A stretch of 64,000 nt of DNA from Rhodococcus sp. IEGM 1381. Its GTDB lineage: Bacteria; Actinomycetota; Actinomycetes; Mycobacteriales; Mycobacteriaceae. Below the pieces are notes generated by a model that ran no database searches, was not told the DNA's origin, and saw only the letters and a program-made list of their open reading frames with translations. The DNA lies in the NCBI RefSeq assembly GCF_030056795.1, contig NZ_JASHKQ010000004.1, positions 124,001 through 188,000 on the forward strand. The letters run 5' to 3'. Positions 1 through 64,000 of the stretch are shown here, piece by piece (the first letter of the stretch is position 1; the number at the start of each line of letters is the position of its first letter). A program made the translations under genes and the position numbers.

Positions 1-26
1 CTGAACAGCGCTGAGATCTTCGGTGA

Positions 27-536
27 TCAGTTGAACAGGGCGGTTCCTACACCGGCAGCGGCCAGGGCCCACAGCACACTGGCGAAGGTGCCGATGATGA
101 ACTGTTCGGAGGCATGGGATTCGCGCAGCTCGGGATAGCGCGCAAGTCCCTTGACTGCCAGCACGATGGCGATCCCTTCCGGCCACCCGGCGAGGATCGA
201 CACGGCGACGGCCACGCGTTCGAGAATGCCGATGGTCAATCCACCACGAAGCGGCTCGACCGGATCGTCTCCGGTCGAGTCGCTCTGTCGTCGTGCGACG
301 CGAAACACGGTGGGCACCATCGCTGTTCCGCCCAGGGCCGCAGCGACGACGCTGAGGACCACTCCGACGGCATGGCCCAGACCGTAGGCCGGTCCGGCCA
401 CCGTGGCCAGGATTGCCGCTGCCGCGAGCAGACTCGACACGGCGACGGTGGGCAACCATCGGCGAATTCCGGTGCCGGCGGGGACGGTAGCGGCGACTGC
501 AGTCAGTGCCAGTAGCACGAGGGTGGCAACGATCAT
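27..536 (-). CDS. small multi-pass membrane protein, partner of the SatD-like gene
   Basis: A 169-residue, very hydrophobic protein with about four predicted membrane segments: the N-terminus, residues about 28-50, about 55-75, and the C-terminal end. A conserved-looking block with LARYPELRE followed by FIIGTFASVLWAL resembles the end of membrane proteins often encoded beside SatD-family genes; I infer the link from position and this block only. The ATG overlaps the stop of the upstream SatD-like gene in an ATGA arrangement, so the two are almost certainly co-translated. The open frame extends upstream, but that extension is arginine-rich shadow sequence of the SatD gene. No enzymatic motif is visible and the function is unknown. 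Confidence 0.7.
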   Translation of the reverse strand: MIVATLVLLALTAVAATVPAGTGIRRWLPTVAVSSLLAAAAILATVAGPAYGLGHAVGVVLSVVAAALGGTAMVPTVFRVARRQSDSTGDDPVEPLRGGLTIGILERVAVAVSILAGWPEGIAIVLAVKGLARYPELRESHASEQFIIGTFASVLWALAAAGVGTALFN

Positions 537-1132
537 GGCCGATGGCTTCCCGTCGTGTTCGCGGTGTCGAGCAATCGAGTCGCCAGGGTGCGGCCCGCGT
601 TCTCCACCTGCCAGCCGGCGACGGAGAGTCGTTGCGACATAGCTTGTTTGCTGATCTTCAACAGCTCTGCCGCGTCGGTCTGCGACAACCCGCCCTCCAT
701 GAGTGCAACCGCTTCGCGGCCGTGGTCCGAGCGGCGGCCGATCAGGAGGGCAACAAGGGTGAATGCCGTCTCGGCATCTTCGGCGGCAGTGGGCTCGGGG
801 CCGGAGACGGCCAGCGCGGCGGGGGTCCCCTTGGCCCTGGTCACAGCGTCTCGAGCTGCCTCGAATGCTGGGCCACGTCCGGCTCGCGTGGTTTCCGGTA
901 GTGGAAGCTCGACGGAACCGATGCCGATTCCTACGCTCCACTGTGGCGTGGACACCAGTTCGAGCGCGATGGAGACGACGGTGGCGGCGTCCTCGCACAC
1001 GGCTTGGACTTCGTCTCCTGCTGTGCGATCGAAAGGACGGATCAGCTCGTGGTCGCGATAGCGGTCGAGCAGCTCGGGTACCCGATCGATATCACGTCTA
1101 CTTCGACGTTGGTCCACGGTGAGAACGAACAT
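533..1132 (-). CDS. SatD-family protein with C-terminal helix-turn-helix
   Basis: A 199-residue protein. The N-terminal two thirds match the SatD pattern: a DRTAGDE segment, then a GIGIGSVELPLP stretch and a GPAFEAARDA block. SatD was named from a Streptococcus mutans acid-stress locus; its biochemistry is not established. Residues about 145-175 (GLSQTDAAELLKISKQAMSQRL) look like a helix-turn-helix, suggesting DNA binding. The ATG lies 6 bases after a good -10 and has no ribosome binding site, so the mRNA is probably leaderless. It is followed by a translationally coupled membrane protein. A sensing or autoregulatory role is inference. Confidence 0.7.
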   Translation of the reverse strand: MFVLTVDQRRSRRDIDRVPELLDRYRDHELIRPFDRTAGDEVQAVCEDAATVVSIALELVSTPQWSVGIGIGSVELPLPETTRAGRGPAFEAARDAVTRAKGTPAALAVSGPEPTAAEDAETAFTLVALLIGRRSDHGREAVALMEGGLSQTDAAELLKISKQAMSQRLSVAGWQVENAGRTLATRLLDTANTTGSHRP

Positions 1133-1138
1133 TGGACA

Positions 1139-1167
1139 AGGCTAGGTCGTTGATTTGATATAGTCAA
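1139..1167 (-). promoter_or_regulatory. leaderless promoter of the SatD-like operon
   Basis: On the minus strand TTGACT (1162-1167) and TAGCCT (1139-1144) are separated by 17 bases, a near-consensus sigma-A spacing. The -10 ends 6 bases before the ATG at 1132, so transcription should begin at or next to the start codon. The -35 overlaps the stop codon of the upstream TVP38 gene. The flanking AT-rich stretch 1150-1183 carries several TTGA/TCAA half-sites, including TCAAGC-n6-GCTTGA at 1164-1181, a possible operator. Confidence 0.6.
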
Positions 1168-1880
1168 GCTTCAAGGCTTGATTCATCGGAGTCAAGGTTC
1201 TCGCCCTGCTGACTGCCAGCAGCAACACGCTCCGACTTCGAGCCGCGCGAGAGCCGCCAATCCACCACCAGGCCACTCAGTCCGATCGCGATGCAGACCG
1301 CGGACAGCACCAGCAGCACCGGATGCGTCTCACCTCCGATGGCACCGCCGATCACGACGATCCCAAGAGTGCCCGGCAGCATGCCGACCGCGGTCGCCGC
1401 AGCGAACGGCACGAGACGCACTGCAGATACACCGCAGGCGTAGTTCACCAACGAGAACGGCACCGGGGCGATCAAGCGCAGAGAGCCGACGGCCAGCCAG
1501 CCTCTCCGGCGAAGGCTGTCGTCGATCGAGTCCAGGACCGAATGCGACATTCGAGCTGCCACGGCCTCGCGTCCGATCGCGCGGACCAGCAACAGAGCCA
1601 GGATCGCGCTGACCGTCGACGCTCCGATAGTGACGGCCAGACCGGTCAGCGGGCCGAACAGAACTCCGGCACTGAGTGTGAACAGGGTTCTCGGGACCGG
1701 CGCAATGGTCGCGACCGCGTGCACGGCGAAGAAGGCGAGCGGGAACGCAGGCCCGACGGCTGTTCCCCACTGGCGAATCTCTTCGACACTCGGATGGGGA
1801 GCGAACACGGCCACGAGGGCGAAGACGACGATCACCGCCACCAGGGCGATCAGTCGGAGGTCGCGCAGGTGCCGGGTCAC
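1164..1880 (-). CDS. TVP38/TMEM64 family membrane protein
   Basis: A 238-residue integral membrane protein with about six hydrophobic segments. It carries the family's central region: a re-entrant loop with PVPRTLFTLSAG and GPLTGLAVTIGAS, and a later PVPFSLVNYACG segment like the paired loops of DedA/VTT-domain proteins. Family members are linked to lipid scrambling or envelope homeostasis, but the substrate here is unknown. The C-terminus (from about residue 210) is a charged cytoplasmic tail. It lies upstream of the SatD-like gene on the same strand with a 31-base gap that contains an internal promoter. The divergent mutAB operon starts about 170 bases away. Confidence 0.85.
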   Translation of the reverse strand: MTRHLRDLRLIALVAVIVVFALVAVFAPHPSVEEIRQWGTAVGPAFPLAFFAVHAVATIAPVPRTLFTLSAGVLFGPLTGLAVTIGASTVSAILALLLVRAIGREAVAARMSHSVLDSIDDSLRRRGWLAVGSLRLIAPVPFSLVNYACGVSAVRLVPFAAATAVGMLPGTLGIVVIGGAIGGETHPVLLVLSAVCIAIGLSGLVVDWRLSRGSKSERVAAGSQQGENLDSDESSLEA

Positions 1881-1953
1881 GAGAGGCCAGCGTACCGGCG
1901 CAAGGTGACGCCTTCGCTATCTCGGAGTTCGACGACCGAGCGGTACGACCGAA

Positions 1954-1971
1954 CGTGAGGTGATCCTCACG
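1954..1971. repeat. inverted repeat upstream of mutA
   Basis: CGTGAGG-TGAT-CCTCACG, perfect 7-base arms with a 4-base spacer, in the divergent region between the TVP38 gene and mutA. The position suits an operator; the binding protein is unknown. Confidence 0.5.
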
Positions 1972-1982
1972 ATAACCTGCAA

Positions 1983-2006
1983 TGAAGTGGGGTTAGCATC
2001 ACTTCA
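1983..2006. promoter_or_regulatory. inverted repeat spanning the probable mutAB -10
   Basis: TGAAGTG and CACTTCA form perfect 7-base arms around a 10-base spacer. The spacer contains TAGCAT (1994-1999), a good actinobacterial -10 hexamer. A repressor bound here would sit on the RNA polymerase site. If that -10 is used, the leader before the GTG at 2050 is about 45 bases. The regulator is not identified. Confidence 0.5.
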
Positions 2007-2049
2007 AGTCGGGTGCAGATCTGCCCGCCGAACCGAGGGAGCAGCACAC

Positions 2050-3938
2050 GTGTCCATCGCGTCGCACGAAGATGCCGCACGCAGTGCTCATGCGGCCTGG
2101 CAGAAGTCAGTGGCCGGTGTGTTGGCCAAATCTCGCAGGGTCGAGGTGGCCGATCTGCCTGCCGATCCCGAACATCTACTCGATTCCACGACCTACGACG
2201 CGATCACGGTCTCCCCGTTGTACACAGCGTTCGACGAGCGGCCAGAAGGTCCACTACCGGGGCAGTTTCCGTACGTACGGGGTCGCGATCCCCATCGCGA
2301 CGTCAATGCAGGCTGGAAGGTGTGCACTCGGCACGGCTCGACTGCCCGAGACGCAGCCGACGGTGACGCGTCCGTTCTCAACACCCAGATTCTCGACTCG
2401 CTGTCCAACGGCACCAGCGCTCTGTGGTTGGCGGTCGGCGGCCACGGCGTCGACCCGACAGTGCTCCCGGAGGCTTTGCGCGGGGTGTTCCTCGAGCTCG
2501 CACCGCTGACGATCGATGCGCGCGAGGACGTATCTGCCGCGGCAGCCTCGTTGTTCTCCATTCTCGACTCGGCCGACATCGACGATCGCGCCGCAGTCGA
2601 CATCCGACTCGGAGTGTCCACCCTGACTGCGCAGTTGGGGGGCACCGCGACGATCGAGATGACCGAGGCACTCGAGCTGGTCCACGAGTCGATCGGTCGC
2701 GCCGAGACAATTCGCACGATCACAGTCGACGGCACCGTCTTCCACAATCTCGGAGCCGGCGACGCGCAAGAACTCGGTGCGTCGATTGCCGCAGGCCTCG
2801 AGTACGTCCGCTCCATGACGAACGCAGGCGTCGGCATCTCGGATGCTCTGCGCCAGATCGAATTCCGGTTCGCCGCCACCGACGATCAGTTTCAGACCAT
2901 CGCCAAGTTCAGGGCCGCGCGCACACTGTGGGCGCGCGTCGCGCAGGTGTGCGGATCCTCGGAAGCCGGTGATGCTCCGCAGCATGCGGTGACCTCGGAA
3001 GCAATGATGTCTCAACGAGATCCGTGGGTGAACATGCTGCGCACCACACTGGCGTCGTTCGGTGCCGGGGTGGGTGGCGCGGATTCGGTGACGGTGTTGC
3101 CGTTCGATGCCGCGCTACACGGCGGCGCAGCGGGGGTGTCGAAGACCTTCGCGGCCCGCATCGCCAGGAACACTCAATTGCTGCTGCTCGAAGAAGCCCA
3201 TTTGGGGCGGGTGCTGGATCCCGGTGCCGGGTCCTGGTACATCGAGGATCTGACGGCAGCGGTCGCCGCGAAGGCCTGGGAGTTCTTTCGGACCGTCGAA
3301 GCGTCGGGTGGATTCCGCGCCGCCGTCGACGACGGTTCACTCGTGGCGGCGATCGAGAAGACCCGTGCAGAGCGCGATTCCGATATCGCACACCGGCTCA
3401 CCCCGCTGACCGGTGTCAACGAATTTCCCAATCTGGCCGAGGCTCCACTGACTCCCGAGCAGACCGCGCAGCAGGGCTCGGCGGCGGTGTACCGGTACGG
3501 CAGGGCTTTCGAGGCGCTCCGGGATCGGTCGGATGCATTTCTGGCCGAGCATGATTCGCGGCCGACCGTGCTCCTGATACCGCTGGGAAGCGTCGCCGAA
3601 CACAACGTCCGAACGACGTTCGCATCGAACCTGATGGCCTCGGGCGGAATCGAGGCCGTCAATCCAGGTCCACTGACCGTGGACGGAATCGCCGCGGCGG
3701 TCGAGTCCTTCCAGGCCGCTGTCGCCGTGGTGTGCGGTACCGACAAGCGTTACGCCGACGAGGCCTCCACTGCCGTGGATGCAGCCCGCGCCGCTGGTGT
3801 TTCGCGGGTTCTGCTCGCCGGACCAGAGAAGATCTTCGCCGGCATCGAGGGCACGTCGCGTCCCGATGGATTCCTGACCGCGAAGGTCGATGCCATCGCT
3901 GTGCTGACCGAACTTCTCGACACCCTGGGAGCGAAGAA

Positions 3939-3942
<4 letters not shown>
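2050..3942 (+). CDS. mutA: methylmalonyl-CoA mutase small (beta) subunit
   Basis: A 630-residue protein, the usual length for MutA. Together with MutB it interconverts succinyl-CoA and (R)-methylmalonyl-CoA, linking propionyl-CoA and odd-chain or branched catabolism to the TCA cycle. The substrate-binding TIM-barrel region spans about residues 50-450 (for example [16 protein letters not shown] and [20 protein letters not shown]). The C-terminal flavodoxin-like domain lacks the cobalamin DxHxxG motif, as expected for the non-catalytic subunit. I chose the GTG at 2050 because GAGGGA lies 9 bases before it; the frame is open to 1960 but the extra residues look non-coding. Its stop overlaps the mutB start. 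Confidence 0.93.
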
Positions 3943-6209
<2,267 letters not shown>

Positions 6210-6211
6210 AC

Positions 6212-7246
6212 ATGGGTGCTCCGAACAACGACATGAGCTCTTCGAATGGTTCACCGCCGCCCAGAGGCCGCATCATCGACGTCGATAGCGTCGCCGAATC
6301 GGTGCGAGCGAACGAGCGATCCGGTCTGGCGCGTGCCATCACGCTCGTCGAGTCGACTAGATCGGATCATCGAGATCTGGCGCAGCAACTGCTCCTCCGT
6401 GTGTTGCCCGACGCAGGTGGCTCTCACCGGGTCGGTATCACCGGAGTGCCGGGTGTCGGTAAATCGACGTTCATCGACGCGCTCGGTATGCGGTTGATCG
6501 AGAAGGGGCACCGAGTCGCGGTGCTTGCGGTCGATCCGTCGTCGACCCGAACCGGTGGTTCCATCCTGGGTGACAAGACCAGAATGTCGCGTTTGGCGGT
6601 CCAGGAGAACGCGTACATCCGGCCGTCTCCGACATCGGGAACCCTGGGCGGGGTGGCGCGTGCGACCCGCGAGACCATCGTCTTGCTCGAAGCAGCCGGT
6701 TTCGACGTGATCCTGGTCGAGACTGTGGGTGTCGGACAGTCGGAGGTGACGGTCGCCAACATGGTCGACTGCTTCACGTTCCTCACGCTCGCACGCACCG
6801 GAGATCAGCTGCAGGGCATCAAGAAGGGCGTTCTCGAACTCGCCGATCTGGTGGCCGTCAACAAGGCCGACGGCAAGCACGCGACCGACGCGAAGAACGC
6901 GGCGCGAGAGTTGGCGGGCGCGCTGCGGCTGATCTATCCGCACGATGCGATCTGGAAGCCCCCGGTGTTGACGATGAGCGCCATCGAGGGCACCGGACTC
7001 GACGAGTACTGGGATACAGTGCTGCGCCATCAGCAAGTGCTCAGTGACGCAGGCGAATTCGCAGAGAAACGTCGGAAGCAGCAGGTCGATTGGACGTGGA
7101 CGATGGTCAACGACCAACTGCTGCGTCGGCTGGCGCAGAATCCCTCCGTCAAGGCCATCCGCAGCGACGTCGAGACCCGAGTGCGCGACGGTTCCCTGAC
7201 CGCCGCGCTGGCGGCGCAGGAGCTACTCGACGCGTTCGATTCCTGA
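6212..7246 (+). CDS. meaB: MeaB/ArgK-type GTPase chaperone of methylmalonyl-CoA mutase
   Basis: A 344-residue G3E-family P-loop GTPase. The Walker A GVPGVGKS is at residues 78-85, with DPSSTRTGGSILGDKTRM in the switch region, ETVGVGQSE as Walker B/G3 and NKADG as the guanine-specificity motif. MeaB gates cofactor loading and protects MutAB from inactivation. It lies 2 bases after mutB, completing a mutA-mutB-meaB operon. A second in-frame ATG at 6233 is possible; the first is given because it is closest to mutB. Its last 24 bases overlap the convergent nucleoside hydrolase gene. Confidence 0.93.
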   Translation: MGAPNNDMSSSNGSPPPRGRIIDVDSVAESVRANERSGLARAITLVESTRSDHRDLAQQLLLRVLPDAGGSHRVGITGVPGVGKSTFIDALGMRLIEKGHRVAVLAVDPSSTRTGGSILGDKTRMSRLAVQENAYIRPSPTSGTLGGVARATRETIVLLEAAGFDVILVETVGVGQSEVTVANMVDCFTFLTLARTGDQLQGIKKGVLELADLVAVNKADGKHATDAKNAARELAGALRLIYPHDAIWKPPVLTMSAIEGTGLDEYWDTVLRHQQVLSDAGEFAEKRRKQQVDWTWTMVNDQLLRRLAQNPSVKAIRSDVETRVRDGSLTAALAAQELLDAFDS

Positions 7247-8299
7247 TTCGAATTCTGCTCGCTGTGCCGCGGGGTAGAGCCGGGCTGCGAGAGCTCCGAC
7301 ACGATCGATCAAGCGGTCGAAGAATGCCTCCGGATCGGTGTGTGTCGCGATCGCGACGTTCGCGTCCTTGCCCCACATCCCGCGCCAGTCCGCGACTGTT
7401 GTTCCGCGCGTGAGAGTTCCGACGAGTTCGACGTCGACGGTCGCGTGTCGGTAGGTGGCGATATCCGGATCCAGCGCGACAGCGGCCGCGAACGGATCGT
7501 GCATGTGCGCGAGGAATCCTTGATCATGATCGCGATGGAATTCCATGTAGAACCGCACCGCGTCGGAGAAGTGCCGCACGATCGGATTCGACGCGGTCGA
7601 CCGAACACCTGGTGCATCGCTCGACGAGATCGCCTCGCCGGGAGAGCTTCCGGCCCGTTCGGCAAGCCGCCGAACATGTTCCGGCGTCATCTCGATGGTC
7701 TCGGTGATGTCGAGCGCACAGACGATGGGGCGACGGTCTGCAGGTAGTCCGGAGAAGGCTGCGAACACCTCCGCGGCTGCCTCCGGGTCCACCGCGATGT
7801 TCCATTCGCTGGTCGGCGTCGTGTTTCCCTGGTGTTGAAACGCTCCACCCATGAGCACCAAACGCTTCAACAATCGAGGTAACTCGGGATCGAGGCGGAT
7901 CGCCAGTGCCAGGTTGGTCAGCGGACCGGTGACGAGCCCGGTGATCTTGCCCGGATGCGAGCGGACCAGCTCGATCCACATCGTGGTGGCATCTCGGGGT
8001 GACAGCGGCCGAGGCGAGACCGGCAGCTCTGCGTACCCGATACCTTGCGGTCCGTGGGTGTCCTCCGTGGTCATCAGCGGTGCAACGAGCGGCACCTGGG
8101 CACCGAGCGCTACCTCGACATCACCTGCACGGCACAGATCGAGCCAAGCCAGGTTGTTCGCGGCAACCTGATCTACCGGCACGTTCCCGGCGGTGGAGGC
8201 AATACCGAGTATGTCTGCCTCTTCGGTCGCGAGCAGGTACAGCAGGGCGAGCGAGTCGTCGATCCCGGTGTCGACGTCGACGATCAGTGGCACGGTCAT
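7223..8299 (-). CDS. inosine/uridine-preferring nucleoside hydrolase family protein
   Basis: A 358-residue protein with the family's calcium-binding N-terminus DVDTGIDDS (Asp8, Asp10, Asp14, Asp15). It also has GPLTNLALAIRLDP, LVLMGGAF, a WNIAVDPEAA block and a late HDPFAAA segment that supplies another metal ligand. Enzymes of this family hydrolyse the N-glycosidic bond of ribonucleosides for base salvage. Substrate preference cannot be read from the sequence. The ATG overlaps the osmC-like stop (ATGA), so the two form a coupled pair. The 3' end overlaps meaB on the other strand. Confidence 0.9.
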   Translation of the reverse strand: MTVPLIVDVDTGIDDSLALLYLLATEEADILGIASTAGNVPVDQVAANNLAWLDLCRAGDVEVALGAQVPLVAPLMTTEDTHGPQGIGYAELPVSPRPLSPRDATTMWIELVRSHPGKITGLVTGPLTNLALAIRLDPELPRLLKRLVLMGGAFQHQGNTTPTSEWNIAVDPEAAAEVFAAFSGLPADRRPIVCALDITETIEMTPEHVRRLAERAGSSPGEAISSSDAPGVRSTASNPIVRHFSDAVRFYMEFHRDHDQGFLAHMHDPFAAAVALDPDIATYRHATVDVELVGTLTRGTTVADWRGMWGKDANVAIATHTDPEAFFDRLIDRVGALAARLYPAAQRAEFESGIERVE

Positions 8300-8766
8300 G
8301 CTGCCACCTGCGTGGTCGGGGTGTGGCGAACCGGAAAATTGACCGATCGTGCGATGAAGCACTTCGACGACGCTGATGCGTGCAGCTTCTCGGCGCGGGC
8401 CAACATAGACGGGTCGGCCACGCTCACGAACGGGGCCAGGGTGACTTCGACGAACTGCCCGGACCCGTCGGATTGCTCGGTCATCACCCCGGTGGGGGAG
8501 TCGACGTAGCCGGTGACCGTCACGCCCGATGCAGCGGCCAGTCCGAGGTACCAGAGCATGTGGCAACTCGACAGCGAGGCCACGAGGAGCTCCTCGGGAT
8601 TCCAGCGCTCTGCATCGCCGCGGAAGCTCGGATCGGAACTAGCTGCGAGGTCGGGCTTCCCTGGAGCCGAGACAACGTGGTCGCGGTCGTAGCAGGAGGC
8701 ACCTGAGGTTCCCTCGCCGCGATTGCCCGTCCAGTTCACTGTGAGTCCGTAGTTGTGGTTCGGCAC
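8296..8766 (-). CDS. OsmC/Ohr family protein
   Basis: A 156-residue protein with the two conserved peroxidatic and resolving cysteines, Cys68 in LSSCHMLWYL and Cys126 in SSKCFIARSV, plus the NPEELL block. OsmC proteins reduce organic hydroperoxides with thiol help. The frame is open further upstream, but the GTG at 8766 (protein start V/M-PNHNYGLTVNW) gives the usual OsmC N-terminus and length. No strong ribosome binding site precedes it, so the start is moderately certain. It is translationally coupled to the downstream nucleoside hydrolase; the functional reason for that pairing is unclear. Confidence 0.85.
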   Translation of the reverse strand: MPNHNYGLTVNWTGNRGEGTSGASCYDRDHVVSAPGKPDLAASSDPSFRGDAERWNPEELLVASLSSCHMLWYLGLAAASGVTVTGYVDSPTGVMTEQSDGSGQFVEVTLAPFVSVADPSMLARAEKLHASASSKCFIARSVNFPVRHTPTTQVAA

Positions 8767-8932
8767 GAGTCCATCGTGCCAGTACCGGGCCGAGGGGCGA
8801 CGGTCCACCTCTTCTCTTGATGTCCGTATCGACCGGATTGCCCCAATTGTCAAGGGGGCCAGGCCCAACGGATCATTCGACCACCGACCTGCTGAAACCT
8901 GGACCGACGTCGCTGTTTGTCGTGTTCGCTGT

Positions 8933-8962
8933 TTGATAAGCGGTCATTCCCCTGGCTAACGT
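8933..8962 (+). promoter_or_regulatory. leaderless promoter of the MHS transporter gene
   Basis: TTGATA (8933-8938), an 18-base spacer and TAACGT (8957-8962). The -10 ends 7 bases before the ATG at 8970. With no Shine-Dalgarno there, this supports a leaderless transcript starting at the ATG and decides the start codon. Confidence 0.6.
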
Positions 8963-8969
8963 TGCAGTA

Positions 8970-10484
8970 ATGACGGTTGCGCAAGGTACAGAATCTCCCG
9001 AGTCGTCACCCCGACAATCGCGATGGGGACGTCGACATGTCCAACGCCTCCGGCGTGACGCGTTCTCCCATCGGATGCGGAGAAAGCCGGCGCTATCGGA
9101 GGAGAGCATCACCGTCGTCGATCAACCGATGCTCAAACGCGCGGTCTCGGCTGCAGCCCTTGGCAACACGATGGAGTGGTTCGACTTCGGCGTCTACGGC
9201 TACCTGGCGGCAACGCTGGGCAAGGTGTTCTACCCCGACGCCACGCCCGCGGTTCAGCTCATCTCGACGTTCGCCACGTTCGCCGCTGCATTCGTGGTTC
9301 GGCCACTGGGCGGCCTGTTCTTCGGCCCGTTGGGGGACCGAATCGGTCGGCAGAAGGTGCTCGCCGCCACGATGATCATGATGGCCATCGGCACCCTGGC
9401 CGTCGGACTCATCCCCAGCTACGCAACCATCGGAATCTGGGCACCGATCCTCCTTCTCGTCGCACGCTTGGTTCAAGGCTTCTCCACCGGCGGTGAGTAC
9501 GGCGGCGCCACGACCTTCATCGCCGAGTACTCCCCGGACAAACGGCGTGGCTTCCTCGGTAGTTGGCTCGACTTCGGCACCTTCGTGGGATACGCGATGG
9601 GCTCTGGCCTGGTGACGATCCTCAACGCCGTGCTGGGCGACGCCGCGATGGTCGAATGGGGCTGGCGCATACCGTTCTTCGTTGCCGGCCCGATGGGGCT
9701 CATCGGGCTGTATCTACGCCTCAAGCTCGAGGACACGCCCGCATTCCGCAAACAGCTCGACGAACACGACAGCAAGGTGAAAGCACAGGAGAGTGGACGG
9801 AAATCGATCGGAAAGATCTTCACCGATCACTGGCGGGCTCTGCTGATCTGCATGGGAATCGTGCTGTTGTACAACGTGACCAACTACATGGTGACGTCGT
9901 ACCTGCCGACCTACTTCACCGAAGTGGTCGGACGTAGTCAGCTCAGTGCCGACTTGCTCGTACTCTCGGCGATGATCGTCGTGGTGAGCATCATCGTGGT
10001 CGTGGGCAGGCTCACAGACAGGATCGGCCGCAAGCCGGTATTCGTGTTCGGTGCCGTCGGACAGATCGTTCTGGCCGTGCCGTGTTTTCTTCTGCTGCGT
10101 GGCAGCGGATGGGTCGGGCCGCTGATCGCATGCCTCCTGCTCGGACTCGTACTGGCGTGCTTCGCGGCACCGAGCGCATCGACGCTACCGGCCCTGTTCC
10201 CCACCCGGATTCGCTACGCAGCACTCTCGATCGGGTTCAATTTGTCGGTCTCCATCTTCGGTGGAACGACACCTCTGGTCACGTCGGCCCTCGTCAGTGC
10301 AACGGGCAGCCCGATGATTCCTGCCTACTACCTCATCGTGAGCGGCGTCGTCGGACTCATTGCAGTCGGTTTCCTGCGCGAATCCGCCACGCAACCGCTC
10401 GACGGGTCTCCGCCGCAGGTGGATTCGACCGAGGAAGCCAAAGAGCTGTACACAGAGGCATCGGCTTTGGTCGGCCGACCCTGA
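8970..10484 (+). CDS. MFS transporter, metabolite:H+ symporter (ProP-like) family
   Basis: A 504-residue, 12-segment permease. The core starts near residue 55 with GNTMEWFDFGVYGYLA, characteristic of the MHS subfamily. GPLGDRIGRQKVL in the 2-3 loop, GFSTGGEYGGA and GRLTDRIGRKPVF follow. Such proteins import osmolytes or carboxylic acids with protons; the substrate here is unknown, although ProP-like sequences often take betaine or proline. The first about 50 residues are arginine-rich and look poorly conserved. An alternative ATG at 9037 has a better ribosome binding site (GGGGAC) but is in another frame. The leaderless ATG is preferred. Confidence 0.85.
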   Translation: MTVAQGTESPESSPRQSRWGRRHVQRLRRDAFSHRMRRKPALSEESITVVDQPMLKRAVSAAALGNTMEWFDFGVYGYLAATLGKVFYPDATPAVQLISTFATFAAAFVVRPLGGLFFGPLGDRIGRQKVLAATMIMMAIGTLAVGLIPSYATIGIWAPILLLVARLVQGFSTGGEYGGATTFIAEYSPDKRRGFLGSWLDFGTFVGYAMGSGLVTILNAVLGDAAMVEWGWRIPFFVAGPMGLIGLYLRLKLEDTPAFRKQLDEHDSKVKAQESGRKSIGKIFTDHWRALLICMGIVLLYNVTNYMVTSYLPTYFTEVVGRSQLSADLLVLSAMIVVVSIIVVVGRLTDRIGRKPVFVFGAVGQIVLAVPCFLLLRGSGWVGPLIACLLLGLVLACFAAPSASTLPALFPTRIRYAALSIGFNLSVSIFGGTTPLVTSALVSATGSPMIPAYYLIVSGVVGLIAVGFLRESATQPLDGSPPQVDSTEEAKELYTEASALVGRP

Positions 10485-10500
10485 CGAGACAAAAGGCACG

Positions 10501-11805
10501 TCACAACCAGACCGCCTCGTCGGCTCCCCATGGGTGTGCTGGAAATGGGTAGTCGGCATAGTCGTCGAACACCGGACGCGCTGCCGTCACGCGACCGTTC
10601 GTGACCACGCAGTCCGGAGTGGGGGTCTCGGCCGGACCGTGATCGGGATCCCGTCCGGGTGATTGCAGTAACCACGCGGCCGTCCGGGCCAGGGATACCT
10701 CGCCGGTGGCGGCCGACCCGTGTCCGGTTGCACGATCGGCCAGCTCCGACACGATCCCAGCAGCGAGTAGGTACCCGCTCGCGTGGTCGAGCGCCTGGGC
10801 CGGCAGGCGTCCGAGTTCTCCACCACTGCCTTCGAGTACCGAGATGCCGGTGGCAGCCTGGACGAGACTGTCGAAGCCACGCCGTCCCGACCATGGTCCG
10901 CGAGTACCCCATGCGCTGACCCGTCCGTGCAGGACGTCCGATCGGTGTTCGAGTCCGAAGCGCTCGAGGGCACCCGGGCGGTACCCGGTGACCAGGACGT
11001 CGGCGAATTCGAGCAGTCGGTTCATCACTGCACGTCCCTCGCGCGTGTTCATGTCCACCGTCGCCGAACGCTTCCCCTGCCCATTTTCCACGTGCTGCCA
11101 AGTGATTTCGGGGCGGTGGGGCGAATCGACGCGGAGCACCTCGGCACCGAACAGGGCGAGCGCGCGGGTGGCCACCGGTCCGGCGATGACGCGGGTCAGA
11201 TCCAGTACCCGCACTCCAGCAAGCGGAGCAGCCGTGGTCCCTCGGAATTGCGGAACTCGAAACGCGGCGGACCCCGTGTCGTGCGAACGCGCAATGACCG
11301 GACCGGACCCGGCCGCATCACCTGCAGGCTCAGCGGACCACCGGTCTTCGGTGCGAACCTGCACGGCCAGAGCGCCGTTCTGTGCGCACGACCATTCGAG
11401 CTCGGCCGCAGCGATACCCGCGACCCGCACCGCGAATTCATCTGTGCCGCAACCTTCGTCGAGACCGACTGTCGCGAGCAGCGCGGTCCGGTGGTGCGGA
11501 TAGTTCGCGTGAGTTCTCACCAAGCCGTCGGACACGCGGAAGAAGCCGGACAGATCTGCGAACGGCTGCACCGGTGCGCCGTCGAGGCGCAGCATCGAAT
11601 CACCCATGAACGATGCCGCAATCCGCTCCGCCGATGCGGTCGGCACCGCACCGGAGGAGGACGGTTCGAGAACGCCCCGCAGCCTGCCGACTGCGGTACC
11701 GAGAGCACCGACCGACTCGGCAGCGATGGTCGCCACCGGCAATGTCGCCGCGAGCCATGCACTCACGGGCGCCGGTTCCGTGTCGACGGGACTGCCGTTC
11801 CCCAC
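10501..11805 (-). CDS. CoA transferase, CaiB/BaiF (class III) family, with extra N-terminal half
   Basis: A 434-residue protein. The canonical class III entry sequence (PLAGVRVLDLTRVIAGPVATR and FGAEVLRVDSP) appears only from about residue 195, not at the N-terminus. It is followed by TRPxxxxx-type blocks, including WQHVENGQGKRSATVDM and VLVTGYRPGALERFGL. The first 190 residues, with GFFRVSDGLVRTHANYPHH, resemble the C-terminal lobe of the family, so the order looks permuted or duplicated. These enzymes move CoA between organic acids; the substrate is unknown. The GTG starts 1 base after the stop of the upstream reductase gene. Confidence 0.75.
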   Translation of the reverse strand: MGNGSPVDTEPAPVSAWLAATLPVATIAAESVGALGTAVGRLRGVLEPSSSGAVPTASAERIAASFMGDSMLRLDGAPVQPFADLSGFFRVSDGLVRTHANYPHHRTALLATVGLDEGCGTDEFAVRVAGIAAAELEWSCAQNGALAVQVRTEDRWSAEPAGDAAGSGPVIARSHDTGSAAFRVPQFRGTTAAPLAGVRVLDLTRVIAGPVATRALALFGAEVLRVDSPHRPEITWQHVENGQGKRSATVDMNTREGRAVMNRLLEFADVLVTGYRPGALERFGLEHRSDVLHGRVSAWGTRGPWSGRRGFDSLVQAATGISVLEGSGGELGRLPAQALDHASGYLLAAGIVSELADRATGHGSAATGEVSLARTAAWLLQSPGRDPDHGPAETPTPDCVVTNGRVTAARPVFDDYADYPFPAHPWGADEAVWL

Positions 11806-11806
11806 A

Positions 11807-13072
11807 TCAGCTTCGCTTGGCCCAGATCTCCATCCCGGCCGCGTGGAGACGGTCGATGAGCACGTCGCCGATCGCAGTGGCCGGAGTGAGAACGCCACTG
11901 GCCTTCGGCAAGGCGTCCCCACCGAGCACCAGCGCCAGCGCCGATTCCGCGAGCATGACCGCCGTTGCCTTGTAGCCGGGGTCGCCCGACGCCTTGACTC
12001 GGGCCCGGTAGCGAGCGCCCGACGTAGTGAGGGTGTACAGGTCGACCGTGAAATGCCCCTTCTCGCGGGCCTTCTCGCTGGGACCGGTTCCTGGCTTGGG
12101 CAAGATGCGGTCGAGTACCTTACGTGGCAGCACCGTCATGGCGGACACTCCGACGAACAACCCTGCCGAGAGCGCTCCGGCGAGGACCGGGCTGGCGAAC
12201 GACGAGCCGACGCTCATCACTTCGCTGTAGCGAAACTGCTTGCCGTAGGCCCAATCACGAAGTGCGTTGCTGCGCCGGACGACTCGCGTGTTGTACGAGG
12301 CCATCACGAAGGGGGCCTTCCACCCGCGCAGGCTCGGGTCGATCTTCTTACCGTCGATCAGGACGGTGTCGAGTTGACGGCCGAGCTGCGGTTCGAGACC
12401 TCGATCCGGGCTGAGCGAGTACGGTCGAGCGGCGATTCGTCGGGCCCGCTTGTCCTTCTTCATCGCCTCGATCTGTCCTCGCAGCGAATCGATGGTGCCG
12501 CCGCTGACTCCACCGGACATCGAGGTGACCACCAGCGTCGTGTCGGTGAGTTCGCCCGCATTGTCGGCCGTGACGGCCTCGTACAGGGCATGCACACCGA
12601 TGTCGGACGGGACGGAATCGAATCCACACGAGTGGACGATGCGTGCTCCGGTGCGCTGCGCGATCTCGTGATTGGCGTCGATGCTCTCGCGAGCAAACAG
12701 GACCTCGCCGGTGAGGTCGACGTAGTCCGTGCCGGCTTCGGCGCAGGCCGTTGCCAGCGCCAACCCGTACCTCGCGTAGGGGCCGACCGTGGTGATGACG
12801 ACCTTCGTGGACCGTGCCATGGTGTTCAAGGACGCGACGTCGGTGGCGTCGGCTTCGAGTGCGGACCAGTGTGCGGCCTTCGGTCCGAGTTCCTTCTGCG
12901 CAGCGTGTACCCGTGCGGTCGAACGACCGGCCAGAGCGATGCGTGTGCCGGCCGGAGCGTGCTCGGCAAGGTACTTCGCCGTCAGTTTCCCGACGAAGCC
13001 GGTGGCTCCGTAGACGACGATGTCGTAGGTGCGATCGGGGCCGATGGTCGAGTCCGAAGCAGGCGAGTTCAT
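11807..13072 (-). CDS. saccharopine-dehydrogenase-like trans-acting enoyl reductase family protein
   Basis: A 421-residue protein with an N-terminal Rossmann fold (IVVYGATGFVGKLTAKYL, residues about 18-35; then ALAGRST). It carries VVITTVGPYARYG and VDLTGE, the signature region of the actinobacterial saccharopine-dehydrogenase-like family. Mycobacterial members include the trans-acting enoyl reductase used in phthiocerol/phenolglycolipid synthesis. Residues about 280-310 (SFASPVLAGALSAGLFVGV) form a hydrophobic segment suggesting membrane association. A role in lipid reduction is inferred from the family. It is probably co-transcribed with the CoA transferase downstream, which begins 1 base later. 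Confidence 0.8.
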   Translation of the reverse strand: MNSPASDSTIGPDRTYDIVVYGATGFVGKLTAKYLAEHAPAGTRIALAGRSTARVHAAQKELGPKAAHWSALEADATDVASLNTMARSTKVVITTVGPYARYGLALATACAEAGTDYVDLTGEVLFARESIDANHEIAQRTGARIVHSCGFDSVPSDIGVHALYEAVTADNAGELTDTTLVVTSMSGGVSGGTIDSLRGQIEAMKKDKRARRIAARPYSLSPDRGLEPQLGRQLDTVLIDGKKIDPSLRGWKAPFVMASYNTRVVRRSNALRDWAYGKQFRYSEVMSVGSSFASPVLAGALSAGLFVGVSAMTVLPRKVLDRILPKPGTGPSEKAREKGHFTVDLYTLTTSGARYRARVKASGDPGYKATAVMLAESALALVLGGDALPKASGVLTPATAIGDVLIDRLHAAGMEIWAKRS

Positions 13073-13115
13073 AGCAGCGACACTAACGCGGTTGCCGCAC
13101 CGAGTCGAAGCGCCG

Positions 13116-14612
13116 TCAGTTGGTCCAGGTGTGTACCGGCTCTCCGGAGTTCATCTGCGTGACGTAATCGCCCAGCATTCCGGCGAGAGCACGATCGCGC
13201 TTGTCGCCTGAGCGTTCGCGGGCGACGACCGAGTTCCGTTGCCAGACCGAACCGGACTGTTTCGCCAGGCAACGAGCCTCGATCACGCCGAGGTACCGGT
13301 CGCGGACGGCCGTGTCCACGCCGTAGGCGGCCAATCCGGCATCGGCCATCGGCAGCAGTCGACGCAACACCAGTTCTTGTGGACTCACCCAGCCGACCTC
13401 GGGCCAGTACAGCATCGAATCGAAGCCGCCGCGTGCGGCGGAGTGCACGTTCTCCTCCGCAGCGTCGAACGACATCTGCGACCACAGCGGCCGATCGGCG
13501 TCTGCCAGTGCCCGCACCGTGCCGTAGTAGAACGCGGCATCGGCGAGGGTATCCACCACCGACGGTCCGGCCGGGAGGACGCGGTTCTCGAGCCGAATGT
13601 GGTGACCGTCGCCGGACCGGTCGTAGATCGGACGGTTCCACCGGTAGACGGTTCCGTTGTGCATGCGCAGCTCGGACAACGACGGTGTCTTTCCCTCGGC
13701 GAGAGCAGCCTTGGGGTCCTCGTCGCTGAACACAGGCAGCAGCGCCGGGAAATAGCGCGAATTCTCCTCGAACAGATCGAAGATCGACGTGATCCATCGT
13801 TCGCCGAACCACACCCGCGGCCGAACACCCTGATTCTTGAGCTCCTGGGGGCGGGTATCGGTGGCTTGCTCGAACAGCGGAATACGAGTTTCGTGCCACA
13901 GCGCGCGGCCGGCGAAGAACGGCGAGTTGGCGGCGAGGGCCACTTGAACTCCCGAGAGTGCCTGCGCCGCATTCCAATACGACGCGAACTCGTCGGGCGC
14001 AACCTGGAGATGCAATTGAACGGAGGTGCACGCTGCCTCGGGGAGAATCGTGTCGGTGACGATGTCGAGGTCCTCGGCGGCAGCGGCACCGGGCAGCCGA
14101 ACCCCGCCGATCTTCAACTCGATGTCCTCACCGCGCGCGGCGAAGATCTGCTGATTGAGCAAGTCGTAGCGCGGATTCGCCGAGAGCCAGCGGTGCTCGA
14201 AGTGCTCCTCGTCCAGGGTCGGAAGCATGCCGATCATGGCGAGTCGACTACCGGAGGTGCCGGCCCGTTCGTCGGCTGCGTTCAGCGAGCGACGCAGGTC
14301 CGTTTCCAGCTCGGCGATGGAGGCACCGCGCAACGGCCGAGGATCGACGTTGATCTCGATGTTGAACTGGCCCAGTTCGGTCTGATAGTCGGGGTCGGCG
14401 ATGGCGTCGAGCACGGCGGCGTTGGCCATCGACGGTGCCATGTCGTCGTCGACTAGATTGAGCTCGATCTCCATGCCGATCTGTGGCTCGCCGACGTGAA
14501 AGGTCTCGTCGGCCAGCATGATCGCCAGCGCGTCCAGACAGTCCTGGACCTTCTGGCGGAACTCGTGCCGGTCCTGCCTGGTGAACTTACGGCGCTCGAC
14601 GTCCTCGCCCAT
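13116..14612 (-). CDS. glutamate-cysteine ligase (GCS2)-like protein
   Basis: A 498-residue protein of the GCS2 fold. It has GMEIELNLVD near residue 46 (the metal and substrate glutamates of the fold), FNIEINVDPRPL, LHLQVAPDEF and RLENRVLPAGPS. Relatives join glutamate to an amine such as cysteine with ATP. In a mycothiol producer this gene is not needed for glutathione, so the true acceptor substrate is uncertain; it could form another gamma-glutamyl compound. The start has no convincing ribosome binding site. It stands alone, 43 bases from the reductase gene start and 105 bases downstream of the SDR gene. Confidence 0.75.
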   Translation of the reverse strand: MGEDVERRKFTRQDRHEFRQKVQDCLDALAIMLADETFHVGEPQIGMEIELNLVDDDMAPSMANAAVLDAIADPDYQTELGQFNIEINVDPRPLRGASIAELETDLRRSLNAADERAGTSGSRLAMIGMLPTLDEEHFEHRWLSANPRYDLLNQQIFAARGEDIELKIGGVRLPGAAAAEDLDIVTDTILPEAACTSVQLHLQVAPDEFASYWNAAQALSGVQVALAANSPFFAGRALWHETRIPLFEQATDTRPQELKNQGVRPRVWFGERWITSIFDLFEENSRYFPALLPVFSDEDPKAALAEGKTPSLSELRMHNGTVYRWNRPIYDRSGDGHHIRLENRVLPAGPSVVDTLADAAFYYGTVRALADADRPLWSQMSFDAAEENVHSAARGGFDSMLYWPEVGWVSPQELVLRRLLPMADAGLAAYGVDTAVRDRYLGVIEARCLAKQSGSVWQRNSVVARERSGDKRDRALAGMLGDYVTQMNSGEPVHTWTN

Positions 14613-14717
14613 GGTGACCGCCTATCGGTGCGTGAAGAAGGGCCGTTCCCTCGCGCGAAACGACTTCGGCTTACGAGTATCGCAGCCCGTGTTCGCCGAG
14701 GGGGACGCACGCGAAAA

Positions 14718-16178
14718 TCACCAGGGCGAGGGCTGATAGTCCTTGAGGAAGGACCCGTACAGATCGATGCCGAGTTCCCCCTGCACGATTGGGTCGTACA
14801 CGCGAGCGGCACCGTCCACCAGGTCGAGTGGTGCGTGAAACCCTTCGTCGGCGAGCCGCATCTTGGTGGGGTGCGGCCGTTCGTCGGTGATCCAGCCGGT
14901 GTCGACGGCGGTCATCAGGATTCCGCTCTCGAGCATCTCTTTCGCGCTGGTGCGCGTGAGCATGTTCAGCGCGGCCTTGGCCATATTGGTGTGCGGATGA
15001 CCCGGGCCCTTGTACGCGCGCCCGAACTGGCCTTCCATCGCCGAGACGTTCACGACGTACTTGCGCCGCGCATCCGAGGCTTCCATTGCCGGACGCAGAC
15101 GCGACACGAGAATGAACGGGGCAACGGAATTGCACAGCTGCACTTCGAGCAACTCGACGGGGTCGACCTGCTCGACGGTATGGATCCAGCTGTTGGTCTC
15201 GGCGAGATCGGGTACCAGACCGCCTGCATCGATTGCCAGCCCACTCTCGATTCTCTCGGCCGTCACCGAGCCCGCGACCATGGCGAGCGAGGCTACGTCG
15301 TGCGCACTCAGCACTGCGGCCGGCTGCCCGCCGATCGCGGTTGCCGGCAGCGAACTCGCGAGTGACGCAGGGTGGGCATCACTGGTCTTGCCGAAAGTGA
15401 TCCGCTCCGGGCCCGCCCCGTCGGTCAAGGCGGACGGCAAAGGTTCGGCCTCGGCGTCGGCCAGTGCGCTGTACGAACCGGGGGAGCGCTTGACGGTTTG
15501 TGCGGCATTGTTGACGAGAATGTCCAGCGGTCCCTCCGCCGCTACCGAATCGGCAAGTGCCACAACCTGAGCCGGATCGCGAAGGTCGATCCCGACGATG
15601 CGAAGACGATGCAGCCACTGGTCGCTGTCGTCCATCGCGGCGAATCGCCGAACCGCATCGTTGGGGAAGCGGGTGGTGATGGTCGTGTGTGCACCGTCCC
15701 GAAGCAGTCGAAGCGCGATGTACATCCCGATCTTCGCCCGCCCTCCGGTCAACAACGCGCGTCGTCCGGACAGGTCCGTCCTCGCGTTTCGCTTGCCGCG
15801 ATTGAGCGTCGCGCACTCCGGGCAGAGCTGGTGATAGAACGAGTCGACATCGGTGTAGCGCTGCTTGCAGATGTAGCAGGGGCGAGCCTTGATCAGCGTG
15901 CCCGCGATGTCGCCCGCGGCGCGCGAGGTGAGCGAAAGACCCGCAGTCTCGTCGTCGATGCGGTCCGGCGATCCGGTTGCTGTTGCAGCTACGACGGCAC
16001 GGTCGGCGGCGTTGACGGCATTGCGCGCGGCGACGCGTCGAGCACGCTTGAGATCTTTGAACAAGGCACCGGAGGCACGTTGAACGGCAATGGAATCAGG
16101 ATGATTCTTGTCCAGGTCCGCGGCCTGCTGCAGCACCCGCAGGCACGTCTCGAGGTCGGTGGGATCGATCGAGTCCAT
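14718..16178 (-). CDS. SDR-fold oxidoreductase-like protein with N-terminal zinc-ribbon-type cysteines
   Basis: A 486-residue protein. Residues 1-75 are helical and charged. Residues 101-122 hold CxxC (101/104) and CxxC (119/122), typical of a zinc ribbon. The SDR domain starts near residue 136 with TGGRAKIG; Lys replaces the usual second Gly of TGxxxGxG. NNAAQ is present near residue 218 and the catalytic-type Ser379 in NVSAMEG. The usual YxxxK is T397NMAK401, so Thr stands where Tyr is expected. A 50-residue insertion follows NNAAQ. AGGAG precedes the ATG. The function is unknown and the active site is probably altered. Confidence 0.8.
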   Translation of the reverse strand: MDSIDPTDLETCLRVLQQAADLDKNHPDSIAVQRASGALFKDLKRARRVAARNAVNAADRAVVAATATGSPDRIDDETAGLSLTSRAAGDIAGTLIKARPCYICKQRYTDVDSFYHQLCPECATLNRGKRNARTDLSGRRALLTGGRAKIGMYIALRLLRDGAHTTITTRFPNDAVRRFAAMDDSDQWLHRLRIVGIDLRDPAQVVALADSVAAEGPLDILVNNAAQTVKRSPGSYSALADAEAEPLPSALTDGAGPERITFGKTSDAHPASLASSLPATAIGGQPAAVLSAHDVASLAMVAGSVTAERIESGLAIDAGGLVPDLAETNSWIHTVEQVDPVELLEVQLCNSVAPFILVSRLRPAMEASDARRKYVVNVSAMEGQFGRAYKGPGHPHTNMAKAALNMLTRTSAKEMLESGILMTAVDTGWITDERPHPTKMRLADEGFHAPLDLVDGAARVYDPIVQGELGIDLYGSFLKDYQPSPW

Positions 16179-16231
16179 CGTCAGTCTCCTAGCATTCGCC
16201 CGGTCGAGCCGAAAGATGTGAGCGGAGAACG

Positions 16232-16262
16232 AAAAAGACCCCGATTCCGAAGAATCAGGGTC
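16232..16262 (-). terminator. intrinsic terminator of tRNA-Leu
   Basis: On the minus strand an 11-bp stem (GACCCTGATTC / GAATCGGGGTC, one T-G pair) closes a TTCG tetraloop and is followed by TTTTT. It lies about 60 bases beyond the 3' end of tRNA-Leu and also before the SDR gene. Confidence 0.85.
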
Positions 16263-16323
16263 CGTTTCGTCTGTCTCAACTCAGATCTCTGAAAATCTTT
16301 GTCTGCCTACATAATTCAGACGG

Positions 16324-16409
16324 TGTCCGAGGGGGGACTTGAACCCCCACGTCCGTTAATAGGACACTAGCACCTCAAGCTAGCGCGTCTGCCATTCCGC
16401 CACTCGGAC
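16324..16409 (-). tRNA. tRNA-Leu (anticodon GAG)
   Basis: A class II tRNA of 86 bases without an encoded CCA (CCG follows). The acceptor stem is GTCCGAG/CTCGGAC. The anticodon arm is CTAGC-TTGAGGT-GCTAG, giving GAG, which reads CUC leucine codons. It has a long variable arm (GTCC...GGAC) and a T-arm with GGTTCAAGTCC. A strong hairpin with a T-tract follows downstream. It lies between the divergent M20 peptidase and the SDR gene. Confidence 0.97.
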
Positions 16410-16577
16410 CAGCGCGACTACTGTCGCATGTTTCATACCTTGCATTCACAACCGGCCGTTGTGCGCTGCGTAAGATTATCCGACGGGTTCCCGATAACCC
16501 AAATCCGCACGTCAGTTCATGTCCGAAGGCGTTCGTCGGTGGTGCCCGCACCCGATTCTGGTGGTAGGAACAACGGT

Positions 16578-17948
16578 GTGCCCAACGAAGTGAGCAACCC
16601 CGGACATCGCACCACCGACAACCCCACCGTCGCCCTCGACGAAGTCGTGGACCTGGTCAGTTCCCTCATTCGATTCGATACCTCGAACACCGGAGAACTC
16701 GAGACCACGGTCGGCGAGAAGGAATGCGCCGAGTGGGTGGCGAGCAAGCTCGAGGAGGTGGGGTACGAGACCGAGTACGTCGAATCCGGCGCTCCGGGCC
16801 GTGGCAACGTGTTCGCCTGGTTGCGCGGAGCGGACTCCTCGCGCGGTGCCCTGCTGGTCCACGGCCATCTGGACGTCGTGCCGGCCGAGCCGGCCGACTG
16901 GAGCGTGCATCCGTTCTCCGGCGCCGTCGAGGACGGGTACGTGTGGGGTCGCGGTGCGGTCGACATGAAGGACATGGTCGGTATGGCCCTCGCGCTGGCC
17001 CGGCAATTCAAATCGAACGGAACCGTGCCGCCCCGCGACATCCTGTTCGCATTCCTCGCCGACGAGGAGGCGGGTGGCAAGCACGGATCGCACTGGCTGG
17101 TCGACAACCGGCCCGATCTGTTCGAGGGCGTCACCGAAGCAGTCGGCGAGGTCGGCGGGTTCTCGTTGACCGTCGCTCGGCCGGACGGCACCGAGAAGCG
17201 GCTCTACATGGTCGAGACGGCGGAGAAGAGCCTGGCGTGGATGCGGCTCACCGCCAAGGCTCGCGCAGGGCACGGATCGTTCCTGCACGACGACAACGCC
17301 GTGACGTACCTGGCCGAGGCCGTCGCCAAACTCGGCAACCACACGTTTCCGTTGGTCCTCACCGAATCGGTGTCGCAGTTCCTGCAGGCCGTCTCGGAGG
17401 AATCGGGTCTCGATTTCGACCCGACCTCGCCGGATATCGACGGCACCCTGCTCAAGCTCGGCAGCATTGCGCGAATCGTCGGAGCGACCCTGCGCGACAC
17501 CGCGAACCCGACGATGCTCTCGGCCGGATACAAGGCCAACGTGATTCCGCAGACCGCGACGGCGGTAGTGGATTGCCGGGTGCTGCCCGGACGGCAGGCA
17601 GCCTTCGAGAAGGAGGTCGACGAATTGATCGGCCCCAACGTCGAGCGTGAATGGATCACGAAGCTGGAGCCTTACGAGACCACCTTCGACGGTGATCTCG
17701 TCGACGCGATGAACGAGGCCGTCCTTGCGCACGATCCGAACGGCCGAACTGTTCCGTACATGCTCTCCGGCGGTACCGATGCAAAAGCGTTCGCGCGCAT
17801 CGGTATTCGCTGCTTCGGCTTCGCTCCCTTGAAGCTGCCACCGGAACTGGATTTCGCGGCGTTGTTTCACGGCATCGACGAACGAGTACCCGTGGAGTCG
17901 TTGGAGTTCGGTACACAGGTACTGGAACACTTCTTGATGCACAGCTGA
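16578..17948 (+). CDS. M20/M25/M40 family metallopeptidase (ArgE/DapE-like)
   Basis: A 456-residue zinc amidohydrolase. Motifs are [11 protein letters not shown] (metal His and catalytic Asp, about residues 92-102), [13 protein letters not shown] (bridging Asp), [12 protein letters not shown] (catalytic Glu) and a C-terminal [13 protein letters not shown] (metal His). The lid domain contains KARAGHGSF. It should cleave small peptides or N-acyl amino acids in the cytoplasm. The GTG at 16578 is chosen because AGGAA lies 7 bases before it; the frame upstream continues into low-complexity sequence. The position next to a PEBP protein and pyrD matches Mycobacterium tuberculosis Rv2141c-Rv2140c-Rv2139 (recalled gene order). 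Confidence 0.9.
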
Positions 17949-17964
17949 CACGAAAGGAAATACC

Positions 17965-18492
17965 GTGGCGTACAACCCATACGATTCGCTTCCGGACCTA
18001 CCGTCCTTCGAGTTGACGTCCGAGGACGTCGAGGACGGTCAGACGTTGGCCGCTCAGCAGGTGAGCGGAATCATGGGAGCCGGTGGGTACGACAACTCGC
18101 CGCAGCTGTCCTGGTCCGGCTTCCCCGAGGGCACCAAGAGCTTTGCTGTCACCGTCTACGACCCCGACGCGCCCACGGCGTCCGGTTTCTGGCACTGGGC
18201 AGTGGCGAACATTCCCGTCGGGACCACGTCGCTGGTGTCGGGCGCAGGCGACGACGGCGGAACCGGAGTTCCCAGCACGGCGGTGACACTGAAGAACGAC
18301 GCGGGCCTGTTCCGCTACATCGGTGCGGCTCCGCCGGCAGGTCACGGACCACACCGATACTTCATCGCGGTCCACGCGGTCGATGTCGAACGTCTCGAAG
18401 TGGACGAGACGGCGACCCCCGCGTACCTCGGCTTCAATCTGTTCTCGCACGCCATCGGTCGTGCGGTCATCACCGGAACCTACGAAGCCTGA
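17965..18492 (+). CDS. YbhB/YbcL (PEBP) family Raf-kinase-inhibitor-like protein
   Basis: A 175-residue protein with PEBP hallmarks: [14 protein letters not shown] near residue 61 (the DPDxP and GxxHW ligand-binding site), then [21 protein letters not shown]. The protein should be soluble and cytoplasmic. Bacterial members have no firmly assigned reaction. The GTG start is preceded by GAAAGGAAA and lies 16 bases after the M20 peptidase stop, so the two are probably one transcript. A strong hairpin follows 12 bases after the stop. Confidence 0.92.
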
Positions 18493-18503
18493 GCCCGGCT
18501 TCC

Positions 18504-18545
18504 TCGTGCGCGTTGTGTAGCTCTGGCCACGCACAACGCGCACGA
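18504..18545. terminator. bidirectional hairpin between the PEBP gene and pyrD
   Basis: A perfect 14-bp stem (TCGTGCGCGTTGTG / CACAACGCGCACGA) with a 14-base loop between two convergent genes. There is no T-tract on either side, as is common for actinobacterial terminators. Confidence 0.75.
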
Positions 18546-18556
18546 CGGAGGGTCGG

Positions 18557-19639
18557 TCAGGGCGTGTTCGCCGATCCCACGGCGTCTGCGATGGTTGCGA
18601 ACCCGTTCTGTTCCAGTCGCGCCGACAGCCCTCGGTGAATCTTCTTGATCCACAGCGGACCGCCGTAGACGAAGCCGGTGTAGCCCTGCACCAAGGAAGC
18701 GCCTGCGGTGATGCGCTCCCAGGCCTGCGCCTCGGTTTCGATTCCCCCGACGGAGATCAACGTCAGTCGGGTACCCACTCGGCGGTAGAGCCGCCGCAGC
18801 ACCTCGAGTGATCGCTCTGCCACCGGTGCGCCGGACAGGCCTCCAGCCCCCATGCCGGACACCACGTCTGCCTCGGTGCGCAGGCCAGCGCGCGAGATCG
18901 TCGTATTGGTGGCCACGATGCCGTCGAGTCCGAGTTCGACGGCCAGATCGGCGACGGCATCGATGTCCTCGTTTGAGAGGTCAGGGGCAATCTTGACCAG
19001 CACCGGCACCGTCACCACAGATTGCACCGCCACCAGGATCGGACGCAGCGATTCGACGGCCTGGAGGTCGCGGAGCCCCGGGGTGTTGGGTGAGCTCACG
19101 TTGACGACGACGAAATCTGCCAGCGGCCCCAGTAGTCGCGCACTGGCGGTGTAGTCCGCAGCAGCGTCGGCGGGTTCGACGACCTTCGTCTTACCGATGT
19201 TGGCACCGATCGGGATGCGGGTGTGCCTCGAGCGCAATCGCTGGGCGGCATGTTCTGCACCGTGATTGTTGAAGCCCATGCGGTTGACGATGGCGCGATC
19301 GAGGGGCAGCCGAAACAGTCGAGGCGTCGGATTACCGGGCTGGCCCTGCGCCGTCACGGTGCCGATCTCGGCGAACCCGAAACCGATGGGTTCCCAGACA
19401 TCGATGCCGTCTGCATTCTTGTCGAAGCCGGCCGCGAGACCGAGCGGAGCTGGGAAGTCGACCCCGAACACAGTCGAACGAAGCCGCGGGTCGTCGGCCA
19501 CGAACAACTTCTCGGCCAGGAAACGAAATGGCGGAACGACCGCCACAGCACGGAGGACTCCGAAGGCAAGATGGTGTATCCGCTCCGGTGGCACGAGGAA
19601 CATCAGGCGCAACAGGGCGCGGTACAGACGGTCTCCCAC
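18557..19639 (-). CDS. pyrD: dihydroorotate dehydrogenase (quinone), class 2
   Basis: A 360-residue FMN flavoprotein that oxidises dihydroorotate to orotate in pyrimidine synthesis and passes electrons to menaquinone. The N-terminal about 45 residues ([22 protein letters not shown]) form the amphipathic membrane-docking helices specific to class 2. [14 protein letters not shown] and [15 protein letters not shown] (catalytic Ser of class 2) follow, with the FMN phosphate site ISVGGI...[15 protein letters not shown] near the C-terminus. The start is GTG with GAAAGAAG just upstream. It is convergent with the PEBP gene. Confidence 0.95.
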
Positions 19640-19720
19640 GGTCTTCTTTCCGATCGATCCGGCTCGGTAGACATGCTGAGATACAACTTCTACTGCGGTT
19701 GAACACTACTGCTGTGACGA

Positions 19721-19981
19721 TCAGATTCCGGGCTCCGGGATGTGATGCGCCGTCTTCTTCCGCTTGAGCAGTACCCGCCGGCTGCCGTCGGTGTACAGAC
19801 GGACCCGCGACAGTTCCCAGCCGCCGAATTCCGCTTGAATCGCCAGCCGCATCGACGCCGTGACCCGAGTGACGTCCGGCGGCAGCCGCAGCGGAACGTA
19901 CTCCCAATCGTCGGAGGGGGATACTTCCCATCCGACGGGCATCTTGGCGCGGCCCGGCGTCGAACTCTCGTGTGCGTTCAC
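19721..19981 (-). CDS. DUF5703 family protein
   Basis: An 86-residue protein. The core DWEYVPLRLPPDVTR followed by AIQAEFGGWELSRVRLYTDGSRRVLLKRK fits DUF5703, an actinobacterial family of unknown function. The GTG at 19981 is chosen because a perfect AGGAGG lies 4 bases upstream; the longer open frame upstream runs into the neighbouring gene. It is small, basic and probably cytoplasmic, and sits between a lipoprotein gene and pyrD on the same strand. Confidence 0.8.
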   Translation of the reverse strand: MNAHESSTPGRAKMPVGWEVSPSDDWEYVPLRLPPDVTRVTASMRLAIQAEFGGWELSRVRLYTDGSRRVLLKRKKTAHHIPEPGI

Positions 19982-20024
19982 GTGCCTCCTTGGCTTCCTG
20001 AGGGGGTCGTTCCTTGCCCGGAGG

Positions 20025-21041
20025 TCAACGACCCGCGGAGGGGATGCGCTGCAGCCCGTCGCCGGTTGCCGATCCGATGTACAGGTCACCGGTGTTGTCG
20101 TCGACGGCGATCGAATCTGGCTGCCGCACAGTGGCCAACCGCTCGGTCTCGACGGGAATTCCGGTATCGAGTGTGTATCCGACCACTTCGTTGAGGGCGG
20201 GAAGTGTCACCCACGCAACGCCGGACTGTTCATCGTAGGCGATCGCCCAGGGCTTCGACCCGACCGGAAACCGCTGCCGCATGAGCAGGTCGTGCGAGGT
20301 GAAGACGAGCAACTCCGTGCCGGTCGAATCGGTGACCAGAAGCCGACCGAATTGGTCGCTGGTCATTTCGGCGGCACCTTCGCCGGCCCGCAGAGCCACT
20401 CCGAGGGTGCCGTCGTCCAGATTCAGATCGGTCACCGACGTCTGTCTGCGATCGAGAACCGAGACGCCCTTCGGCGTACTGGCCAGCGCGTCCGCAGAGG
20501 TGACACTGCCCCCGGAGACCGTGCTGGTCACCTGTCCGCTCGCGTCGAGGACGCGGATCGTGCCGGTGTCGTCACCGACGGCGGTCGAGCCGTCGGGCAG
20601 GTCGGCAGCCGACAGGGCATTCGATTCGACGGCCAGATCGGTGCGCTGCCCGTCCGTGACATCGATCCTTGCCACCGAACCGTTCAGGGGAACCAAGACG
20701 GTCGAATTCCGACCGGCAACCAGTTCTGCTCCGGCAGAGCCGAGGTCGATCACACGCGTCTCGGCCGACGCGCCGCTGCGAACCAGACTCACCGAGGTCG
20801 ACGAGTCGGTCAACGCTACGAGTGTGCGGGTGACAGGATCGAAGGTGAGCGCGCTGACGGGCGCGAAGTCGGAGACGATTCCGGCAGGAGTCACCGCCGT
20901 CGCGGGGGACTGGGCCGGTGGCTGCGGTTCGACGGATATCTCGTCGGCATTCTCGTCGTCGCTCGAGCACCCGCTCGCCGACAACACTGTGATCACGGCG
21001 AGTGCGGATGCAATTGCCGCTCGAGCCGACGGTGTTCGCAT
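20025..21041 (-). CDS. putative lipoprotein with beta-propeller (YncE-like) repeats
   Basis: A 338-residue protein with a lipoprotein signal peptide: basic start, hydrophobic AAIASALAVITVL and lipobox SASGC (Cys about 27). The mature part is built of repeated 40-50-residue units with patterns such as SALTFDPVTRTLVALTD, GDDTGTIRVLDASG, KPWAIAYDEQSGVAWVTLP and DSIAVDDNTGDLYIGSATG, typical of YncE/NHL-type propellers. It should be anchored outside the membrane. The ligand is unknown. By position it corresponds to lipoprotein LppL of M. tuberculosis (recalled gene order, not a search). It is followed by DUF5703 and pyrD. Confidence 0.8.
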   Translation of the reverse strand: MRTPSARAAIASALAVITVLSASGCSSDDENADEISVEPQPPAQSPATAVTPAGIVSDFAPVSALTFDPVTRTLVALTDSSTSVSLVRSGASAETRVIDLGSAGAELVAGRNSTVLVPLNGSVARIDVTDGQRTDLAVESNALSAADLPDGSTAVGDDTGTIRVLDASGQVTSTVSGGSVTSADALASTPKGVSVLDRRQTSVTDLNLDDGTLGVALRAGEGAAEMTSDQFGRLLVTDSTGTELLVFTSHDLLMRQRFPVGSKPWAIAYDEQSGVAWVTLPALNEVVGYTLDTGIPVETERLATVRQPDSIAVDDNTGDLYIGSATGDGLQRIPSAGR

Positions 21042-21200
21042 GGAACCGAACCTACTTCCTTGGTGACGCTGGCCTGGTGTGGCGATGCCACATCTGTACC
21101 AGCGTGCCAGGACCTCGGCGAAATCGACCATGCCGGATCGGGGTTCGACCGGCGGTGCCGGGCGAGGCGGTAGCGTGATCGTCCGAGGTGAGTGCACGAC

Positions 21201-21566
21201 ATGGGAGTGGACGTGGAATCCGAGGAAACACACTTTGTCGTCGAGGAAGTGAATGCCGGAACGCATGCAAACGGTTTCGGGCGCACCGACGACGGACGGG
21301 CGTTCGCGTTTCGAGTGCACCGCAGCACGCTCTACGTGGAGATCTATCGGGCCGACGTACGATCCCCGGTCCCGGATCGGTCCGAGGTAGAAGCGGTTGC
21401 CGAACACTCGGTCACCGAGATCGATCTGACCGACGAACGCAGCATCATCGGTGTGGTGCGTGACGCGGTCGCCCATGCACAGCAGTTGTCCGATGCGTCA
21501 CAGCGAGACACGACTGCTGTCCGAGCCTTCTTCAATCGGGTCAACTCCGTGCTGGAGGGTTTCTGA
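21201..21566 (+). CDS. hypothetical protein, small acidic
   Basis: A 121-residue acidic protein I do not recognise. It contains ETHFVVEEVNAGTHANGFGRTDDGRAFAFRVHRSTLYVEIYRAD, a beta-rich stretch, then a helical C-terminus. GAGGTG lies 10 bases before the ATG at 21201; a GTG at 21192 is an alternative. It diverges from the lipoprotein gene, with a 159-base gap that must hold both promoters. Its 3' end overlaps the end of the convergent hmuV by 26 bases. The protein-like composition and good ribosome binding site support a real gene. Confidence 0.65.
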   Translation: MGVDVESEETHFVVEEVNAGTHANGFGRTDDGRAFAFRVHRSTLYVEIYRADVRSPVPDRSEVEAVAEHSVTEIDLTDERSIIGVVRDAVAHAQQLSDASQRDTTAVRAFFNRVNSVLEGF

Positions 21567-22389
21567 CTCGGTGGGGAATCACCAGTTGTTCACCGGTATC
21601 GGGGTGGTCGAAGACGTCTACGGGGTGTCCGTACACGCGAGCGAGCCGATCCGAGGTCAGCACCGTTCGCGGCGGACCGACGGCAACGAGTGAGCCCGAG
21701 TCGAGTATCGCGACGCGATCGGCATACGCCGCCGCGAGACCCAGATCGTGCAGCACGACGACGACGGCGCGGCCCGCGGTTGCGAGGGAACGCACCACAG
21801 CCATGACGGACTCCTGATGTCCGAGGTCGAGCGCGGCGGTTGGCTCGTCGAGCAGAATCGTCGCGGTGTCCTGGGCCATGACGCGCGCCAGCGCGACCCG
21901 GGCCTGCTCGCCGCCGGAGAGCGACGCGAACGGTCGATGCGAGAACTCCGCTACGTCGCAAGCGGACATTGCTGCGGCGACGCGGTCGTCGTCGTCGCGT
22001 GCCGCCGATGTACCGACCCAGGGGGCTCGACCCATCCGGACGATCTGTCCGGCCGTGAACGCGAACCCGACGCGGTGGTGCTGGGGCAGCACAGCGCGTC
22101 GCCTGGCCATGCCGACCGTGCGGGTGCGGGTCAGCGGTTCGTCGCCCAGGAGAACCGATCCGGCGCTGGGCTCGGTGTCTCCCGCCAGGACCGACAGCAG
22201 TGTGGATTTGCCCGCGCCGTTGGGACCCACCAGTGCCAGTATCTCGCCGGCCACCACGTCGAGGTGGACGTCGGACAACACCGTCGCGACCCCGCGCCGT
22301 GCGGAGACTCCGCGGGCGACAAGGGTGTTCGAACCCGGTTCAGGGGTGTCCGGGATGTCGTGGCGCGCCGTGCCGAATCGCCGCATCAT
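21541..22389 (-). CDS. hmuV: heme/hemin ABC transporter ATP-binding protein
   Basis: A 282-residue ABC ATPase. Walker A is GPNGAGKS (about residues 50-57), the Q-loop LPQH, the signature LSGGEQARV, Walker B TILLDEPTAALD and the switch histidine LHD. The fold type is the FecE/BtuD class serving FecCD permeases. The spacing GRAPWVGTS after the Q-loop is typical of heme and siderophore importers. It overlaps hmuU by ATGA. Assignment to heme rather than siderophore or B12 rests on the binding protein and is moderately certain. Confidence 0.85.
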   Translation of the reverse strand: MMRRFGTARHDIPDTPEPGSNTLVARGVSARRGVATVLSDVHLDVVAGEILALVGPNGAGKSTLLSVLAGDTEPSAGSVLLGDEPLTRTRTVGMARRRAVLPQHHRVGFAFTAGQIVRMGRAPWVGTSAARDDDDRVAAAMSACDVAEFSHRPFASLSGGEQARVALARVMAQDTATILLDEPTAALDLGHQESVMAVVRSLATAGRAVVVVLHDLGLAAAYADRVAILDSGSLVAVGPPRTVLTSDRLARVYGHPVDVFDHPDTGEQLVIPHRVRNPPARS

Positions 22390-23453
22390 GCCCAACCGCC
22401 TTGCCGAGCGCGAGTGCGACGAAGCAGCCAGAAGAAGAACGGAGCCCCGGCCAGGGATGTCACCATGCCAAGGGGCAAGTCGACGTTCGCTACGAGGGTG
22501 CGCGTGACGAGGTCGGCAGCGAGCAACACGATGGCTCCCGCGAGTGCGCTGGCCGGGATGAGGACGCGATGCGAGGGGCCGAGCACCATCCGCATCACGT
22601 GCGGAACGACCAGGCCCACGAACAGGATTATTCCGGTGAACGCGACACCGGATGCGACGAGCAGGGCGACTATCACGATGGCGAATTGTCTGAGGCGTTC
22701 GACGTTCACTCCGAGATGGCGCGCCACGTTCTCCCCGAGCGCCAGCAGGTCGAGTCTGCGAGCGATCACCAGCGAAGCTCCGATCCCGAGCACCGCCAGT
22801 GGGCCGACCACAGCCACCGATTGCCACGTTGCGCCCGCCAAAGACCCCAGTTGCCAGAACACGATCTGATCCCTGGCAGCGGGACTGGCGACGAAGGTGA
22901 AGAAGGCGATCACGCCGCCTGCGAAGGCATTGACTGCGACGCCGGTGAGGATGAGGGTCACCACCTCGGTGCGGCCGGCGTTGCGGGCCAGGAAATACAC
23001 CGCGATCGTGGTGATCAGCCCGCCGACGAACGCGGCCAGCGCCACACTCCAGACCCCGGCGAAGCTGCCACCGAGAACGATCACCGAACTGGCACCGACC
23101 GCTGCTCCCGAGGACACCCCTACAACTCCGGGCTCGGCCAGCGGATTGGCGAACACACCCTGCAGCAGTGCGCCCGCACATCCCAGACACGCGCCGACGA
23201 ACACTGCAAGGGTCAATCGCGGAAATCGGACCTGCCACAACGTCACCTCGCCGCTGGCGTGAGCGGGCAGCGGACCGATGTCGAGTCCGGCCCGATGGGC
23301 GAGGCTTCCCAGCACTTCCAACGGCGATGTCGGCACTTGCCCGACGACAGCAGAGATCAGTGCCAGGGCGACCAGCGCCACGACCGACACGCCGAACGTC
23401 ACGACGACCCGGCGACTGGGCGTTCGCGCTCCGATAGGTGCGGCCTCGGTCAT
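22386..23453 (-). CDS. hmuU: FecCD-family permease of the heme-type ABC importer
   Basis: A 355-residue permease with about ten membrane segments. Characteristic blocks are WQVRFPRLTLAVFVGACLGCAGALLQ with NPLAEPGVVGVSSGAAVGA, LGENVARHLGVNVERLR (the ATPase-coupling loop) and FVGLVVPHVMR. The homodimer forms the translocation channel. It is coupled by ATGA overlaps to the binding protein upstream and the ATPase downstream, giving a strict hmuT-hmuU-hmuV order. Confidence 0.9.
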   Translation of the reverse strand: MTEAAPIGARTPSRRVVVTFGVSVVALVALALISAVVGQVPTSPLEVLGSLAHRAGLDIGPLPAHASGEVTLWQVRFPRLTLAVFVGACLGCAGALLQGVFANPLAEPGVVGVSSGAAVGASSVIVLGGSFAGVWSVALAAFVGGLITTIAVYFLARNAGRTEVVTLILTGVAVNAFAGGVIAFFTFVASPAARDQIVFWQLGSLAGATWQSVAVVGPLAVLGIGASLVIARRLDLLALGENVARHLGVNVERLRQFAIVIVALLVASGVAFTGIILFVGLVVPHVMRMVLGPSHRVLIPASALAGAIVLLAADLVTRTLVANVDLPLGMVTSLAGAPFFFWLLRRTRARQGGWA

Positions 23454-24460
23454 GACGGCGGGTCGTACACGGCTGTGGCCAGTGCTCGCAGCACTTTGCC
23501 GGTGTTCGGGCCGAAACTGAGGATGGTGCCGTCGTCCATGTCCACCACGCGGCGTTCTCGACCGGCCGGGGTCTGTGCGATTCCTGGAATCTGCTCGAGT
23601 CCCTCGATGCCGCCGATCGACTGCAGGCCTTTCGTCATCATCAGGATGACGTCGGGTGCCGCGGCGATGAGTGCCTCGCTCGTCACCGGCACGAACTGCT
23701 CGGTCAGGCCGGATTGGACACCCGCGTCCGTCGCCCCGAGAGCCTCGATCAGCGCGTCTGCACCCGAGCCGGGCCCGGCGAGCATCTTGATCGCTGGACC
23801 ACGCATGTACAGAAACGCGATCTTCAGCGGCACGTCCGACGTCGGTGTGTCGTCGGCAGCCGCTGCGATCTCGGTGTTCGCCCGTTCGGCGAGAGCGCGG
23901 CCGGCGTCGGGTACCCCCAGCGCGGCGGCGACGGCTTCGATCTGGTCGGCGACCCCGGTCAACGTTCGGGTCGGGTCGAAGTACACGACGGGAATGCCCG
24001 CGGCTCGGATCTGGTCCTGCACTGCGCGCGGACCGATGCCGGTGTCGGTGAGTACGACGGTGGGCGAGAGCGCCAGGATTCCCTCGGCACTCAACGAGTG
24101 GCCGGTGGGGGTGACATCGGGCACGTCCTGTGCCGCCGGAAACGCCGCCGATGTGTCGCGTCCGACCAGGTTGTCGCCGAGTCCCAGTGCGAAAACCGTC
24201 TCGGCCAACGTGCCGTACTGGTCGGCAGCGACGATGCGGCTGTTGTCGGTCACCGTGACGGCGACGCCGTCGAATCCGGTCACGGTGGCGGGTAGCACCG
24301 TCGCCGGGTTCTCGGCGACGGGTTCCGGATTCGGGTCTTCGACGACGGCGGTACGGGGGCCGAAGGTGTCGGTGGGCCCGGCGTCGGGAGTGGTCGCCGA
24401 GCAGGCGGCCGAAAGTGCAGCGACGACAAGCACGGCTGCGAGGCGTTGGACGATCACCAC
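23450..24460 (-). CDS. hmuT: heme-type ABC transporter substrate-binding lipoprotein
   Basis: A 336-residue class III binding protein. The signal peptide ends in a lipobox (ALSAACS, Cys about 20). The two lobes are joined by a long helix: SRIVAADQYGTLAETVFALGLGDNLVGRD, then HSLSAEGILALSPTVVLTD, and APDVILMMTKGLQSIGG near the end, typical of HmuT-like heme binders. The start is GTG (two consecutive GTG codons). A DtxR/IdeR-like box immediately upstream suggests iron control. It is the first gene of hmuTUV. Confidence 0.85.
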   Translation of the reverse strand: MVIVQRLAAVLVVAALSAACSATTPDAGPTDTFGPRTAVVEDPNPEPVAENPATVLPATVTGFDGVAVTVTDNSRIVAADQYGTLAETVFALGLGDNLVGRDTSAAFPAAQDVPDVTPTGHSLSAEGILALSPTVVLTDTGIGPRAVQDQIRAAGIPVVYFDPTRTLTGVADQIEAVAAALGVPDAGRALAERANTEIAAAADDTPTSDVPLKIAFLYMRGPAIKMLAGPGSGADALIEALGATDAGVQSGLTEQFVPVTSEALIAAAPDVILMMTKGLQSIGGIEGLEQIPGIAQTPAGRERRVVDMDDGTILSFGPNTGKVLRALATAVYDPPS

Positions 24461-24461
24461 C

Positions 24462-24480
24462 GAAGGTTAGCCTGTCCGAT
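24462..24480. promoter_or_regulatory. candidate IdeR/DtxR iron box before hmuT
   Basis: GAAGGTTAGCCTGTCCGAT matches about 12 of 19 positions of the iron-box consensus TTAGGTTAGGCTAACCTAA, including an intact AGGTTAG half. It lies 2 bases upstream of the hmuT start codon. This is inference from pattern and from the gene's role. Confidence 0.4.
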
Positions 24481-24525
24481 GTTTCTGGTCCCCTCGAAGT
24501 TTCTCGACGAGAACGACTCGACCGA

Positions 24526-25458
24526 TCAGGCGCTGACGTCGTCCAGCGCGGACGCAATCGCCGACGGCAGTTCGAGTTCTTCGGCCATCAGCGCGCCCAT
24601 CAACTGCGCCAGATCGCGGGCGCCCACGATGGCGCTGCTCACACCCGGACGATCCCGAGCCCATGCGAGTGCCACGACGAGGGGAGAGGTGGCGAGCCCG
24701 TCGGCAGCGGTGACAGCAGCGTCGACGATGCTGACAGCAGAATCGGTCAGGTAGGACAGCACGGATTCGGCGTGCAACTCGTCGGCGCCGCGGGAGTCAG
24801 CAGGAATTCCGTTGCGGTACTTGCCCGTCAGCACGCCGCCTGCGAGGGGAATTGCGGCCAGGACGCCGATGCCGTGGTGATGTGCTGCAGGAACCAACTC
24901 GTCCTCGATCCCGCGGGCAAGCAGGGAGTACTCCGCCTGCGTGGCCACGATCCGACCGGTATCGGCTGCTCCCGCTGCCGTCGCCAACTGCCAGCCGAGG
25001 TAGCCGCGGGCACCGGTGTAGCGCACCCGTCCGCTGGTGACGGCGTAATCGAGGGTCGCCGCGACCTCGTCGACAGGCGTCATCGGGTCCCAGGCCGCCA
25101 CCTGCCACAAGTCGAGATAGTCCGTTCCGAGCTCTCGCAGCGTGGCATCCAGCTGTCCGAGGAGACCACGTCGTGAGCAGTCGACGTCGTACCGGCCGTG
25201 GCGGGGGTTCAGTCCCGCTGCACTGCTGATCACCAGTTCGTGCCTGGGGACCACGTCGTCGAGCAACTCGGCGAGTACTCGCTGCGCACGACCGTCCCCG
25301 TACGCCGGGGAAGTGTCGACCAGGGTGCCACCGGCCTCGGCGAACGCCGACAGTTGCGCTGCGGCATCGTCGCCGTCGGTTCCGCTGCCCCATCCGAGGG
25401 TGCCGAGCCCGAGCCTGGAAACTCGAAGTCCGCTGGTGCCGACCGATCTCTGCTTCAT
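24526..25458 (-). CDS. aldo/keto-reductase-like protein with incomplete catalytic tetrad
   Basis: A 310-residue (beta/alpha)8-barrel of the aldo/keto reductase family (LRVSRLGLGTLGWG at the N-terminus, GTLVDTSPAYGDG, C-terminal AIVGARDLAQL cofactor region). Asp48 and Tyr53 of the tetrad are present. The usual Lys (in ATKAG) is Ala80 (VISSAAG), and the usual His (in LWQVH) is Ala121 (LWQVAAW). Reductase activity is therefore doubtful, and it may be a binding or regulatory homologue. It stands alone downstream of a 250-base intergenic region, ending 66 bases from hmuT, which is transcribed in the same direction. Confidence 0.85.
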   Translation of the reverse strand: MKQRSVGTSGLRVSRLGLGTLGWGSGTDGDDAAAQLSAFAEAGGTLVDTSPAYGDGRAQRVLAELLDDVVPRHELVISSAAGLNPRHGRYDVDCSRRGLLGQLDATLRELGTDYLDLWQVAAWDPMTPVDEVAATLDYAVTSGRVRYTGARGYLGWQLATAAGAADTGRIVATQAEYSLLARGIEDELVPAAHHHGIGVLAAIPLAGGVLTGKYRNGIPADSRGADELHAESVLSYLTDSAVSIVDAAVTAADGLATSPLVVALAWARDRPGVSSAIVGARDLAQLMGALMAEELELPSAIASALDDVSA

Positions 25459-25500
25459 ATGTGCCGAATGTCCTTTTACGTGTGATCGTCGGTGTCGAAC

Positions 25501-25518
25501 TGCACTGCCGCCAGTGCA
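25501..25518. repeat. inverted repeat in the region between the AKR gene and uppP
   Basis: TGCACTG-CCGC-CAGTGCA, perfect 7-base arms. It lies 43 bases upstream of the aldo/keto-reductase-like gene in the 250-base divergent gap and may be an operator. Nothing else recognisable is seen in that gap. Confidence 0.4.
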
Positions 25519-25708
25519 CAGTAGTGCGCCGTGCCGCGGTCTGTGAAAGTGCCGCGCCGCGTCGCTCGGGTCGGTACGAACCACTCGCGCCGGGTACGGT
25601 CGTGCCCGTGAATCGCGAATTCAGGGGGCGGGCCGTCGGCCGCGCATCGGTAGTGAACAGTCCATCCGCTTCCATGTCGGAGATGTCGATTTCGGATCGG
25701 GGTTCCGC

Positions 25709-26548
25709 ATGATCGACATGACGTGGCTGCAAGCGATCATTCTCGGTGCCGTGCAGGGCCTGACGGAATTCCTGCCTATTTCTTCGTCGGGCCATCTCCG
25801 CATCGTGTCCGGAGTGTTCTGGAACGAGGACGCCGGTGCCTCGTTCACCGCCGTGACTCAGCTCGGCACCGAAGCTGCTGTGCTGCTCTTCTTCTGGCGC
25901 GACATCGTCAGGATTGTCAAAGCCTGGTTCGTAGGACTGACGAAGAAGGACGAACGCGGTCTCGACTATCGGATGGGGTGGTACGTGATCATCGCCACCA
26001 TTCCCATCGGCGTTCTGGGTCTGCTTTTCAAGGATCAGATCCGAACCGGTGCCCGCAACCTGTATCTCATCGCGTTCATGCTCATCGCGTTTGCCATCGT
26101 CATCGCGGTCGCGGAGAAGGTCGGCCGCAAGGAACGTCCGATCGAGAAGTTGACCACCCGCGACGGCATCGTGATGGGTCTGGCGCAGTGTCTGGCATTG
26201 GTCCCCGGAGTGTCTCGCTCCGGCGCGACGACCAGCGCCGGCCTGTTTCTCGGCCTCGAACGCGAAGCAGCAGTGCGATTCTCGTTTCTGCTCGCCATTC
26301 CGGCGGTGACCGCCTCCGGATTGTTCTCGCTGCCCGACGCCTTCGAGCCGGTCGGCACGGGTTTGGCCGCGTCCGGCCCACAGTTGCTGCTGGCAACCGT
26401 CATCGCATTCGGCCTCGGCTATGCCTCGATTGCCTGGCTGCTCAAGTTCGTTGCGAACCATTCGCTGTACTGGTTCGTCGGGTACCGCATCGTGCTCGGT
26501 GTGGTGGTGCTCGGTTTGCTGGCCGGCGGGGTTGTATCCGCTACCTGA
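25709..26548 (+). CDS. uppP: undecaprenyl-diphosphatase (BacA/UppP family)
   Basis: A 279-residue membrane enzyme that recycles undecaprenyl pyrophosphate to the monophosphate carrier for peptidoglycan and arabinogalactan synthesis. The two signature motifs are present: [15 protein letters not shown] (with the catalytic Glu and Ser, residues about 16-30) and [18 protein letters not shown] (residues about 168-185). There are about seven membrane segments. The first ATG is given; the ATG three codons later at 25718 (MTWLQAI) is the more usual family N-terminus and equally possible. Confidence 0.95.
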
Positions 26549-26596
26549 AGTTCGCCGGAGTGGAGCCTGCGGAACGACCCGGAAGGACACAATAGC

Positions 26597-26602
26597 TAGG
26601 CT
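26597..26602 (+). promoter_or_regulatory. TAGGCT -10 of the histidine phosphatase gene
   Basis: TAGGCT ends 7 bases before the ATG at 26610, suggesting a leaderless transcript. No -35 match is visible. The same hexamer and spacing recur at mshC, dop, pafB and the PAP2 gene. Confidence 0.45.
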
Positions 26603-26609
26603 CGGAGCA

Positions 26610-27317
26610 ATGACAGTCATCTTGCTTCGGCACGGCCGCTCGACGTCGAATACCGCGGGCACTCTCGCAGGTCGCAGTGCCGGTATCGAACTCGACGACC
26701 GTGGGCGCGAGCAGGCGCAGGCGGTCGCGGACCGTCTCGGTGAGCTTCCGGTCGCCGAGATCGTCCGTTCGCCGTTGCTCCGGTGTGAGCAGACAGTGGA
26801 GCCCTTGGCGGCCAGGCTCGGCATGTCGCCGGTGGTCGAGGACCGTCTGGTGGAGGTGGACTACGGCCAATGGACTGGTCGGACGATCAAGGAGTTGCTG
26901 GCCGAGCCGCTGTGGAAGGTGGTTCAGCAGCATCCGTCTGCAGCTGTGTTTCCGGATGGCGAAGGCCTGGCGACGGTGCAGCAGCGCGCAGTGCAGGCCG
27001 TTCGGGAGCACGACGCGCGGTTGGCTGCGCAGCACGGGCGGGACGTGCTGTGGGTTGCGTGCTCACACGGCGATGTCATCAAGTCGGTGATTTCGGATGC
27101 GATGGGTGCCCACCTGGACTCCTTTCAGCGCATCGTCGCCGACCCGGCATCGATCAGTGTCGTTCGATACACCTCGACGCGGCCGTTCGTTCTGCGGACC
27201 AACGACACCGGGTCCGATCTCAGTGCATTCGTTCCGAAGGCCGAGGAGCCCGACACTTCGGAATCGGACGTTTCGATCTCTTCGGACGCGGTCGTCGGCG
27301 GTGGAGCGGGTAGCTAG
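26610..27317 (+). CDS. histidine phosphatase superfamily protein (phosphoglycerate-mutase-like)
   Basis: A 235-residue protein. It opens with VILLRHGRSTSN (RHG phospho-histidine motif, His9), with SPLLRCEQTVEPL, the acid residue region VEVDYGQWTG, and the second catalytic His in ACSHGDVIKS. The last about 30 residues are a low-complexity acidic/serine tail. Members dephosphorylate metabolites or proteins; the substrate is unknown. The GTG/ATG choice is settled by the -10 at 26597. By gene order it corresponds to M. tuberculosis Rv2135c (recalled), next to uppP and the DUF3090/SCO1664 pair. Confidence 0.88.
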   Translation: MTVILLRHGRSTSNTAGTLAGRSAGIELDDRGREQAQAVADRLGELPVAEIVRSPLLRCEQTVEPLAARLGMSPVVEDRLVEVDYGQWTGRTIKELLAEPLWKVVQQHPSAAVFPDGEGLATVQQRAVQAVREHDARLAAQHGRDVLWVACSHGDVIKSVISDAMGAHLDSFQRIVADPASISVVRYTSTRPFVLRTNDTGSDLSAFVPKAEEPDTSESDVSISSDAVVGGGAGS

Positions 27318-27453
27318 GGCGGGCGATTCGGCACCGAAGCCCCCATCGGTGGCAGGCTGGAGAGCAAGCAGTACCGTCCATGGTCGATCTGTGGCCGATA
27401 ATGAAGGTTCCGCGATGTGCCACGCGGAGCTGTTCTAGTCGTTAGGAGGTGCA

Positions 27454-28044
27454 ATGCCGCGCGCAATACACGTTTTTCGCACCCCTGATCGTTTCGTTGC
27501 CGGGACCGTTGGTGAACCGGGCGACCGAACGTTCTTTCTGCAAGCAGTGCACGACGCACGAGTGGTGTCGGTCGCGCTGGAAAAGCAGCAGGTTCAGGTC
27601 CTGGCCGACCGGGTGGGACTTCTCCTCGAGGAAGTGCACCGCAGATTCGGAGCCGATGTGCCGGCCGAGGAAGCGGACACGGTCGACACCAGCCCGCTTC
27701 TGACTCCGATCGACACCGAGTTTCGCGTCGGCACGATGGGACTCGGCTGGGACGCCGATGCCAATGCAGTCGTGGTGGAATTGTTGGCAGTCAGTGAGGT
27801 CGAGGTGGACGAATCCGTCGTACTCGACGACACCGACGAAGGTCCCGATGCAGTGCGAGTGTTCCTGACCCCGGTTCAGGCTCGCGAATTCGCGGTCCGA
27901 TCCGAACGCGTGATCGCAGCGGGTCGCGCTCCGTGCCCGCTGTGCGGACAACCGCTGGCACCCGAGGGCCACGTCTGCATCAGAACCAACGGATATCGCC
28001 GCGGTGCGACGTTCGGACCGGTGACCGAGGTCGACGAGTCTTGA
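27454..28044 (+). CDS. DUF3090 family protein with C-terminal zinc-binding cysteines
   Basis: A 196-residue protein preceded by a strong ribosome binding site (TAGGAGGT). It starts MPRAIHVFRTPDRFVAGTVG and has QQVQVLADRVGLLLEEV and FRVGTMGLGWD blocks of DUF3090, an actinobacterial family without known function. The C-terminus holds CPLCGQPL and GHVCIRTNGY, a probable zinc knuckle (Cys-x2-Cys plus His-x-Cys). Its stop overlaps the TTG start of the SCO1664-family gene, so the two are translationally coupled. It lies 136 bases after the phosphatase gene. Confidence 0.9.
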   Translation: MPRAIHVFRTPDRFVAGTVGEPGDRTFFLQAVHDARVVSVALEKQQVQVLADRVGLLLEEVHRRFGADVPAEEADTVDTSPLLTPIDTEFRVGTMGLGWDADANAVVVELLAVSEVEVDESVVLDDTDEGPDAVRVFLTPVQAREFAVRSERVIAAGRAPCPLCGQPLAPEGHVCIRTNGYRRGATFGPVTEVDES

Positions 28045-28853
28045 CCGTCGACCTGCCTCCGTTCGAGGGCCGCGAGACCATGGAGACCGGCGAGCTCACG
28101 ATCGTCGGGCGGGTGGTGTCGGCCAGCAACGCCACGCTGGTGTGCGAAGCGGGCGAGGGCGCTTCTTCTGTCCGGTGCGTGTACAAGCCCGTACGCGGGG
28201 AAGTGCCGCTCTGGGACTTCCCCGACGGCACTCTCGCCGGTCGCGAAGTTGCGTCCTACGAGATATCCGAGGCACTCGGCTGGGGTGTCATACCGCCGAC
28301 AGTTCTGCGCGACGGGCCGTTCGGGCCCGGAATGGTCCAGAAGTGGATCGACACACCCGAGGTCCACGCCGAAGGTCGGGTCGACCTCGTCGACATCTGT
28401 CGACCCGATCTGGTACCCGCAGGATGGATTCCGGTGCTGCAGGCCTACGACGGCGAGGGTGAAGAGATCGCGCTGATCCACGCCGACGATCCACGTCTGC
28501 AGCGGATGGCAGTCCTCGACGTGATCCTCAACAACGCCGACCGCAAAGGCGGACACGCGCTCGAAGGTCTCGATGGATACGTGTACGGGGTCGATCACGG
28601 CATCTGCCTGCACGCCGAGAACAAGTTGCGCACGGTGCTGTGGGGCTGGGCGGGCCAGGCGGTCGACGACGGGTTGATGACCGACGTCGTGCGGTTCGTC
28701 GAGACGTTCGACACCGTGATCGCTCCGCGGCTGGTGGACAAGATCACACTGGCCGAAACCATTGCAGTATTGGATCGAGCCCAGGAGCTGATCGCACGCC
28801 CAGTCATGCCGGAGCCTCGTTCGAGCAGACCCATACCCTGGCCCGCCTTCTGA
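28041..28853 (+). CDS. SCO1664 family protein, kinase-like fold
   Basis: A 270-residue protein. It carries a kinase-type set of residues seen in PI3/4-kinase and HipA folds: Lys49 in CVYKP, Glu74, a catalytic-loop-like NNADRKGGH (Asn155, Asp157) and a metal-binding-like DHG at 175-177. ATP-dependent phosphotransfer is therefore plausible but unproven. The TTG at 28041 overlaps the DUF3090 stop (TTGA) and has GAGGT 9 bases before it; the ATG at 28080 (257 residues) is the alternative. The gene sits directly before mshC, 24 bases apart. Confidence 0.85.
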   Translation: MTVDLPPFEGRETMETGELTIVGRVVSASNATLVCEAGEGASSVRCVYKPVRGEVPLWDFPDGTLAGREVASYEISEALGWGVIPPTVLRDGPFGPGMVQKWIDTPEVHAEGRVDLVDICRPDLVPAGWIPVLQAYDGEGEEIALIHADDPRLQRMAVLDVILNNADRKGGHALEGLDGYVYGVDHGICLHAENKLRTVLWGWAGQAVDDGLMTDVVRFVETFDTVIAPRLVDKITLAETIAVLDRAQELIARPVMPEPRSSRPIPWPAF

Positions 28854-28877
28854 TCGGGCTCGGATAGGCTCGGCTGC

Positions 28878-30119
28878 ATGCATTCTTGGTCCAGCCCGGA
28901 GATCCCGACAATCCCAGGACAGGGTCCAGCGCTTCGATTGTTCGACACAGCCGACCGCCAGGTCCGTCCCGTCACTCCGGGTTCGACCGCCCGCATGTAC
29001 GTCTGCGGCATCACCCCGTACGACGCTACCCATCTGGGACACGCAGCGACCTATCTGACGTTCGACCTGATCAACCGTTTGTGGCGGGATGCAGGTGTCG
29101 ACGTGCACTACGTGCAGAACGTCACCGATGTCGATGATCCGCTGTTCGAGCGCGCCGATCGGGACGGTGAGGACTGGCGCGATCTCGGTGCTCGTGAGAT
29201 CGAGCTCTTCCGTGCCGACATGGAGGCGTTGCGGGTGGTTCCTCCGCGCGATTACATCGGTGCCGTCGAGTCGGTCGACGAGGTCGTCGAACTGGTGGAG
29301 AAGTTGGTTGCGTCCGGTGCCGCCTATGTCGTGGACGACGCCGAGTACCCCGACGTGTACTTCCGCGCCGACGCCACCGAGCAATTCGGCTACGAGTCCG
29401 GTTACGACCGGCCCACTATGGACAGGTTCTTCGCCGAGCGCGGCGGCGATCCCGATCGCGCAGGCAAGCGAGATCCACTCGATGCGCTGCTGTGGCGCGC
29501 GGTGCGTCCCAGCGAACCGTCGTGGCCCTCGCCGTGGGGCCCCGGTCGACCCGGCTGGCACGTCGAATGCGCCGCGATTGCACTCAACCGGATCGGATCC
29601 GGGTTCGACATCCAAGGCGGCGGAAGCGATCTCATCTTCCCGCACCACGAATTCTCGGCGGCCCACGCCGAGGCCGCAACCGGTGATCCCCGCTTCGCCC
29701 GCCACTACGTGCACACCGGAATGATCGGGCTGGACGGTGAGAAGATGTCCAAGAGCCGCGGCAACCTCGTGTTCGTCTCCAAGCTCCGCGCCGAGAACGT
29801 CGATCCGGCCGCTGTGCGTCTCGGCCTGTTGGCGGGTCACTACAGGCAGGATCGGCCCTGGTCCGACGATGTCCTCGAACGGGCCCACACTCGGCTGGCG
29901 CTGTGGCGTCGGGCAGCGGCGCTCGAGGGGGCGGCGTCGGCCGACGACGTGATCAACCGGCTCCGGCAGCACCTGGCCGATGATCTGGACACGCCCAAGG
30001 CGCTCGATGCTCTCGACGCGTGGGCGAGTTTTGCAGTCGAGCGGGGTGGATCGGATGCAGGCGCACCCGGTGCCTTCGCCGATGCGGTCGACGCGCTGCT
30101 CGGAGTGCCGCTGCGTTAG
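28878..30119 (+). CDS. mshC: L-cysteine:1D-myo-inositol 2-amino-2-deoxy-alpha-D-glucopyranoside ligase
   Basis: A 413-residue paralogue of cysteinyl-tRNA synthetase that joins cysteine to GlcN-inositol, the third committed step of mycothiol synthesis. Class I features are HLGH at residues 52-55, zinc-site Cys43 (YVCG) and Cys241, FPHHE, and KMSKS at 289-293. The C-terminus lacks a tRNA anticodon-binding domain, which separates it from CysS. The -10 TAGGCT at 28865-28870 ends 7 bases before the ATG, and no ribosome binding site is seen, so it is probably leaderless. It is convergent with jetD, 12 bases apart. Confidence 0.97.
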
Positions 30120-30131
30120 TCGGACTATCAG

Positions 30132-31403
30132 TCAGGTCGCAGGCCCCAGGCGTAGATCGGCCAGCAGATCCGGGATCAGGCGTTCTTCCATGACTGCTCG
30201 GCCCGAATCATGAAGTGCGGCAGACAGTTCCGGGTCCCACGGACTGTCCGTCGGATGGCCCTTGAGCGGTTCGGAATTCCGCGCATCCAGTCCGCGCCGG
30301 TAGGAGTCGACATCCATTCGCCACGGTGACGCGTCGTATCGGTCCACCGCTCGTTTCACCATGTTCAGTCCGGCCCAGTCGAAGTCGGCACGCCACATGA
30401 TGGCGGTGTCGGGAGCGCGCGAACCCAGCAGCCGATGTACCGCGGCCGAGGGCTGGCCGTCGGTGCAGATCAAGCTTGCGCTGGTCGAGCCGAGAGTTCG
30501 GGCTGCGGCGGCGAGCACAGCGATGTTCTCGCAGACGAATACTCTCGACGTGCTGTTGGTGAGCGGGCCGCGCGCGAGCATGTCCACGGTGACAGGAAAG
30601 GGCACGCCCTCGTCCGCGGCGTCGTTGAGCCAACGAGCCACGGTGTGGTTCTCGGCGACGCGGTAGCCGAGAACCAGCACCCGACTCGACAGTGCGTCGA
30701 CCGACACCCCGGCCGTTTCCCACAGCGCCCTGATCCCCACCGGGTCGACGGGTCGAGGCACGTTCTCGCGCAACGACAGTGCGTCGAGGACGAGCTTCGC
30801 AGCTCCTCCGCCCGCGAGGGCCTTGGTATCACCGGTGGCTAGTTCCGACAGCTCGGTGAGCGACATCCCGTCCACCGGAAGCAGGGCCAGGACCTGCGTT
30901 GCCACCGCCAGTGCATCGACGGCGACGCGGCCGCCGAGCGTGCCGTCCTGATTGAGCAGCGAGGCGATCCAGTACTCGATCCACTCGCGATCGGTACCAC
31001 CGCCGAGTACCTCCCTGGCTCGATCCAGAGCGTCGGACCGCACCTGAGCCTTGTCCGCAGCGATCCGCTTCTTGTCCTGCAACGGGGCCTGCCGGGTGAG
31101 GGTGTCGATCAATCCGGCGCCACCGTTGAGCGGATGGCTCAGCCACGCGTCGAACCGCTCGAGGTCGAGCTTGGTGCTCCGCGCCCGAGAATGCAGACTG
31201 GAGTTGGACCGAGAGATAGCGCTGCACAGACGCCACAGCTCCGGGGCATCGCTCAGATCGACGGTGATGTTGCCACCGATCCGAAGCCAGTTGGACTCCA
31301 ACTTCTTTCGCGCAGCATCCAGCAGCGCCGACAATTCCGCGCTGCCCCGCCATTCGCCGTTACTGGACAAACTCCAGCCCGCCTTCGGTTCGGGTCGGCA
31401 CAC
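30132..31403 (-). CDS. jetD: Wadjet-type JetD, TIGR02679 family (DUF3323 + DUF2399, TOPRIM-like nuclease subunit)
   Basis: A 423-residue protein. The N-terminal about 200 residues form the DUF3323-type arm. The C-terminal DUF2399 region is TOPRIM-like, with the acidic residues Glu292 (FVCENIAVL), Asp340 and Asp342 (RADFDWAGL) as candidate metal ligands. In studied Wadjet systems JetD is the nuclease that cleaves DNA once the SMC complex has extruded a small circle. The GTG start lies 44 bases inside the end of jetC, so expression depends on jetC translation; a TTG at 31370 is a shorter alternative. It is the last gene of the operon and convergent with mshC. Confidence 0.88.
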   Translation of the reverse strand: MCRPEPKAGWSLSSNGEWRGSAELSALLDAARKKLESNWLRIGGNITVDLSDAPELWRLCSAISRSNSSLHSRARSTKLDLERFDAWLSHPLNGGAGLIDTLTRQAPLQDKKRIAADKAQVRSDALDRAREVLGGGTDREWIEYWIASLLNQDGTLGGRVAVDALAVATQVLALLPVDGMSLTELSELATGDTKALAGGGAAKLVLDALSLRENVPRPVDPVGIRALWETAGVSVDALSSRVLVLGYRVAENHTVARWLNDAADEGVPFPVTVDMLARGPLTNSTSRVFVCENIAVLAAAARTLGSTSASLICTDGQPSAAVHRLLGSRAPDTAIMWRADFDWAGLNMVKRAVDRYDASPWRMDVDSYRRGLDARNSEPLKGHPTDSPWDPELSAALHDSGRAVMEERLIPDLLADLRLGPAT

Positions 31404-34400
31404 GGCGCGTCAACGGTGATCCGAGTGCGGCAGCGAGGTCGGTGCCGTCGTGTTCGGCGAACAGTTCGCCGTTCTCCCAGACCAGAAGCGCTGCACTCAC
31501 GGTGTTCTCGGCCGTCGAATGCGCCAGGTCGTAGTGCGCGCAGCCGGGGACGTCCGCGTAGGTGATCCACAGGTCGTAGCCGGTCATGAACAGGTCGAGG
31601 TCGAATTGCACACTCAGGCCCAGCAATTCGCTGCGGCCGTTGTCGTCGACACCGGCGAAGGCCTCGTCGAGAGCAAGTAGACGAGGGGAGTGCGGATCTG
31701 CGGACGAGAGCATCACGTGCGCCGCCGCGAACAGTGGCAAGTGCAGCGACACCGATTGCTCACCGCCGGAGAGCGCACTGTGCCGGGCGACGGTCAGGCG
31801 ATCCTCGTTGCCGTCCCCGCTGATGAGCGTGAAGGCGAACACCCGCCAGCGGCGATAGTCCAGTGTTGCAGAAAGGATCTCGGGGTACGACCGTTCCGGA
31901 TGTGCCGCACGGGCAATCCTGATCTCCGACGCGAAGTGGGCGCGCATCGCGGCCAGGTCGTCCTGGTTCAGCGCCGAGGCGTCGCGGTCCAGCAGCTTGG
32001 ACACCGCCCGCGCCCCGTCGTCGAGGTTGTCCGCGAGCACCCAGTGCACGCCGATCGTGTTGCCAGAGGACATCCGGCGTTGCTTCATCTCGGCGGACAT
32101 CTGTGCGATCAGCTCGCGTGCGTCGACAGTCCGCTCGTGAATCTGCTGCGCCAGACCGGTCAGCAGGGCATCCTCGAGAATCCGGCGCTCCTGCTCGGTC
32201 AGCAGCAGTTCCTGGTCGGCCCTGGCCGAACCGATTCGGTCGGCGAAATCTCCGACCGACGAATAGCCCTGCTCGTCCTGTACACGTACCACCGTCAAAC
32301 CGTCCGGCGCATCCCATTGCAACCGGTAGTCCTGACCCGATGCCGCCAGTTGCGAATCGAACTCCTGCAGCGCACTCGTCAGGGCAGTCCGGGTCGACTT
32401 CCGGCTGGAGTCACTCACTCTCACCGACGCCGTCGCTGCATCGAGTGCCGAATGCAACGCGCGCACCACCGGTGGGAGTACCGGAACCTCGTCGTCCGGG
32501 CCGTCCGCCTGCTGAACTCGATACAGGATCTGTTCGATCGTCAGCCACGCCGAGTCACTGGCAGGCCAGGCGTACGTCTCGTGGACGCCTAGGATGGCAA
32601 GAAGATCCTTGCGGGCGTACGGCGCAAGCCGTACGGCATCGCTCAGGGTTTCGGTGACGGCGGCGCGCAGGCTTTCGAGTGCCGTGTTGCAAGCACCCTC
32701 GGCCTTGCCGATCGCTTCGCCGGCTTCCTTGTCAGCTTTACGCGCGGCCCGCTGTTCGGCGCGGCATTTCTCGATGCGTTCGCGGGCGTTCTCGAGATCG
32801 GTGTCGATCTGTTCGGCGGTGGCACCGAGCTTCTCGCTCAACAGCTCCAGGCGTTGCACCTGCTGCCGGTAGTTCTCGTCGGCTATCGCGGCTTCCTCGG
32901 CGAGCTCCTCGGCCAGACCGGTCGCTTCCTCGAGGCGGTTGGTGGCTTCGCGGGCCCGCTCGCTCTCGCGGGTGTGGTCGCTGCGCTTGCGGATGACCAC
33001 CGCGCCCTGGTGCTCGAAATGGCGAATCGCTGCGGCAAGGGCATCGACATCGCGGCCGATGTGTGGGGTGCGATGGGCGACGGCGACGGTGCGCAGTTGC
33101 TTCTCCTTCGCGGACAGGTCCGCGATCGCCTGATCGAATTCGCGGTCGGCGGCTACCGCACCATCCTTCGAGGTGCGCAGCGCTCCAGCGGCGGCCGTGA
33201 CGGCGCGTTGTGCCTTGACGATGGACGAGACACGGGGGAGTTGTTTGGCGGCCGCGCTCAGAGCCTGCACCAGCTCGCGTGCCGCCAGCTCGTCGGCCGT
33301 CGCGGTCTCGAGAACTGCAATTGCAGTATCGATCGCGCCGCCGAGTTCGGCGATGCGCTGCTCCCGCCGGCGAGCCCGCGCCGTCGCGCCGATGTACTCG
33401 GCGTCCGGTTTCGCGTGGCGACCCTGCTGAACACCCTGCCAGTATCGGCCGTCGACACCTACCGAGACAGCGCTGCCCGAGCGATCGTTCGGCTCCTGTT
33501 GCAAAGCAACGGACTCGAGCAGATCCAGGACACGGGACGCCGGTACGGCGGTTCCGGGTTCGGGTTCCAGAACGGACGCCAACGTTGCCCCTGAAGGCCT
33601 CGCGGCCTCCGGTAGCGGCGACAGATACTGCTCCGAGTCGGCGTCGGCGGGAAAGTCCGCGGTCGGGTGGATCCAACCGTCGAGCACATTGGCGGCCTGC
33701 AATGCGGATTCGATCCCCGCCGCGTCGGCAGGGGACACCGCGTCGGCAAACCGAACCAGCTGCCACAGCGGTGCGCCCGGGAGATCTGCACGGCTGTCGG
33801 TCCGCGCAGCGAACGGCGGTGGTGCGTCGTCGTGTTCGGCTCGTACCAGGGACAGTTCGTCGCGCAGCGTGTTCAGTTCGGCCGAGCGCGTGGCCACGTC
33901 GACGCGTGCCTGTGCCTGCCGGGCACGAATCGCGTCGATACCGTCTGCGGTCTGCTCGGAGAGCACTGATTCCAGGCTCGGGGCGTCGTCCTCGCCGATG
34001 CTGCCCAAGGCTGCATCCAGGGCCTCGAACACGGCGGAGGTTATGCCCGCGGAGGAGTACAGCGACGAATTGTTCGACCACCAGGCCCGCAGTCCCGAAG
34101 CGAACTGCGCCTTCTCCAGATCCACGGTCGCCTCGGCCTCGGTGACCGCTGCCGCCGCGGCCTCGAGCAAATCGCGCGCCTTCGTTGCGGCCTTCTCCGC
34201 GCGAGCACGTTCCGTCGACGCCTTCTCGACGGTTGCCAGCGCCTCACGAACCGCGCGCACGTCACCGTCCCGCTCCTCGGCGTGCCCGCGAAGAGCGGTA
34301 CCGATCTGATCACTGCGAGCCGTACCCGGCAGCGGTGTCCATACGATGCCCGCATCCTCGGCCGCAGTCTGCAGCTCTTCCTCCGCGCGAGTCACCCCGG

Positions 34401-35544
34401 CAACGGAATCCCGGAGTGCGGAGTCCGCGCGAGCGGTCTCGGCGGTGCGCTGTTCCAATTCTGCTTGCGCTTTGCGTGCCCGGTCGGCCTGCTGCGCCGT
34501 CGACACTTCGAGCTTTGCAGCAGATTCGGCCAGGTCGTCCAGTTGCTGCTTGCCCTCGTACGCGCTCGAGCGCTGCAGGGTTTCGCGGTCTGCGACGGCC
34601 TGATCCAGCGCACGCTCGGCCTCGTCGAATCGCGTTTCGGCTGCCGCCCGCTCCACCAGTCGACGGTCCTTCAGCGCCGACGCCGCGAAGTGCGCAGTGG
34701 TCGCGTGGGTCACGGTCTCGAGCCGGCGCGAGACCTGCTCGACATCCGAACGGGTTTGCACTCGAAGGTATTTGGAGTAGACCGAAACGAAGTTCCTGGC
34801 CGCCTGATCGGCTTGGGCCAGACCCTCCAATGCACGTCCCACTTCCTCCATGTCACTGAAGGAGCGTGCCGCCTCCAGCACCAGTTGCTCGTCGAGGGGA
34901 CGCAGACCGTCGGTCAGTGCCTGGGACAGTCCCTTCGGATCGAGATTCTTGGCCAACTGCGGTCGGCGAAGTGTCAGAATCAGATTGATCAACTGGTCGT
35001 AACGTTGTGCGCCGAGCCCGAACATCCGGGCATCGATCGCGGCGCGGTAGTCGACCGGACGATCGGTGATGGCATCGCTGCCGAGTTGTTCGGCCAGCTG
35101 CTTCTTCGTCAACGGCCGGTCGTCGGAGCCCAACAACGAGAAGTCGACGCCCACTCGGCCGTCGGCCACGAAGTACCAGCGGGTCACCTTGTCGTTCTGA
35201 CGACTCGCCCGCATACCGATACCGACCGTCACCGATTCGGGGTCCTCGCGCGAGCCGCGGCCGAACTCCATCCACACGTACGAGTGAGCGCTTTCCTGCC
35301 CCCGGTAGAGCAGGTTGGACTTCATGGTTCGCTCTTCACCGGCGAACGGGTTGAGTCGGCGCGGTTCGATGCGACCGTCGAGGACAAAGGGGAACAGAAC
35401 TTCGAGCGCTTTGGTCTTGCCGGATCCGTTGGGCCCACGCAGCACCAGGCGACCGTCTGCGAAGGAGAACTCCTGATCGCGGTAGTCCCACAGGTTGACG
35501 ATCCCTGCTCGCGTCGGCCGAAAGCGTGTCGAGTGTGCGGTCAT
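31360..35544 (-). CDS. jetC: Wadjet-type JetC, TIGR02680 SMC-like ATPase
   Basis: A 1394-residue ABC/SMC-type ATPase. The N-terminal Walker A is GPNGSGKT (residues 37-44). A long central region, about 230-1100, is rich in Ala/Glu/Arg heptads and predicted coiled coil. The C-terminal half site has LSGGEQ (1258-1263) and Walker B LLALDEAF (Asp1293, Glu1294). It is the motor of a four-gene cassette and in type I Wadjet extrudes plasmid DNA loops. The ATG begins 5 bases after the jetB stop. The length and intact motifs argue for a functional gene with no frameshift. Confidence 0.93.
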   Translation of the reverse strand: MTAHSTRFRPTRAGIVNLWDYRDQEFSFADGRLVLRGPNGSGKTKALEVLFPFVLDGRIEPRRLNPFAGEERTMKSNLLYRGQESAHSYVWMEFGRGSREDPESVTVGIGMRASRQNDKVTRWYFVADGRVGVDFSLLGSDDRPLTKKQLAEQLGSDAITDRPVDYRAAIDARMFGLGAQRYDQLINLILTLRRPQLAKNLDPKGLSQALTDGLRPLDEQLVLEAARSFSDMEEVGRALEGLAQADQAARNFVSVYSKYLRVQTRSDVEQVSRRLETVTHATTAHFAASALKDRRLVERAAAETRFDEAERALDQAVADRETLQRSSAYEGKQQLDDLAESAAKLEVSTAQQADRARKAQAELEQRTAETARADSALRDSVAGVTRAEEELQTAAEDAGIVWTPLPGTARSDQIGTALRGHAEERDGDVRAVREALATVEKASTERARAEKAATKARDLLEAAAAAVTEAEATVDLEKAQFASGLRAWWSNNSSLYSSAGITSAVFEALDAALGSIGEDDAPSLESVLSEQTADGIDAIRARQAQARVDVATRSAELNTLRDELSLVRAEHDDAPPPFAARTDSRADLPGAPLWQLVRFADAVSPADAAGIESALQAANVLDGWIHPTADFPADADSEQYLSPLPEAARPSGATLASVLEPEPGTAVPASRVLDLLESVALQQEPNDRSGSAVSVGVDGRYWQGVQQGRHAKPDAEYIGATARARRREQRIAELGGAIDTAIAVLETATADELAARELVQALSAAAKQLPRVSSIVKAQRAVTAAAGALRTSKDGAVAADREFDQAIADLSAKEKQLRTVAVAHRTPHIGRDVDALAAAIRHFEHQGAVVIRKRSDHTRESERAREATNRLEEATGLAEELAEEAAIADENYRQQVQRLELLSEKLGATAEQIDTDLENARERIEKCRAEQRAARKADKEAGEAIGKAEGACNTALESLRAAVTETLSDAVRLAPYARKDLLAILGVHETYAWPASDSAWLTIEQILYRVQQADGPDDEVPVLPPVVRALHSALDAATASVRVSDSSRKSTRTALTSALQEFDSQLAASGQDYRLQWDAPDGLTVVRVQDEQGYSSVGDFADRIGSARADQELLLTEQERRILEDALLTGLAQQIHERTVDARELIAQMSAEMKQRRMSSGNTIGVHWVLADNLDDGARAVSKLLDRDASALNQDDLAAMRAHFASEIRIARAAHPERSYPEILSATLDYRRWRVFAFTLISGDGNEDRLTVARHSALSGGEQSVSLHLPLFAAAHVMLSSADPHSPRLLALDEAFAGVDDNGRSELLGLSVQFDLDLFMTGYDLWITYADVPGCAHYDLAHSTAENTVSAALLVWENGELFAEHDGTDLAAALGSPLTRRVPTRTEGGLEFVQ

Positions 35545-35548
35545 CTAC

Positions 35549-36967
35549 TTAGGCCTCTACTTCGGATGGATCGGTGCTGGGGACTTGTTCGGTACCGAAC
35601 AGTGAGTCCTGCGGGGTCCGATCACGCACGCTGACCATCACGTCTCGGTAGCGCGCGATCACCGGCAACACCAGCGCGCCGCCGGACACGCAGTGCACCA
35701 GGCGCAGTCGATGCAGTAGTGCCAGTGCACGCAGCCGCAGGCCATCCCGGTCGCTCTGCCACTGAGCAGCGAAGGTGCGGCCGAAACGTTCGACGAGATC
35801 ATCGACGACCGACGTCAACCAACTGTCCTCGATCAACGGGTACAACTGCTTCTCGCCCGCATTGTCGAATGTTGTTGCATCGGAACCGAACCCGAACTCG
35901 GCGAGATCACCGAAGATCCCGCCGTCGGGAATTGCGCTGTCCAACTGCTCGATCAGGGCGTCACCGTCGGGAAGGGGGTAGGTCGCAAGGGCCGATGCAT
36001 CCGGATCGATCACTCTGTCCGAAATTTCACCGGCGATCAACAACGCGACCTGGGCGATGGTCCCCGTGCTGGGGAAGCGGTGGTCCGACAGCCGACCCGA
36101 GGTGTCGATCAGCGCCACCCCCTCGGAACGGCGCTCGACAACCAGGCCGGTGAGCAACTCGACGTCCGCGACTGTGCGAGACGTGGCCAGCGCCGCGCGA
36201 CCGTCGCGATCGAGATCGTCCGAGTAGACGACCGGCTGTTCGACGAGTGCTCGTCGTACTGCGCGCAACGTCTCTTTGGGGTCTGCTTCGCGCACGGAGT
36301 CGGTGTGGGTCCCGAGCTCGGAGTCCTCGGGATCCAACGGGGCATCCGCACCGGCCAGTAATCCACGGATCGACCGCAGATGCTGGACGGCGCGAGGCGG
36401 CCGGAACAGAGCGACGACGACGGGCCGGTCGATGTCGTAGAGGGCTTCGCCCGCGGACGGATTGTTCGCCCAACCGGTGGCGTCGCCGTCGGCCAATGCG
36501 ATCGCACCGCGGGTCGCAAGCCAGCCGATCGCGTCGACGAAGGCGTCTCGGTCACTTGCCCGGTCGGTCGTCAGCTCTACTCCGTCTACTTGACTTGCCT
36601 CTGCCGCAACATGATCGGCAAGCTCGGAGAGGGTGATCTGGTTGCCCGCCCGGCCGAGGGCAGCCAGTGCCAGTGCCAGATACGCGTATCTACGTCGGTC
36701 GAAAATTCGGTCGGTGGCTGTTCGGGCGGGTTGGCTGTCGTCGAGTCGATCGATCACCGGGTACAGACGCGCCGTGGTCTCCGTGACCTCGAGGCGATAT
36801 CCGAACAGTTCGAGCAGGTCCTCGCGCAACTCGGTGGCCCATCTGCGCAGCAGAGGCAGCGCGATCCTATCGGGATACGTGGTGGTCACCAGGTGATTCG
36901 ACAGCGCGACCCGGGCGGCCCGCTGGTAGGAATCCAGTGCGAGGGTGGAGATTTCGCGAGCTCTCAT
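35549..36967 (-). CDS. jetB: Wadjet-type JetB, TIGR02678 family (DUF2398, kite-like subunit)
   Basis: A 472-residue protein matching the second member of the cassette in position and size. It has winged-helix-like segments near the N-terminus (ALPLLRRWATELREDLLELFGY, then RRYAYLALALAALGR) and near the C-terminus (SWLTSVVDDLVERFGRTF), and acidic stretches between. In Wadjet and MukBEF-like complexes this subunit bridges the SMC heads and the kleisin. The ATG overlaps the jetA stop in ATGA, so jetA and jetB are coupled. The assignment rests on context plus recognised family features and was not searched. Confidence 0.85.
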   Translation of the reverse strand: MRAREISTLALDSYQRAARVALSNHLVTTTYPDRIALPLLRRWATELREDLLELFGYRLEVTETTARLYPVIDRLDDSQPARTATDRIFDRRRYAYLALALAALGRAGNQITLSELADHVAAEASQVDGVELTTDRASDRDAFVDAIGWLATRGAIALADGDATGWANNPSAGEALYDIDRPVVVALFRPPRAVQHLRSIRGLLAGADAPLDPEDSELGTHTDSVREADPKETLRAVRRALVEQPVVYSDDLDRDGRAALATSRTVADVELLTGLVVERRSEGVALIDTSGRLSDHRFPSTGTIAQVALLIAGEISDRVIDPDASALATYPLPDGDALIEQLDSAIPDGGIFGDLAEFGFGSDATTFDNAGEKQLYPLIEDSWLTSVVDDLVERFGRTFAAQWQSDRDGLRLRALALLHRLRLVHCVSGGALVLPVIARYRDVMVSVRDRTPQDSLFGTEQVPSTDPSEVEA

Positions 36968-38487
36968 CGGCGAGCGACCTCACTGACATGAAGAGACAAG
37001 CGGTCCAGATGCAGTCTGCCGCGGCTGGTCCGCACGATCGTCGAACGGTCGCTGTCGCTCAGCGTCAAGCGCACGCCGCTGTCCGATCCGGACGAGTCGG
37101 AGGTCCGTCCGCTCACACGTACCCGCGCGGTGAGTGCAGCGTTCAGCAGGCTCAACAGAACCTCGGTTTCCTGCTCGTTCAGAATTCGGTCGTGGATTCC
37201 GGCCGACGCAAGCGACTGCGCTGCGGCACTGCGTGATCGCTGCGCGTCCAGTTGCTGCTCCCGAAGCCGTCTGATACCGCCGTCGTTGCGCTGCACCCGT
37301 CCCGGAACGCCGGGGGTCGGGGTGCGTCCGGTCTCGGCCAGGGTGCGGGAGATCTCGACCGGTGGAGCCTCCCACCACGATCGGGACGTGGAGATGATGT
37401 CGGCATCGGGATGCACCATCGACAGGTGTCTAGGCCTGCCGAGACCGAACACTGCGTGGAACAGGGCGTGTGCGCTGTCCTCGGTAGGCGTGGCAGCGAA
37501 CCAGCCGGCGAGATGTCGCAGTTGGCTTTCCCTGCTCACGCCGCCCCTGCGGGTCTCCGTGACGCGGCGTAGGAGCGACAGCACGGCGGCAATCGCGCTC
37601 ATCGTGCCTTCGCGGAGTCGCTCGGACTCGCTGAGTTCGGACTCCGCCGCGACGAACCAGTGCGACAGGCCGGCCCAGCGGTCGGTCCAGTCGGCTCGCC
37701 GTTCGTCGACGGAGAGAAATACTCGTTCGTCGCTGATCGCGGCCCGCTCGACGAGCTCCTCGATGCCGGTGCTCTCGACGACCGCGATCGCCTTCGCCAG
37801 CTTCGGGGCGTAGCGGGTGAGATCCGAGCTGAACTCGCGCATGTGCCTCAGCAGCGCGTCCTTGTGGACTAGAAACGACTCGGGAGTGATCTCGGTGGTG
37901 CGCACCAGATCGCCCAGCACCAGGTAGAAATGTGCGGCGCGGGTCGCCATCTCCGACAGTGTCGAATCGAGTCGACTGAGTTTGCGATAGATGCGATCGC
38001 CGTCGGCCTGACGGTTCGCCTCGGCCAGCTCGTGCATGTCGGCCAACAGCTCGGGCAACACCAACCGCGACAGTGACGCGTCGTCCAGACGGGCACCGAG
38101 CACGTCCTCGACCGCGCGGTAGGCCTTGTAGCCGGCCTGGCCGAACTGGTAGACGAAGTGACGGTTGCGGTACTCGGCGAGAGTCGCTGCGCGGGTGCCG
38201 TCGTAGCTGCGTTCGAGCAGGCCCCAGGCGTGGAGCTGATCGAGGAGGGGCGCGATGTCGAGCGTGGTCGGTGCGGCGTGCCGACCGGGGCTGCGGGTGA
38301 TGAGGTCGGCCACGTCTCCGGAGTGCAGCAGAACGACGTAGTTGGCTCGTGCGGTGTCGAATGCCCGGAGAACAGCCAGGTACTCGGATCGCTTCTCGGC
38401 AACGGCGAACGAGAACAGACCGAGACGGTCCTCCTCCACGAACGCGTTGACGGCACCCAGCCGTGCGTCCTCACCTGAATCGCTCAC
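36964..38487 (-). CDS. jetA: Wadjet-type JetA, TIGR02677 family (DUF2397, kleisin-like subunit)
   Basis: A 507-residue protein. It opens with LGLFSFAVAEKRSEYLAVLRAFDTARANYV, typical of TIGR02677/DUF2397, followed by helical repeats through about residue 260, a linker, and a C-terminal winged-helix-like part (EQETEVLLSLLNAALTARV). It is the expected kleisin-like subunit of the cassette. The start is GTG without a Shine-Dalgarno, 6 bases after a -10, so the operon mRNA is probably leaderless. It is the first gene of jetABCD, 46 bases from the stop of nirD. Confidence 0.87.
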   Translation of the reverse strand: MSDSGEDARLGAVNAFVEEDRLGLFSFAVAEKRSEYLAVLRAFDTARANYVVLLHSGDVADLITRSPGRHAAPTTLDIAPLLDQLHAWGLLERSYDGTRAATLAEYRNRHFVYQFGQAGYKAYRAVEDVLGARLDDASLSRLVLPELLADMHELAEANRQADGDRIYRKLSRLDSTLSEMATRAAHFYLVLGDLVRTTEITPESFLVHKDALLRHMREFSSDLTRYAPKLAKAIAVVESTGIEELVERAAISDERVFLSVDERRADWTDRWAGLSHWFVAAESELSESERLREGTMSAIAAVLSLLRRVTETRRGGVSRESQLRHLAGWFAATPTEDSAHALFHAVFGLGRPRHLSMVHPDADIISTSRSWWEAPPVEISRTLAETGRTPTPGVPGRVQRNDGGIRRLREQQLDAQRSRSAAAQSLASAGIHDRILNEQETEVLLSLLNAALTARVRVSGRTSDSSGSDSGVRLTLSDSDRSTIVRTSRGRLHLDRLSLHVSEVARR

Positions 38488-38493
38488 TGGAAC

Positions 38494-38524
38494 AGGGTAG
38501 GGGGTCGGAGTGCCAGTCGTTCAA
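38494..38524 (-). promoter_or_regulatory. predicted leaderless promoter of jetABCD
   Basis: On the minus strand TTGAAC (38519-38524) and TACCCT (38494-38499) are 19 bases apart. The -10 ends 6 bases before the GTG of jetA. The whole promoter fits the 46-base gap between nirD and jetA, so the defence cassette can be transcribed independently of nitrite reductase. Confidence 0.45.
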
Positions 38525-38533
38525 CCGTGCCGG

Positions 38534-38833
38534 TTACAGCTCCACGGTCACTTTCCCGTCCACCACTGCGGCGGGGTAGGTGCGCACGGAGTCGATACCA
38601 CTGGGGCAGGAGCCGTCGTCGAGAGAGAACGTGTATTGATGGAGTGGGCAGACGACTACAGACCCGTCGATCTGACCGTCCGCCAATGGCCCGCCCTTGT
38701 GCGGGCAGATGGCGTCCATGGCCCGCACCGAACCGTCACCGAGAAGGAATACAGCCACCTGCTTGCCGTCCACCACGTAGGCCCTGCCCTCACCGGGCGT
38801 CAGGTCCTCCACCGCTCCCACCGGCACGCTCAT
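38534..38833 (-). CDS. nirD: nitrite reductase small subunit, Rieske [2Fe-2S] type
   Basis: A 99-residue protein with an intact Rieske site: CPHKGG near residue 45 and CPLHQYTF near residue 63. It partners NirB in NAD(P)H-dependent assimilatory reduction of nitrite to ammonium in the cytoplasm. The ATG overlaps the nirB stop (ATGA). A longer frame exists but would overlap nirB extensively. It ends 46 bases before the jetA start region. Confidence 0.93.
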   Translation of the reverse strand: MSVPVGAVEDLTPGEGRAYVVDGKQVAVFLLGDGSVRAMDAICPHKGGPLADGQIDGSVVVCPLHQYTFSLDDGSCPSGIDSVRTYPAAVVDGKVTVEL

Positions 38834-41319
38834 CGGACCGGAACCTGCGGCAGCGGAAGCAGTGGCAGCGACGGGGTGAACTGGGCGGGTGATTTCGGTG
38901 CCGTGCGGTCCTGCCACGGGTCGACGTAGCCGTCCACCGACGCCTGCATTCGTTCGTCGAGACCGGCCACGATGCCGTCACGGTCGTCGATCAGCACGCT
39001 CTGCAGTTCTTCCAGGCCGAGGCGCGGAACCCACGCGTACGTTCGCTCGAGCCACTGGGCATTCTCGCGGTAGTGCTGAATGAACCTGGCTGCCAGGGTC
39101 AGAACCTCCTCGGACCCCGTCACGGTGGCCAGTAGATCGCCCTTGCGGATGTGTGCGCCGGCCGCACCTCCGACGTAGATCTCCCACTTGTCCTCGCCCA
39201 CCGAGACGACGCCGAAGTCCTTGCACAGTGCCTCCGAACAGTTGCGAGGGCAGCCGGCAACCGCGAGCTTCAACTTCGCCGGAGTCTCCAAGCCTTGGAA
39301 CCGCTCTTCGAGGGCGATTCCGAGAGCAGTCGAGTCGCCGAGGCCGAAGCGGCAGAAGTCGCTGCCCACACAGGTTTTCACCGTGCGCATGCTCTTGCCG
39401 TACGCGAAGCCCGAGGGCATGTCCAGATCGCCCCACACCTTCGGCAGGTCTTCCTTCTTGATGCCGAGCAGGTCGATGCGTTGTCCACCGGTTACCTTGA
39501 CCAGCGGAACGTGATACTTGTCGGCGACGTCGGCGATCTTGCGCAACTGATCCGGGGTGGTGACGCCACCCTTCATCTGCGGCACCACCGAGAACGTGCC
39601 GTCCCGCTGGATATTGGCGTGCACACGATCGTTGATGAACAACGCGCCGCGCTCGTCCACCCAATCCGGACCCCACACGGTTCGCAGCAGTGACGCCAAC
39701 GGCATCTTGGCGGCGGCGTCCTCCAGGCCGTCGGTCGCGAGTGCTGTGAACACCTGCGACACTGCCCGAAGATCCTGAGTTCGGACGGCATCGAGCAGTT
39801 CCGGCTTCGTCATCGGGATACACGGCACATACCAGTCTGCGGTGGGGTCTGTTTCGACGGCACCGCCCGCTGCGCACGCAATGATGTCCTTCACCAACCC
39901 TTTGCACGACCCGCAACCCTTGCCTGCGCGGGTCTTCGCGGTCACGTCGCTGAGGTTCTTGGCCCCGGCGTGCACGCAGGACACGATGGCACCCTTGGTG
40001 ACGCCGTTGCAGTTGCACACCTGGACGTCGTCGGCCAATTCGGCGGCTCCTGTTGCCGCAGAGGGTGTTCCCATATCGAAGAGCATGCTGATGCGCTCGT
40101 CGGGCAGTGGCACTTTCTCGTCGAACGCCTGGGTCAGGAAGTTCGCCTTCGAGATGTCGCCGAGCAGCGTGGCCCCGACGAGCTTGTTGTTACGTACGAT
40201 CACTGATTTGTACGTGCCACTCCGGGGCTCGTAGAACTGGACGAATTCGTCGTCGTCGCGTTCGGGGGCGGTGATCCCCATCGAGGCGACGTCGACACCG
40301 GCCACTTTGAGTTTTGTCGTCAGCCGCGAACCGTGGTATGCCGCACTGGGATTCGCGCCGGTGAGCACATCGGCCAACACGACGGCCTGCTCCCACAGCG
40401 GCGCAACGAGGCCGTACACCTCGCCGCGATGCTGGCAGCATTCACCGACGGCATAGATGGATCCTTCGTCCTCGCAACGCAATTGGTCGTCGACCACGAT
40501 TCCTCGTTCGATCACCAAGCCGCCCGCGCGGGCGAAGTCCACACTGGGGCGAATTCCGGCGGTAACGACGACCATGTCCGCAGCCAGCGAAGTACCGTCG
40601 TTGAACCCCACGCCGGTGACGACACCGTCCTCGGAACGCAACACCGAGGTGGTTCTCCTCGAGGTGTGCACGCCGACCCCGAGCGACTCGATCTTGTTGC
40701 GCAGCACTCGTCCACCGCGTTCGTCGAGCTGTTGGTTCATCAAGTGTCCGGGGGAGTGCACCACGTTCACGTCGAGCCCTTGCGTCCGCAGCCCGTACGC
40801 GGCTTCGAGGCCCAGAAGACCGCCGCCGATGACGACAGCGCAGACATCGTCGTGTGACTGTGCCATCTGCAGCATGCCGTTCGTGTCGGCGATGGTGCGG
40901 AAGCCGAACACGCCACGTGCCAGTCTGCCGTCGGATTCGCGGAGACCGTCCATGTTCGGGAAGAACGTGTTGCTTCCCGTCGCGATGATCAGCACGTCGT
41001 AGTCGACGGACCGTCCGCTCTCGCACACAACGGTCTTGGAGAAACGGTCCAGCGACACGGCCCGATCGCCCACATGCAGTGTCACGCCGTTGTCGCTGTA
41101 CCAGCTCATGGGATTGAGAATGAGATCCTCGTCGTCGACGGTGGTCTCACCGGACAGCACGTGCGAGAGCATGATTCGGTTGTAGTTTCCGTACGGCTCG
41201 TCGCCGATCATCGTGATCTCGAACAGCGAGCTGCCATCACGTTTGATTATCTCCTCGACCGTTCGGGCACCGGCCATTCCGTTGCCGATCACCAACAGCC
41301 GCTGCTTGCCCGCAGTCAT
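38830..41319 (-). CDS. nirB: NAD(P)H-dependent nitrite reductase large subunit
   Basis: An 829-residue multidomain enzyme. Residues 1-380 are an FAD/NAD(P)H oxidoreductase (LLVIGNGMAGARTVEEI; ATGSNTFFP; VVIGGGLLGLEAAYGL). Residues about 425-480 hold a BFD-like [2Fe-2S] domain (CNCNGVTKG...GCGSC). The sulfite/nitrite reductase ferredoxin and siroheme-[4Fe-4S] domain follows, with TCVGSDFCRFGLGD and AGCPRNCSEALC supplying the cluster cysteines. It transfers six electrons to nitrite to give ammonium. It starts in a TGATG overlap with the small upstream gene and is coupled to nirD. Confidence 0.97.
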   Translation of the reverse strand: MTAGKQRLLVIGNGMAGARTVEEIIKRDGSSLFEITMIGDEPYGNYNRIMLSHVLSGETTVDDEDLILNPMSWYSDNGVTLHVGDRAVSLDRFSKTVVCESGRSVDYDVLIIATGSNTFFPNMDGLRESDGRLARGVFGFRTIADTNGMLQMAQSHDDVCAVVIGGGLLGLEAAYGLRTQGLDVNVVHSPGHLMNQQLDERGGRVLRNKIESLGVGVHTSRRTTSVLRSEDGVVTGVGFNDGTSLAADMVVVTAGIRPSVDFARAGGLVIERGIVVDDQLRCEDEGSIYAVGECCQHRGEVYGLVAPLWEQAVVLADVLTGANPSAAYHGSRLTTKLKVAGVDVASMGITAPERDDDEFVQFYEPRSGTYKSVIVRNNKLVGATLLGDISKANFLTQAFDEKVPLPDERISMLFDMGTPSAATGAAELADDVQVCNCNGVTKGAIVSCVHAGAKNLSDVTAKTRAGKGCGSCKGLVKDIIACAAGGAVETDPTADWYVPCIPMTKPELLDAVRTQDLRAVSQVFTALATDGLEDAAAKMPLASLLRTVWGPDWVDERGALFINDRVHANIQRDGTFSVVPQMKGGVTTPDQLRKIADVADKYHVPLVKVTGGQRIDLLGIKKEDLPKVWGDLDMPSGFAYGKSMRTVKTCVGSDFCRFGLGDSTALGIALEERFQGLETPAKLKLAVAGCPRNCSEALCKDFGVVSVGEDKWEIYVGGAAGAHIRKGDLLATVTGSEEVLTLAARFIQHYRENAQWLERTYAWVPRLGLEELQSVLIDDRDGIVAGLDERMQASVDGYVDPWQDRTAPKSPAQFTPSLPLLPLPQVPVR

Positions 41320-41699
41320 CAGACGAGCACCAGACCGAAATCGACGACGACCTCTCCGGTGGTTCCGGCCGGGGCAGCGACGACCAATTCGAGGATGGTG
41401 TCCGGATCGACGTCCTCGACCACGCGTAGGGGGATGTTGACCCCGCTCTTGGCTCCCATCGGGAAGATGCGCATCGGGCTACCGTCGCGCAGCAGAGTCA
41501 CGACCACGAGTTCTTCGCTGGAGTTTCCTCCGCGGAAGTACAACGGTTGGGCCGTCACACCCTCGGGCACGACGAAACTCAGGCTGGGATCGATCAACTC
41601 GGGCTTGTCCAGGCCGTTGCCGGAGAAGGAGAAGACGCCTTGCAGAAATCGTGGTGTGCTGGCCATACCCACGAGGTTGCGGTGTCGGGGTGACGCCAC
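41319..41699 (-). CDS. uncharacterised small protein co-transcribed with nirB
   Basis: A 126-residue protein (115 if the ATG at 41666, MASTPRF, is used instead of the GTG at 41699). It is beta-rich, with a YFRGGNSSEELVVV stretch followed by DGSPMRIFPMGAKSGVNIPLRVVED and TGEVVVDFGLVLV. No signal peptide or metal motif is visible. Its stop overlaps the nirB start (TGATG), so it is the first gene of the nirBD operon, which suggests a role in nitrogen assimilation or in assembling the reductase. I do not recognise the family with confidence. Confidence 0.7.
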   Translation of the reverse strand: MASPRHRNLVGMASTPRFLQGVFSFSGNGLDKPELIDPSLSFVVPEGVTAQPLYFRGGNSSEELVVVTLLRDGSPMRIFPMGAKSGVNIPLRVVEDVDPDTILELVVAAPAGTTGEVVVDFGLVLV

Positions 41700-41708
41700 C
41701 GATGCGGT

Positions 41709-41719
41709 GACGTTACGTC
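41709..41719. repeat. palindrome upstream of the nirBD operon
   Basis: GACGT-T-ACGTC, an 11-base palindrome 10 bases before the first possible start codon; on the minus strand it contains TAACGT, a possible -10. It may be an operator. A match to the GlnR consensus is not convincing. Confidence 0.3.
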
Positions 41720-41767
41720 GGCATCAGAAATACCTCACCGAGCCCCGGTTCATAGTGTGCGCTCGGG

Positions 41768-42787
41768 TCAGAGCCCGAAGTTGCCCGGGCCGCGGCGCCT
41801 CAGATACTTCTCGAACTCGGCTGCAATGGCGTCGCCGTCGATCTTCGCAATCGCGTCGGACATGTCCACCTCGGCGTCGCCGCGCTCTTCGAGGCTGCGC
41901 ACGTATTCGCTGATCTCCTCGTCCTCCTTGGTCATCTCGTTGACCGTTTCTTCCCACTCCTCCGCCTGGGTGGGAAGTTCGCCGAGCGGCACCTCGATGT
42001 CGAGCACGTCCTCGACCCGCTGCAGCAGTGCGACGGTCGCCTTGGGATTCGGCGGCTGCGAGACGTAGTGCGGCACGGCGGCCCAGAACGACACCGCGGG
42101 GACGCCGGCCTTGACGCACTCGTCCTGCAACACGCCGGTGATCCCGGTCGGGCCCTCGTATCGGGTCTGTACGAGATTGAACTGTTCGGCCGACTCGGTG
42201 CTGTATGCGGTGCCGGTGACCGGAACGGGCCTGGTGTGCGGGGTGTCGGCCAGCAGTGCTCCCAGGATCACGACGGTCTCGACGCCGAGTTGTTCGACGA
42301 ACTCGAGCAGGTCGTCGCAGAAACTGCGCCACCGCATGTTCGGCTCGATGCCGCGAAGCAGCACCACGTCACGTTCGCTGCCGGGAGGTGAACACACCGA
42401 CAATCGAGTCGACGGCCACTCGATCTCACGGGTGACACCATCCACCTGCCGAACCGTCGGTCTGTTGACCTGGTAGTCGTAGTAGTCCTCCGAGTCCAGC
42501 TCGGCGAGAGGACTGGCATCCCAGATCAGCTCCAGGTGCTCGACGGCACCGCTCGCCGCATCGCCTGCGTCGTTCCAGCCCTCGAAAGCAGCCACCAGGA
42601 TGGGGGAGCGCAACTCGGGAATGTCCTCGTCGAGATCATCGAGATCTGTGGCGTTGGCCACAGCGTCATGCACGGCCTCGATCAACGCGGCATCGAGAGG
42701 CACAGCCGAGCCGGCACCCGAAATGTCCGCATTTTCGGTACCGTCGTCGTTCGGGGACTGGCCATCGAGGTTTCGGGGACTCACCAC
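41768..42787 (-). CDS. PAC2 family protein (proteasome-assembly-chaperone fold)
   Basis: A 339-residue protein with the PAC2 core from about residue 60: SPILVAAFEGWNDAGDAASGAVEHL, EYYDY-like ELDSEDYYDYQVNRP, VVILGALLADTPHTRPVPVTGTA and GVPAVSFWAAVPHYVSQPPNPKA. The acidic tail ends in RRRGPGNFGL. Eukaryotic PAC2 assists proteasome assembly and the archaeal members are similar; the actinobacterial role is untested, although a proteasome locus lies 10 kb away in this window. The start is GTG (two in tandem). It diverges from metH with a 47-base gap. Confidence 0.88.
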   Translation of the reverse strand: MVSPRNLDGQSPNDDGTENADISGAGSAVPLDAALIEAVHDAVANATDLDDLDEDIPELRSPILVAAFEGWNDAGDAASGAVEHLELIWDASPLAELDSEDYYDYQVNRPTVRQVDGVTREIEWPSTRLSVCSPPGSERDVVLLRGIEPNMRWRSFCDDLLEFVEQLGVETVVILGALLADTPHTRPVPVTGTAYSTESAEQFNLVQTRYEGPTGITGVLQDECVKAGVPAVSFWAAVPHYVSQPPNPKATVALLQRVEDVLDIEVPLGELPTQAEEWEETVNEMTKEDEEISEYVRSLEERGDAEVDMSDAIAKIDGDAIAAEFEKYLRRRGPGNFGL

Positions 42788-42822
42788 GACAGCCTACGAC
42801 CCGAGCGAACTGCGGTGCCCAC

Positions 42823-42828
42823 TACTCT
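42823..42828 (+). promoter_or_regulatory. possible -10 of metH
   Basis: TACTCT ends 6 bases before the metH ATG, the spacing expected for a leaderless mRNA. GAG at the start codon is too close to be a normal ribosome binding site. No -35 match is visible. Confidence 0.35.
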
Positions 42829-42834
42829 GTAGAG

Positions 42835-45800
42835 ATGCCCGATCAACACAAGCCCGGTCTGCTCGATGCGATTTCTCGTCGCGTTGTCATCGGCGACGGA
42901 GCCATGGGCACGATGCTCCAGGACGCCGACCTGACTCTCGACGACTTTCTCGGTCTCGAGGGATGCAACGAGATTCTGAACGCCACCCGGCCCGACGTGC
43001 TGCGCGAGATCCACCGTGAGTACTTCGCGGCCGGTGCGGACGCCGTGGAAACGAACACGTTCGGATGCAACCTGCCCAACCTGGCCGACTACGACATCGA
43101 GGATCGAATCCGCGAGTTGGCCGAGAAAGGCACCCGGCTCGCACGCGAGACCGCCGACGAAATGGGCCCCGGCCGCGATGGGATGGACCGATACGTCCTG
43201 GGTTCCATGGGCCCCGGCACCAAGCTCCCCACACTCGGGCATGCTCCGTTCGCCCGGCTGCGCGATGCGTACACCGAAGCCGCATTGGGAATGATCGACG
43301 GCGGTGCCGATGCCATTCTGGTGGAGACCTGCCAGGACTTGCTTCAGGTCAAGGCCGCGATCATCGGCAGCCAGCACGCGATGGACAAGCTCGGTGTCCG
43401 TATTCCGATCATCACCCACGTGACGGTCGAGACGACGGGCGCGATGCTCGTCGGCAGCGAGATCGGTGCCGCGCTGGCAGCGCTCGAACCGCTGGGTATC
43501 GACATGATCGGGCTCAATTGCGCGACCGGTCCGGCGGAAATGAGCGAGCACCTGCGCCATCTGTCCAAGCATTCGCGTATTCCGGTGTCGGTGATGCCCA
43601 ATGCCGGCCTACCGACTCTGGGCGCCAAGGGAGCCGAGTACCCACTGACCGCCCCTGAATTGGCCACGGCGCTCAGCGGTTTCGTGAGCGAATACGGGCT
43701 TTCCCTGGTCGGCGGTTGCTGCGGCACCACGCCAGAGCACATCCGCCAGGTTGCCGACATGGTCCACGGGGCAACGAAACTCGAACGTCGGCCTGAGCCG
43801 GAGCCTGGTGTCTCGTCGCTGTACAGCGCCGTCCCGTTCGAGCAGGATGCCAGCATCCTGATGATCGGTGAGCGGACGAACTCCAACGGCTCGAGAGCAT
43901 TTCGCGATGCGATGTTGGCCGAGGACTACGACAAGTGCCTCGACATCGCCAAGGACCAAACCCGCGACGGCGCCCACATGCTCGATCTGAACATCGACTA
44001 CGTCGGCCGCGACGGTGCCGCCGACATGGCAGCGCTCGCCAGCAGATTGGCGACTGCGTCGACGCTGCCGATCATGCTCGACTCCACCGAACCGGCCGTA
44101 CTCGAAGCCGGTCTCGAGCACCTCGGCGGTCGAAGCGCCGTCAACTCGGTCAACTACGAGGACGGCGACGGGCCCGATTCGCGGTTCCAGAAGATCATGC
44201 GTCTGGTCAAGGAACACGGTGCCGCAGTCGTCGCCCTCACAATCGACGAGGAAGGGCAGGCCCGAACGGCCGAATGGAAGGTGCGTGTCGCAGATCGACT
44301 GATCACCGACATCACCGAGAACTGGGGCCTGCGCCACGAGGACATCATCGTCGATACCCTCACCTTCCCGATTTCCACCGGCCAGGAAGAGGTTCGACGC
44401 GACGGTATCGAGACCATCGAGGCGATCCGGCAGCTCAAGGAGAGGTATCCGAAGGTGCACACCACCCTCGGGTTGTCGAACATCTCGTTCGGTCTCAATC
44501 CCGCTGCACGCCAGGTGCTGAACTCGGTCTTCCTGCACGAGTGCACACAGGCCGGTCTCGACACCGCCATCGTGCACGCGTCGAAGATCCTGCCGATGAA
44601 CAAGATTCCCGACGAGCAGCGCGAGACTGCTCTGGATCTGGTGTACGACCGCCGTCGCGAAGGCTATGACCCGTTGCAGAAGCTTATGCAGCTGTTCGAG
44701 GGCGTCTCGGCAGCGTCGGCCCGAGAGTCACGCGCCGAGGAACTGGGTCGTCTGCCACTGTTCGAGCGACTCGAACGCCGCATCGTCGACGGCGAACGCA
44801 ACGGCCTCGACGCCGATCTGGATGCCGCGATGACCGAGAAGCCACCGCTGGCGATCATCAACGAGACGTTGCTCTCGGGCATGAAGACCGTGGGCGAGCT
44901 GTTCGGTTCCGGCCAGATGCAACTGCCGTTCGTGCTCGCGTCCGCCGAGGTGATGAAGGCAGCGGTTGCGTATCTGGAGCCACACATGGAGGCGACCGAC
45001 GACGACGGCAAAGGTCGTATCGTGCTCGGTACCGTCAAGGGCGATGTCCACGACATCGGAAAGAACCTCGTCGACATCATTCTGAGCAACAACGGCTACG
45101 AGGTCGTCAATCTCGGTATCAAGCAACCGATCTCGACCATTCTCGAAGCCGCGATCGACAAGCGTGCCGACGTGATCGGGATGTCCGGACTGCTGGTCAA
45201 GTCGACGGTGGTCATGAAGGACAACCTGATCGAACTCAACTCCCGCGGCGTGGCAGAGCAATTTCCGGTCCTGCTCGGCGGTGCTGCGTTGACGCGGTCG
45301 TACGTCGAGAACGATCTGCAAGATGTGTACGAGGGCGACGTGCACTATGCGCGCGACGCGTTCGAGGGCCTGCGTTTGATGGACACCATCATGACCACCA
45401 AACGCGGTGGGGGACCGGCCCCGGACAGTCCGGAGGCACTCGCCGCGAAGGCCAAGACGGCCGAACGCAAGGAACGCCACGAGCGCTCCAAGCGCATCGC
45501 GGAGAAGCGCAAGGCCGCAGAGGCACCGGTCGTCGTGCCCGAGCGATCCGATGTCGCGGCCGATATCGACATTCCGGTCCCGCCGTTCTGGGGTACTCGC
45601 ATCGTCCGAGGCGTGTCCTTGGCCGACTACTCGGGTCTGCTCGACGAGCGTGCACTGTTCCTCGGACAATGGGGCCTGCGCGGTGCCCGCAAGGGTGAAG
45701 GTGCCACCTACGAAGACCTGGTGGAATCGGAAGGCAAACCGCGCCTGCGGTATTGGCTGGATCGTCTGAGCACCGACGGCATACTCGCACACGCCGCACT

Positions 45801-46404
45801 GGTGTACGGGTACTTCCCGGCGGTCTCCGAGGGCGACGACATCGTAGTGCTCACCCAGCCCGAACCCGATGCACCCGAACGCTTTCGATTCACGTTCCCG
45901 CGGCAGCACCGTGACCGTTTCCTCTGCATCTCTGATTTCGTTCGGTCCCGTTCGGCTGCAAGAGAATCCGGCCAGGTAGATGTTCTGCCGATGAACCTGG
46001 TGACGATGGGCCAGCCCATTGCCGATTTCGCCAACGAGCTGTTCGCGGCCGACTCGTACCGCGACTATCTCGAGGTGCACGGAATCGGTGTGCAGCTCAC
46101 CGAGGCGTTGGCCGAATATTGGCATCGCCGAGTGCGCGAGGAACTGAAACTGTCCGACGGCAAATCGGTCGCCGCAGAGGATCCCACCGAGGCCGAGGGG
46201 TACTTCAAACTCGAATACCGCGGTGCTCGTTACTCGTTCGGCTACGGGGCATGCCCCGATCTGGAAGACCGGATCAAGCTCGCTGCTCTGCTCGAGCCCG
46301 AGAGGATCGGCGTGAAGCTCTCCGAGGAGCTGCAGCTGCACCCCGAACAGTCGACCGATGCGTTCGTACTTCATCACCCGGAGGCCAAGTACTTCAATGT
46401 CTAG
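42835..46404 (+). CDS. metH: cobalamin-dependent methionine synthase
   Basis: An 1189-residue modular enzyme that methylates homocysteine from 5-methyl-THF through methylcobalamin. The homocysteine domain is residues about 1-310 (GAMGTML; zinc cysteines in GLNCATG and GGCCGTTPEH). The folate-binding domain, about 335-610, starts IGERTNSNGSRAF. The B12 domain, about 650-870, has lower-ligand motif DVHDIG (Asp737, His739, Gly742). The reactivation domain with S-adenosylmethionine site is C-terminal (GYGACPDLEDR near residue 1140). A linker rich in Lys/Glu/Ala near 870-910 replaces a tighter junction. The last 8 bases overlap the HAD gene. No B12 riboswitch fits in the short upstream gap. Confidence 0.97.
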   Translation: MPDQHKPGLLDAISRRVVIGDGAMGTMLQDADLTLDDFLGLEGCNEILNATRPDVLREIHREYFAAGADAVETNTFGCNLPNLADYDIEDRIRELAEKGTRLARETADEMGPGRDGMDRYVLGSMGPGTKLPTLGHAPFARLRDAYTEAALGMIDGGADAILVETCQDLLQVKAAIIGSQHAMDKLGVRIPIITHVTVETTGAMLVGSEIGAALAALEPLGIDMIGLNCATGPAEMSEHLRHLSKHSRIPVSVMPNAGLPTLGAKGAEYPLTAPELATALSGFVSEYGLSLVGGCCGTTPEHIRQVADMVHGATKLERRPEPEPGVSSLYSAVPFEQDASILMIGERTNSNGSRAFRDAMLAEDYDKCLDIAKDQTRDGAHMLDLNIDYVGRDGAADMAALASRLATASTLPIMLDSTEPAVLEAGLEHLGGRSAVNSVNYEDGDGPDSRFQKIMRLVKEHGAAVVALTIDEEGQARTAEWKVRVADRLITDITENWGLRHEDIIVDTLTFPISTGQEEVRRDGIETIEAIRQLKERYPKVHTTLGLSNISFGLNPAARQVLNSVFLHECTQAGLDTAIVHASKILPMNKIPDEQRETALDLVYDRRREGYDPLQKLMQLFEGVSAASARESRAEELGRLPLFERLERRIVDGERNGLDADLDAAMTEKPPLAIINETLLSGMKTVGELFGSGQMQLPFVLASAEVMKAAVAYLEPHMEATDDDGKGRIVLGTVKGDVHDIGKNLVDIILSNNGYEVVNLGIKQPISTILEAAIDKRADVIGMSGLLVKSTVVMKDNLIELNSRGVAEQFPVLLGGAALTRSYVENDLQDVYEGDVHYARDAFEGLRLMDTIMTTKRGGGPAPDSPEALAAKAKTAERKERHERSKRIAEKRKAAEAPVVVPERSDVAADIDIPVPPFWGTRIVRGVSLADYSGLLDERALFLGQWGLRGARKGEGATYEDLVESEGKPRLRYWLDRLSTDGILAHAALVYGYFPAVSEGDDIVVLTQPEPDAPERFRFTFPRQHRDRFLCISDFVRSRSAARESGQVDVLPMNLVTMGQPIADFANELFAADSYRDYLEVHGIGVQLTEALAEYWHRRVREELKLSDGKSVAAEDPTEAEGYFKLEYRGARYSFGYGACPDLEDRIKLAALLEPERIGVKLSEELQLHPEQSTDAFVLHHPEAKYFNV

Positions 46405-47065
46405 AACCCACCTGCAGGGTGTCCTGTGGGACATGGACGGCACACTGCTCGACTCCGAGAAGATCTGGGACGTAGCTATCGGTGAGTACTCACGAAATCT
46501 CGGGACGGAACTCAGTGCAGAAGTGCGCGAGAACACCCTCGGAAATTCGATGTGGGATGCACTGCGCAAAGTCCTGGCACACGCATCGGTCGAGGTCACC
46601 GACGAGCACCTGAACGAGGGTCGCGAGTGGCTGACCGCCCGCGTCGGAGACCTGTTCGCCGAGGGAATTCCGTGGCGACCGGGTGCCAAGGATGCACTCG
46701 CTCTCGTGCGGGAGATGGGCTTGTCCACCGGGCTCGTCACAAACACCGAACGCGGGCTGGTCGAGCGCGCTCTGGACACGTTGGGCCGCGAGTACTTCGA
46801 CATCACGGTCACCGGCGACGAGGTGGAGACCGGCAAACCGCATCCGGCACCGTATCTTCGCGGTGCGGCACTGCTCGGAGTGGACGCCGGAGCCTGCCTC
46901 GCGGTCGAGGACTCGCCTACAGGCTCACTGTCCGCGCACACTGCAGGATGCCCCGTGCTGGTGGTTCCCTCCGAGATCGCCGTGCCGCCGGCTCCTGGGT
47001 ACACCATTCGTGACGGTCTTGTAGGTCTGACCGCCGACGACGTCCGGCGAGCCTGGGCAGGCTGA
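46397..47065 (+). CDS. HAD superfamily phosphatase
   Basis: A 222-residue HAD hydrolase (beta-phosphoglucomutase-like). The nucleophile motif is [12 protein letters not shown] (Asp13 and Asp15), the second motif is LVTNTE, the Lys is in [10 protein letters not shown], and the acidic motif is [15 protein letters not shown] helical cap lies between residues about 20 and 90. The ATG at 46397 lies inside the end of metH (8-base overlap), so the gene is probably translated from the metH transcript. The natural substrate is unknown; a link to phosphoribosyl-ATP processing by hisE downstream cannot be shown. Confidence 0.9.
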
Positions 47066-47124
47066 CTCCTCGAATCTCGACCGAATTGATTCCGCTGGAT
47101 ACCGACGTGAAAGAATACGAACCC

Positions 47125-47388
47125 GTGAAGACTTTCGATTCCCTGTTCGCCGAGCTCACCGACCGCGCGAAGACCCGCCCGGAGGGCTCGGGCACCGTCG
47201 CAGCGTTGGACGCGGGAGTTCATTTCCAGGGCAAGAAGGTCCTCGAAGAAGCCGGTGAAGTGTGGATCGCGGCCGAGCACGAAAGCGACGAAGCGCTCGC
47301 CGAGGAAATCTCGCAGCTGTTGTACTGGGTTCAGGTGATGATGGTGGGCAGGGGCATCGAGCTCGAGGACGTCTACCGACATCTGTGA
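47125..47388 (+). CDS. hisE: phosphoribosyl-ATP pyrophosphatase
   Basis: An 87-residue MazG-like helical enzyme that removes pyrophosphate from PR-ATP, the second step of histidine synthesis. It starts [15 protein letters not shown] and has [18 protein letters not shown], with the metal-binding Glu residues of the family, and [13 protein letters not shown]. The GTG at 47125 gives the usual N-terminus; GAAAGAA lies 9 bases before it. hisG follows after 49 bases. As in mycobacteria, hisE and hisG are paired apart from the main his operon. Confidence 0.94.
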
Positions 47389-47437
47389 GTCAAGGACCCG
47401 CACGTCTCCCACGAACTCACCGAATAAGGAAAACTCC

Positions 47438-48289
47438 ATGCTGCGCGTAGCCGTACCCAACAAGGGCGCTCTCTCCGAGTCCGCCGCAGAGATTCTCAGC
47501 GAGGCCGGCTATCGGCGCCGAAGCGACTCGAAGGACCTGACGGTTCTCGATCCGGCGAACGGTGTCGAGTTCTTCTTCCTCCGTCCCAAGGACATCGCGA
47601 TCTACGTCGGATCCGGCCAGTTGGATTTGGGCATCACCGGCCGCGACCTCGCGCTCGATTCGGGTGCTGCCGTCGAAGAGCGTCTGGCGCTCGGATTCGG
47701 CCGCTCGACATTCCGCTACGCGGCGCCCGCGGGCAAGGAATGGTCACCCGAGGACTTGGGCGGACTACGCATCGCGACGTCCTACCCCAATCTGGTGCGC
47801 GCGGACTTGGCCCAGCGGGGGTTGGAGGCCACGGTCATCCGCCTCGACGGTGCCGTCGAGATCTCCATCCAGCTCGGGGTCGCAGACGCTATTGCCGACG
47901 TCGTCGAATCGGGCCGGTCACTGCGCCAGAACAACCTCGTGGCTTTCGGTGAATCGCTCTGCGATTCGGAGGGCGTACTCATCGAACGCGCAGGTACCCC
48001 GGGTACCGATTCCGCGCGTAAGCAGCTCATCGCCCGCGTGCAGGGAGTCGTCTTCGCACAGCAGTACCTCATGCTCGATTACGACTGCCCCAAGTCGATC
48101 CTCGACGAGGCCGTCAAGATCACCCCGGGAATCGAGTCGCCCACGCTGGCACCGATGGTCGACGACAACTGGGTTGCCGTGCGCGCCATGGTTTCTCGCA
48201 AAGTCCACAACAACGTCATGGACGAGCTCGCCGAGTTGGGGGCAAAAGCTATCCTTGCGTCCGACATCAGGTCGTGCCGCGCCTTCTAG
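47438..48289 (+). CDS. hisG: ATP phosphoribosyltransferase (long form)
   Basis: A 283-residue enzyme catalysing the first, feedback-inhibited step of histidine synthesis (ATP + PRPP to PR-ATP). The two periplasmic-binding-protein-like lobes carry [28 protein letters not shown] and [29 protein letters not shown]. The PRPP loop and the C-terminal ACT-like regulatory domain (residues about 210-283) identify the long form. AAGGAAAA precedes the ATG. It is convergent with the thioesterase gene, 20 bases apart. Confidence 0.96.
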
Positions 48290-48309
48290 ATCCTGATCTG
48301 TCGCTGCCG

Positions 48310-49118
48310 TCAGCTGCGACGCCGGACCAGGACCGTCTGCGCGATGCGGCCGATCGGCCCCAATTCGTCGCTGAGAGTCCCAGCACACATGGCAATTCCG
48401 TCCGGACCGGTGGAGGTTTCCGCCGAGACTCCGACCCAGTCACCCTGAGGCACCCGAAACACGTGCACCGTCAGGTCGGTGTTCAAGAAGGTCCATTCGT
48501 CGATCGGGAGCTTGGCGCCGATTCCGTTCGCGATGTCCGCAATCGAGAACAGTCGCTCCAGCGGAGTCATCGATTCACCCTGCACGAGAACAGGTTTGGG
48601 CCTGGCCCAAATCTGACCGGGACCATCGGTGCCGAGCCCGGTGAGAATCTTGAACTCGACGGCGTCGAGATAGCCCGACGACCACGTGCCCCCGAAGGTG
48701 TAGTCGACTCCGTCCCCGACCGACTTCATCACCGGGTCTCCGACGTGTTCGACGTCCTCGGTTTGTGTGGTGCGCATGCGCCACGCGCTGCCGCGAGCCA
48801 CCGCCCGAGCGGTGCCGGACGAACTTTCCGCCCACAATTCGGCGACGACGAGTTCGACGTTGCCCCCGGGCCGCTGCGTCCATGCCCGAATCTCGATGTC
48901 CGCGACCGGAACCGGACCGAGTATGTCGACCGCGACTCGACTGATACGGGTGTCCTCCCGAGCGTCGACGCGCTCGAGTGCACGGACCAGCAGAGCGGAC
49001 GGCGGAGCACCGTGCTGCATCGTCGGTGCCCACAGACTGACGGTGTTCTCGGTGGCGGTGACCCGCTCGAAGCCGTCCTTGCTGACACCGGCGGGATCGA
49101 AGAAGGCGTCCGGAATCG

Positions 49119-49122
<4 letters not shown>
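48310..49122 (-). CDS. TesB-like acyl-CoA thioesterase family protein
   Basis: A 270-residue double-hotdog protein. The N-terminal half has the hotdog helix with MQHGAPPSALLVRALE, and the C-terminal half has LFSIADIANGIGAKLP followed by WTFLNTDLTVHVFRVPQGDWVGV, typical of TesB/acyl-CoA thioesterase II-like sequences in actinobacteria. It should hydrolyse acyl-CoA; chain length is unknown. The GTG at 49122 overlaps the stop of the RecB-like gene (GTGA), which favours this start over the longer frame. It is convergent with hisG. Confidence 0.82.
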
Positions 49123-51163
<2,041 letters not shown>

Positions 51164-51202
51164 CTCACCACGACGGTGTCGCTCGACGGTCGGGCCCGGA
51201 CT

Positions 51203-51694
51203 TCAGGCGCAGGGCGCTTGCCCCATCGCGAGAATCTGGCAGGTGCTGGCGTCGGAAAGCTTCCATGTGCCGTCGATCAGGACCCAGGTCTGCGGTGAGG
51301 GTGCCGCCGTTCCTCGCGGGGTGGCTATCGCGACGTCGGCAGTGGACGTCTCGCCCTCGACGGTCGGCTGGGCAACCTCGAAGGTGATCGTGCCGTAGTT
51401 CGCCAGCGCGGCGGTCATGGTGTCGAGGTTCGTCAGACGCGTCTGACCGTTCTCGACCGCGGCCGCTTTGGTTGCCGCGTCGACGTTCGGTGCCACCAGC
51501 TGCAGCAGCGAGGCTTCGAGTTCATCAGCCGTCGGTGCCGCAACAGCAGGCACGTCGGTCGTCGCGCCGACAGAATCCCCGGCCGACGTCGAATTGTGAT
51601 CAGCGTGATCGGACTCATCCGCGGTGCTGCACCCGGCCACCGATATCGCCGCCGCCGTGAGTGCGACGCTCGCCGAGAATATGCGCATCTTCAC
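51203..51694 (-). CDS. MTB12/CFP-2-like secreted lipoprotein
   Basis: A 163-residue protein with a lipoprotein signal peptide (MKMRIFSASVALTAAAISVAGC; lipobox SVAGC, Cys about 22). A low-complexity Ser/Ala/Asp linker follows. The C-terminal domain, from about residue 55, has PTADELEASLLQLVAP, TFEVAQPTVEGETSTADVAIATP and a WVLIDGTWKLSDASTC end, resembling the fold of mycobacterial MTB12-like antigens (nuclear-transport-factor-2-like). It is exported and membrane-anchored; the ligand is unknown. It lies between trmI and mpa on the opposite strand, where mycobacteria have lppK (recalled order). The start is GTG, with an ATG two codons later. Confidence 0.78.
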   Translation of the reverse strand: MKMRIFSASVALTAAAISVAGCSTADESDHADHNSTSAGDSVGATTDVPAVAAPTADELEASLLQLVAPNVDAATKAAAVENGQTRLTNLDTMTAALANYGTITFEVAQPTVEGETSTADVAIATPRGTAAPSPQTWVLIDGTWKLSDASTCQILAMGQAPCA

Positions 51695-51872
51695 TGGTGA
51701 AGCCCCTGTTTCCGTAGTCCGTCCACTGTTTTGTCAGGTGAGGCTAACATGACCCCGGCCGGGGTTGGGGTGCAGTCGAGGCGTGCTGCAGCCACGCCCG
51801 ATCGTGGTGTCGGTCCGCACATTCGGGCCGGTGCCGGTAGCGTTGATAGATCGTCACTGGGAGGAGTCGCTC

Positions 51873-53636
51873 ATGAGCTCAACAGACAATCCGGATGTGG
51901 CCGCGGCCAGAGCCGAACTGGACGCCGTGCGAGCCGAAGCCGCTTCACTGCGCCGTCAACTGGGGGAGTCCCCCGAACAGGTACGCGAACTCGAAGGCCG
52001 TGTCGATTCGCTCTCGCTCCGCAACACCAAGCTGATGGACACCCTCAAAGAGGCCAGACAACAGCTCATCGCGCTCCGCGAGGAAGTCGACCGACTGGGC
52101 CAACCCCCGAGCGGCTACGGCGTTCTGCTGAGCGTGTTCGACGACGGAACGGTCGATGTGTTCACGTCCGGCCGAAAGATGCGCCTCACGTGCTCGCCCA
52201 ACATCGAGGCCGACTCTCTTGCGCCGGGCCAGACGGTGCGGCTCAACGAGGCATTGACCATCGTCGAGGCCTGCACCTTCGACCAGGTAGGTGAGATCAG
52301 CACTCTGCGTGAGCTTCTGGGCGACGGATCGAGGGCCCTCGTCGTCGGTCACGCCGACGAGGAGCGCGTCGTGTGGCTGGCCAAGCCGCTGATCGACATG
52401 GTCAACGACGAAGGCCCCATCGACCCGGACGAGCCCTCACGCAAACTGCGTCCCGGCGATTCGCTCCTGGTCGACACCAAGGCCGGCTATGCCTTCGAGC
52501 GCGTACCGAAGGCGGAGGTGGAGGATCTGGTCCTCGAGGAGGTTCCTGACGTCGGTTACGAGGACATCGGTGGTCTCGGTCGACAGATCGAGCAGATTCG
52601 CGACGCCGTCGAACTGCCGTTCCTGCACAAGGATCTGTTTCGCGAGTACTCCCTGCGTCCACCCAAGGGTGTGCTGCTCTACGGCCCTCCCGGTTGCGGA
52701 AAGACGTTGATCGCCAAGGCCGTTGCCAACTCGTTGGCCAAGAAGATCGCCGAGGCCCGCGGGCAGGACGCCAAGGAAGCGAAGTCGTTCTTTCTCAACA
52801 TCAAAGGTCCCGAACTGCTCAACAAGTTCGTCGGCGAGACCGAGCGTCACATCCGAATGATCTTCCAGCGCGCGCGGGAGAAGGCGTCCGAGGGCACCCC
52901 GGTCATCGTGTTCTTCGACGAGATGGACTCGATCTTTCGCACCCGTGGTTCGGGCGTCTCGTCGGACGTCGAGACGACGGTCGTTCCGCAGTTGCTCGCC
53001 GAGATCGACGGCGTGGAGGGGCTCGAGAACGTCATCGTGATCGGTGCCTCCAACCGTGAGGACATGATCGACCCCGCGATCCTGCGGCCCGGTCGCCTGG
53101 ACGTCAAGATCAAGATCGAGCGGCCCGACGCCGAATCGGCACAGGACATCTTCTCCAAGTACCTGACCGACTCGCTGCCGGTCAACGTCGACGATGTCGC
53201 AGAGTTCGGTGGTGACCGTGCGGCCTGCATCCGGGGGATGATCGACCGGGTCGTCGAGCGCATGTACGCCGAGAGCGACGACAATCGTTTCCTCGAGGTG
53301 ACATATGCCAACGGCGACAAAGAAGTTCTGTACTTCAAGGACTTCAACTCCGGTGCCATGATTCAGAACATCGTGGACCGCGCGAAGAAGTACGCCATCA
53401 AATCGGTACTCGAAACCGGCAACGGCGGTCTGCGAATTCAACACCTCTTCGACTCCATCGTCGACGAGTTCGCCGAGAACGAAGACCTGCCGAACACCAC
53501 GAACCCCGACGACTGGGCGCGAATCTCCGGCAAGAAGGGTGAGCGGATCGTCTACATCCGCACGCTTGTCACCGGCAAGAATGCCAGCGCGAGCCGGGCA
53601 ATCGACACCGAGGCCAACACCGGTCAGTACCTGTAG
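51873..53636 (+). CDS. mpa: proteasome-associated AAA+ ATPase (Mpa/ARC)
   Basis: A 587-residue hexameric unfoldase that feeds pupylated proteins to the 20S proteasome. An N-terminal coiled coil (residues about 8-76) binds Pup. Two OB folds follow (about 90-235). The AAA domain has Walker A GPPGCGKT at 271-278, Walker B VIVFFDE ending at Glu350, and an arginine-finger region after RPGRLD. The C-terminus ends GQYL, the penultimate-Tyr motif that opens the proteasome gate. GGGAGGAG lies 6 bases before the ATG, which rules out the longer frame. A strong terminator hairpin follows. Confidence 0.97.
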
Positions 53637-53653
53637 ATCCTGCATTGAGCAGT

Positions 53654-53686
53654 ATCGGGGCGCGTCCGCACAGGGCGCGCCCCGAT
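53654..53686 (+). terminator. terminator after mpa
   Basis: A perfect 11-bp stem (ATCGGGGCGCG / CGCGCCCCGAT) with an 11-base loop, starting 17 bases after the mpa stop. It separates mpa from the dop promoter. Confidence 0.8.
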
Positions 53687-53704
53687 CTGTGTCCGGGTGC
53701 CGTC

Positions 53705-53710
53705 TAGGCT
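53705..53710 (+). promoter_or_regulatory. TAGGCT -10 of dop
   Basis: TAGGCT ends 6 bases before the dop ATG at 53717, and no ribosome binding site is present, consistent with a leaderless transcript starting just past the mpa terminator. Confidence 0.45.
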
Positions 53711-53716
53711 CGACTC

Positions 53717-55216
53717 ATGCAGCGCATCATCGGTATCGAGGTCGAGTACGGCATTTCGTCGCCCACCGAACCCACCGCCAATCCGATCCTGACGTCGACC
53801 CAGGCAGTGTTGGCCTACGCGGCCGCTGCAGGGGTGCCGCGGGCCAAGCGCACGCGATGGGATTACGAAGTCGAGTCGCCCCTCCGTGATGCCCGCGGCT
53901 TCGACCTCGGACGCTTCAGCGGCCCGGCACCGGTCATCGATGCCGACGAGATCGGCGCGGCCAACATGATTCTCACCAACGGTGCCCGTCTGTACGTCGA
54001 CCACGCCCACCCCGAGTACTCGGCTCCGGAAGTACGGGATCCACTGGATGCGGTGATCTGGGACAAGGCCGGCGAGCGTGTCATGGAGGCCGCTGCTCGC
54101 CACGCGTCGAGCGTGCCCGGAGCCCCGCGTTTGCAGCTGTACAAGAACAACGTCGACGGCAAAGGCGCGTCGTACGGCACTCACGAGAACTACCTGATGT
54201 CGCGCGAGACGCCGTTCTCGGCCGTCATCGCCGGTCTGTCACCGTTCTTCGCATCGCGGCAGGTGATCACCGGGTCGGGGCGGGTAGGAATCGGCCAGTC
54301 CGGCGACGATGCCGGTTTCCAGCTCTCTCAGCGAGCCGACTACATCGAGGTGGAGGTCGGCCTGGAGACCACACTCAAGCGCGGAATCATCAACACGAGA
54401 GACGAACCGCACGCAGACGCCGACAAGTATCGGCGACTGCACTGCATCATCGGCGACGCGAACCTCGCCGAGATGTCGACATACCTCAAGGTCGGCACCA
54501 CTGCGCTGGTACTCGACCTCATCGAAGCAGGGGTGGATCTGTCCGATCTCCAGCTCGCTCGACCGGTGACCGCCGTCCATCAGATCAGCCACGATCCGAC
54601 TCTGCGCAAGGCAGTTGCACTTGCGGACGGCCGCGAACTGACCGGGCTTGCACTCCAACGCATCTACCACCAGCGGGCCGCGAAGTTCGTGGCCGCCGAG
54701 GGGAGCGACGACGCACGGGCCCTGGACGTGCTCGACAAGTGGGCCATGGTGCTCGACCTCCTCGAACGCGACCCGATGGAATGCGCCCACCTGCTGGACT
54801 GGCCCGCGAAGCTTCGTCTGCTGGAAGGTTTCCGCCAGCGCGAGGGACTGGGCTGGTCGGCGCCGCGCCTGCATCTGGTGGACCTGCAGTACTCCGATGT
54901 TCGGCTCGACAAGGGTCTCTACAACCGACTGGTAGCCCGTGGATCGATGGACCGCCTGGTGACCGAACAACAGGTCCTCGACGCCGTGAGCACACCACCG
55001 GAAGACACCAGGGCCTACTTCCGCGGCGAGTGCCTCCGTAAATTCGGGGCCGACATCGCCGCTGCGAGCTGGGACTCCGTCATCTTCGACCTCGGCGGCG
55101 ACTCACTCGTGCGCATCCCGACCCTCGAACCGCTTCGCGGTACCAAATCGCACGTCGGTGCGCTGCTCGAGTCTGTCGACAGTGCCGCAGAGCTCGTCGA
55201 TCAGCTCACCAACTGA
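53717..55216 (+). CDS. dop: depupylase / Pup deamidase
   Basis: A 499-residue glutamine-synthetase-fold enzyme that deamidates the Pup C-terminal Gln and removes Pup from substrates. It begins [12 protein letters not shown] (metal-binding Glu8 and Glu10). The Dop-specific loop follows at about residues 40-75 (the region that distinguishes Dop from PafA), then [13 protein letters not shown] with Asp95 as the catalytic residue, and [20 protein letters not shown]. The C-terminal domain includes [16 protein letters not shown]. It lies 193 bases upstream of pup. Confidence 0.97.
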
Positions 55217-55409
55217 GACCCCGGCAACGCAGTCCGACTATTCGATGGTGTCTCGACGACCTTCGCGGCCGGTCTGTCGGTAGGGTAAAGGTCCGTGCAC
55301 TTTCGGCGGAACGTTCGGTTGCACTTGCACATCACAATGGTGCATCTCGGATGAATCGATGAACGTGCAGTAGATGTGTTCTCTCGATACACGGAGGAGG
55401 TCGGCGACT

Positions 55410-55604
55410 ATGGCACAGGAGCAGACACGGCGCTCTGGCGGCGGCGACGACGATGAGGTCCCAGGCGACACCGGAGCCGGTGGGCAGGAACGGCGCGAGA
55501 AGCTGGCCGAGGAGACCGACGACCTCCTGGACGAGATCGACGACGTCCTCGAGGAGAACGCCGAGGACTTCGTTCGTGCCTACGTGCAGAAGGGCGGCCA
55601 GTGA
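55410..55604 (+). CDS. pup: prokaryotic ubiquitin-like protein Pup
   Basis: A 64-residue, mostly disordered acidic protein that is ligated to lysines as a degradation tag. The helical region [19 protein letters not shown] (about 32-50) is the Mpa/Dop binding segment. It ends VQKGGQ, so the terminal Gln must be deamidated by Dop to Glu before ligation. GGAGGAGG lies 8 bases before the ATG. Its stop overlaps the prcB GTG. The 193-base region upstream holds the operon promoter and has TGCAC/GTGCA repeats, but I cannot place the -10 with certainty. Confidence 0.98.
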
Positions 55605-56542
55605 CGGTGGATCGTTCGGACCCACGGTCGGCCGGTGACGGTATGACGATCCCGCTTGGATCGAGCAGTTCATCTTTCTCCGACTATCTCCGTCAGCACG
55701 CCCCCCATCTGTTGCCCGAGAGCGGTCTCGCCGCAGACTTGGCGTCGCACACTGCCAATGGCAGCACCGACAAGTCCGGCATCGCGCCGCACGGGACGAC
55801 GATCGTCGCCCTCACTTACGCGGGTGGGGTTCTGATCGCCGGTGATCGGCGCGCCACTCAGGGCAATCTGATCGCCAACCGCGACATGCAGAAGGTCTAC
55901 GTCACCGACGAGTACTCCGCTGCGGGTATTGCCGGAACCGCAGGCATCGCGATCGAGCTGGTACGGCTCTTCGCCGTCGAACTCGAACACTACGAGAAGA
56001 TCGAAGGCGTTCCGCTCACGTTCAACGGCAAGGCCAACAAGCTGTCGTCGATGGTGCGTAGCAACCTCGGTGCCGCGATGCAAGGACTGGCGGCCGTCCC
56101 GTTGCTGGTCGGGTTCGACATCGACATCTCGGACCCGGATCGTGCCGGGCGCATCGTGTCCTACGACGTGGTCGGCGGGCGCTACGAGGAGCGTTCGGGC
56201 TACCACGCGGTGGGGTCTGGATCACTGTTCGCGAAGTCGGCACTCAAGAAGCTCTATCGACCCGGAATGACCGAGGACGAAGCGCTTCGCGCAGCGGTCG
56301 AATCGCTGTACGACGCCGCCGACGACGACTCCGCCACCGGCGGACCGGACGTCACCCGAGGCATCTATCCGACGGCGGTGGCGATCACGAGCGTCGGTGC
56401 GGACGACGTTGCCCACGACCGCGTGTCGGCAGCCGCGCGTTCGGTTCTCGCCGAGCGGACCGAGAGTGCCGCGCACACCGGCGGCGCCGAGCATCACACC
56501 CGGTCCGGCCAGCAAGTGAGCGAAGGGGGTAGCGCACCATGA
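55601..56542 (+). CDS. prcB: proteasome beta subunit (catalytic)
   Basis: A 313-residue precursor. The propeptide is residues 1-65; processing before Thr66 ([13 protein letters not shown]) exposes the N-terminal threonine nucleophile. The catalytic-fold residues include the GDRRAT block and Lys in the KVYV strand. The C-terminal tail of about 40 residues is low complexity. The start is GTG overlapping the pup stop (GTGA), and prcA is coupled by ATGA, giving pup-prcB-prcA. Confidence 0.97.
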
Positions 56543-57324
56543 CGATGCCGTATTACGCATCTGCCGAACAGATCATGCGCGATCGTTCGGAGTTGGCGCG
56601 CAAGGGAATCGGCCGTGGCCGAAGCGTCATCGTACTGACCTACGCGGACGGCGTGCTGTTCGTGGCCGAAAATCGCTCGACGGCGCTGCACAAGGTCAGC
56701 GAACTGTACGACCGGATCGGTTTCGCGGCCGTGGGGAAGTACAACGAGTTCGAGAATCTCCGGAAGGCCGGTATCCAGCATGCCGACATCAAGGGGTACA
56801 CCTACGACCGCCGCGATGTCACCGGCAGGTCGCTCGCCAAGACCTACGCGCAGGCGCTCGGCACGATCTTCACGGAGCAGCTCAAGCCCTACGAGGTGGA
56901 AATCTGTGTCGCAGAGGTCTCACATCAGGACGAGCCGATCGCAACTCAGCTCTACCGCATCACCTACGACGGGTCGATCGTCGACGAACAGGATTTCGTC
57001 GTCATGGGCGGAACGACCGAGCCGATCGTGGCAGCGTTGAAGAACACCTACCGTTCCGGCCTCGACCTTGCCGATGCGGTGCGCATTGCAGTGGACGCAC
57101 TCACCGCGGGACCCGCGGTACCGCCCGCTGCGGGCGGTGAGCCGGAGAAGAAGGTTCTCGAGGTATCGGCGCTCGAAGTGGCTGTGCTGGACCAGGGCCG
57201 GCCTCGGCGCGCGTTCAGACGCATCGCCGGAGCTGCGTTGGAGGACATGTTGCCGGCTTCGGCACCAGCCGCGGATGCGACCACCGACACCGTCGACGAT
57301 GTGCCCGAGGCGGGACCCTCGTAG
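56539..57324 (+). CDS. prcA: proteasome alpha subunit
   Basis: A 261-residue alpha subunit. The N-terminal gate residues [31 protein letters not shown] are typical, with [37 protein letters not shown]. It forms the outer rings of the 20S core that dock Mpa. The C-terminal tail (from about 225) is Ala/Pro/Asp-rich. It ends 36 bases before the stop of the convergent PAP2 gene, with a long hairpin between. Confidence 0.97.
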
Positions 57325-57346
57325 CGGTTTCGCCGATCACCACCTG

Positions 57347-57388
57347 ACGGCCTCGTGCACTACCGCTTCCGGTAGAGCACGAGGCCGT
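57347..57388. terminator. bidirectional hairpin between prcA and the PAP2/DAGK gene
   Basis: The outer stem ACGGCCTCGTGC / GCACGAGGCCGT (12 bp, perfect) encloses an inner stem TACCG-CTTC-CGGTA after a 2-base mismatch. The 3' part overlaps the last codons and stop of the convergent PAP2/DAGK gene. It should terminate both transcripts. Confidence 0.8.
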
Positions 57389-58829
57389 TCTTGTCGCTGG
57401 TGAACTCGAACCACGTTCCGTCGCCCACCACTTCGCCGTCGGCCGCGAGCGCAACGGGAGCTCCCTCCACCTCCACGGTCAATTGCTTCACCGCTCGCCG
57501 GACGTAAGCCGGTGACGATCCGAGGGTGCCGGTCACCGTCGCCCAGAGCAGTCTGGTTCTCGACGCCCTCGGTTCGGACGGAAGGAACCGAACGTCCAGA
57601 GTGCCGGTGTGAATGCTGCTGCGCGACATGGGAACTTGGTCGGCCGGCACGTAGTCGCCGTTGCCGACGAAGAGCATCCACACCGAGTGCCTGATGCCGT
57701 CGAGTTCGATGTTCAACGGTTCCGCGGCGGCCAACACTCTCGTCATCGCAACGGCTGCGGCGGGCCACTTGCCGATGCGGCTCTGCAGCTTCTGACGTAG
57801 TCGCACCGAGTCGGGGTATCCGCCGAAGGTGGCGGTGTTGACGAACGACACGCTGCGGCCGTCGATGGACACCTGGGCGATATCGACCAGTTCGGCCGTG
57901 CCCGCCTCGATCGCTGCGGCAGTGTCTTCGACGGCGGTCAGACCGGTGTCACGGGCGAAGTGATTGAGGGTGCCACCGGGGAACGCGGCAAGCGGCAAGC
58001 CACTGCGTATTGCCGAAGCCGCGACGCTGACCACCGTTCCGTCGCCGCCGCAGACACCGAGAGCACGCGGAGAGGTGTCCCGGATTCGCTGTTCGAGTTG
58101 CTCGTTGAAATCCAGTTCCGGATCCGGGACGAACAGATCCGCATCGGGAAGTGTTCGACGGATCGCATCGGGTACCGACTCGGAACCATCACCCGACCCA
58201 GGATTGACGAGCACGAGTAGCCCACGTCCCCGTTGAAGTGGCTGGACGTCGAACGGGGAGCCCAGATCGGCGGGTTTTTCCGAACGTACAGCCCACCATC
58301 GACGGGTGGACAGCGCGATGGCCGAGCCGAGGGCTGCACCCGCGATGACATCGGTTGGCCAGTGCACACCGACGTGGACGCGCGAGTAGCAGACAGCGGC
58401 CGCAACGGGTGCCAGCACTATTCCAGCCAGCGGAGATTCGATGGCAACGGCCGTCACGAAGGCCGCCGCCGAGGCCGAATGACCGGAGGGAAAAGACGAG
58501 GACACCGGCGGAGTCAGTACTTGACGCAAGACGGGAACCGACTCGGAATCAGGACGAGTCCGCGGAAACAGTGGTTTGAGCAGCCCGTTCGCCACAGAGC
58601 TTGCACCCGCCAGCGCCACAAGCCCCCGAACGCCGCCGCGCCGGGCCGGGCCACCTGCGGCTACGAGAAGTGCGGCCGCGCCGAGCCACAGGCGACCGTG
58701 ATCGGCGGCGTTACTCAAGGCGCGTAGGCCGCCGTCCGCTCTACTTCGACGTAGAGCTGCACTTCGTGCCACCAGGGAAAGGTCCCACGCATGAACGGCC
58801 GTCGAAACAGAGGTACGCGTGGGTGTCAT
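57360..58829 (-). CDS. PAP2 phosphatase / diacylglycerol-kinase fusion protein
   Basis: A 489-residue two-domain protein. The N-terminal PAP2 domain has all three motifs: KPLFPRTRP (about 89), PSGHSASAAA and SRVHVGVHWPTDV, with hydrophobic helices around. From about residue 200 a lipid-kinase (DAGK/YegS) domain begins with LLVLVNPGSGDG, followed by GVCGGDGTVVSVA and FPGGTLNHFA. One chain thus has a lipid-phosphate phosphatase and a lipid kinase domain, which suggests polyprenyl or diacylglycerol phosphate turnover at the membrane. The start ATG lies 7 bases after TAGGCT and inside an 18-bp palindrome. It is inserted head-on between prcA and pafA. Confidence 0.9.
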   Translation of the reverse strand: MTPTRTSVSTAVHAWDLSLVARSAALRRSRADGGLRALSNAADHGRLWLGAAALLVAAGGPARRGGVRGLVALAGASSVANGLLKPLFPRTRPDSESVPVLRQVLTPPVSSSFPSGHSASAAAFVTAVAIESPLAGIVLAPVAAAVCYSRVHVGVHWPTDVIAGAALGSAIALSTRRWWAVRSEKPADLGSPFDVQPLQRGRGLLVLVNPGSGDGSESVPDAIRRTLPDADLFVPDPELDFNEQLEQRIRDTSPRALGVCGGDGTVVSVAASAIRSGLPLAAFPGGTLNHFARDTGLTAVEDTAAAIEAGTAELVDIAQVSIDGRSVSFVNTATFGGYPDSVRLRQKLQSRIGKWPAAAVAMTRVLAAAEPLNIELDGIRHSVWMLFVGNGDYVPADQVPMSRSSIHTGTLDVRFLPSEPRASRTRLLWATVTGTLGSSPAYVRRAVKQLTVEVEGAPVALAADGEVVGDGTWFEFTSDKNGLVLYRKR

Positions 58830-58837
58830 GACACCCA
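58820..58837. promoter_or_regulatory. perfect 18-bp palindrome over the start of the PAP2/DAGK gene
   Basis: TGGGTGTCATGACACCCA is its own reverse complement. The ATG of the PAP2/DAGK gene is at its centre (58827-58829 on the minus strand). The -10 TAGGCT (58837-58842, minus strand) abuts it, so the palindrome covers the predicted transcription start. This is a strong operator candidate. Confidence 0.6.
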
Positions 58838-58905
58838 GCCTAGGCACGCGCGGTTTCGGCGCGCTCCGACACATCGAATCGAAGGTTGCGTTGTAGTGTC
58901 GAAGT

Positions 58906-60264
58906 GTGCAGCGACGAATTATGGGCATCGAGACAGAGTTCGGTGTCACATGTACTTTCCACGGACATCGACGCCTCAGTCCGGACGAAGTGGCTCGTTA
59001 CCTGTTCCGCCGGGTGGTCTCGTGGGGTCGTAGCTCGAATGTGTTCCTCCGCAACGGTGCCCGCCTGTACCTCGACGTGGGTTCGCACCCCGAGTACGCG
59101 ACGGCCGAGTGCGACAGCCTGCTGCAGTTGGTCACCCACGACCGGGCGGGCGAGCGTGTTCTCGAGGATCTGCTCATCGACGCCGAGCAGCGCCTGGCCG
59201 AGGAAGGCATCGGCGGCGACATCTATCTGTTCAAGAACAACACCGACTCGGCGGGCAACTCGTACGGCTGCCACGAGAACTTCCTCGTTCAACGTGCGGG
59301 CGAATTCTCTCGAATCTCGGACGTGCTGCTTCCGTTCCTGGTCACGCGTCAATTGATCTGTGGCGCAGGCAAGGTGCTCCAGACCCCGAAGGCTGCGACG
59401 TTCTGCTTGTCGCAGCGAGCCGAGCACATCTGGGAAGGCGTCTCCTCTGCCACCACTCGGTCGCGGCCGATCATCAACACTCGCGACGAGCCCCACGCCG
59501 ACGCCGAGAAATACCGCAGGCTGCACGTGATCGTGGGCGATTCGAATATGGCGGAGACCTCGACCATGCTCAAGGTCGGAACGGCGGCCCTCGTCCTCGA
59601 AATGATCGAGGCAGGAGTATCTTTCCGAGACTTCGCGTTGGACAATCCGATTCGTGCCATCCGCGAGGTCAGCCATGATCTCACCGGCCGGCGCCCGGTG
59701 AGGCTCGCGGGGGGACGGCAAGCCAGCGCCCTCGACATTCAGCGGGAGTACTACGCCCGGGCCGTGGAGCACCTGAAGACACGTGAGCCGAACACTCAGG
59801 TGGAGCAGGTGGTCGATCTCTGGGGTCGCACCCTCGATGCCATCGAGACACAGGACTTCGCGAAGGTGGACACCGAGATCGACTGGGTCATCAAACGCAA
59901 GCTGTTCCAGCGTTACCAGGATCGGTACTCGATGGAGCTCTCCGATCCCAAGATCGCTCAACTGGACCTGGCCTACCACGACATCAAACGCGGGCGTGGC
60001 GTGTTCGACCTGCTGCAGCGCAAGGGCTTGGCGAAGCGCGTCACCGAAGACGAGCAGATCGACGAAGCGGTCGACCTGCCTCCGCAGACCACCCGCGCCA
60101 AACTGCGAGGTGAGTTCATCACCGCCGCGCAGGAGGCAGGTCGCGACTTCACCGTCGATTGGGTGCACCTCAAGCTCAACGATCAGGCGCAGCGAACCGT
60201 GTTGTGCAAGGACCCGTTCCGTTCGGTCGACGAGCGCGTGGAAAGACTGATCGCGTCGATGTAG
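58906..60264 (+). CDS. pafA: Pup-protein ligase
   Basis: A 452-residue glutamine-synthetase-fold ligase that joins deamidated Pup to substrate lysines with [16 protein letters not shown] carries the metal-binding Glu residues (Glu9, Glu11). Asp57 in [14 protein letters not shown] is the catalytic base position. [20 protein letters not shown] and [23 protein letters not shown] match Dop strongly. It lacks the Dop loop, which identifies it as PafA. The start is GTG, 6 bases after TAGTGT (58894-58899), suggesting a leaderless message. Confidence 0.97.
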
Positions 60265-60320
60265 GCCTGGTGGCTCAACGGCAGCTCGGGTCGCTACCGC
60301 TCCGGCACCTGCAGAGCAAC

Positions 60321-60326
60321 TAGGCT
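60321..60326 (+). promoter_or_regulatory. TAGGCT -10 of pafBC
   Basis: TAGGCT ends 8 bases before the GTG of pafB at 60335, giving pafBC its own leaderless promoter downstream of pafA. Confidence 0.4.
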
Positions 60327-60334
60327 CGACAGTC

Positions 60335-61327
60335 GTGGCCACCACCAAAGTCGAACGCCTGATGAATCTTGTCATCTGCTTGCTGTCGACGCGTCAGTTC
60401 CTCACCGCGGAGTGGATCCGTGACAGCGTGGCCGGATACGACGACTCGTCCAGCCACGAAGCCTTCAGTCGAATGTTCGAGCGGGACAAGAACGAACTCC
60501 GTGACCTCGGCGTTCCCTTGGAAACCGGAGCCGCCACCAGGTTCGGCGGCATCGAGGGCTACCGCATCAATCGCGACGCGTACGAGCTGCCCGACATCGA
60601 CCTCACCAGCGAAGAATCGGCCGCCGTCGCTGTCGCCGTCAAACTCTGGGAATCGCCCGAGCTCACGTCGGCGGCCCAGAGCGCGCTGCTCAAACTGCGC
60701 GCGGCGGGTATTCAGGTCGACCAGAACGAGTCCGCCGCGGCAGTGACTGCGGTTCCCGCACGGACCCGGGGTTCCGAACCTGCACTCGGTGCGTTGCTGG
60801 CCGCCATCGACGAAGGTAAGTCGGTGCGGTTCGAGCACCGGCCGTCGCTGACGGATCCGTTCACCACCAGAACTGTCCAGCCGTGGGGTGTCGTGACGTT
60901 CCGCGGCCGCTGGTACCTGGTGGGACACGACGTGGATCGAGACGACACCCGAACCTTTCGCCTCTCCCGAATCGGTGACGAGGTCAAGTCGTTCGGCTCA
61001 CCGCAGAGTGTCCGCAAACCCGACGGTATCGACTTGCAGGACATCGTCCGTCGCGTAGCAGGGACGTCCTCGGTGTCGGGCACAGCACGAGTCTGGTTGC
61101 ACGATGGCAGGGCATTGGAGCTGCGCCGAATGGGAACGACAGTGGGCGCGCAAAGTCTGGGTACCCGGAGCGGCACTGTCGTCGAGGTTCCCGTGCGGTC
61201 CTGGGATTGGATCTCGCGGTTGATCGCGGGCCACGGGGCTGATGCGGTGGTGCTCGAGCCCGCGGAATTGCGAGCCGATGTGATCTCGACTCTGCAGACG
61301 GCAGCCGACGTGGAGAACGAGCGATGA
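60335..61327 (+). CDS. pafB: WYL-domain transcriptional regulator PafB
   Basis: A 330-residue protein. The N-terminal winged helix is residues about 1-80 (LLSTRQFLTAEWIRDSVAGYDDSSSHEAFSRMFERDKNELRDLG). The WYL domain centres on VTFRGRWYLVGHDVDRDDTRTFRLSRIG near residue 190, with RPSLT before it. The C-terminal WCX extension ends near 330. With PafC it forms the heterodimer that activates mycobacterial DNA-damage genes independently of LexA. Despite its name it is not needed for pupylation. It is coupled to pafC by ATGA. Confidence 0.95.
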   Translation: MATTKVERLMNLVICLLSTRQFLTAEWIRDSVAGYDDSSSHEAFSRMFERDKNELRDLGVPLETGAATRFGGIEGYRINRDAYELPDIDLTSEESAAVAVAVKLWESPELTSAAQSALLKLRAAGIQVDQNESAAAVTAVPARTRGSEPALGALLAAIDEGKSVRFEHRPSLTDPFTTRTVQPWGVVTFRGRWYLVGHDVDRDDTRTFRLSRIGDEVKSFGSPQSVRKPDGIDLQDIVRRVAGTSSVSGTARVWLHDGRALELRRMGTTVGAQSLGTRSGTVVEVPVRSWDWISRLIAGHGADAVVLEPAELRADVISTLQTAADVENER

Positions 61328-62319
61328 GCGCGCGCCTGTCGGTCCGCTTGGCCAGGCTCCTCAACATGGTGCCGTTCTTCATGGCCAATCCTGGGTTGAG
61401 CGCCGAGGAGGCCGCGCGCGAGCTGGGTGTGTCGACGGCAACGCTGATGGCCGATCTCAACCAACTCTGGATGTGCGGCCTACCGGGCTACGGCCCGGGT
61501 GACCTCATCGATCTCTCGTTCTCCGAGGAGAGCATCGACGTGACGTTCTCCGCGGGGATCGACCGTCCACTGCGCCTGACGTCGACCGAGGCCACGGCCC
61601 TGTTGGTTGCGCTCCGATCGCTGACGTCGATGCCCGGCATGGTCGATCCGTCCGCCGCGCAACGGGCGATCGCGAAGATCGAAACCGCGGCGGGCTCGGC
61701 GGCGGCCAACGTGCCGCTCTCGTCCGATCACGACAGCGTCGGCACCGAGGAGGGTGCAGTCTCGAGCACCGTCCGGTCTGCTTTGCGAAACCGGCACGCA
61801 CTCGACCTGACGTATTACTCCGCGTCGCGAGACGTCGTCACCGAACGAACCGTCGACCCGATCCGGACAGTCGTGGTCGACGACAACAGTTATCTGCAGG
61901 CGTGGTGCAGAGGAGCCGAAGGCGTGCGGCTCTTCCGGTTCGACCGCATCGACTCGGCTGTCGAGCGGGACGAGCCCGCGGCACCGCCGGAGTCGGTTCA
62001 GGACGAGGACGCCTTCGAGATCTTCAACGACGATCCCTCGCTGTCGCAGGCGCGACTGAAGGTGTCGCCGACGTACACCTGGATTCTGGACTACTACCCG
62101 ATGACACAGGTCGCAGCCGATTCCGACGGATCGATCGAGGTGACGATGCGGTTTGCGACTCTGCAGTGGATGACCCGTCTGACACTCGGATTCGGCGGCG
62201 GCGTCACGGTACTTTCACCTGAATCCTTGGTGAACTCCGTCCGCGAACGCGCACGTTCTGCGCTGGACGTGTACTCCGAGCTGGACTCGACCAGCGCAGA
62301 CGGCACCGTCACGACATGA
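61324..62319 (+). CDS. pafC: WYL-domain transcriptional regulator PafC
   Basis: A 331-residue paralogue of PafB. The N-terminal winged helix is RLLNMVPFFMANPGLSAEEAARELGVSTATLMADLNQLWMCGLPGY. The WYL region YLQAWCRGAEGVRLFRFDRID lies near residue 195, and a WCX-type C-terminal domain follows. The ATG overlaps the pafB stop. It is the partner of PafB in the DNA-damage response. Confidence 0.95.
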   Translation: MSARLSVRLARLLNMVPFFMANPGLSAEEAARELGVSTATLMADLNQLWMCGLPGYGPGDLIDLSFSEESIDVTFSAGIDRPLRLTSTEATALLVALRSLTSMPGMVDPSAAQRAIAKIETAAGSAAANVPLSSDHDSVGTEEGAVSSTVRSALRNRHALDLTYYSASRDVVTERTVDPIRTVVVDDNSYLQAWCRGAEGVRLFRFDRIDSAVERDEPAAPPESVQDEDAFEIFNDDPSLSQARLKVSPTYTWILDYYPMTQVAADSDGSIEVTMRFATLQWMTRLTLGFGGGVTVLSPESLVNSVRERARSALDVYSELDSTSADGTVTT

Positions 62320-62371
62320 ACGCTCGGCAAACCGGTGCTCGCCGCTGCTGAACGAGTCACCCGCAGTCGGG

Positions 62372-62377
62372 TAGGCT
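62372..62377 (+). promoter_or_regulatory. TAGGCT -10 of tatA
   Basis: TAGGCT lies 27 bases before the tatA ATG. Unlike the other sites this gene has a strong ribosome binding site (AGGAGGT, 62394-62400), so a short leader is expected. Confidence 0.4.
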
Positions 62378-62404
62378 CGATTCATCTGATCTCAGGAGGT
62401 TCAC

Positions 62405-62671
62405 ATGGGATTCACCAGTCCCTGGCACTGGGCGATCGTTGCAGTGGTCGTCATCATTCTGTTCGGTTCCAAGAAGCTGCCCGACGCTGCTCGTGGACTC
62501 GGCCGCTCGTTGCGCATCTTCAAGAGCGAGGTGAAGGAGATGCAGAACGACGGCAAATCCGACACCGACACCACAACGGCACAGCAGCCGGCCGCGCCCG
62601 CTCAGCTGCCTCCGCCTGCACCCGTTGCCCCGACGAACGTCGACGCACAGCACGACGCGAAGTCTGCCTGA
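62405..62671 (+). CDS. tatA: Sec-independent translocase subunit TatA
   Basis: An 88-residue protein. One N-terminal membrane helix ([14 protein letters not shown]), then the hinge [24 protein letters not shown] forms the amphipathic helix of TatA/E. The C-terminal half is a disordered Pro/Ala/Gln tail. It forms the pore-like oligomer for export of folded proteins with twin-arginine signals. AGGAGGT precedes the ATG at 4 bases. A hairpin separates it from tatC. Confidence 0.96.
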
Positions 62672-62689
62672 GCGCAGACCGCTCAGCAC

Positions 62690-62718
62690 ACCTTCGGTGC
62701 CGGATGGGCACCGAAGGT
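62690..62718 (+). terminator. hairpin between tatA and tatC
   Basis: A perfect 11-bp stem (ACCTTCGGTGC / GCACCGAAGGT) with a 7-base loop, 18 bases after the tatA stop and 63 bases before tatC. It has no T-tract. It may attenuate readthrough so that TatA is made in excess of TatC, or stabilise the tatA message. Confidence 0.6.
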
Positions 62719-62781
62719 TCACTGCTGTCGGCAGCGGCTCGGTGCCGTCGTCCGATCGAAGAAGGCTGACCGTAGAACATC

Positions 62782-63753
62782 ATGCGCATTCCGTTCGATC
62801 CGCGGCGTAGCAAGCGCCGAGTCAATCCCGACGGCACGATGTCGTTGGTCGATCATCTGTACGAGCTGCGGACCCGGCTCCTGTGGTCGATAGTCGCTGT
62901 CGCGTTCACCACGGCATTCGGGTTCTTCTGGTACTCGCACACGATTGTGGGCGTCGAAAGCCTCGGTGACCTGTTGCGAGGTCCGTACTGCACCCTCGAT
63001 CCCAACCTCCGCGCGAACCTGAGCAACGACGACCAATGTCGGCTGCTGGCGACCGGGCCGTTCGATCAGTTCCTGCTCCGGTTCAAGGTGGCGTTCACCG
63101 CCGGGGTGGTAATGGCCTGCCCCATCTGGCTGTATCAGATCTGGGCGTTCATCACTCCCGGTCTCTACGCCAACGAGCGGCGATACGCGGTCTCCTTCGT
63201 CACCGGTGCTGCAGCTCTGTTCGTCACCGGAGCCATCCTGGCGTACTACGTGGTGGCCAAGGGCCTGCACTTCTTGCTGTCGATAGGCGACAACGTGCAG
63301 ATCACCGCGCTCAGCGGCGATCAGTACTTTGGATTCCTGATCAACCTCCTCATCATTTTCGGCGTCAGTTTCGAGATTCCGTTGCTGGTGGTCGCCTTGA
63401 ACTTCGTCGGAGTACTCACCTACGAACGGCTCAAGGCATGGCGCAGAGGTCTCATCTTCGGTCTGTTCGTTTTCGCCGCCATCGCGACACCGGGACAGGA
63501 CCCGTTCTCGATGTTGGCGCTGGCGTTGGCGCTGACGGTCCTCTTCGAGTTGGCAGTGCAGATTGCGCGAATTCACGACAAGCGTAAGTTGCGCAAAAGA
63601 AGAGACGAATGGGGTGATGTGTCAGATGACGAAGCAACACGTATCGAAGGCGCAAGTACGATCGAGTCCCCACACGCCGTCGCTCCGACACCGCCGCCCA
63701 GCGGATTCGGTGCAGCAGCCCACACCCAGTCACAGTACGACGACACCATCTGA
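62782..63753 (+). CDS. tatC: Sec-independent translocase subunit TatC
   Basis: A 323-residue, six-segment membrane protein that recognises twin-arginine signal peptides. The N-terminal cytoplasmic motif [17 protein letters not shown] carries the conserved HL-ELR block. [18 protein letters not shown] follows, with the conserved Pro and Glu, and [19 protein letters not shown]. The C-terminus has a charged tail of about 60 residues, typical of actinobacteria. The ribosome binding site is weak; the ATG at 62782 agrees with the family start. Confidence 0.95.
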
Positions 63754-63762
63754 CCTCGGCCG

Positions 63763-64000
63763 ATGCGTTGGGACCAGCGCATGACGGAGACTGCGACGGG
63801 CGTTCAGCCGAGCCCGAAACCCACTGAGCTGCAACGCTTCTCTGCTGAACTCGGTTTCCCGCTCGACCGGTTCCAGGTAGATGCATGTACCGCGTTGGAG
63901 AACGGCCACGGCGTTCTGGTCTGTGCCCCTACCGGTGCGGGCAAGACTGTGATCGGTGAGTTCGCCGTCCACCTGGCACTCTCAGCCGGGCGAAAGTGCT
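63763..64000 (+). CDS. helY: DEAD/DEAH-box helicase, HelY-like (5' part only)
   Basis: The first about 79 residues are in the window and the gene continues past the right edge. The frame reads LQRFSAELGFPLDRFQVDACTALENG and then CAPTGAGKTVIGEFAVHLAL, the Q-motif and Walker A of Ski2/Mtr4-like superfamily 2 helicases. Directly following tatA-tatC is the position of helY in mycobacteria. The ATG at 63763 is 9 bases after tatC; the in-frame ATG at 63781 (MTETATG) is an equally likely start. Confidence 0.85.
   Translation, partial: MRWDQRMTETATGVQPSPKPTELQRFSAELGFPLDRFQVDACTALENGHGVLVCAPTGAGKTVIGEFAVHLALSAGRKC

Follow-up and report, generated by a model that had tools for sequence, protein, structure and literature searches.

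Type I Wadjet systems, such as MksBEFG of Corynebacterium glutamicum, JetABCD of Pseudomonas aeruginosa and Escherichia coli and EptABCD of Mycobacterium smegmatis, the last of which we take to be of this type, combine an SMC motor with a TOPRIM nuclease. In the type II branch, nvJET of Neobacillus vireti is described as cutting naked circular DNA in vitro without bypassing obstacles (PMC12647877). A type II complex also has a solved structure (9qe0/9qe1), and judging from the papers cited in PMC12647877, 9qe0 appears to be the N. vireti complex. MksBEF of P. aeruginosa resembles JetABC without the nuclease and is said to organize chromosomes and to have likely arisen by loss of JetD; the 2023 review that covers it treats as unresolved where Wadjet came from and how it relates to other SMC complexes, and gives chromosomal loop extrusion by a JetABCD system as undocumented (PMC10586767). 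A "Wadjet_II" system listed for Rhodococcus erythropolis NI86/21 has three proteins only (PMC12915292); it is of the same type as the system described here and, as far as the listing alone tells, has the number of proteins expected for jetABC without jetD.

The window, that is, the whole stretch of 64,000 nucleotides of Rhodococcus sp. IEGM 1381 that was analyzed, carries four intact minus-strand open reading frames between mshC and nirBD, with the following features in window positions.

28878..30119, plus strand: mshC, which anchors the locus, convergent with the operon and separated from the jetD stop codon by 12 bases (TIGR03447, 728.7 bits)
30132..31403, minus strand: jetD (type II), 423 aa from a GTG (start unsure), DUF3323 and DUF2399, predicted TOPRIM nuclease, 44-base overlap with jetC
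31360..35544, minus strand: jetC (type II), SMC-like ATPase of 1394 aa, after a 4-base gap from jetB
35549..36967, minus strand: jetB (type II), 472 aa, DUF2398, KITE-like subunit, ATGA overlap with jetA
36964..38487, minus strand: jetA (type II), 507 aa, GTG start, DUF2397, kleisin-like subunit
38534..38833, minus strand: nirD, upstream neighbor, 46 bases before jetA; the name is that of the first-pass annotation of this DNA and fits the place after nirB
38830..41319, minus strand: nirB, nitrite reductase large subunit (TIGR02374, 805.6 bits)

The tight coupling of the jet genes noted in that annotation is exact at all three junctions, and with these overlaps and the 4-base gap the genes, in the order jetABCD, are predicted to form a single operon. 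Position 38524, which had been given as the edge of the feature, is no gene boundary, the jetA frame beginning with GTG at 38487. The 46 bases between jetA and nirD (38488-38533) had been credited with a promoter of the operon's own, which is unsupported: no sigma-70-like promoter turned up when 38400-38900 was scanned for the consensus, although an actinobacterial promoter could still exist. Whether JetD really begins at the GTG is uncertain; the structure model has a pLDDT of <50 at residues 1 to 11 and 13 to 15, a TTG lies at codon 12, and among 36 distinct JetD proteins, with starts of our own picking, 19 are 408 to 416 aa long and 8 are 423 aa long.

The NCBIfam profile search bore out the proposed cassette order TIGR02677-02678-02680-02679, and the families suggested for an HMM check (DUF2397, DUF2398, SMC-like/SbcC_Walker_B and DUF3323/DUF2399) were all matched. 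Three of the four proteins passed the NCBIfam cutoffs: JetA for TIGR02677, JetB for TIGR02678 (126.5 bits versus 124.65) and JetC for TIGR02680 (710.9 bits versus 462.85), while JetD scored 172.9 on TIGR02679 against a cutoff of 196. In PADLOC, the four proteins were assigned to JetA2 (E value, 3.6e-183; also PF09660, 4.5e-140), JetB2 (6e-213; PF09661), JetC2 (0; PF13558 SbcC_Walker_B, 8e-20) and JetD2 (4.6e-110; PF11796 and PF09664), so that all four subunits of a jetABCD operon are present, as had been claimed; with best E values spanning 0 to 5e-110, the match is not due to chance. The type III label originally attached to the operon is wrong. JetA, JetB and JetD match type II models exclusively, which rules out type III, and JetC matches type II first and then, weakly, JetC1, LmuB and mad3; the PADLOC library presumably includes type III Jet models. 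The remark that this branch is far less studied is likewise outdated for type II, given the nvJET work. The locus resembles the type I systems in its SMC motor and putative TOPRIM nuclease but differs from them in that its proteins belong to other families, JetC being a weak JetC1 match only and JetD_C (PF09983) not being among the Pfam matches of JetD. It also differs from a nuclease-free MksBEF-like complex in having jetD.

The catalytic motifs read earlier from the translations, the ATPase motifs of JetC and the TOPRIM acids of JetD, are all intact and strongly conserved.

35413..35436, minus strand: JetC Walker A GPNGSGKT, residues 37 to 44, invariant in 12/12 aligned JetC proteins, with and without jetD
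31756..31773, minus strand: JetC signature LSGGEQ, residues 1258 to 1263, invariant in 12/12 aligned JetC proteins
31663..31680, minus strand: JetC Walker B region, residues 1289 to 1294, with D1293 and E1294 invariant in 12/12 aligned JetC proteins
30528..30530, minus strand: JetD E292, TOPRIM acid, E in 56/56 aligned JetD rows (two rows are duplicates)
30378..30386, minus strand: JetD D340-F-D342, TOPRIM acids, D340 in 56/56 rows and D342 in 55/56

The predicted structure of JetD has a topoisomerase VI-A-like fold and matches topoisomerase VI-A and the solved JetD/MksG proteins of type I systems (8b7f and 7til), with low Foldseek TM-scores of 0.32 to 0.37 for the latter. By sequence, phmmer linked JetC to 9qe0_A at 6.1e-72 (residues 10 to 817, the best of two stretches) and JetA to the same type II complex at 1e-14 (residues 81 to 418); JetB and JetD had no relative among the PDB chains, the only hits of JetD being designed proteins at E values of 0.05 and 0.13. 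With JetA2, JetB2, a JetC2 with its ATPase motifs and a JetD2 that has the TOPRIM acids but falls below the TIGR02679 cutoff, the gene content and motifs indicate that this is a complete and probably working Wadjet type II system.

By analogy with type I and the N. vireti system, two JetABC motor units would load onto DNA and use ATP to pull it in. A small circle would soon leave the units with no more DNA, and the stalled motor would then switch on the JetD nuclease to make a double-strand cut, while linear and very large circular DNA would be spared. The system of the window probably detects small circular plasmids in this way and cleaves them.

The chromosomal setting is old. In all 37 genomes of the genus, jetABC faces mshC on the same contig, 3' end to 3' end, and it also faces mshC in 46 of the 80 jetA-positive genomes that were examined from outside the genus, confirming the stable place that had been proposed. 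Of the mshC-nirBD interval described earlier, the mshC side holds across several genera and the nirBD side varies more: in the 37 genus loci, tblastn placed nirD no more than 200 bases from jetA in 25, farther away in 7 and nowhere in the fetched stretch in 5. The reported lack of repeats was upheld for 28800-39200, where no inverted repeats and only five weak, chance-like families of direct repeats were found. The GC content of the operon (0.63 to 0.69) is within or at the top of the window range, and together with the synteny and the lack of inverted repeats this rules out a recent island. An old site beside mshC, inherited with mshC, is the best explanation.

The first-pass annotation missed the variability of jetD, which is present at this locus in some genomes and absent in others while jetABC persists. 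DUF2399 is found in 29/37 genomes of the genus (absent in 8), in 14 of the 80 examined jetA-positive genomes outside the genus, and jetD in 21/26 jetA-positive genomes sampled outside the family. R. kyotonense JCM 23211 has jetD and strain KB10 does not, with the motor at the same site. Collapsing the 155 loci left 121 distinct JetC proteins, of which 5 with too little downstream sequence were set to unknown; from the distinct-loci set onward, JetD hits of <100 bits and the JetD query of one locus (L034) were excluded. None of the 78 distinct jetD-less loci showed a disruption of jetA, jetB or jetC, a count that covers loci of known jetD status within the ingroup. Values of dN/dS (Nei-Gojobori, 24 hand-picked pairs) were low, with medians for jetD-less versus jetD-bearing pairs of 0.08 versus 0.05 for JetA, 0.14 versus 0.08 for JetB and 0.10 versus 0.07 for JetC; the somewhat higher values without jetD allow for some relaxation, the pairs differing in lineage and distance. 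A type I or III JetD domain was lacking in 63/73 jetD-less genomes searched (73 of 74, G077 being left out); replacement by such a JetD was rejected, one being present in only 10/73. The intact motor, the low dN/dS and the general lack of a type I or III JetD domain suggest that JetABC has a job that does not need JetD. This probable second role would most likely be condensin-like or otherwise noncutting.

One could instead suppose that the system is a plain anti-plasmid Wadjet II everywhere, with JetABC always acting as the defense sensor and jetD-less relatives relying on an unrecognized nuclease in trans. The conserved columns of JetABC are nearly all kept without jetD (7 fell below 70% in jetD-less rows and 278 stayed at >=90%; the reverse test lost 2), a search of these columns found no relaxed JetD contact surface, and this could mean an unseen nuclease partner; in the 10 genomes a type I or III JetD domain exists elsewhere. 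The 63 genomes without either domain count against this, as do 12 jetD-less loci in which only 7 to 116 bases separate the end of jetC from mshC, too little for a partner gene at that place. Nor is a type I JetD known to serve a type II system, and we regard a nuclease in trans as unlikely. Decay or inactivity of the operon in the window is far less probable still. jetA is broken in 2/33 distinct jetD-bearing loci (G011 and G032), so the complete set can be dispensed with, but the four frames of the window are full length with intact motifs, and jetD is under purifying selection in its clade (dN/dS of 0.139 when the JetD of the window is compared with that of R. fascians NBRC 12155).

The direction of change could also be the opposite, with a condensin-like jetABC, on its own, as the ancestral state at the locus and a new Wadjet arising when the clade of the window gained jetD. 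At the mshC site, an MshC tree covering 70 loci calls for only four changes of the jetD label, which is compatible with gain, and for Antrihabitans stalactiti the JetD tree rejects the grouping of the JetABC tree (AU test, P = 0.005), ruling out strict vertical descent there. At least one horizontal transfer of jetD is therefore probable, and its absences need not all be losses. A gain in the window's clade nevertheless seems improbable to us, since most of the jetA-positive genomes sampled from beyond the family carry jetD, the JetD of G506, which is the closest to that of the group from outside it, falls with the JetA of the same genome, jetD directly follows jetC wherever it is present in the group, and two jetD-less genomes (L115 and L080) are nested among jetD-bearing sisters. 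On the main tree (FastTree, with long branches flagged and tree agreement judged by eye), the distribution takes 8 changes under Fitch parsimony; strict Dollo parsimony counts 17 losses, and loss would appear to be the main direction of change.

In conclusion, we favor, with a probability of roughly 0.75, a working type II Wadjet in which jetABC is constant at the old mshC site, jetD is optional and missing in many other lineages, and the motor has a second role; jetABC would be the constant core, which JetD turns into a plasmid restriction system. A further step, which we put forward tentatively and at somewhat less than even odds, is that JetABC at the mshC site in Rhodococcus and its kin (and at other sites in Nocardia) is a core complex with a nuclease-independent chromosomal role, JetD being a removable weapon, and that the locus captures the passage between a plasmid-cutting Wadjet and a condensin-like complex in living sister species; this passage would lie on the type II branch and be independent of MksBEF. 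The jetD-less relatives differ from MksBEF in being of type II and in having kept the jetABCD site, some of them beside close jetD-bearing sisters. Close relatives that share the motor and its site but differ in the presence of the nuclease make it possible to compare directly what the motor does alone. Systems annotated as "Wadjet II" from three genes in Rhodococcus and Nocardia may not cut plasmids, and, if our reading is true, counting jetABC by itself as Wadjet in Actinobacteria would overstate plasmid defense.

A genome-wide profile search found a single DUF2397 gene and a single DUF2399 gene in the host, both at the operon beside mshC:

30132-38487, minus strand: jetABCD, four genes filling the interval from mshC to nirBD

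PADLOC assigned the genes to JetA2, JetB2, JetC2 and JetD2 (best E values from 0 to 5e-110), and Pfam and NCBIfam concur, the TIGR02679 match lying under its cut-off. The first-pass annotation described the gene order, couplings and motifs of the cassette correctly, and its designation as type III must be replaced by type II, to which these families belong. It had also placed a promoter for the operon in the 46-base gap before jetA, where a scan for a sigma-70-like consensus, which may not be that of the host, gave no match; transcription of nirBD may extend into jetA through putative read-through.

Three other open reading frames in the window are recorded here. The one at 51765-53636 (plus strand) resembles an AAA+ ATPase, partially matching the PADLOC models IetA and TRIP13 (E 1e-27 at best), and that at 49916-51163 (plus strand) partially matches the PADLOC mad2 model (E 9e-23). 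The third, at 21541-23238 (minus strand), encodes 565 amino acids with a heme ABC transporter ATPase domain at residues 304-556; its first 300 residues lie outside all 25 listed matches, with a fusion or a wrong start as candidate readings.

The position of jetA is very stable in the genus of the host, the Rhodococcoides group of Rhodococcus, to which R. fascians, R. kyotonense and R. corynebacterioides belong. All 37 genomes carry both jetA and mshC, on one contig with the 3' ends facing and 5.6 to 7.2 kb apart. A jetA match was present in 131 of the 301 genomes sampled across the family. The position of mshC was sought in 80 of the 99 genomes outside the genus with jetA at E < 1e-49 and mshC was present in 79; jetA faced it within 25 kb in 46 of the 80, namely, 18/20 in Rhodococcus in the narrow sense (where jetA occurs in 26 of 28 genomes), 13/14 in Prescottella, 6/6 in the R. 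oryzae group, 3/4 in Antrihabitans and 6/14 in the R. ruber group. This arrangement was found in 0 of 13 genomes of g22, a group judged to be Nocardia from the tree position of loci L099 and L100, and in 0 of 9 from other groups. The MshC and JetABC trees, compared by eye, have their main groups in common, indicating that jetABC has been inherited together with its neighbor.

The nuclease gene does not share this stability. By tblastn, jetABC occurs without jetD at many of the family's related JetABC loci ("this group"). Searched genome-wide, DUF2399 was above the cut-off in 29/37 genomes of the genus versus 14/80 outside it. Eight of these 14 belong to g22; five of the eight have a second jetA, and the seven g22 JetDs included in the JetD tree all branch outside the JetD clade of this group. 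In a control sample of 336 genomes from the phylum, DUF2399 was found in 21 of the 26 jetA-positive genomes from outside the family, so that jetABC without jetD appears to be a trait of the family. Four of the misses (G480, G496, G623 and G632) are assemblies of at least 170 contigs that are 83 to 92% complete, and the fifth, G548, is assembled in 10 contigs and has an incomplete jetA. At 12 jetD-less loci the jetC stop lies at most 116 bases from mshC (at most 64 in 11 of them), and others have 0.5 to 6.2 kb of extra sequence there. In L080, L139 and L124, all jetD-less, the short convergent gap holds a strong palindrome, seen by eye, as expected for a putative two-way terminator. The jetB frame of L080 also reaches 527 codons, beyond the usual jetB end.

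Our results show that jetABC is kept in the absence of jetD. The tblastn test revealed no internal stop or frameshift in jetA, jetB or jetC at any of the 78 distinct loci of this group lacking jetD. The match was partial at four of them: L156 lies at a contig edge, L099 and L100 have a diverged JetC in one open frame, and the fourth is L149. Among the 33 jetD-bearing loci, jetA is broken in two: G011 (L067, L111) has a frameshift and G032 (L041, L113) a premature stop near codon 34, with jetB, jetC and jetD kept in both and sequencing error possible. In 12 jetD-less pairs, dN/dS was 0.013-0.211 for JetA, 0.046-0.193 for JetB and 0.032-0.153 for JetC, compared to 0.031-0.091, 0.071-0.129 and 0.059-0.146, and 0.088-0.156 for JetD, in five jetD-bearing pairs. 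Medians were somewhat higher in the jetD-less pairs, where MshC was also slightly higher when measurable, and the top JetA and JetB values came from very close Nocardia pairs. Three sister pairs differing in jetD gave 0.053-0.064, 0.110-0.186 and 0.068-0.157 for JetA, JetB and JetC. Of the JetABC columns conserved in jetD-bearing rows and 17 outgroup rows, 278 stayed at ≥90% and 7 dropped below 70% in 50 jetD-less rows, and the same comparison revealed no clear decay of the JetD contact surface.

A nuclease from another family may serve the jetD-less genomes. JetD_C (PF09983), which we take to cover the type I and type III JetDs, was sought in 73 of these 74 genomes and found in 10; the other 63 had neither DUF2399 nor JetD_C.

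The JetABC tree, built from 121 loci, requires 8 changes in the presence of jetD, and strict Dollo counting gives 17 losses. The JetDs of this group form a single clade (SH-aLRT 98) with G506, a genome of the same order, next outside, and the G506 JetA groups with those of this group (support 100), inside an unresolved basal fork. This pattern favors jetD at the base followed by repeated loss. Against this, an AU test rejected joining the Antrihabitans stalactiti JetD to those of Rhodococcoides, as grouped on the JetABC tree (p 0.005), so that some transfer of jetD has probably happened; a second constraint was borderline and not rejected (p 0.057). Loss is most certain in R. kyotonense KB10 (L115), which branches within a set of jetD-bearing sisters, and in G255 (L080), which has R. 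tibetensis as its sister.

Passages of PMC10586767 state that all four subunits are required for suppression of plasmid transformation in Bacillus subtilis, that MksBEF of Pseudomonas aeruginosa likely originated through loss of JetD and that the origins of Wadjet are unresolved. The Wadjet-II system nvJET is described in part of PMC12647877, citing a 2025 Structure paper, as able to cut naked circles and unable to bypass obstacles. According to PMC10482375, 42% of actinobacterial genomes have Wadjet, and 73% of 97 Rhodococcus genomes combine it with RM plus either Eleos or PD-T4-3. A Wadjet_II of three proteins in R. erythropolis is listed in PMC12915292. Among the papers listed in our literature search, which covered mainly open-access journal articles, none was found to describe Rhodococcus or Nocardia type II loci that lack jetD. 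By its content, the system in the window is an ordinary, intact type II Wadjet; its setting is unusual, an old core site with a fixed motor and an optional nuclease.
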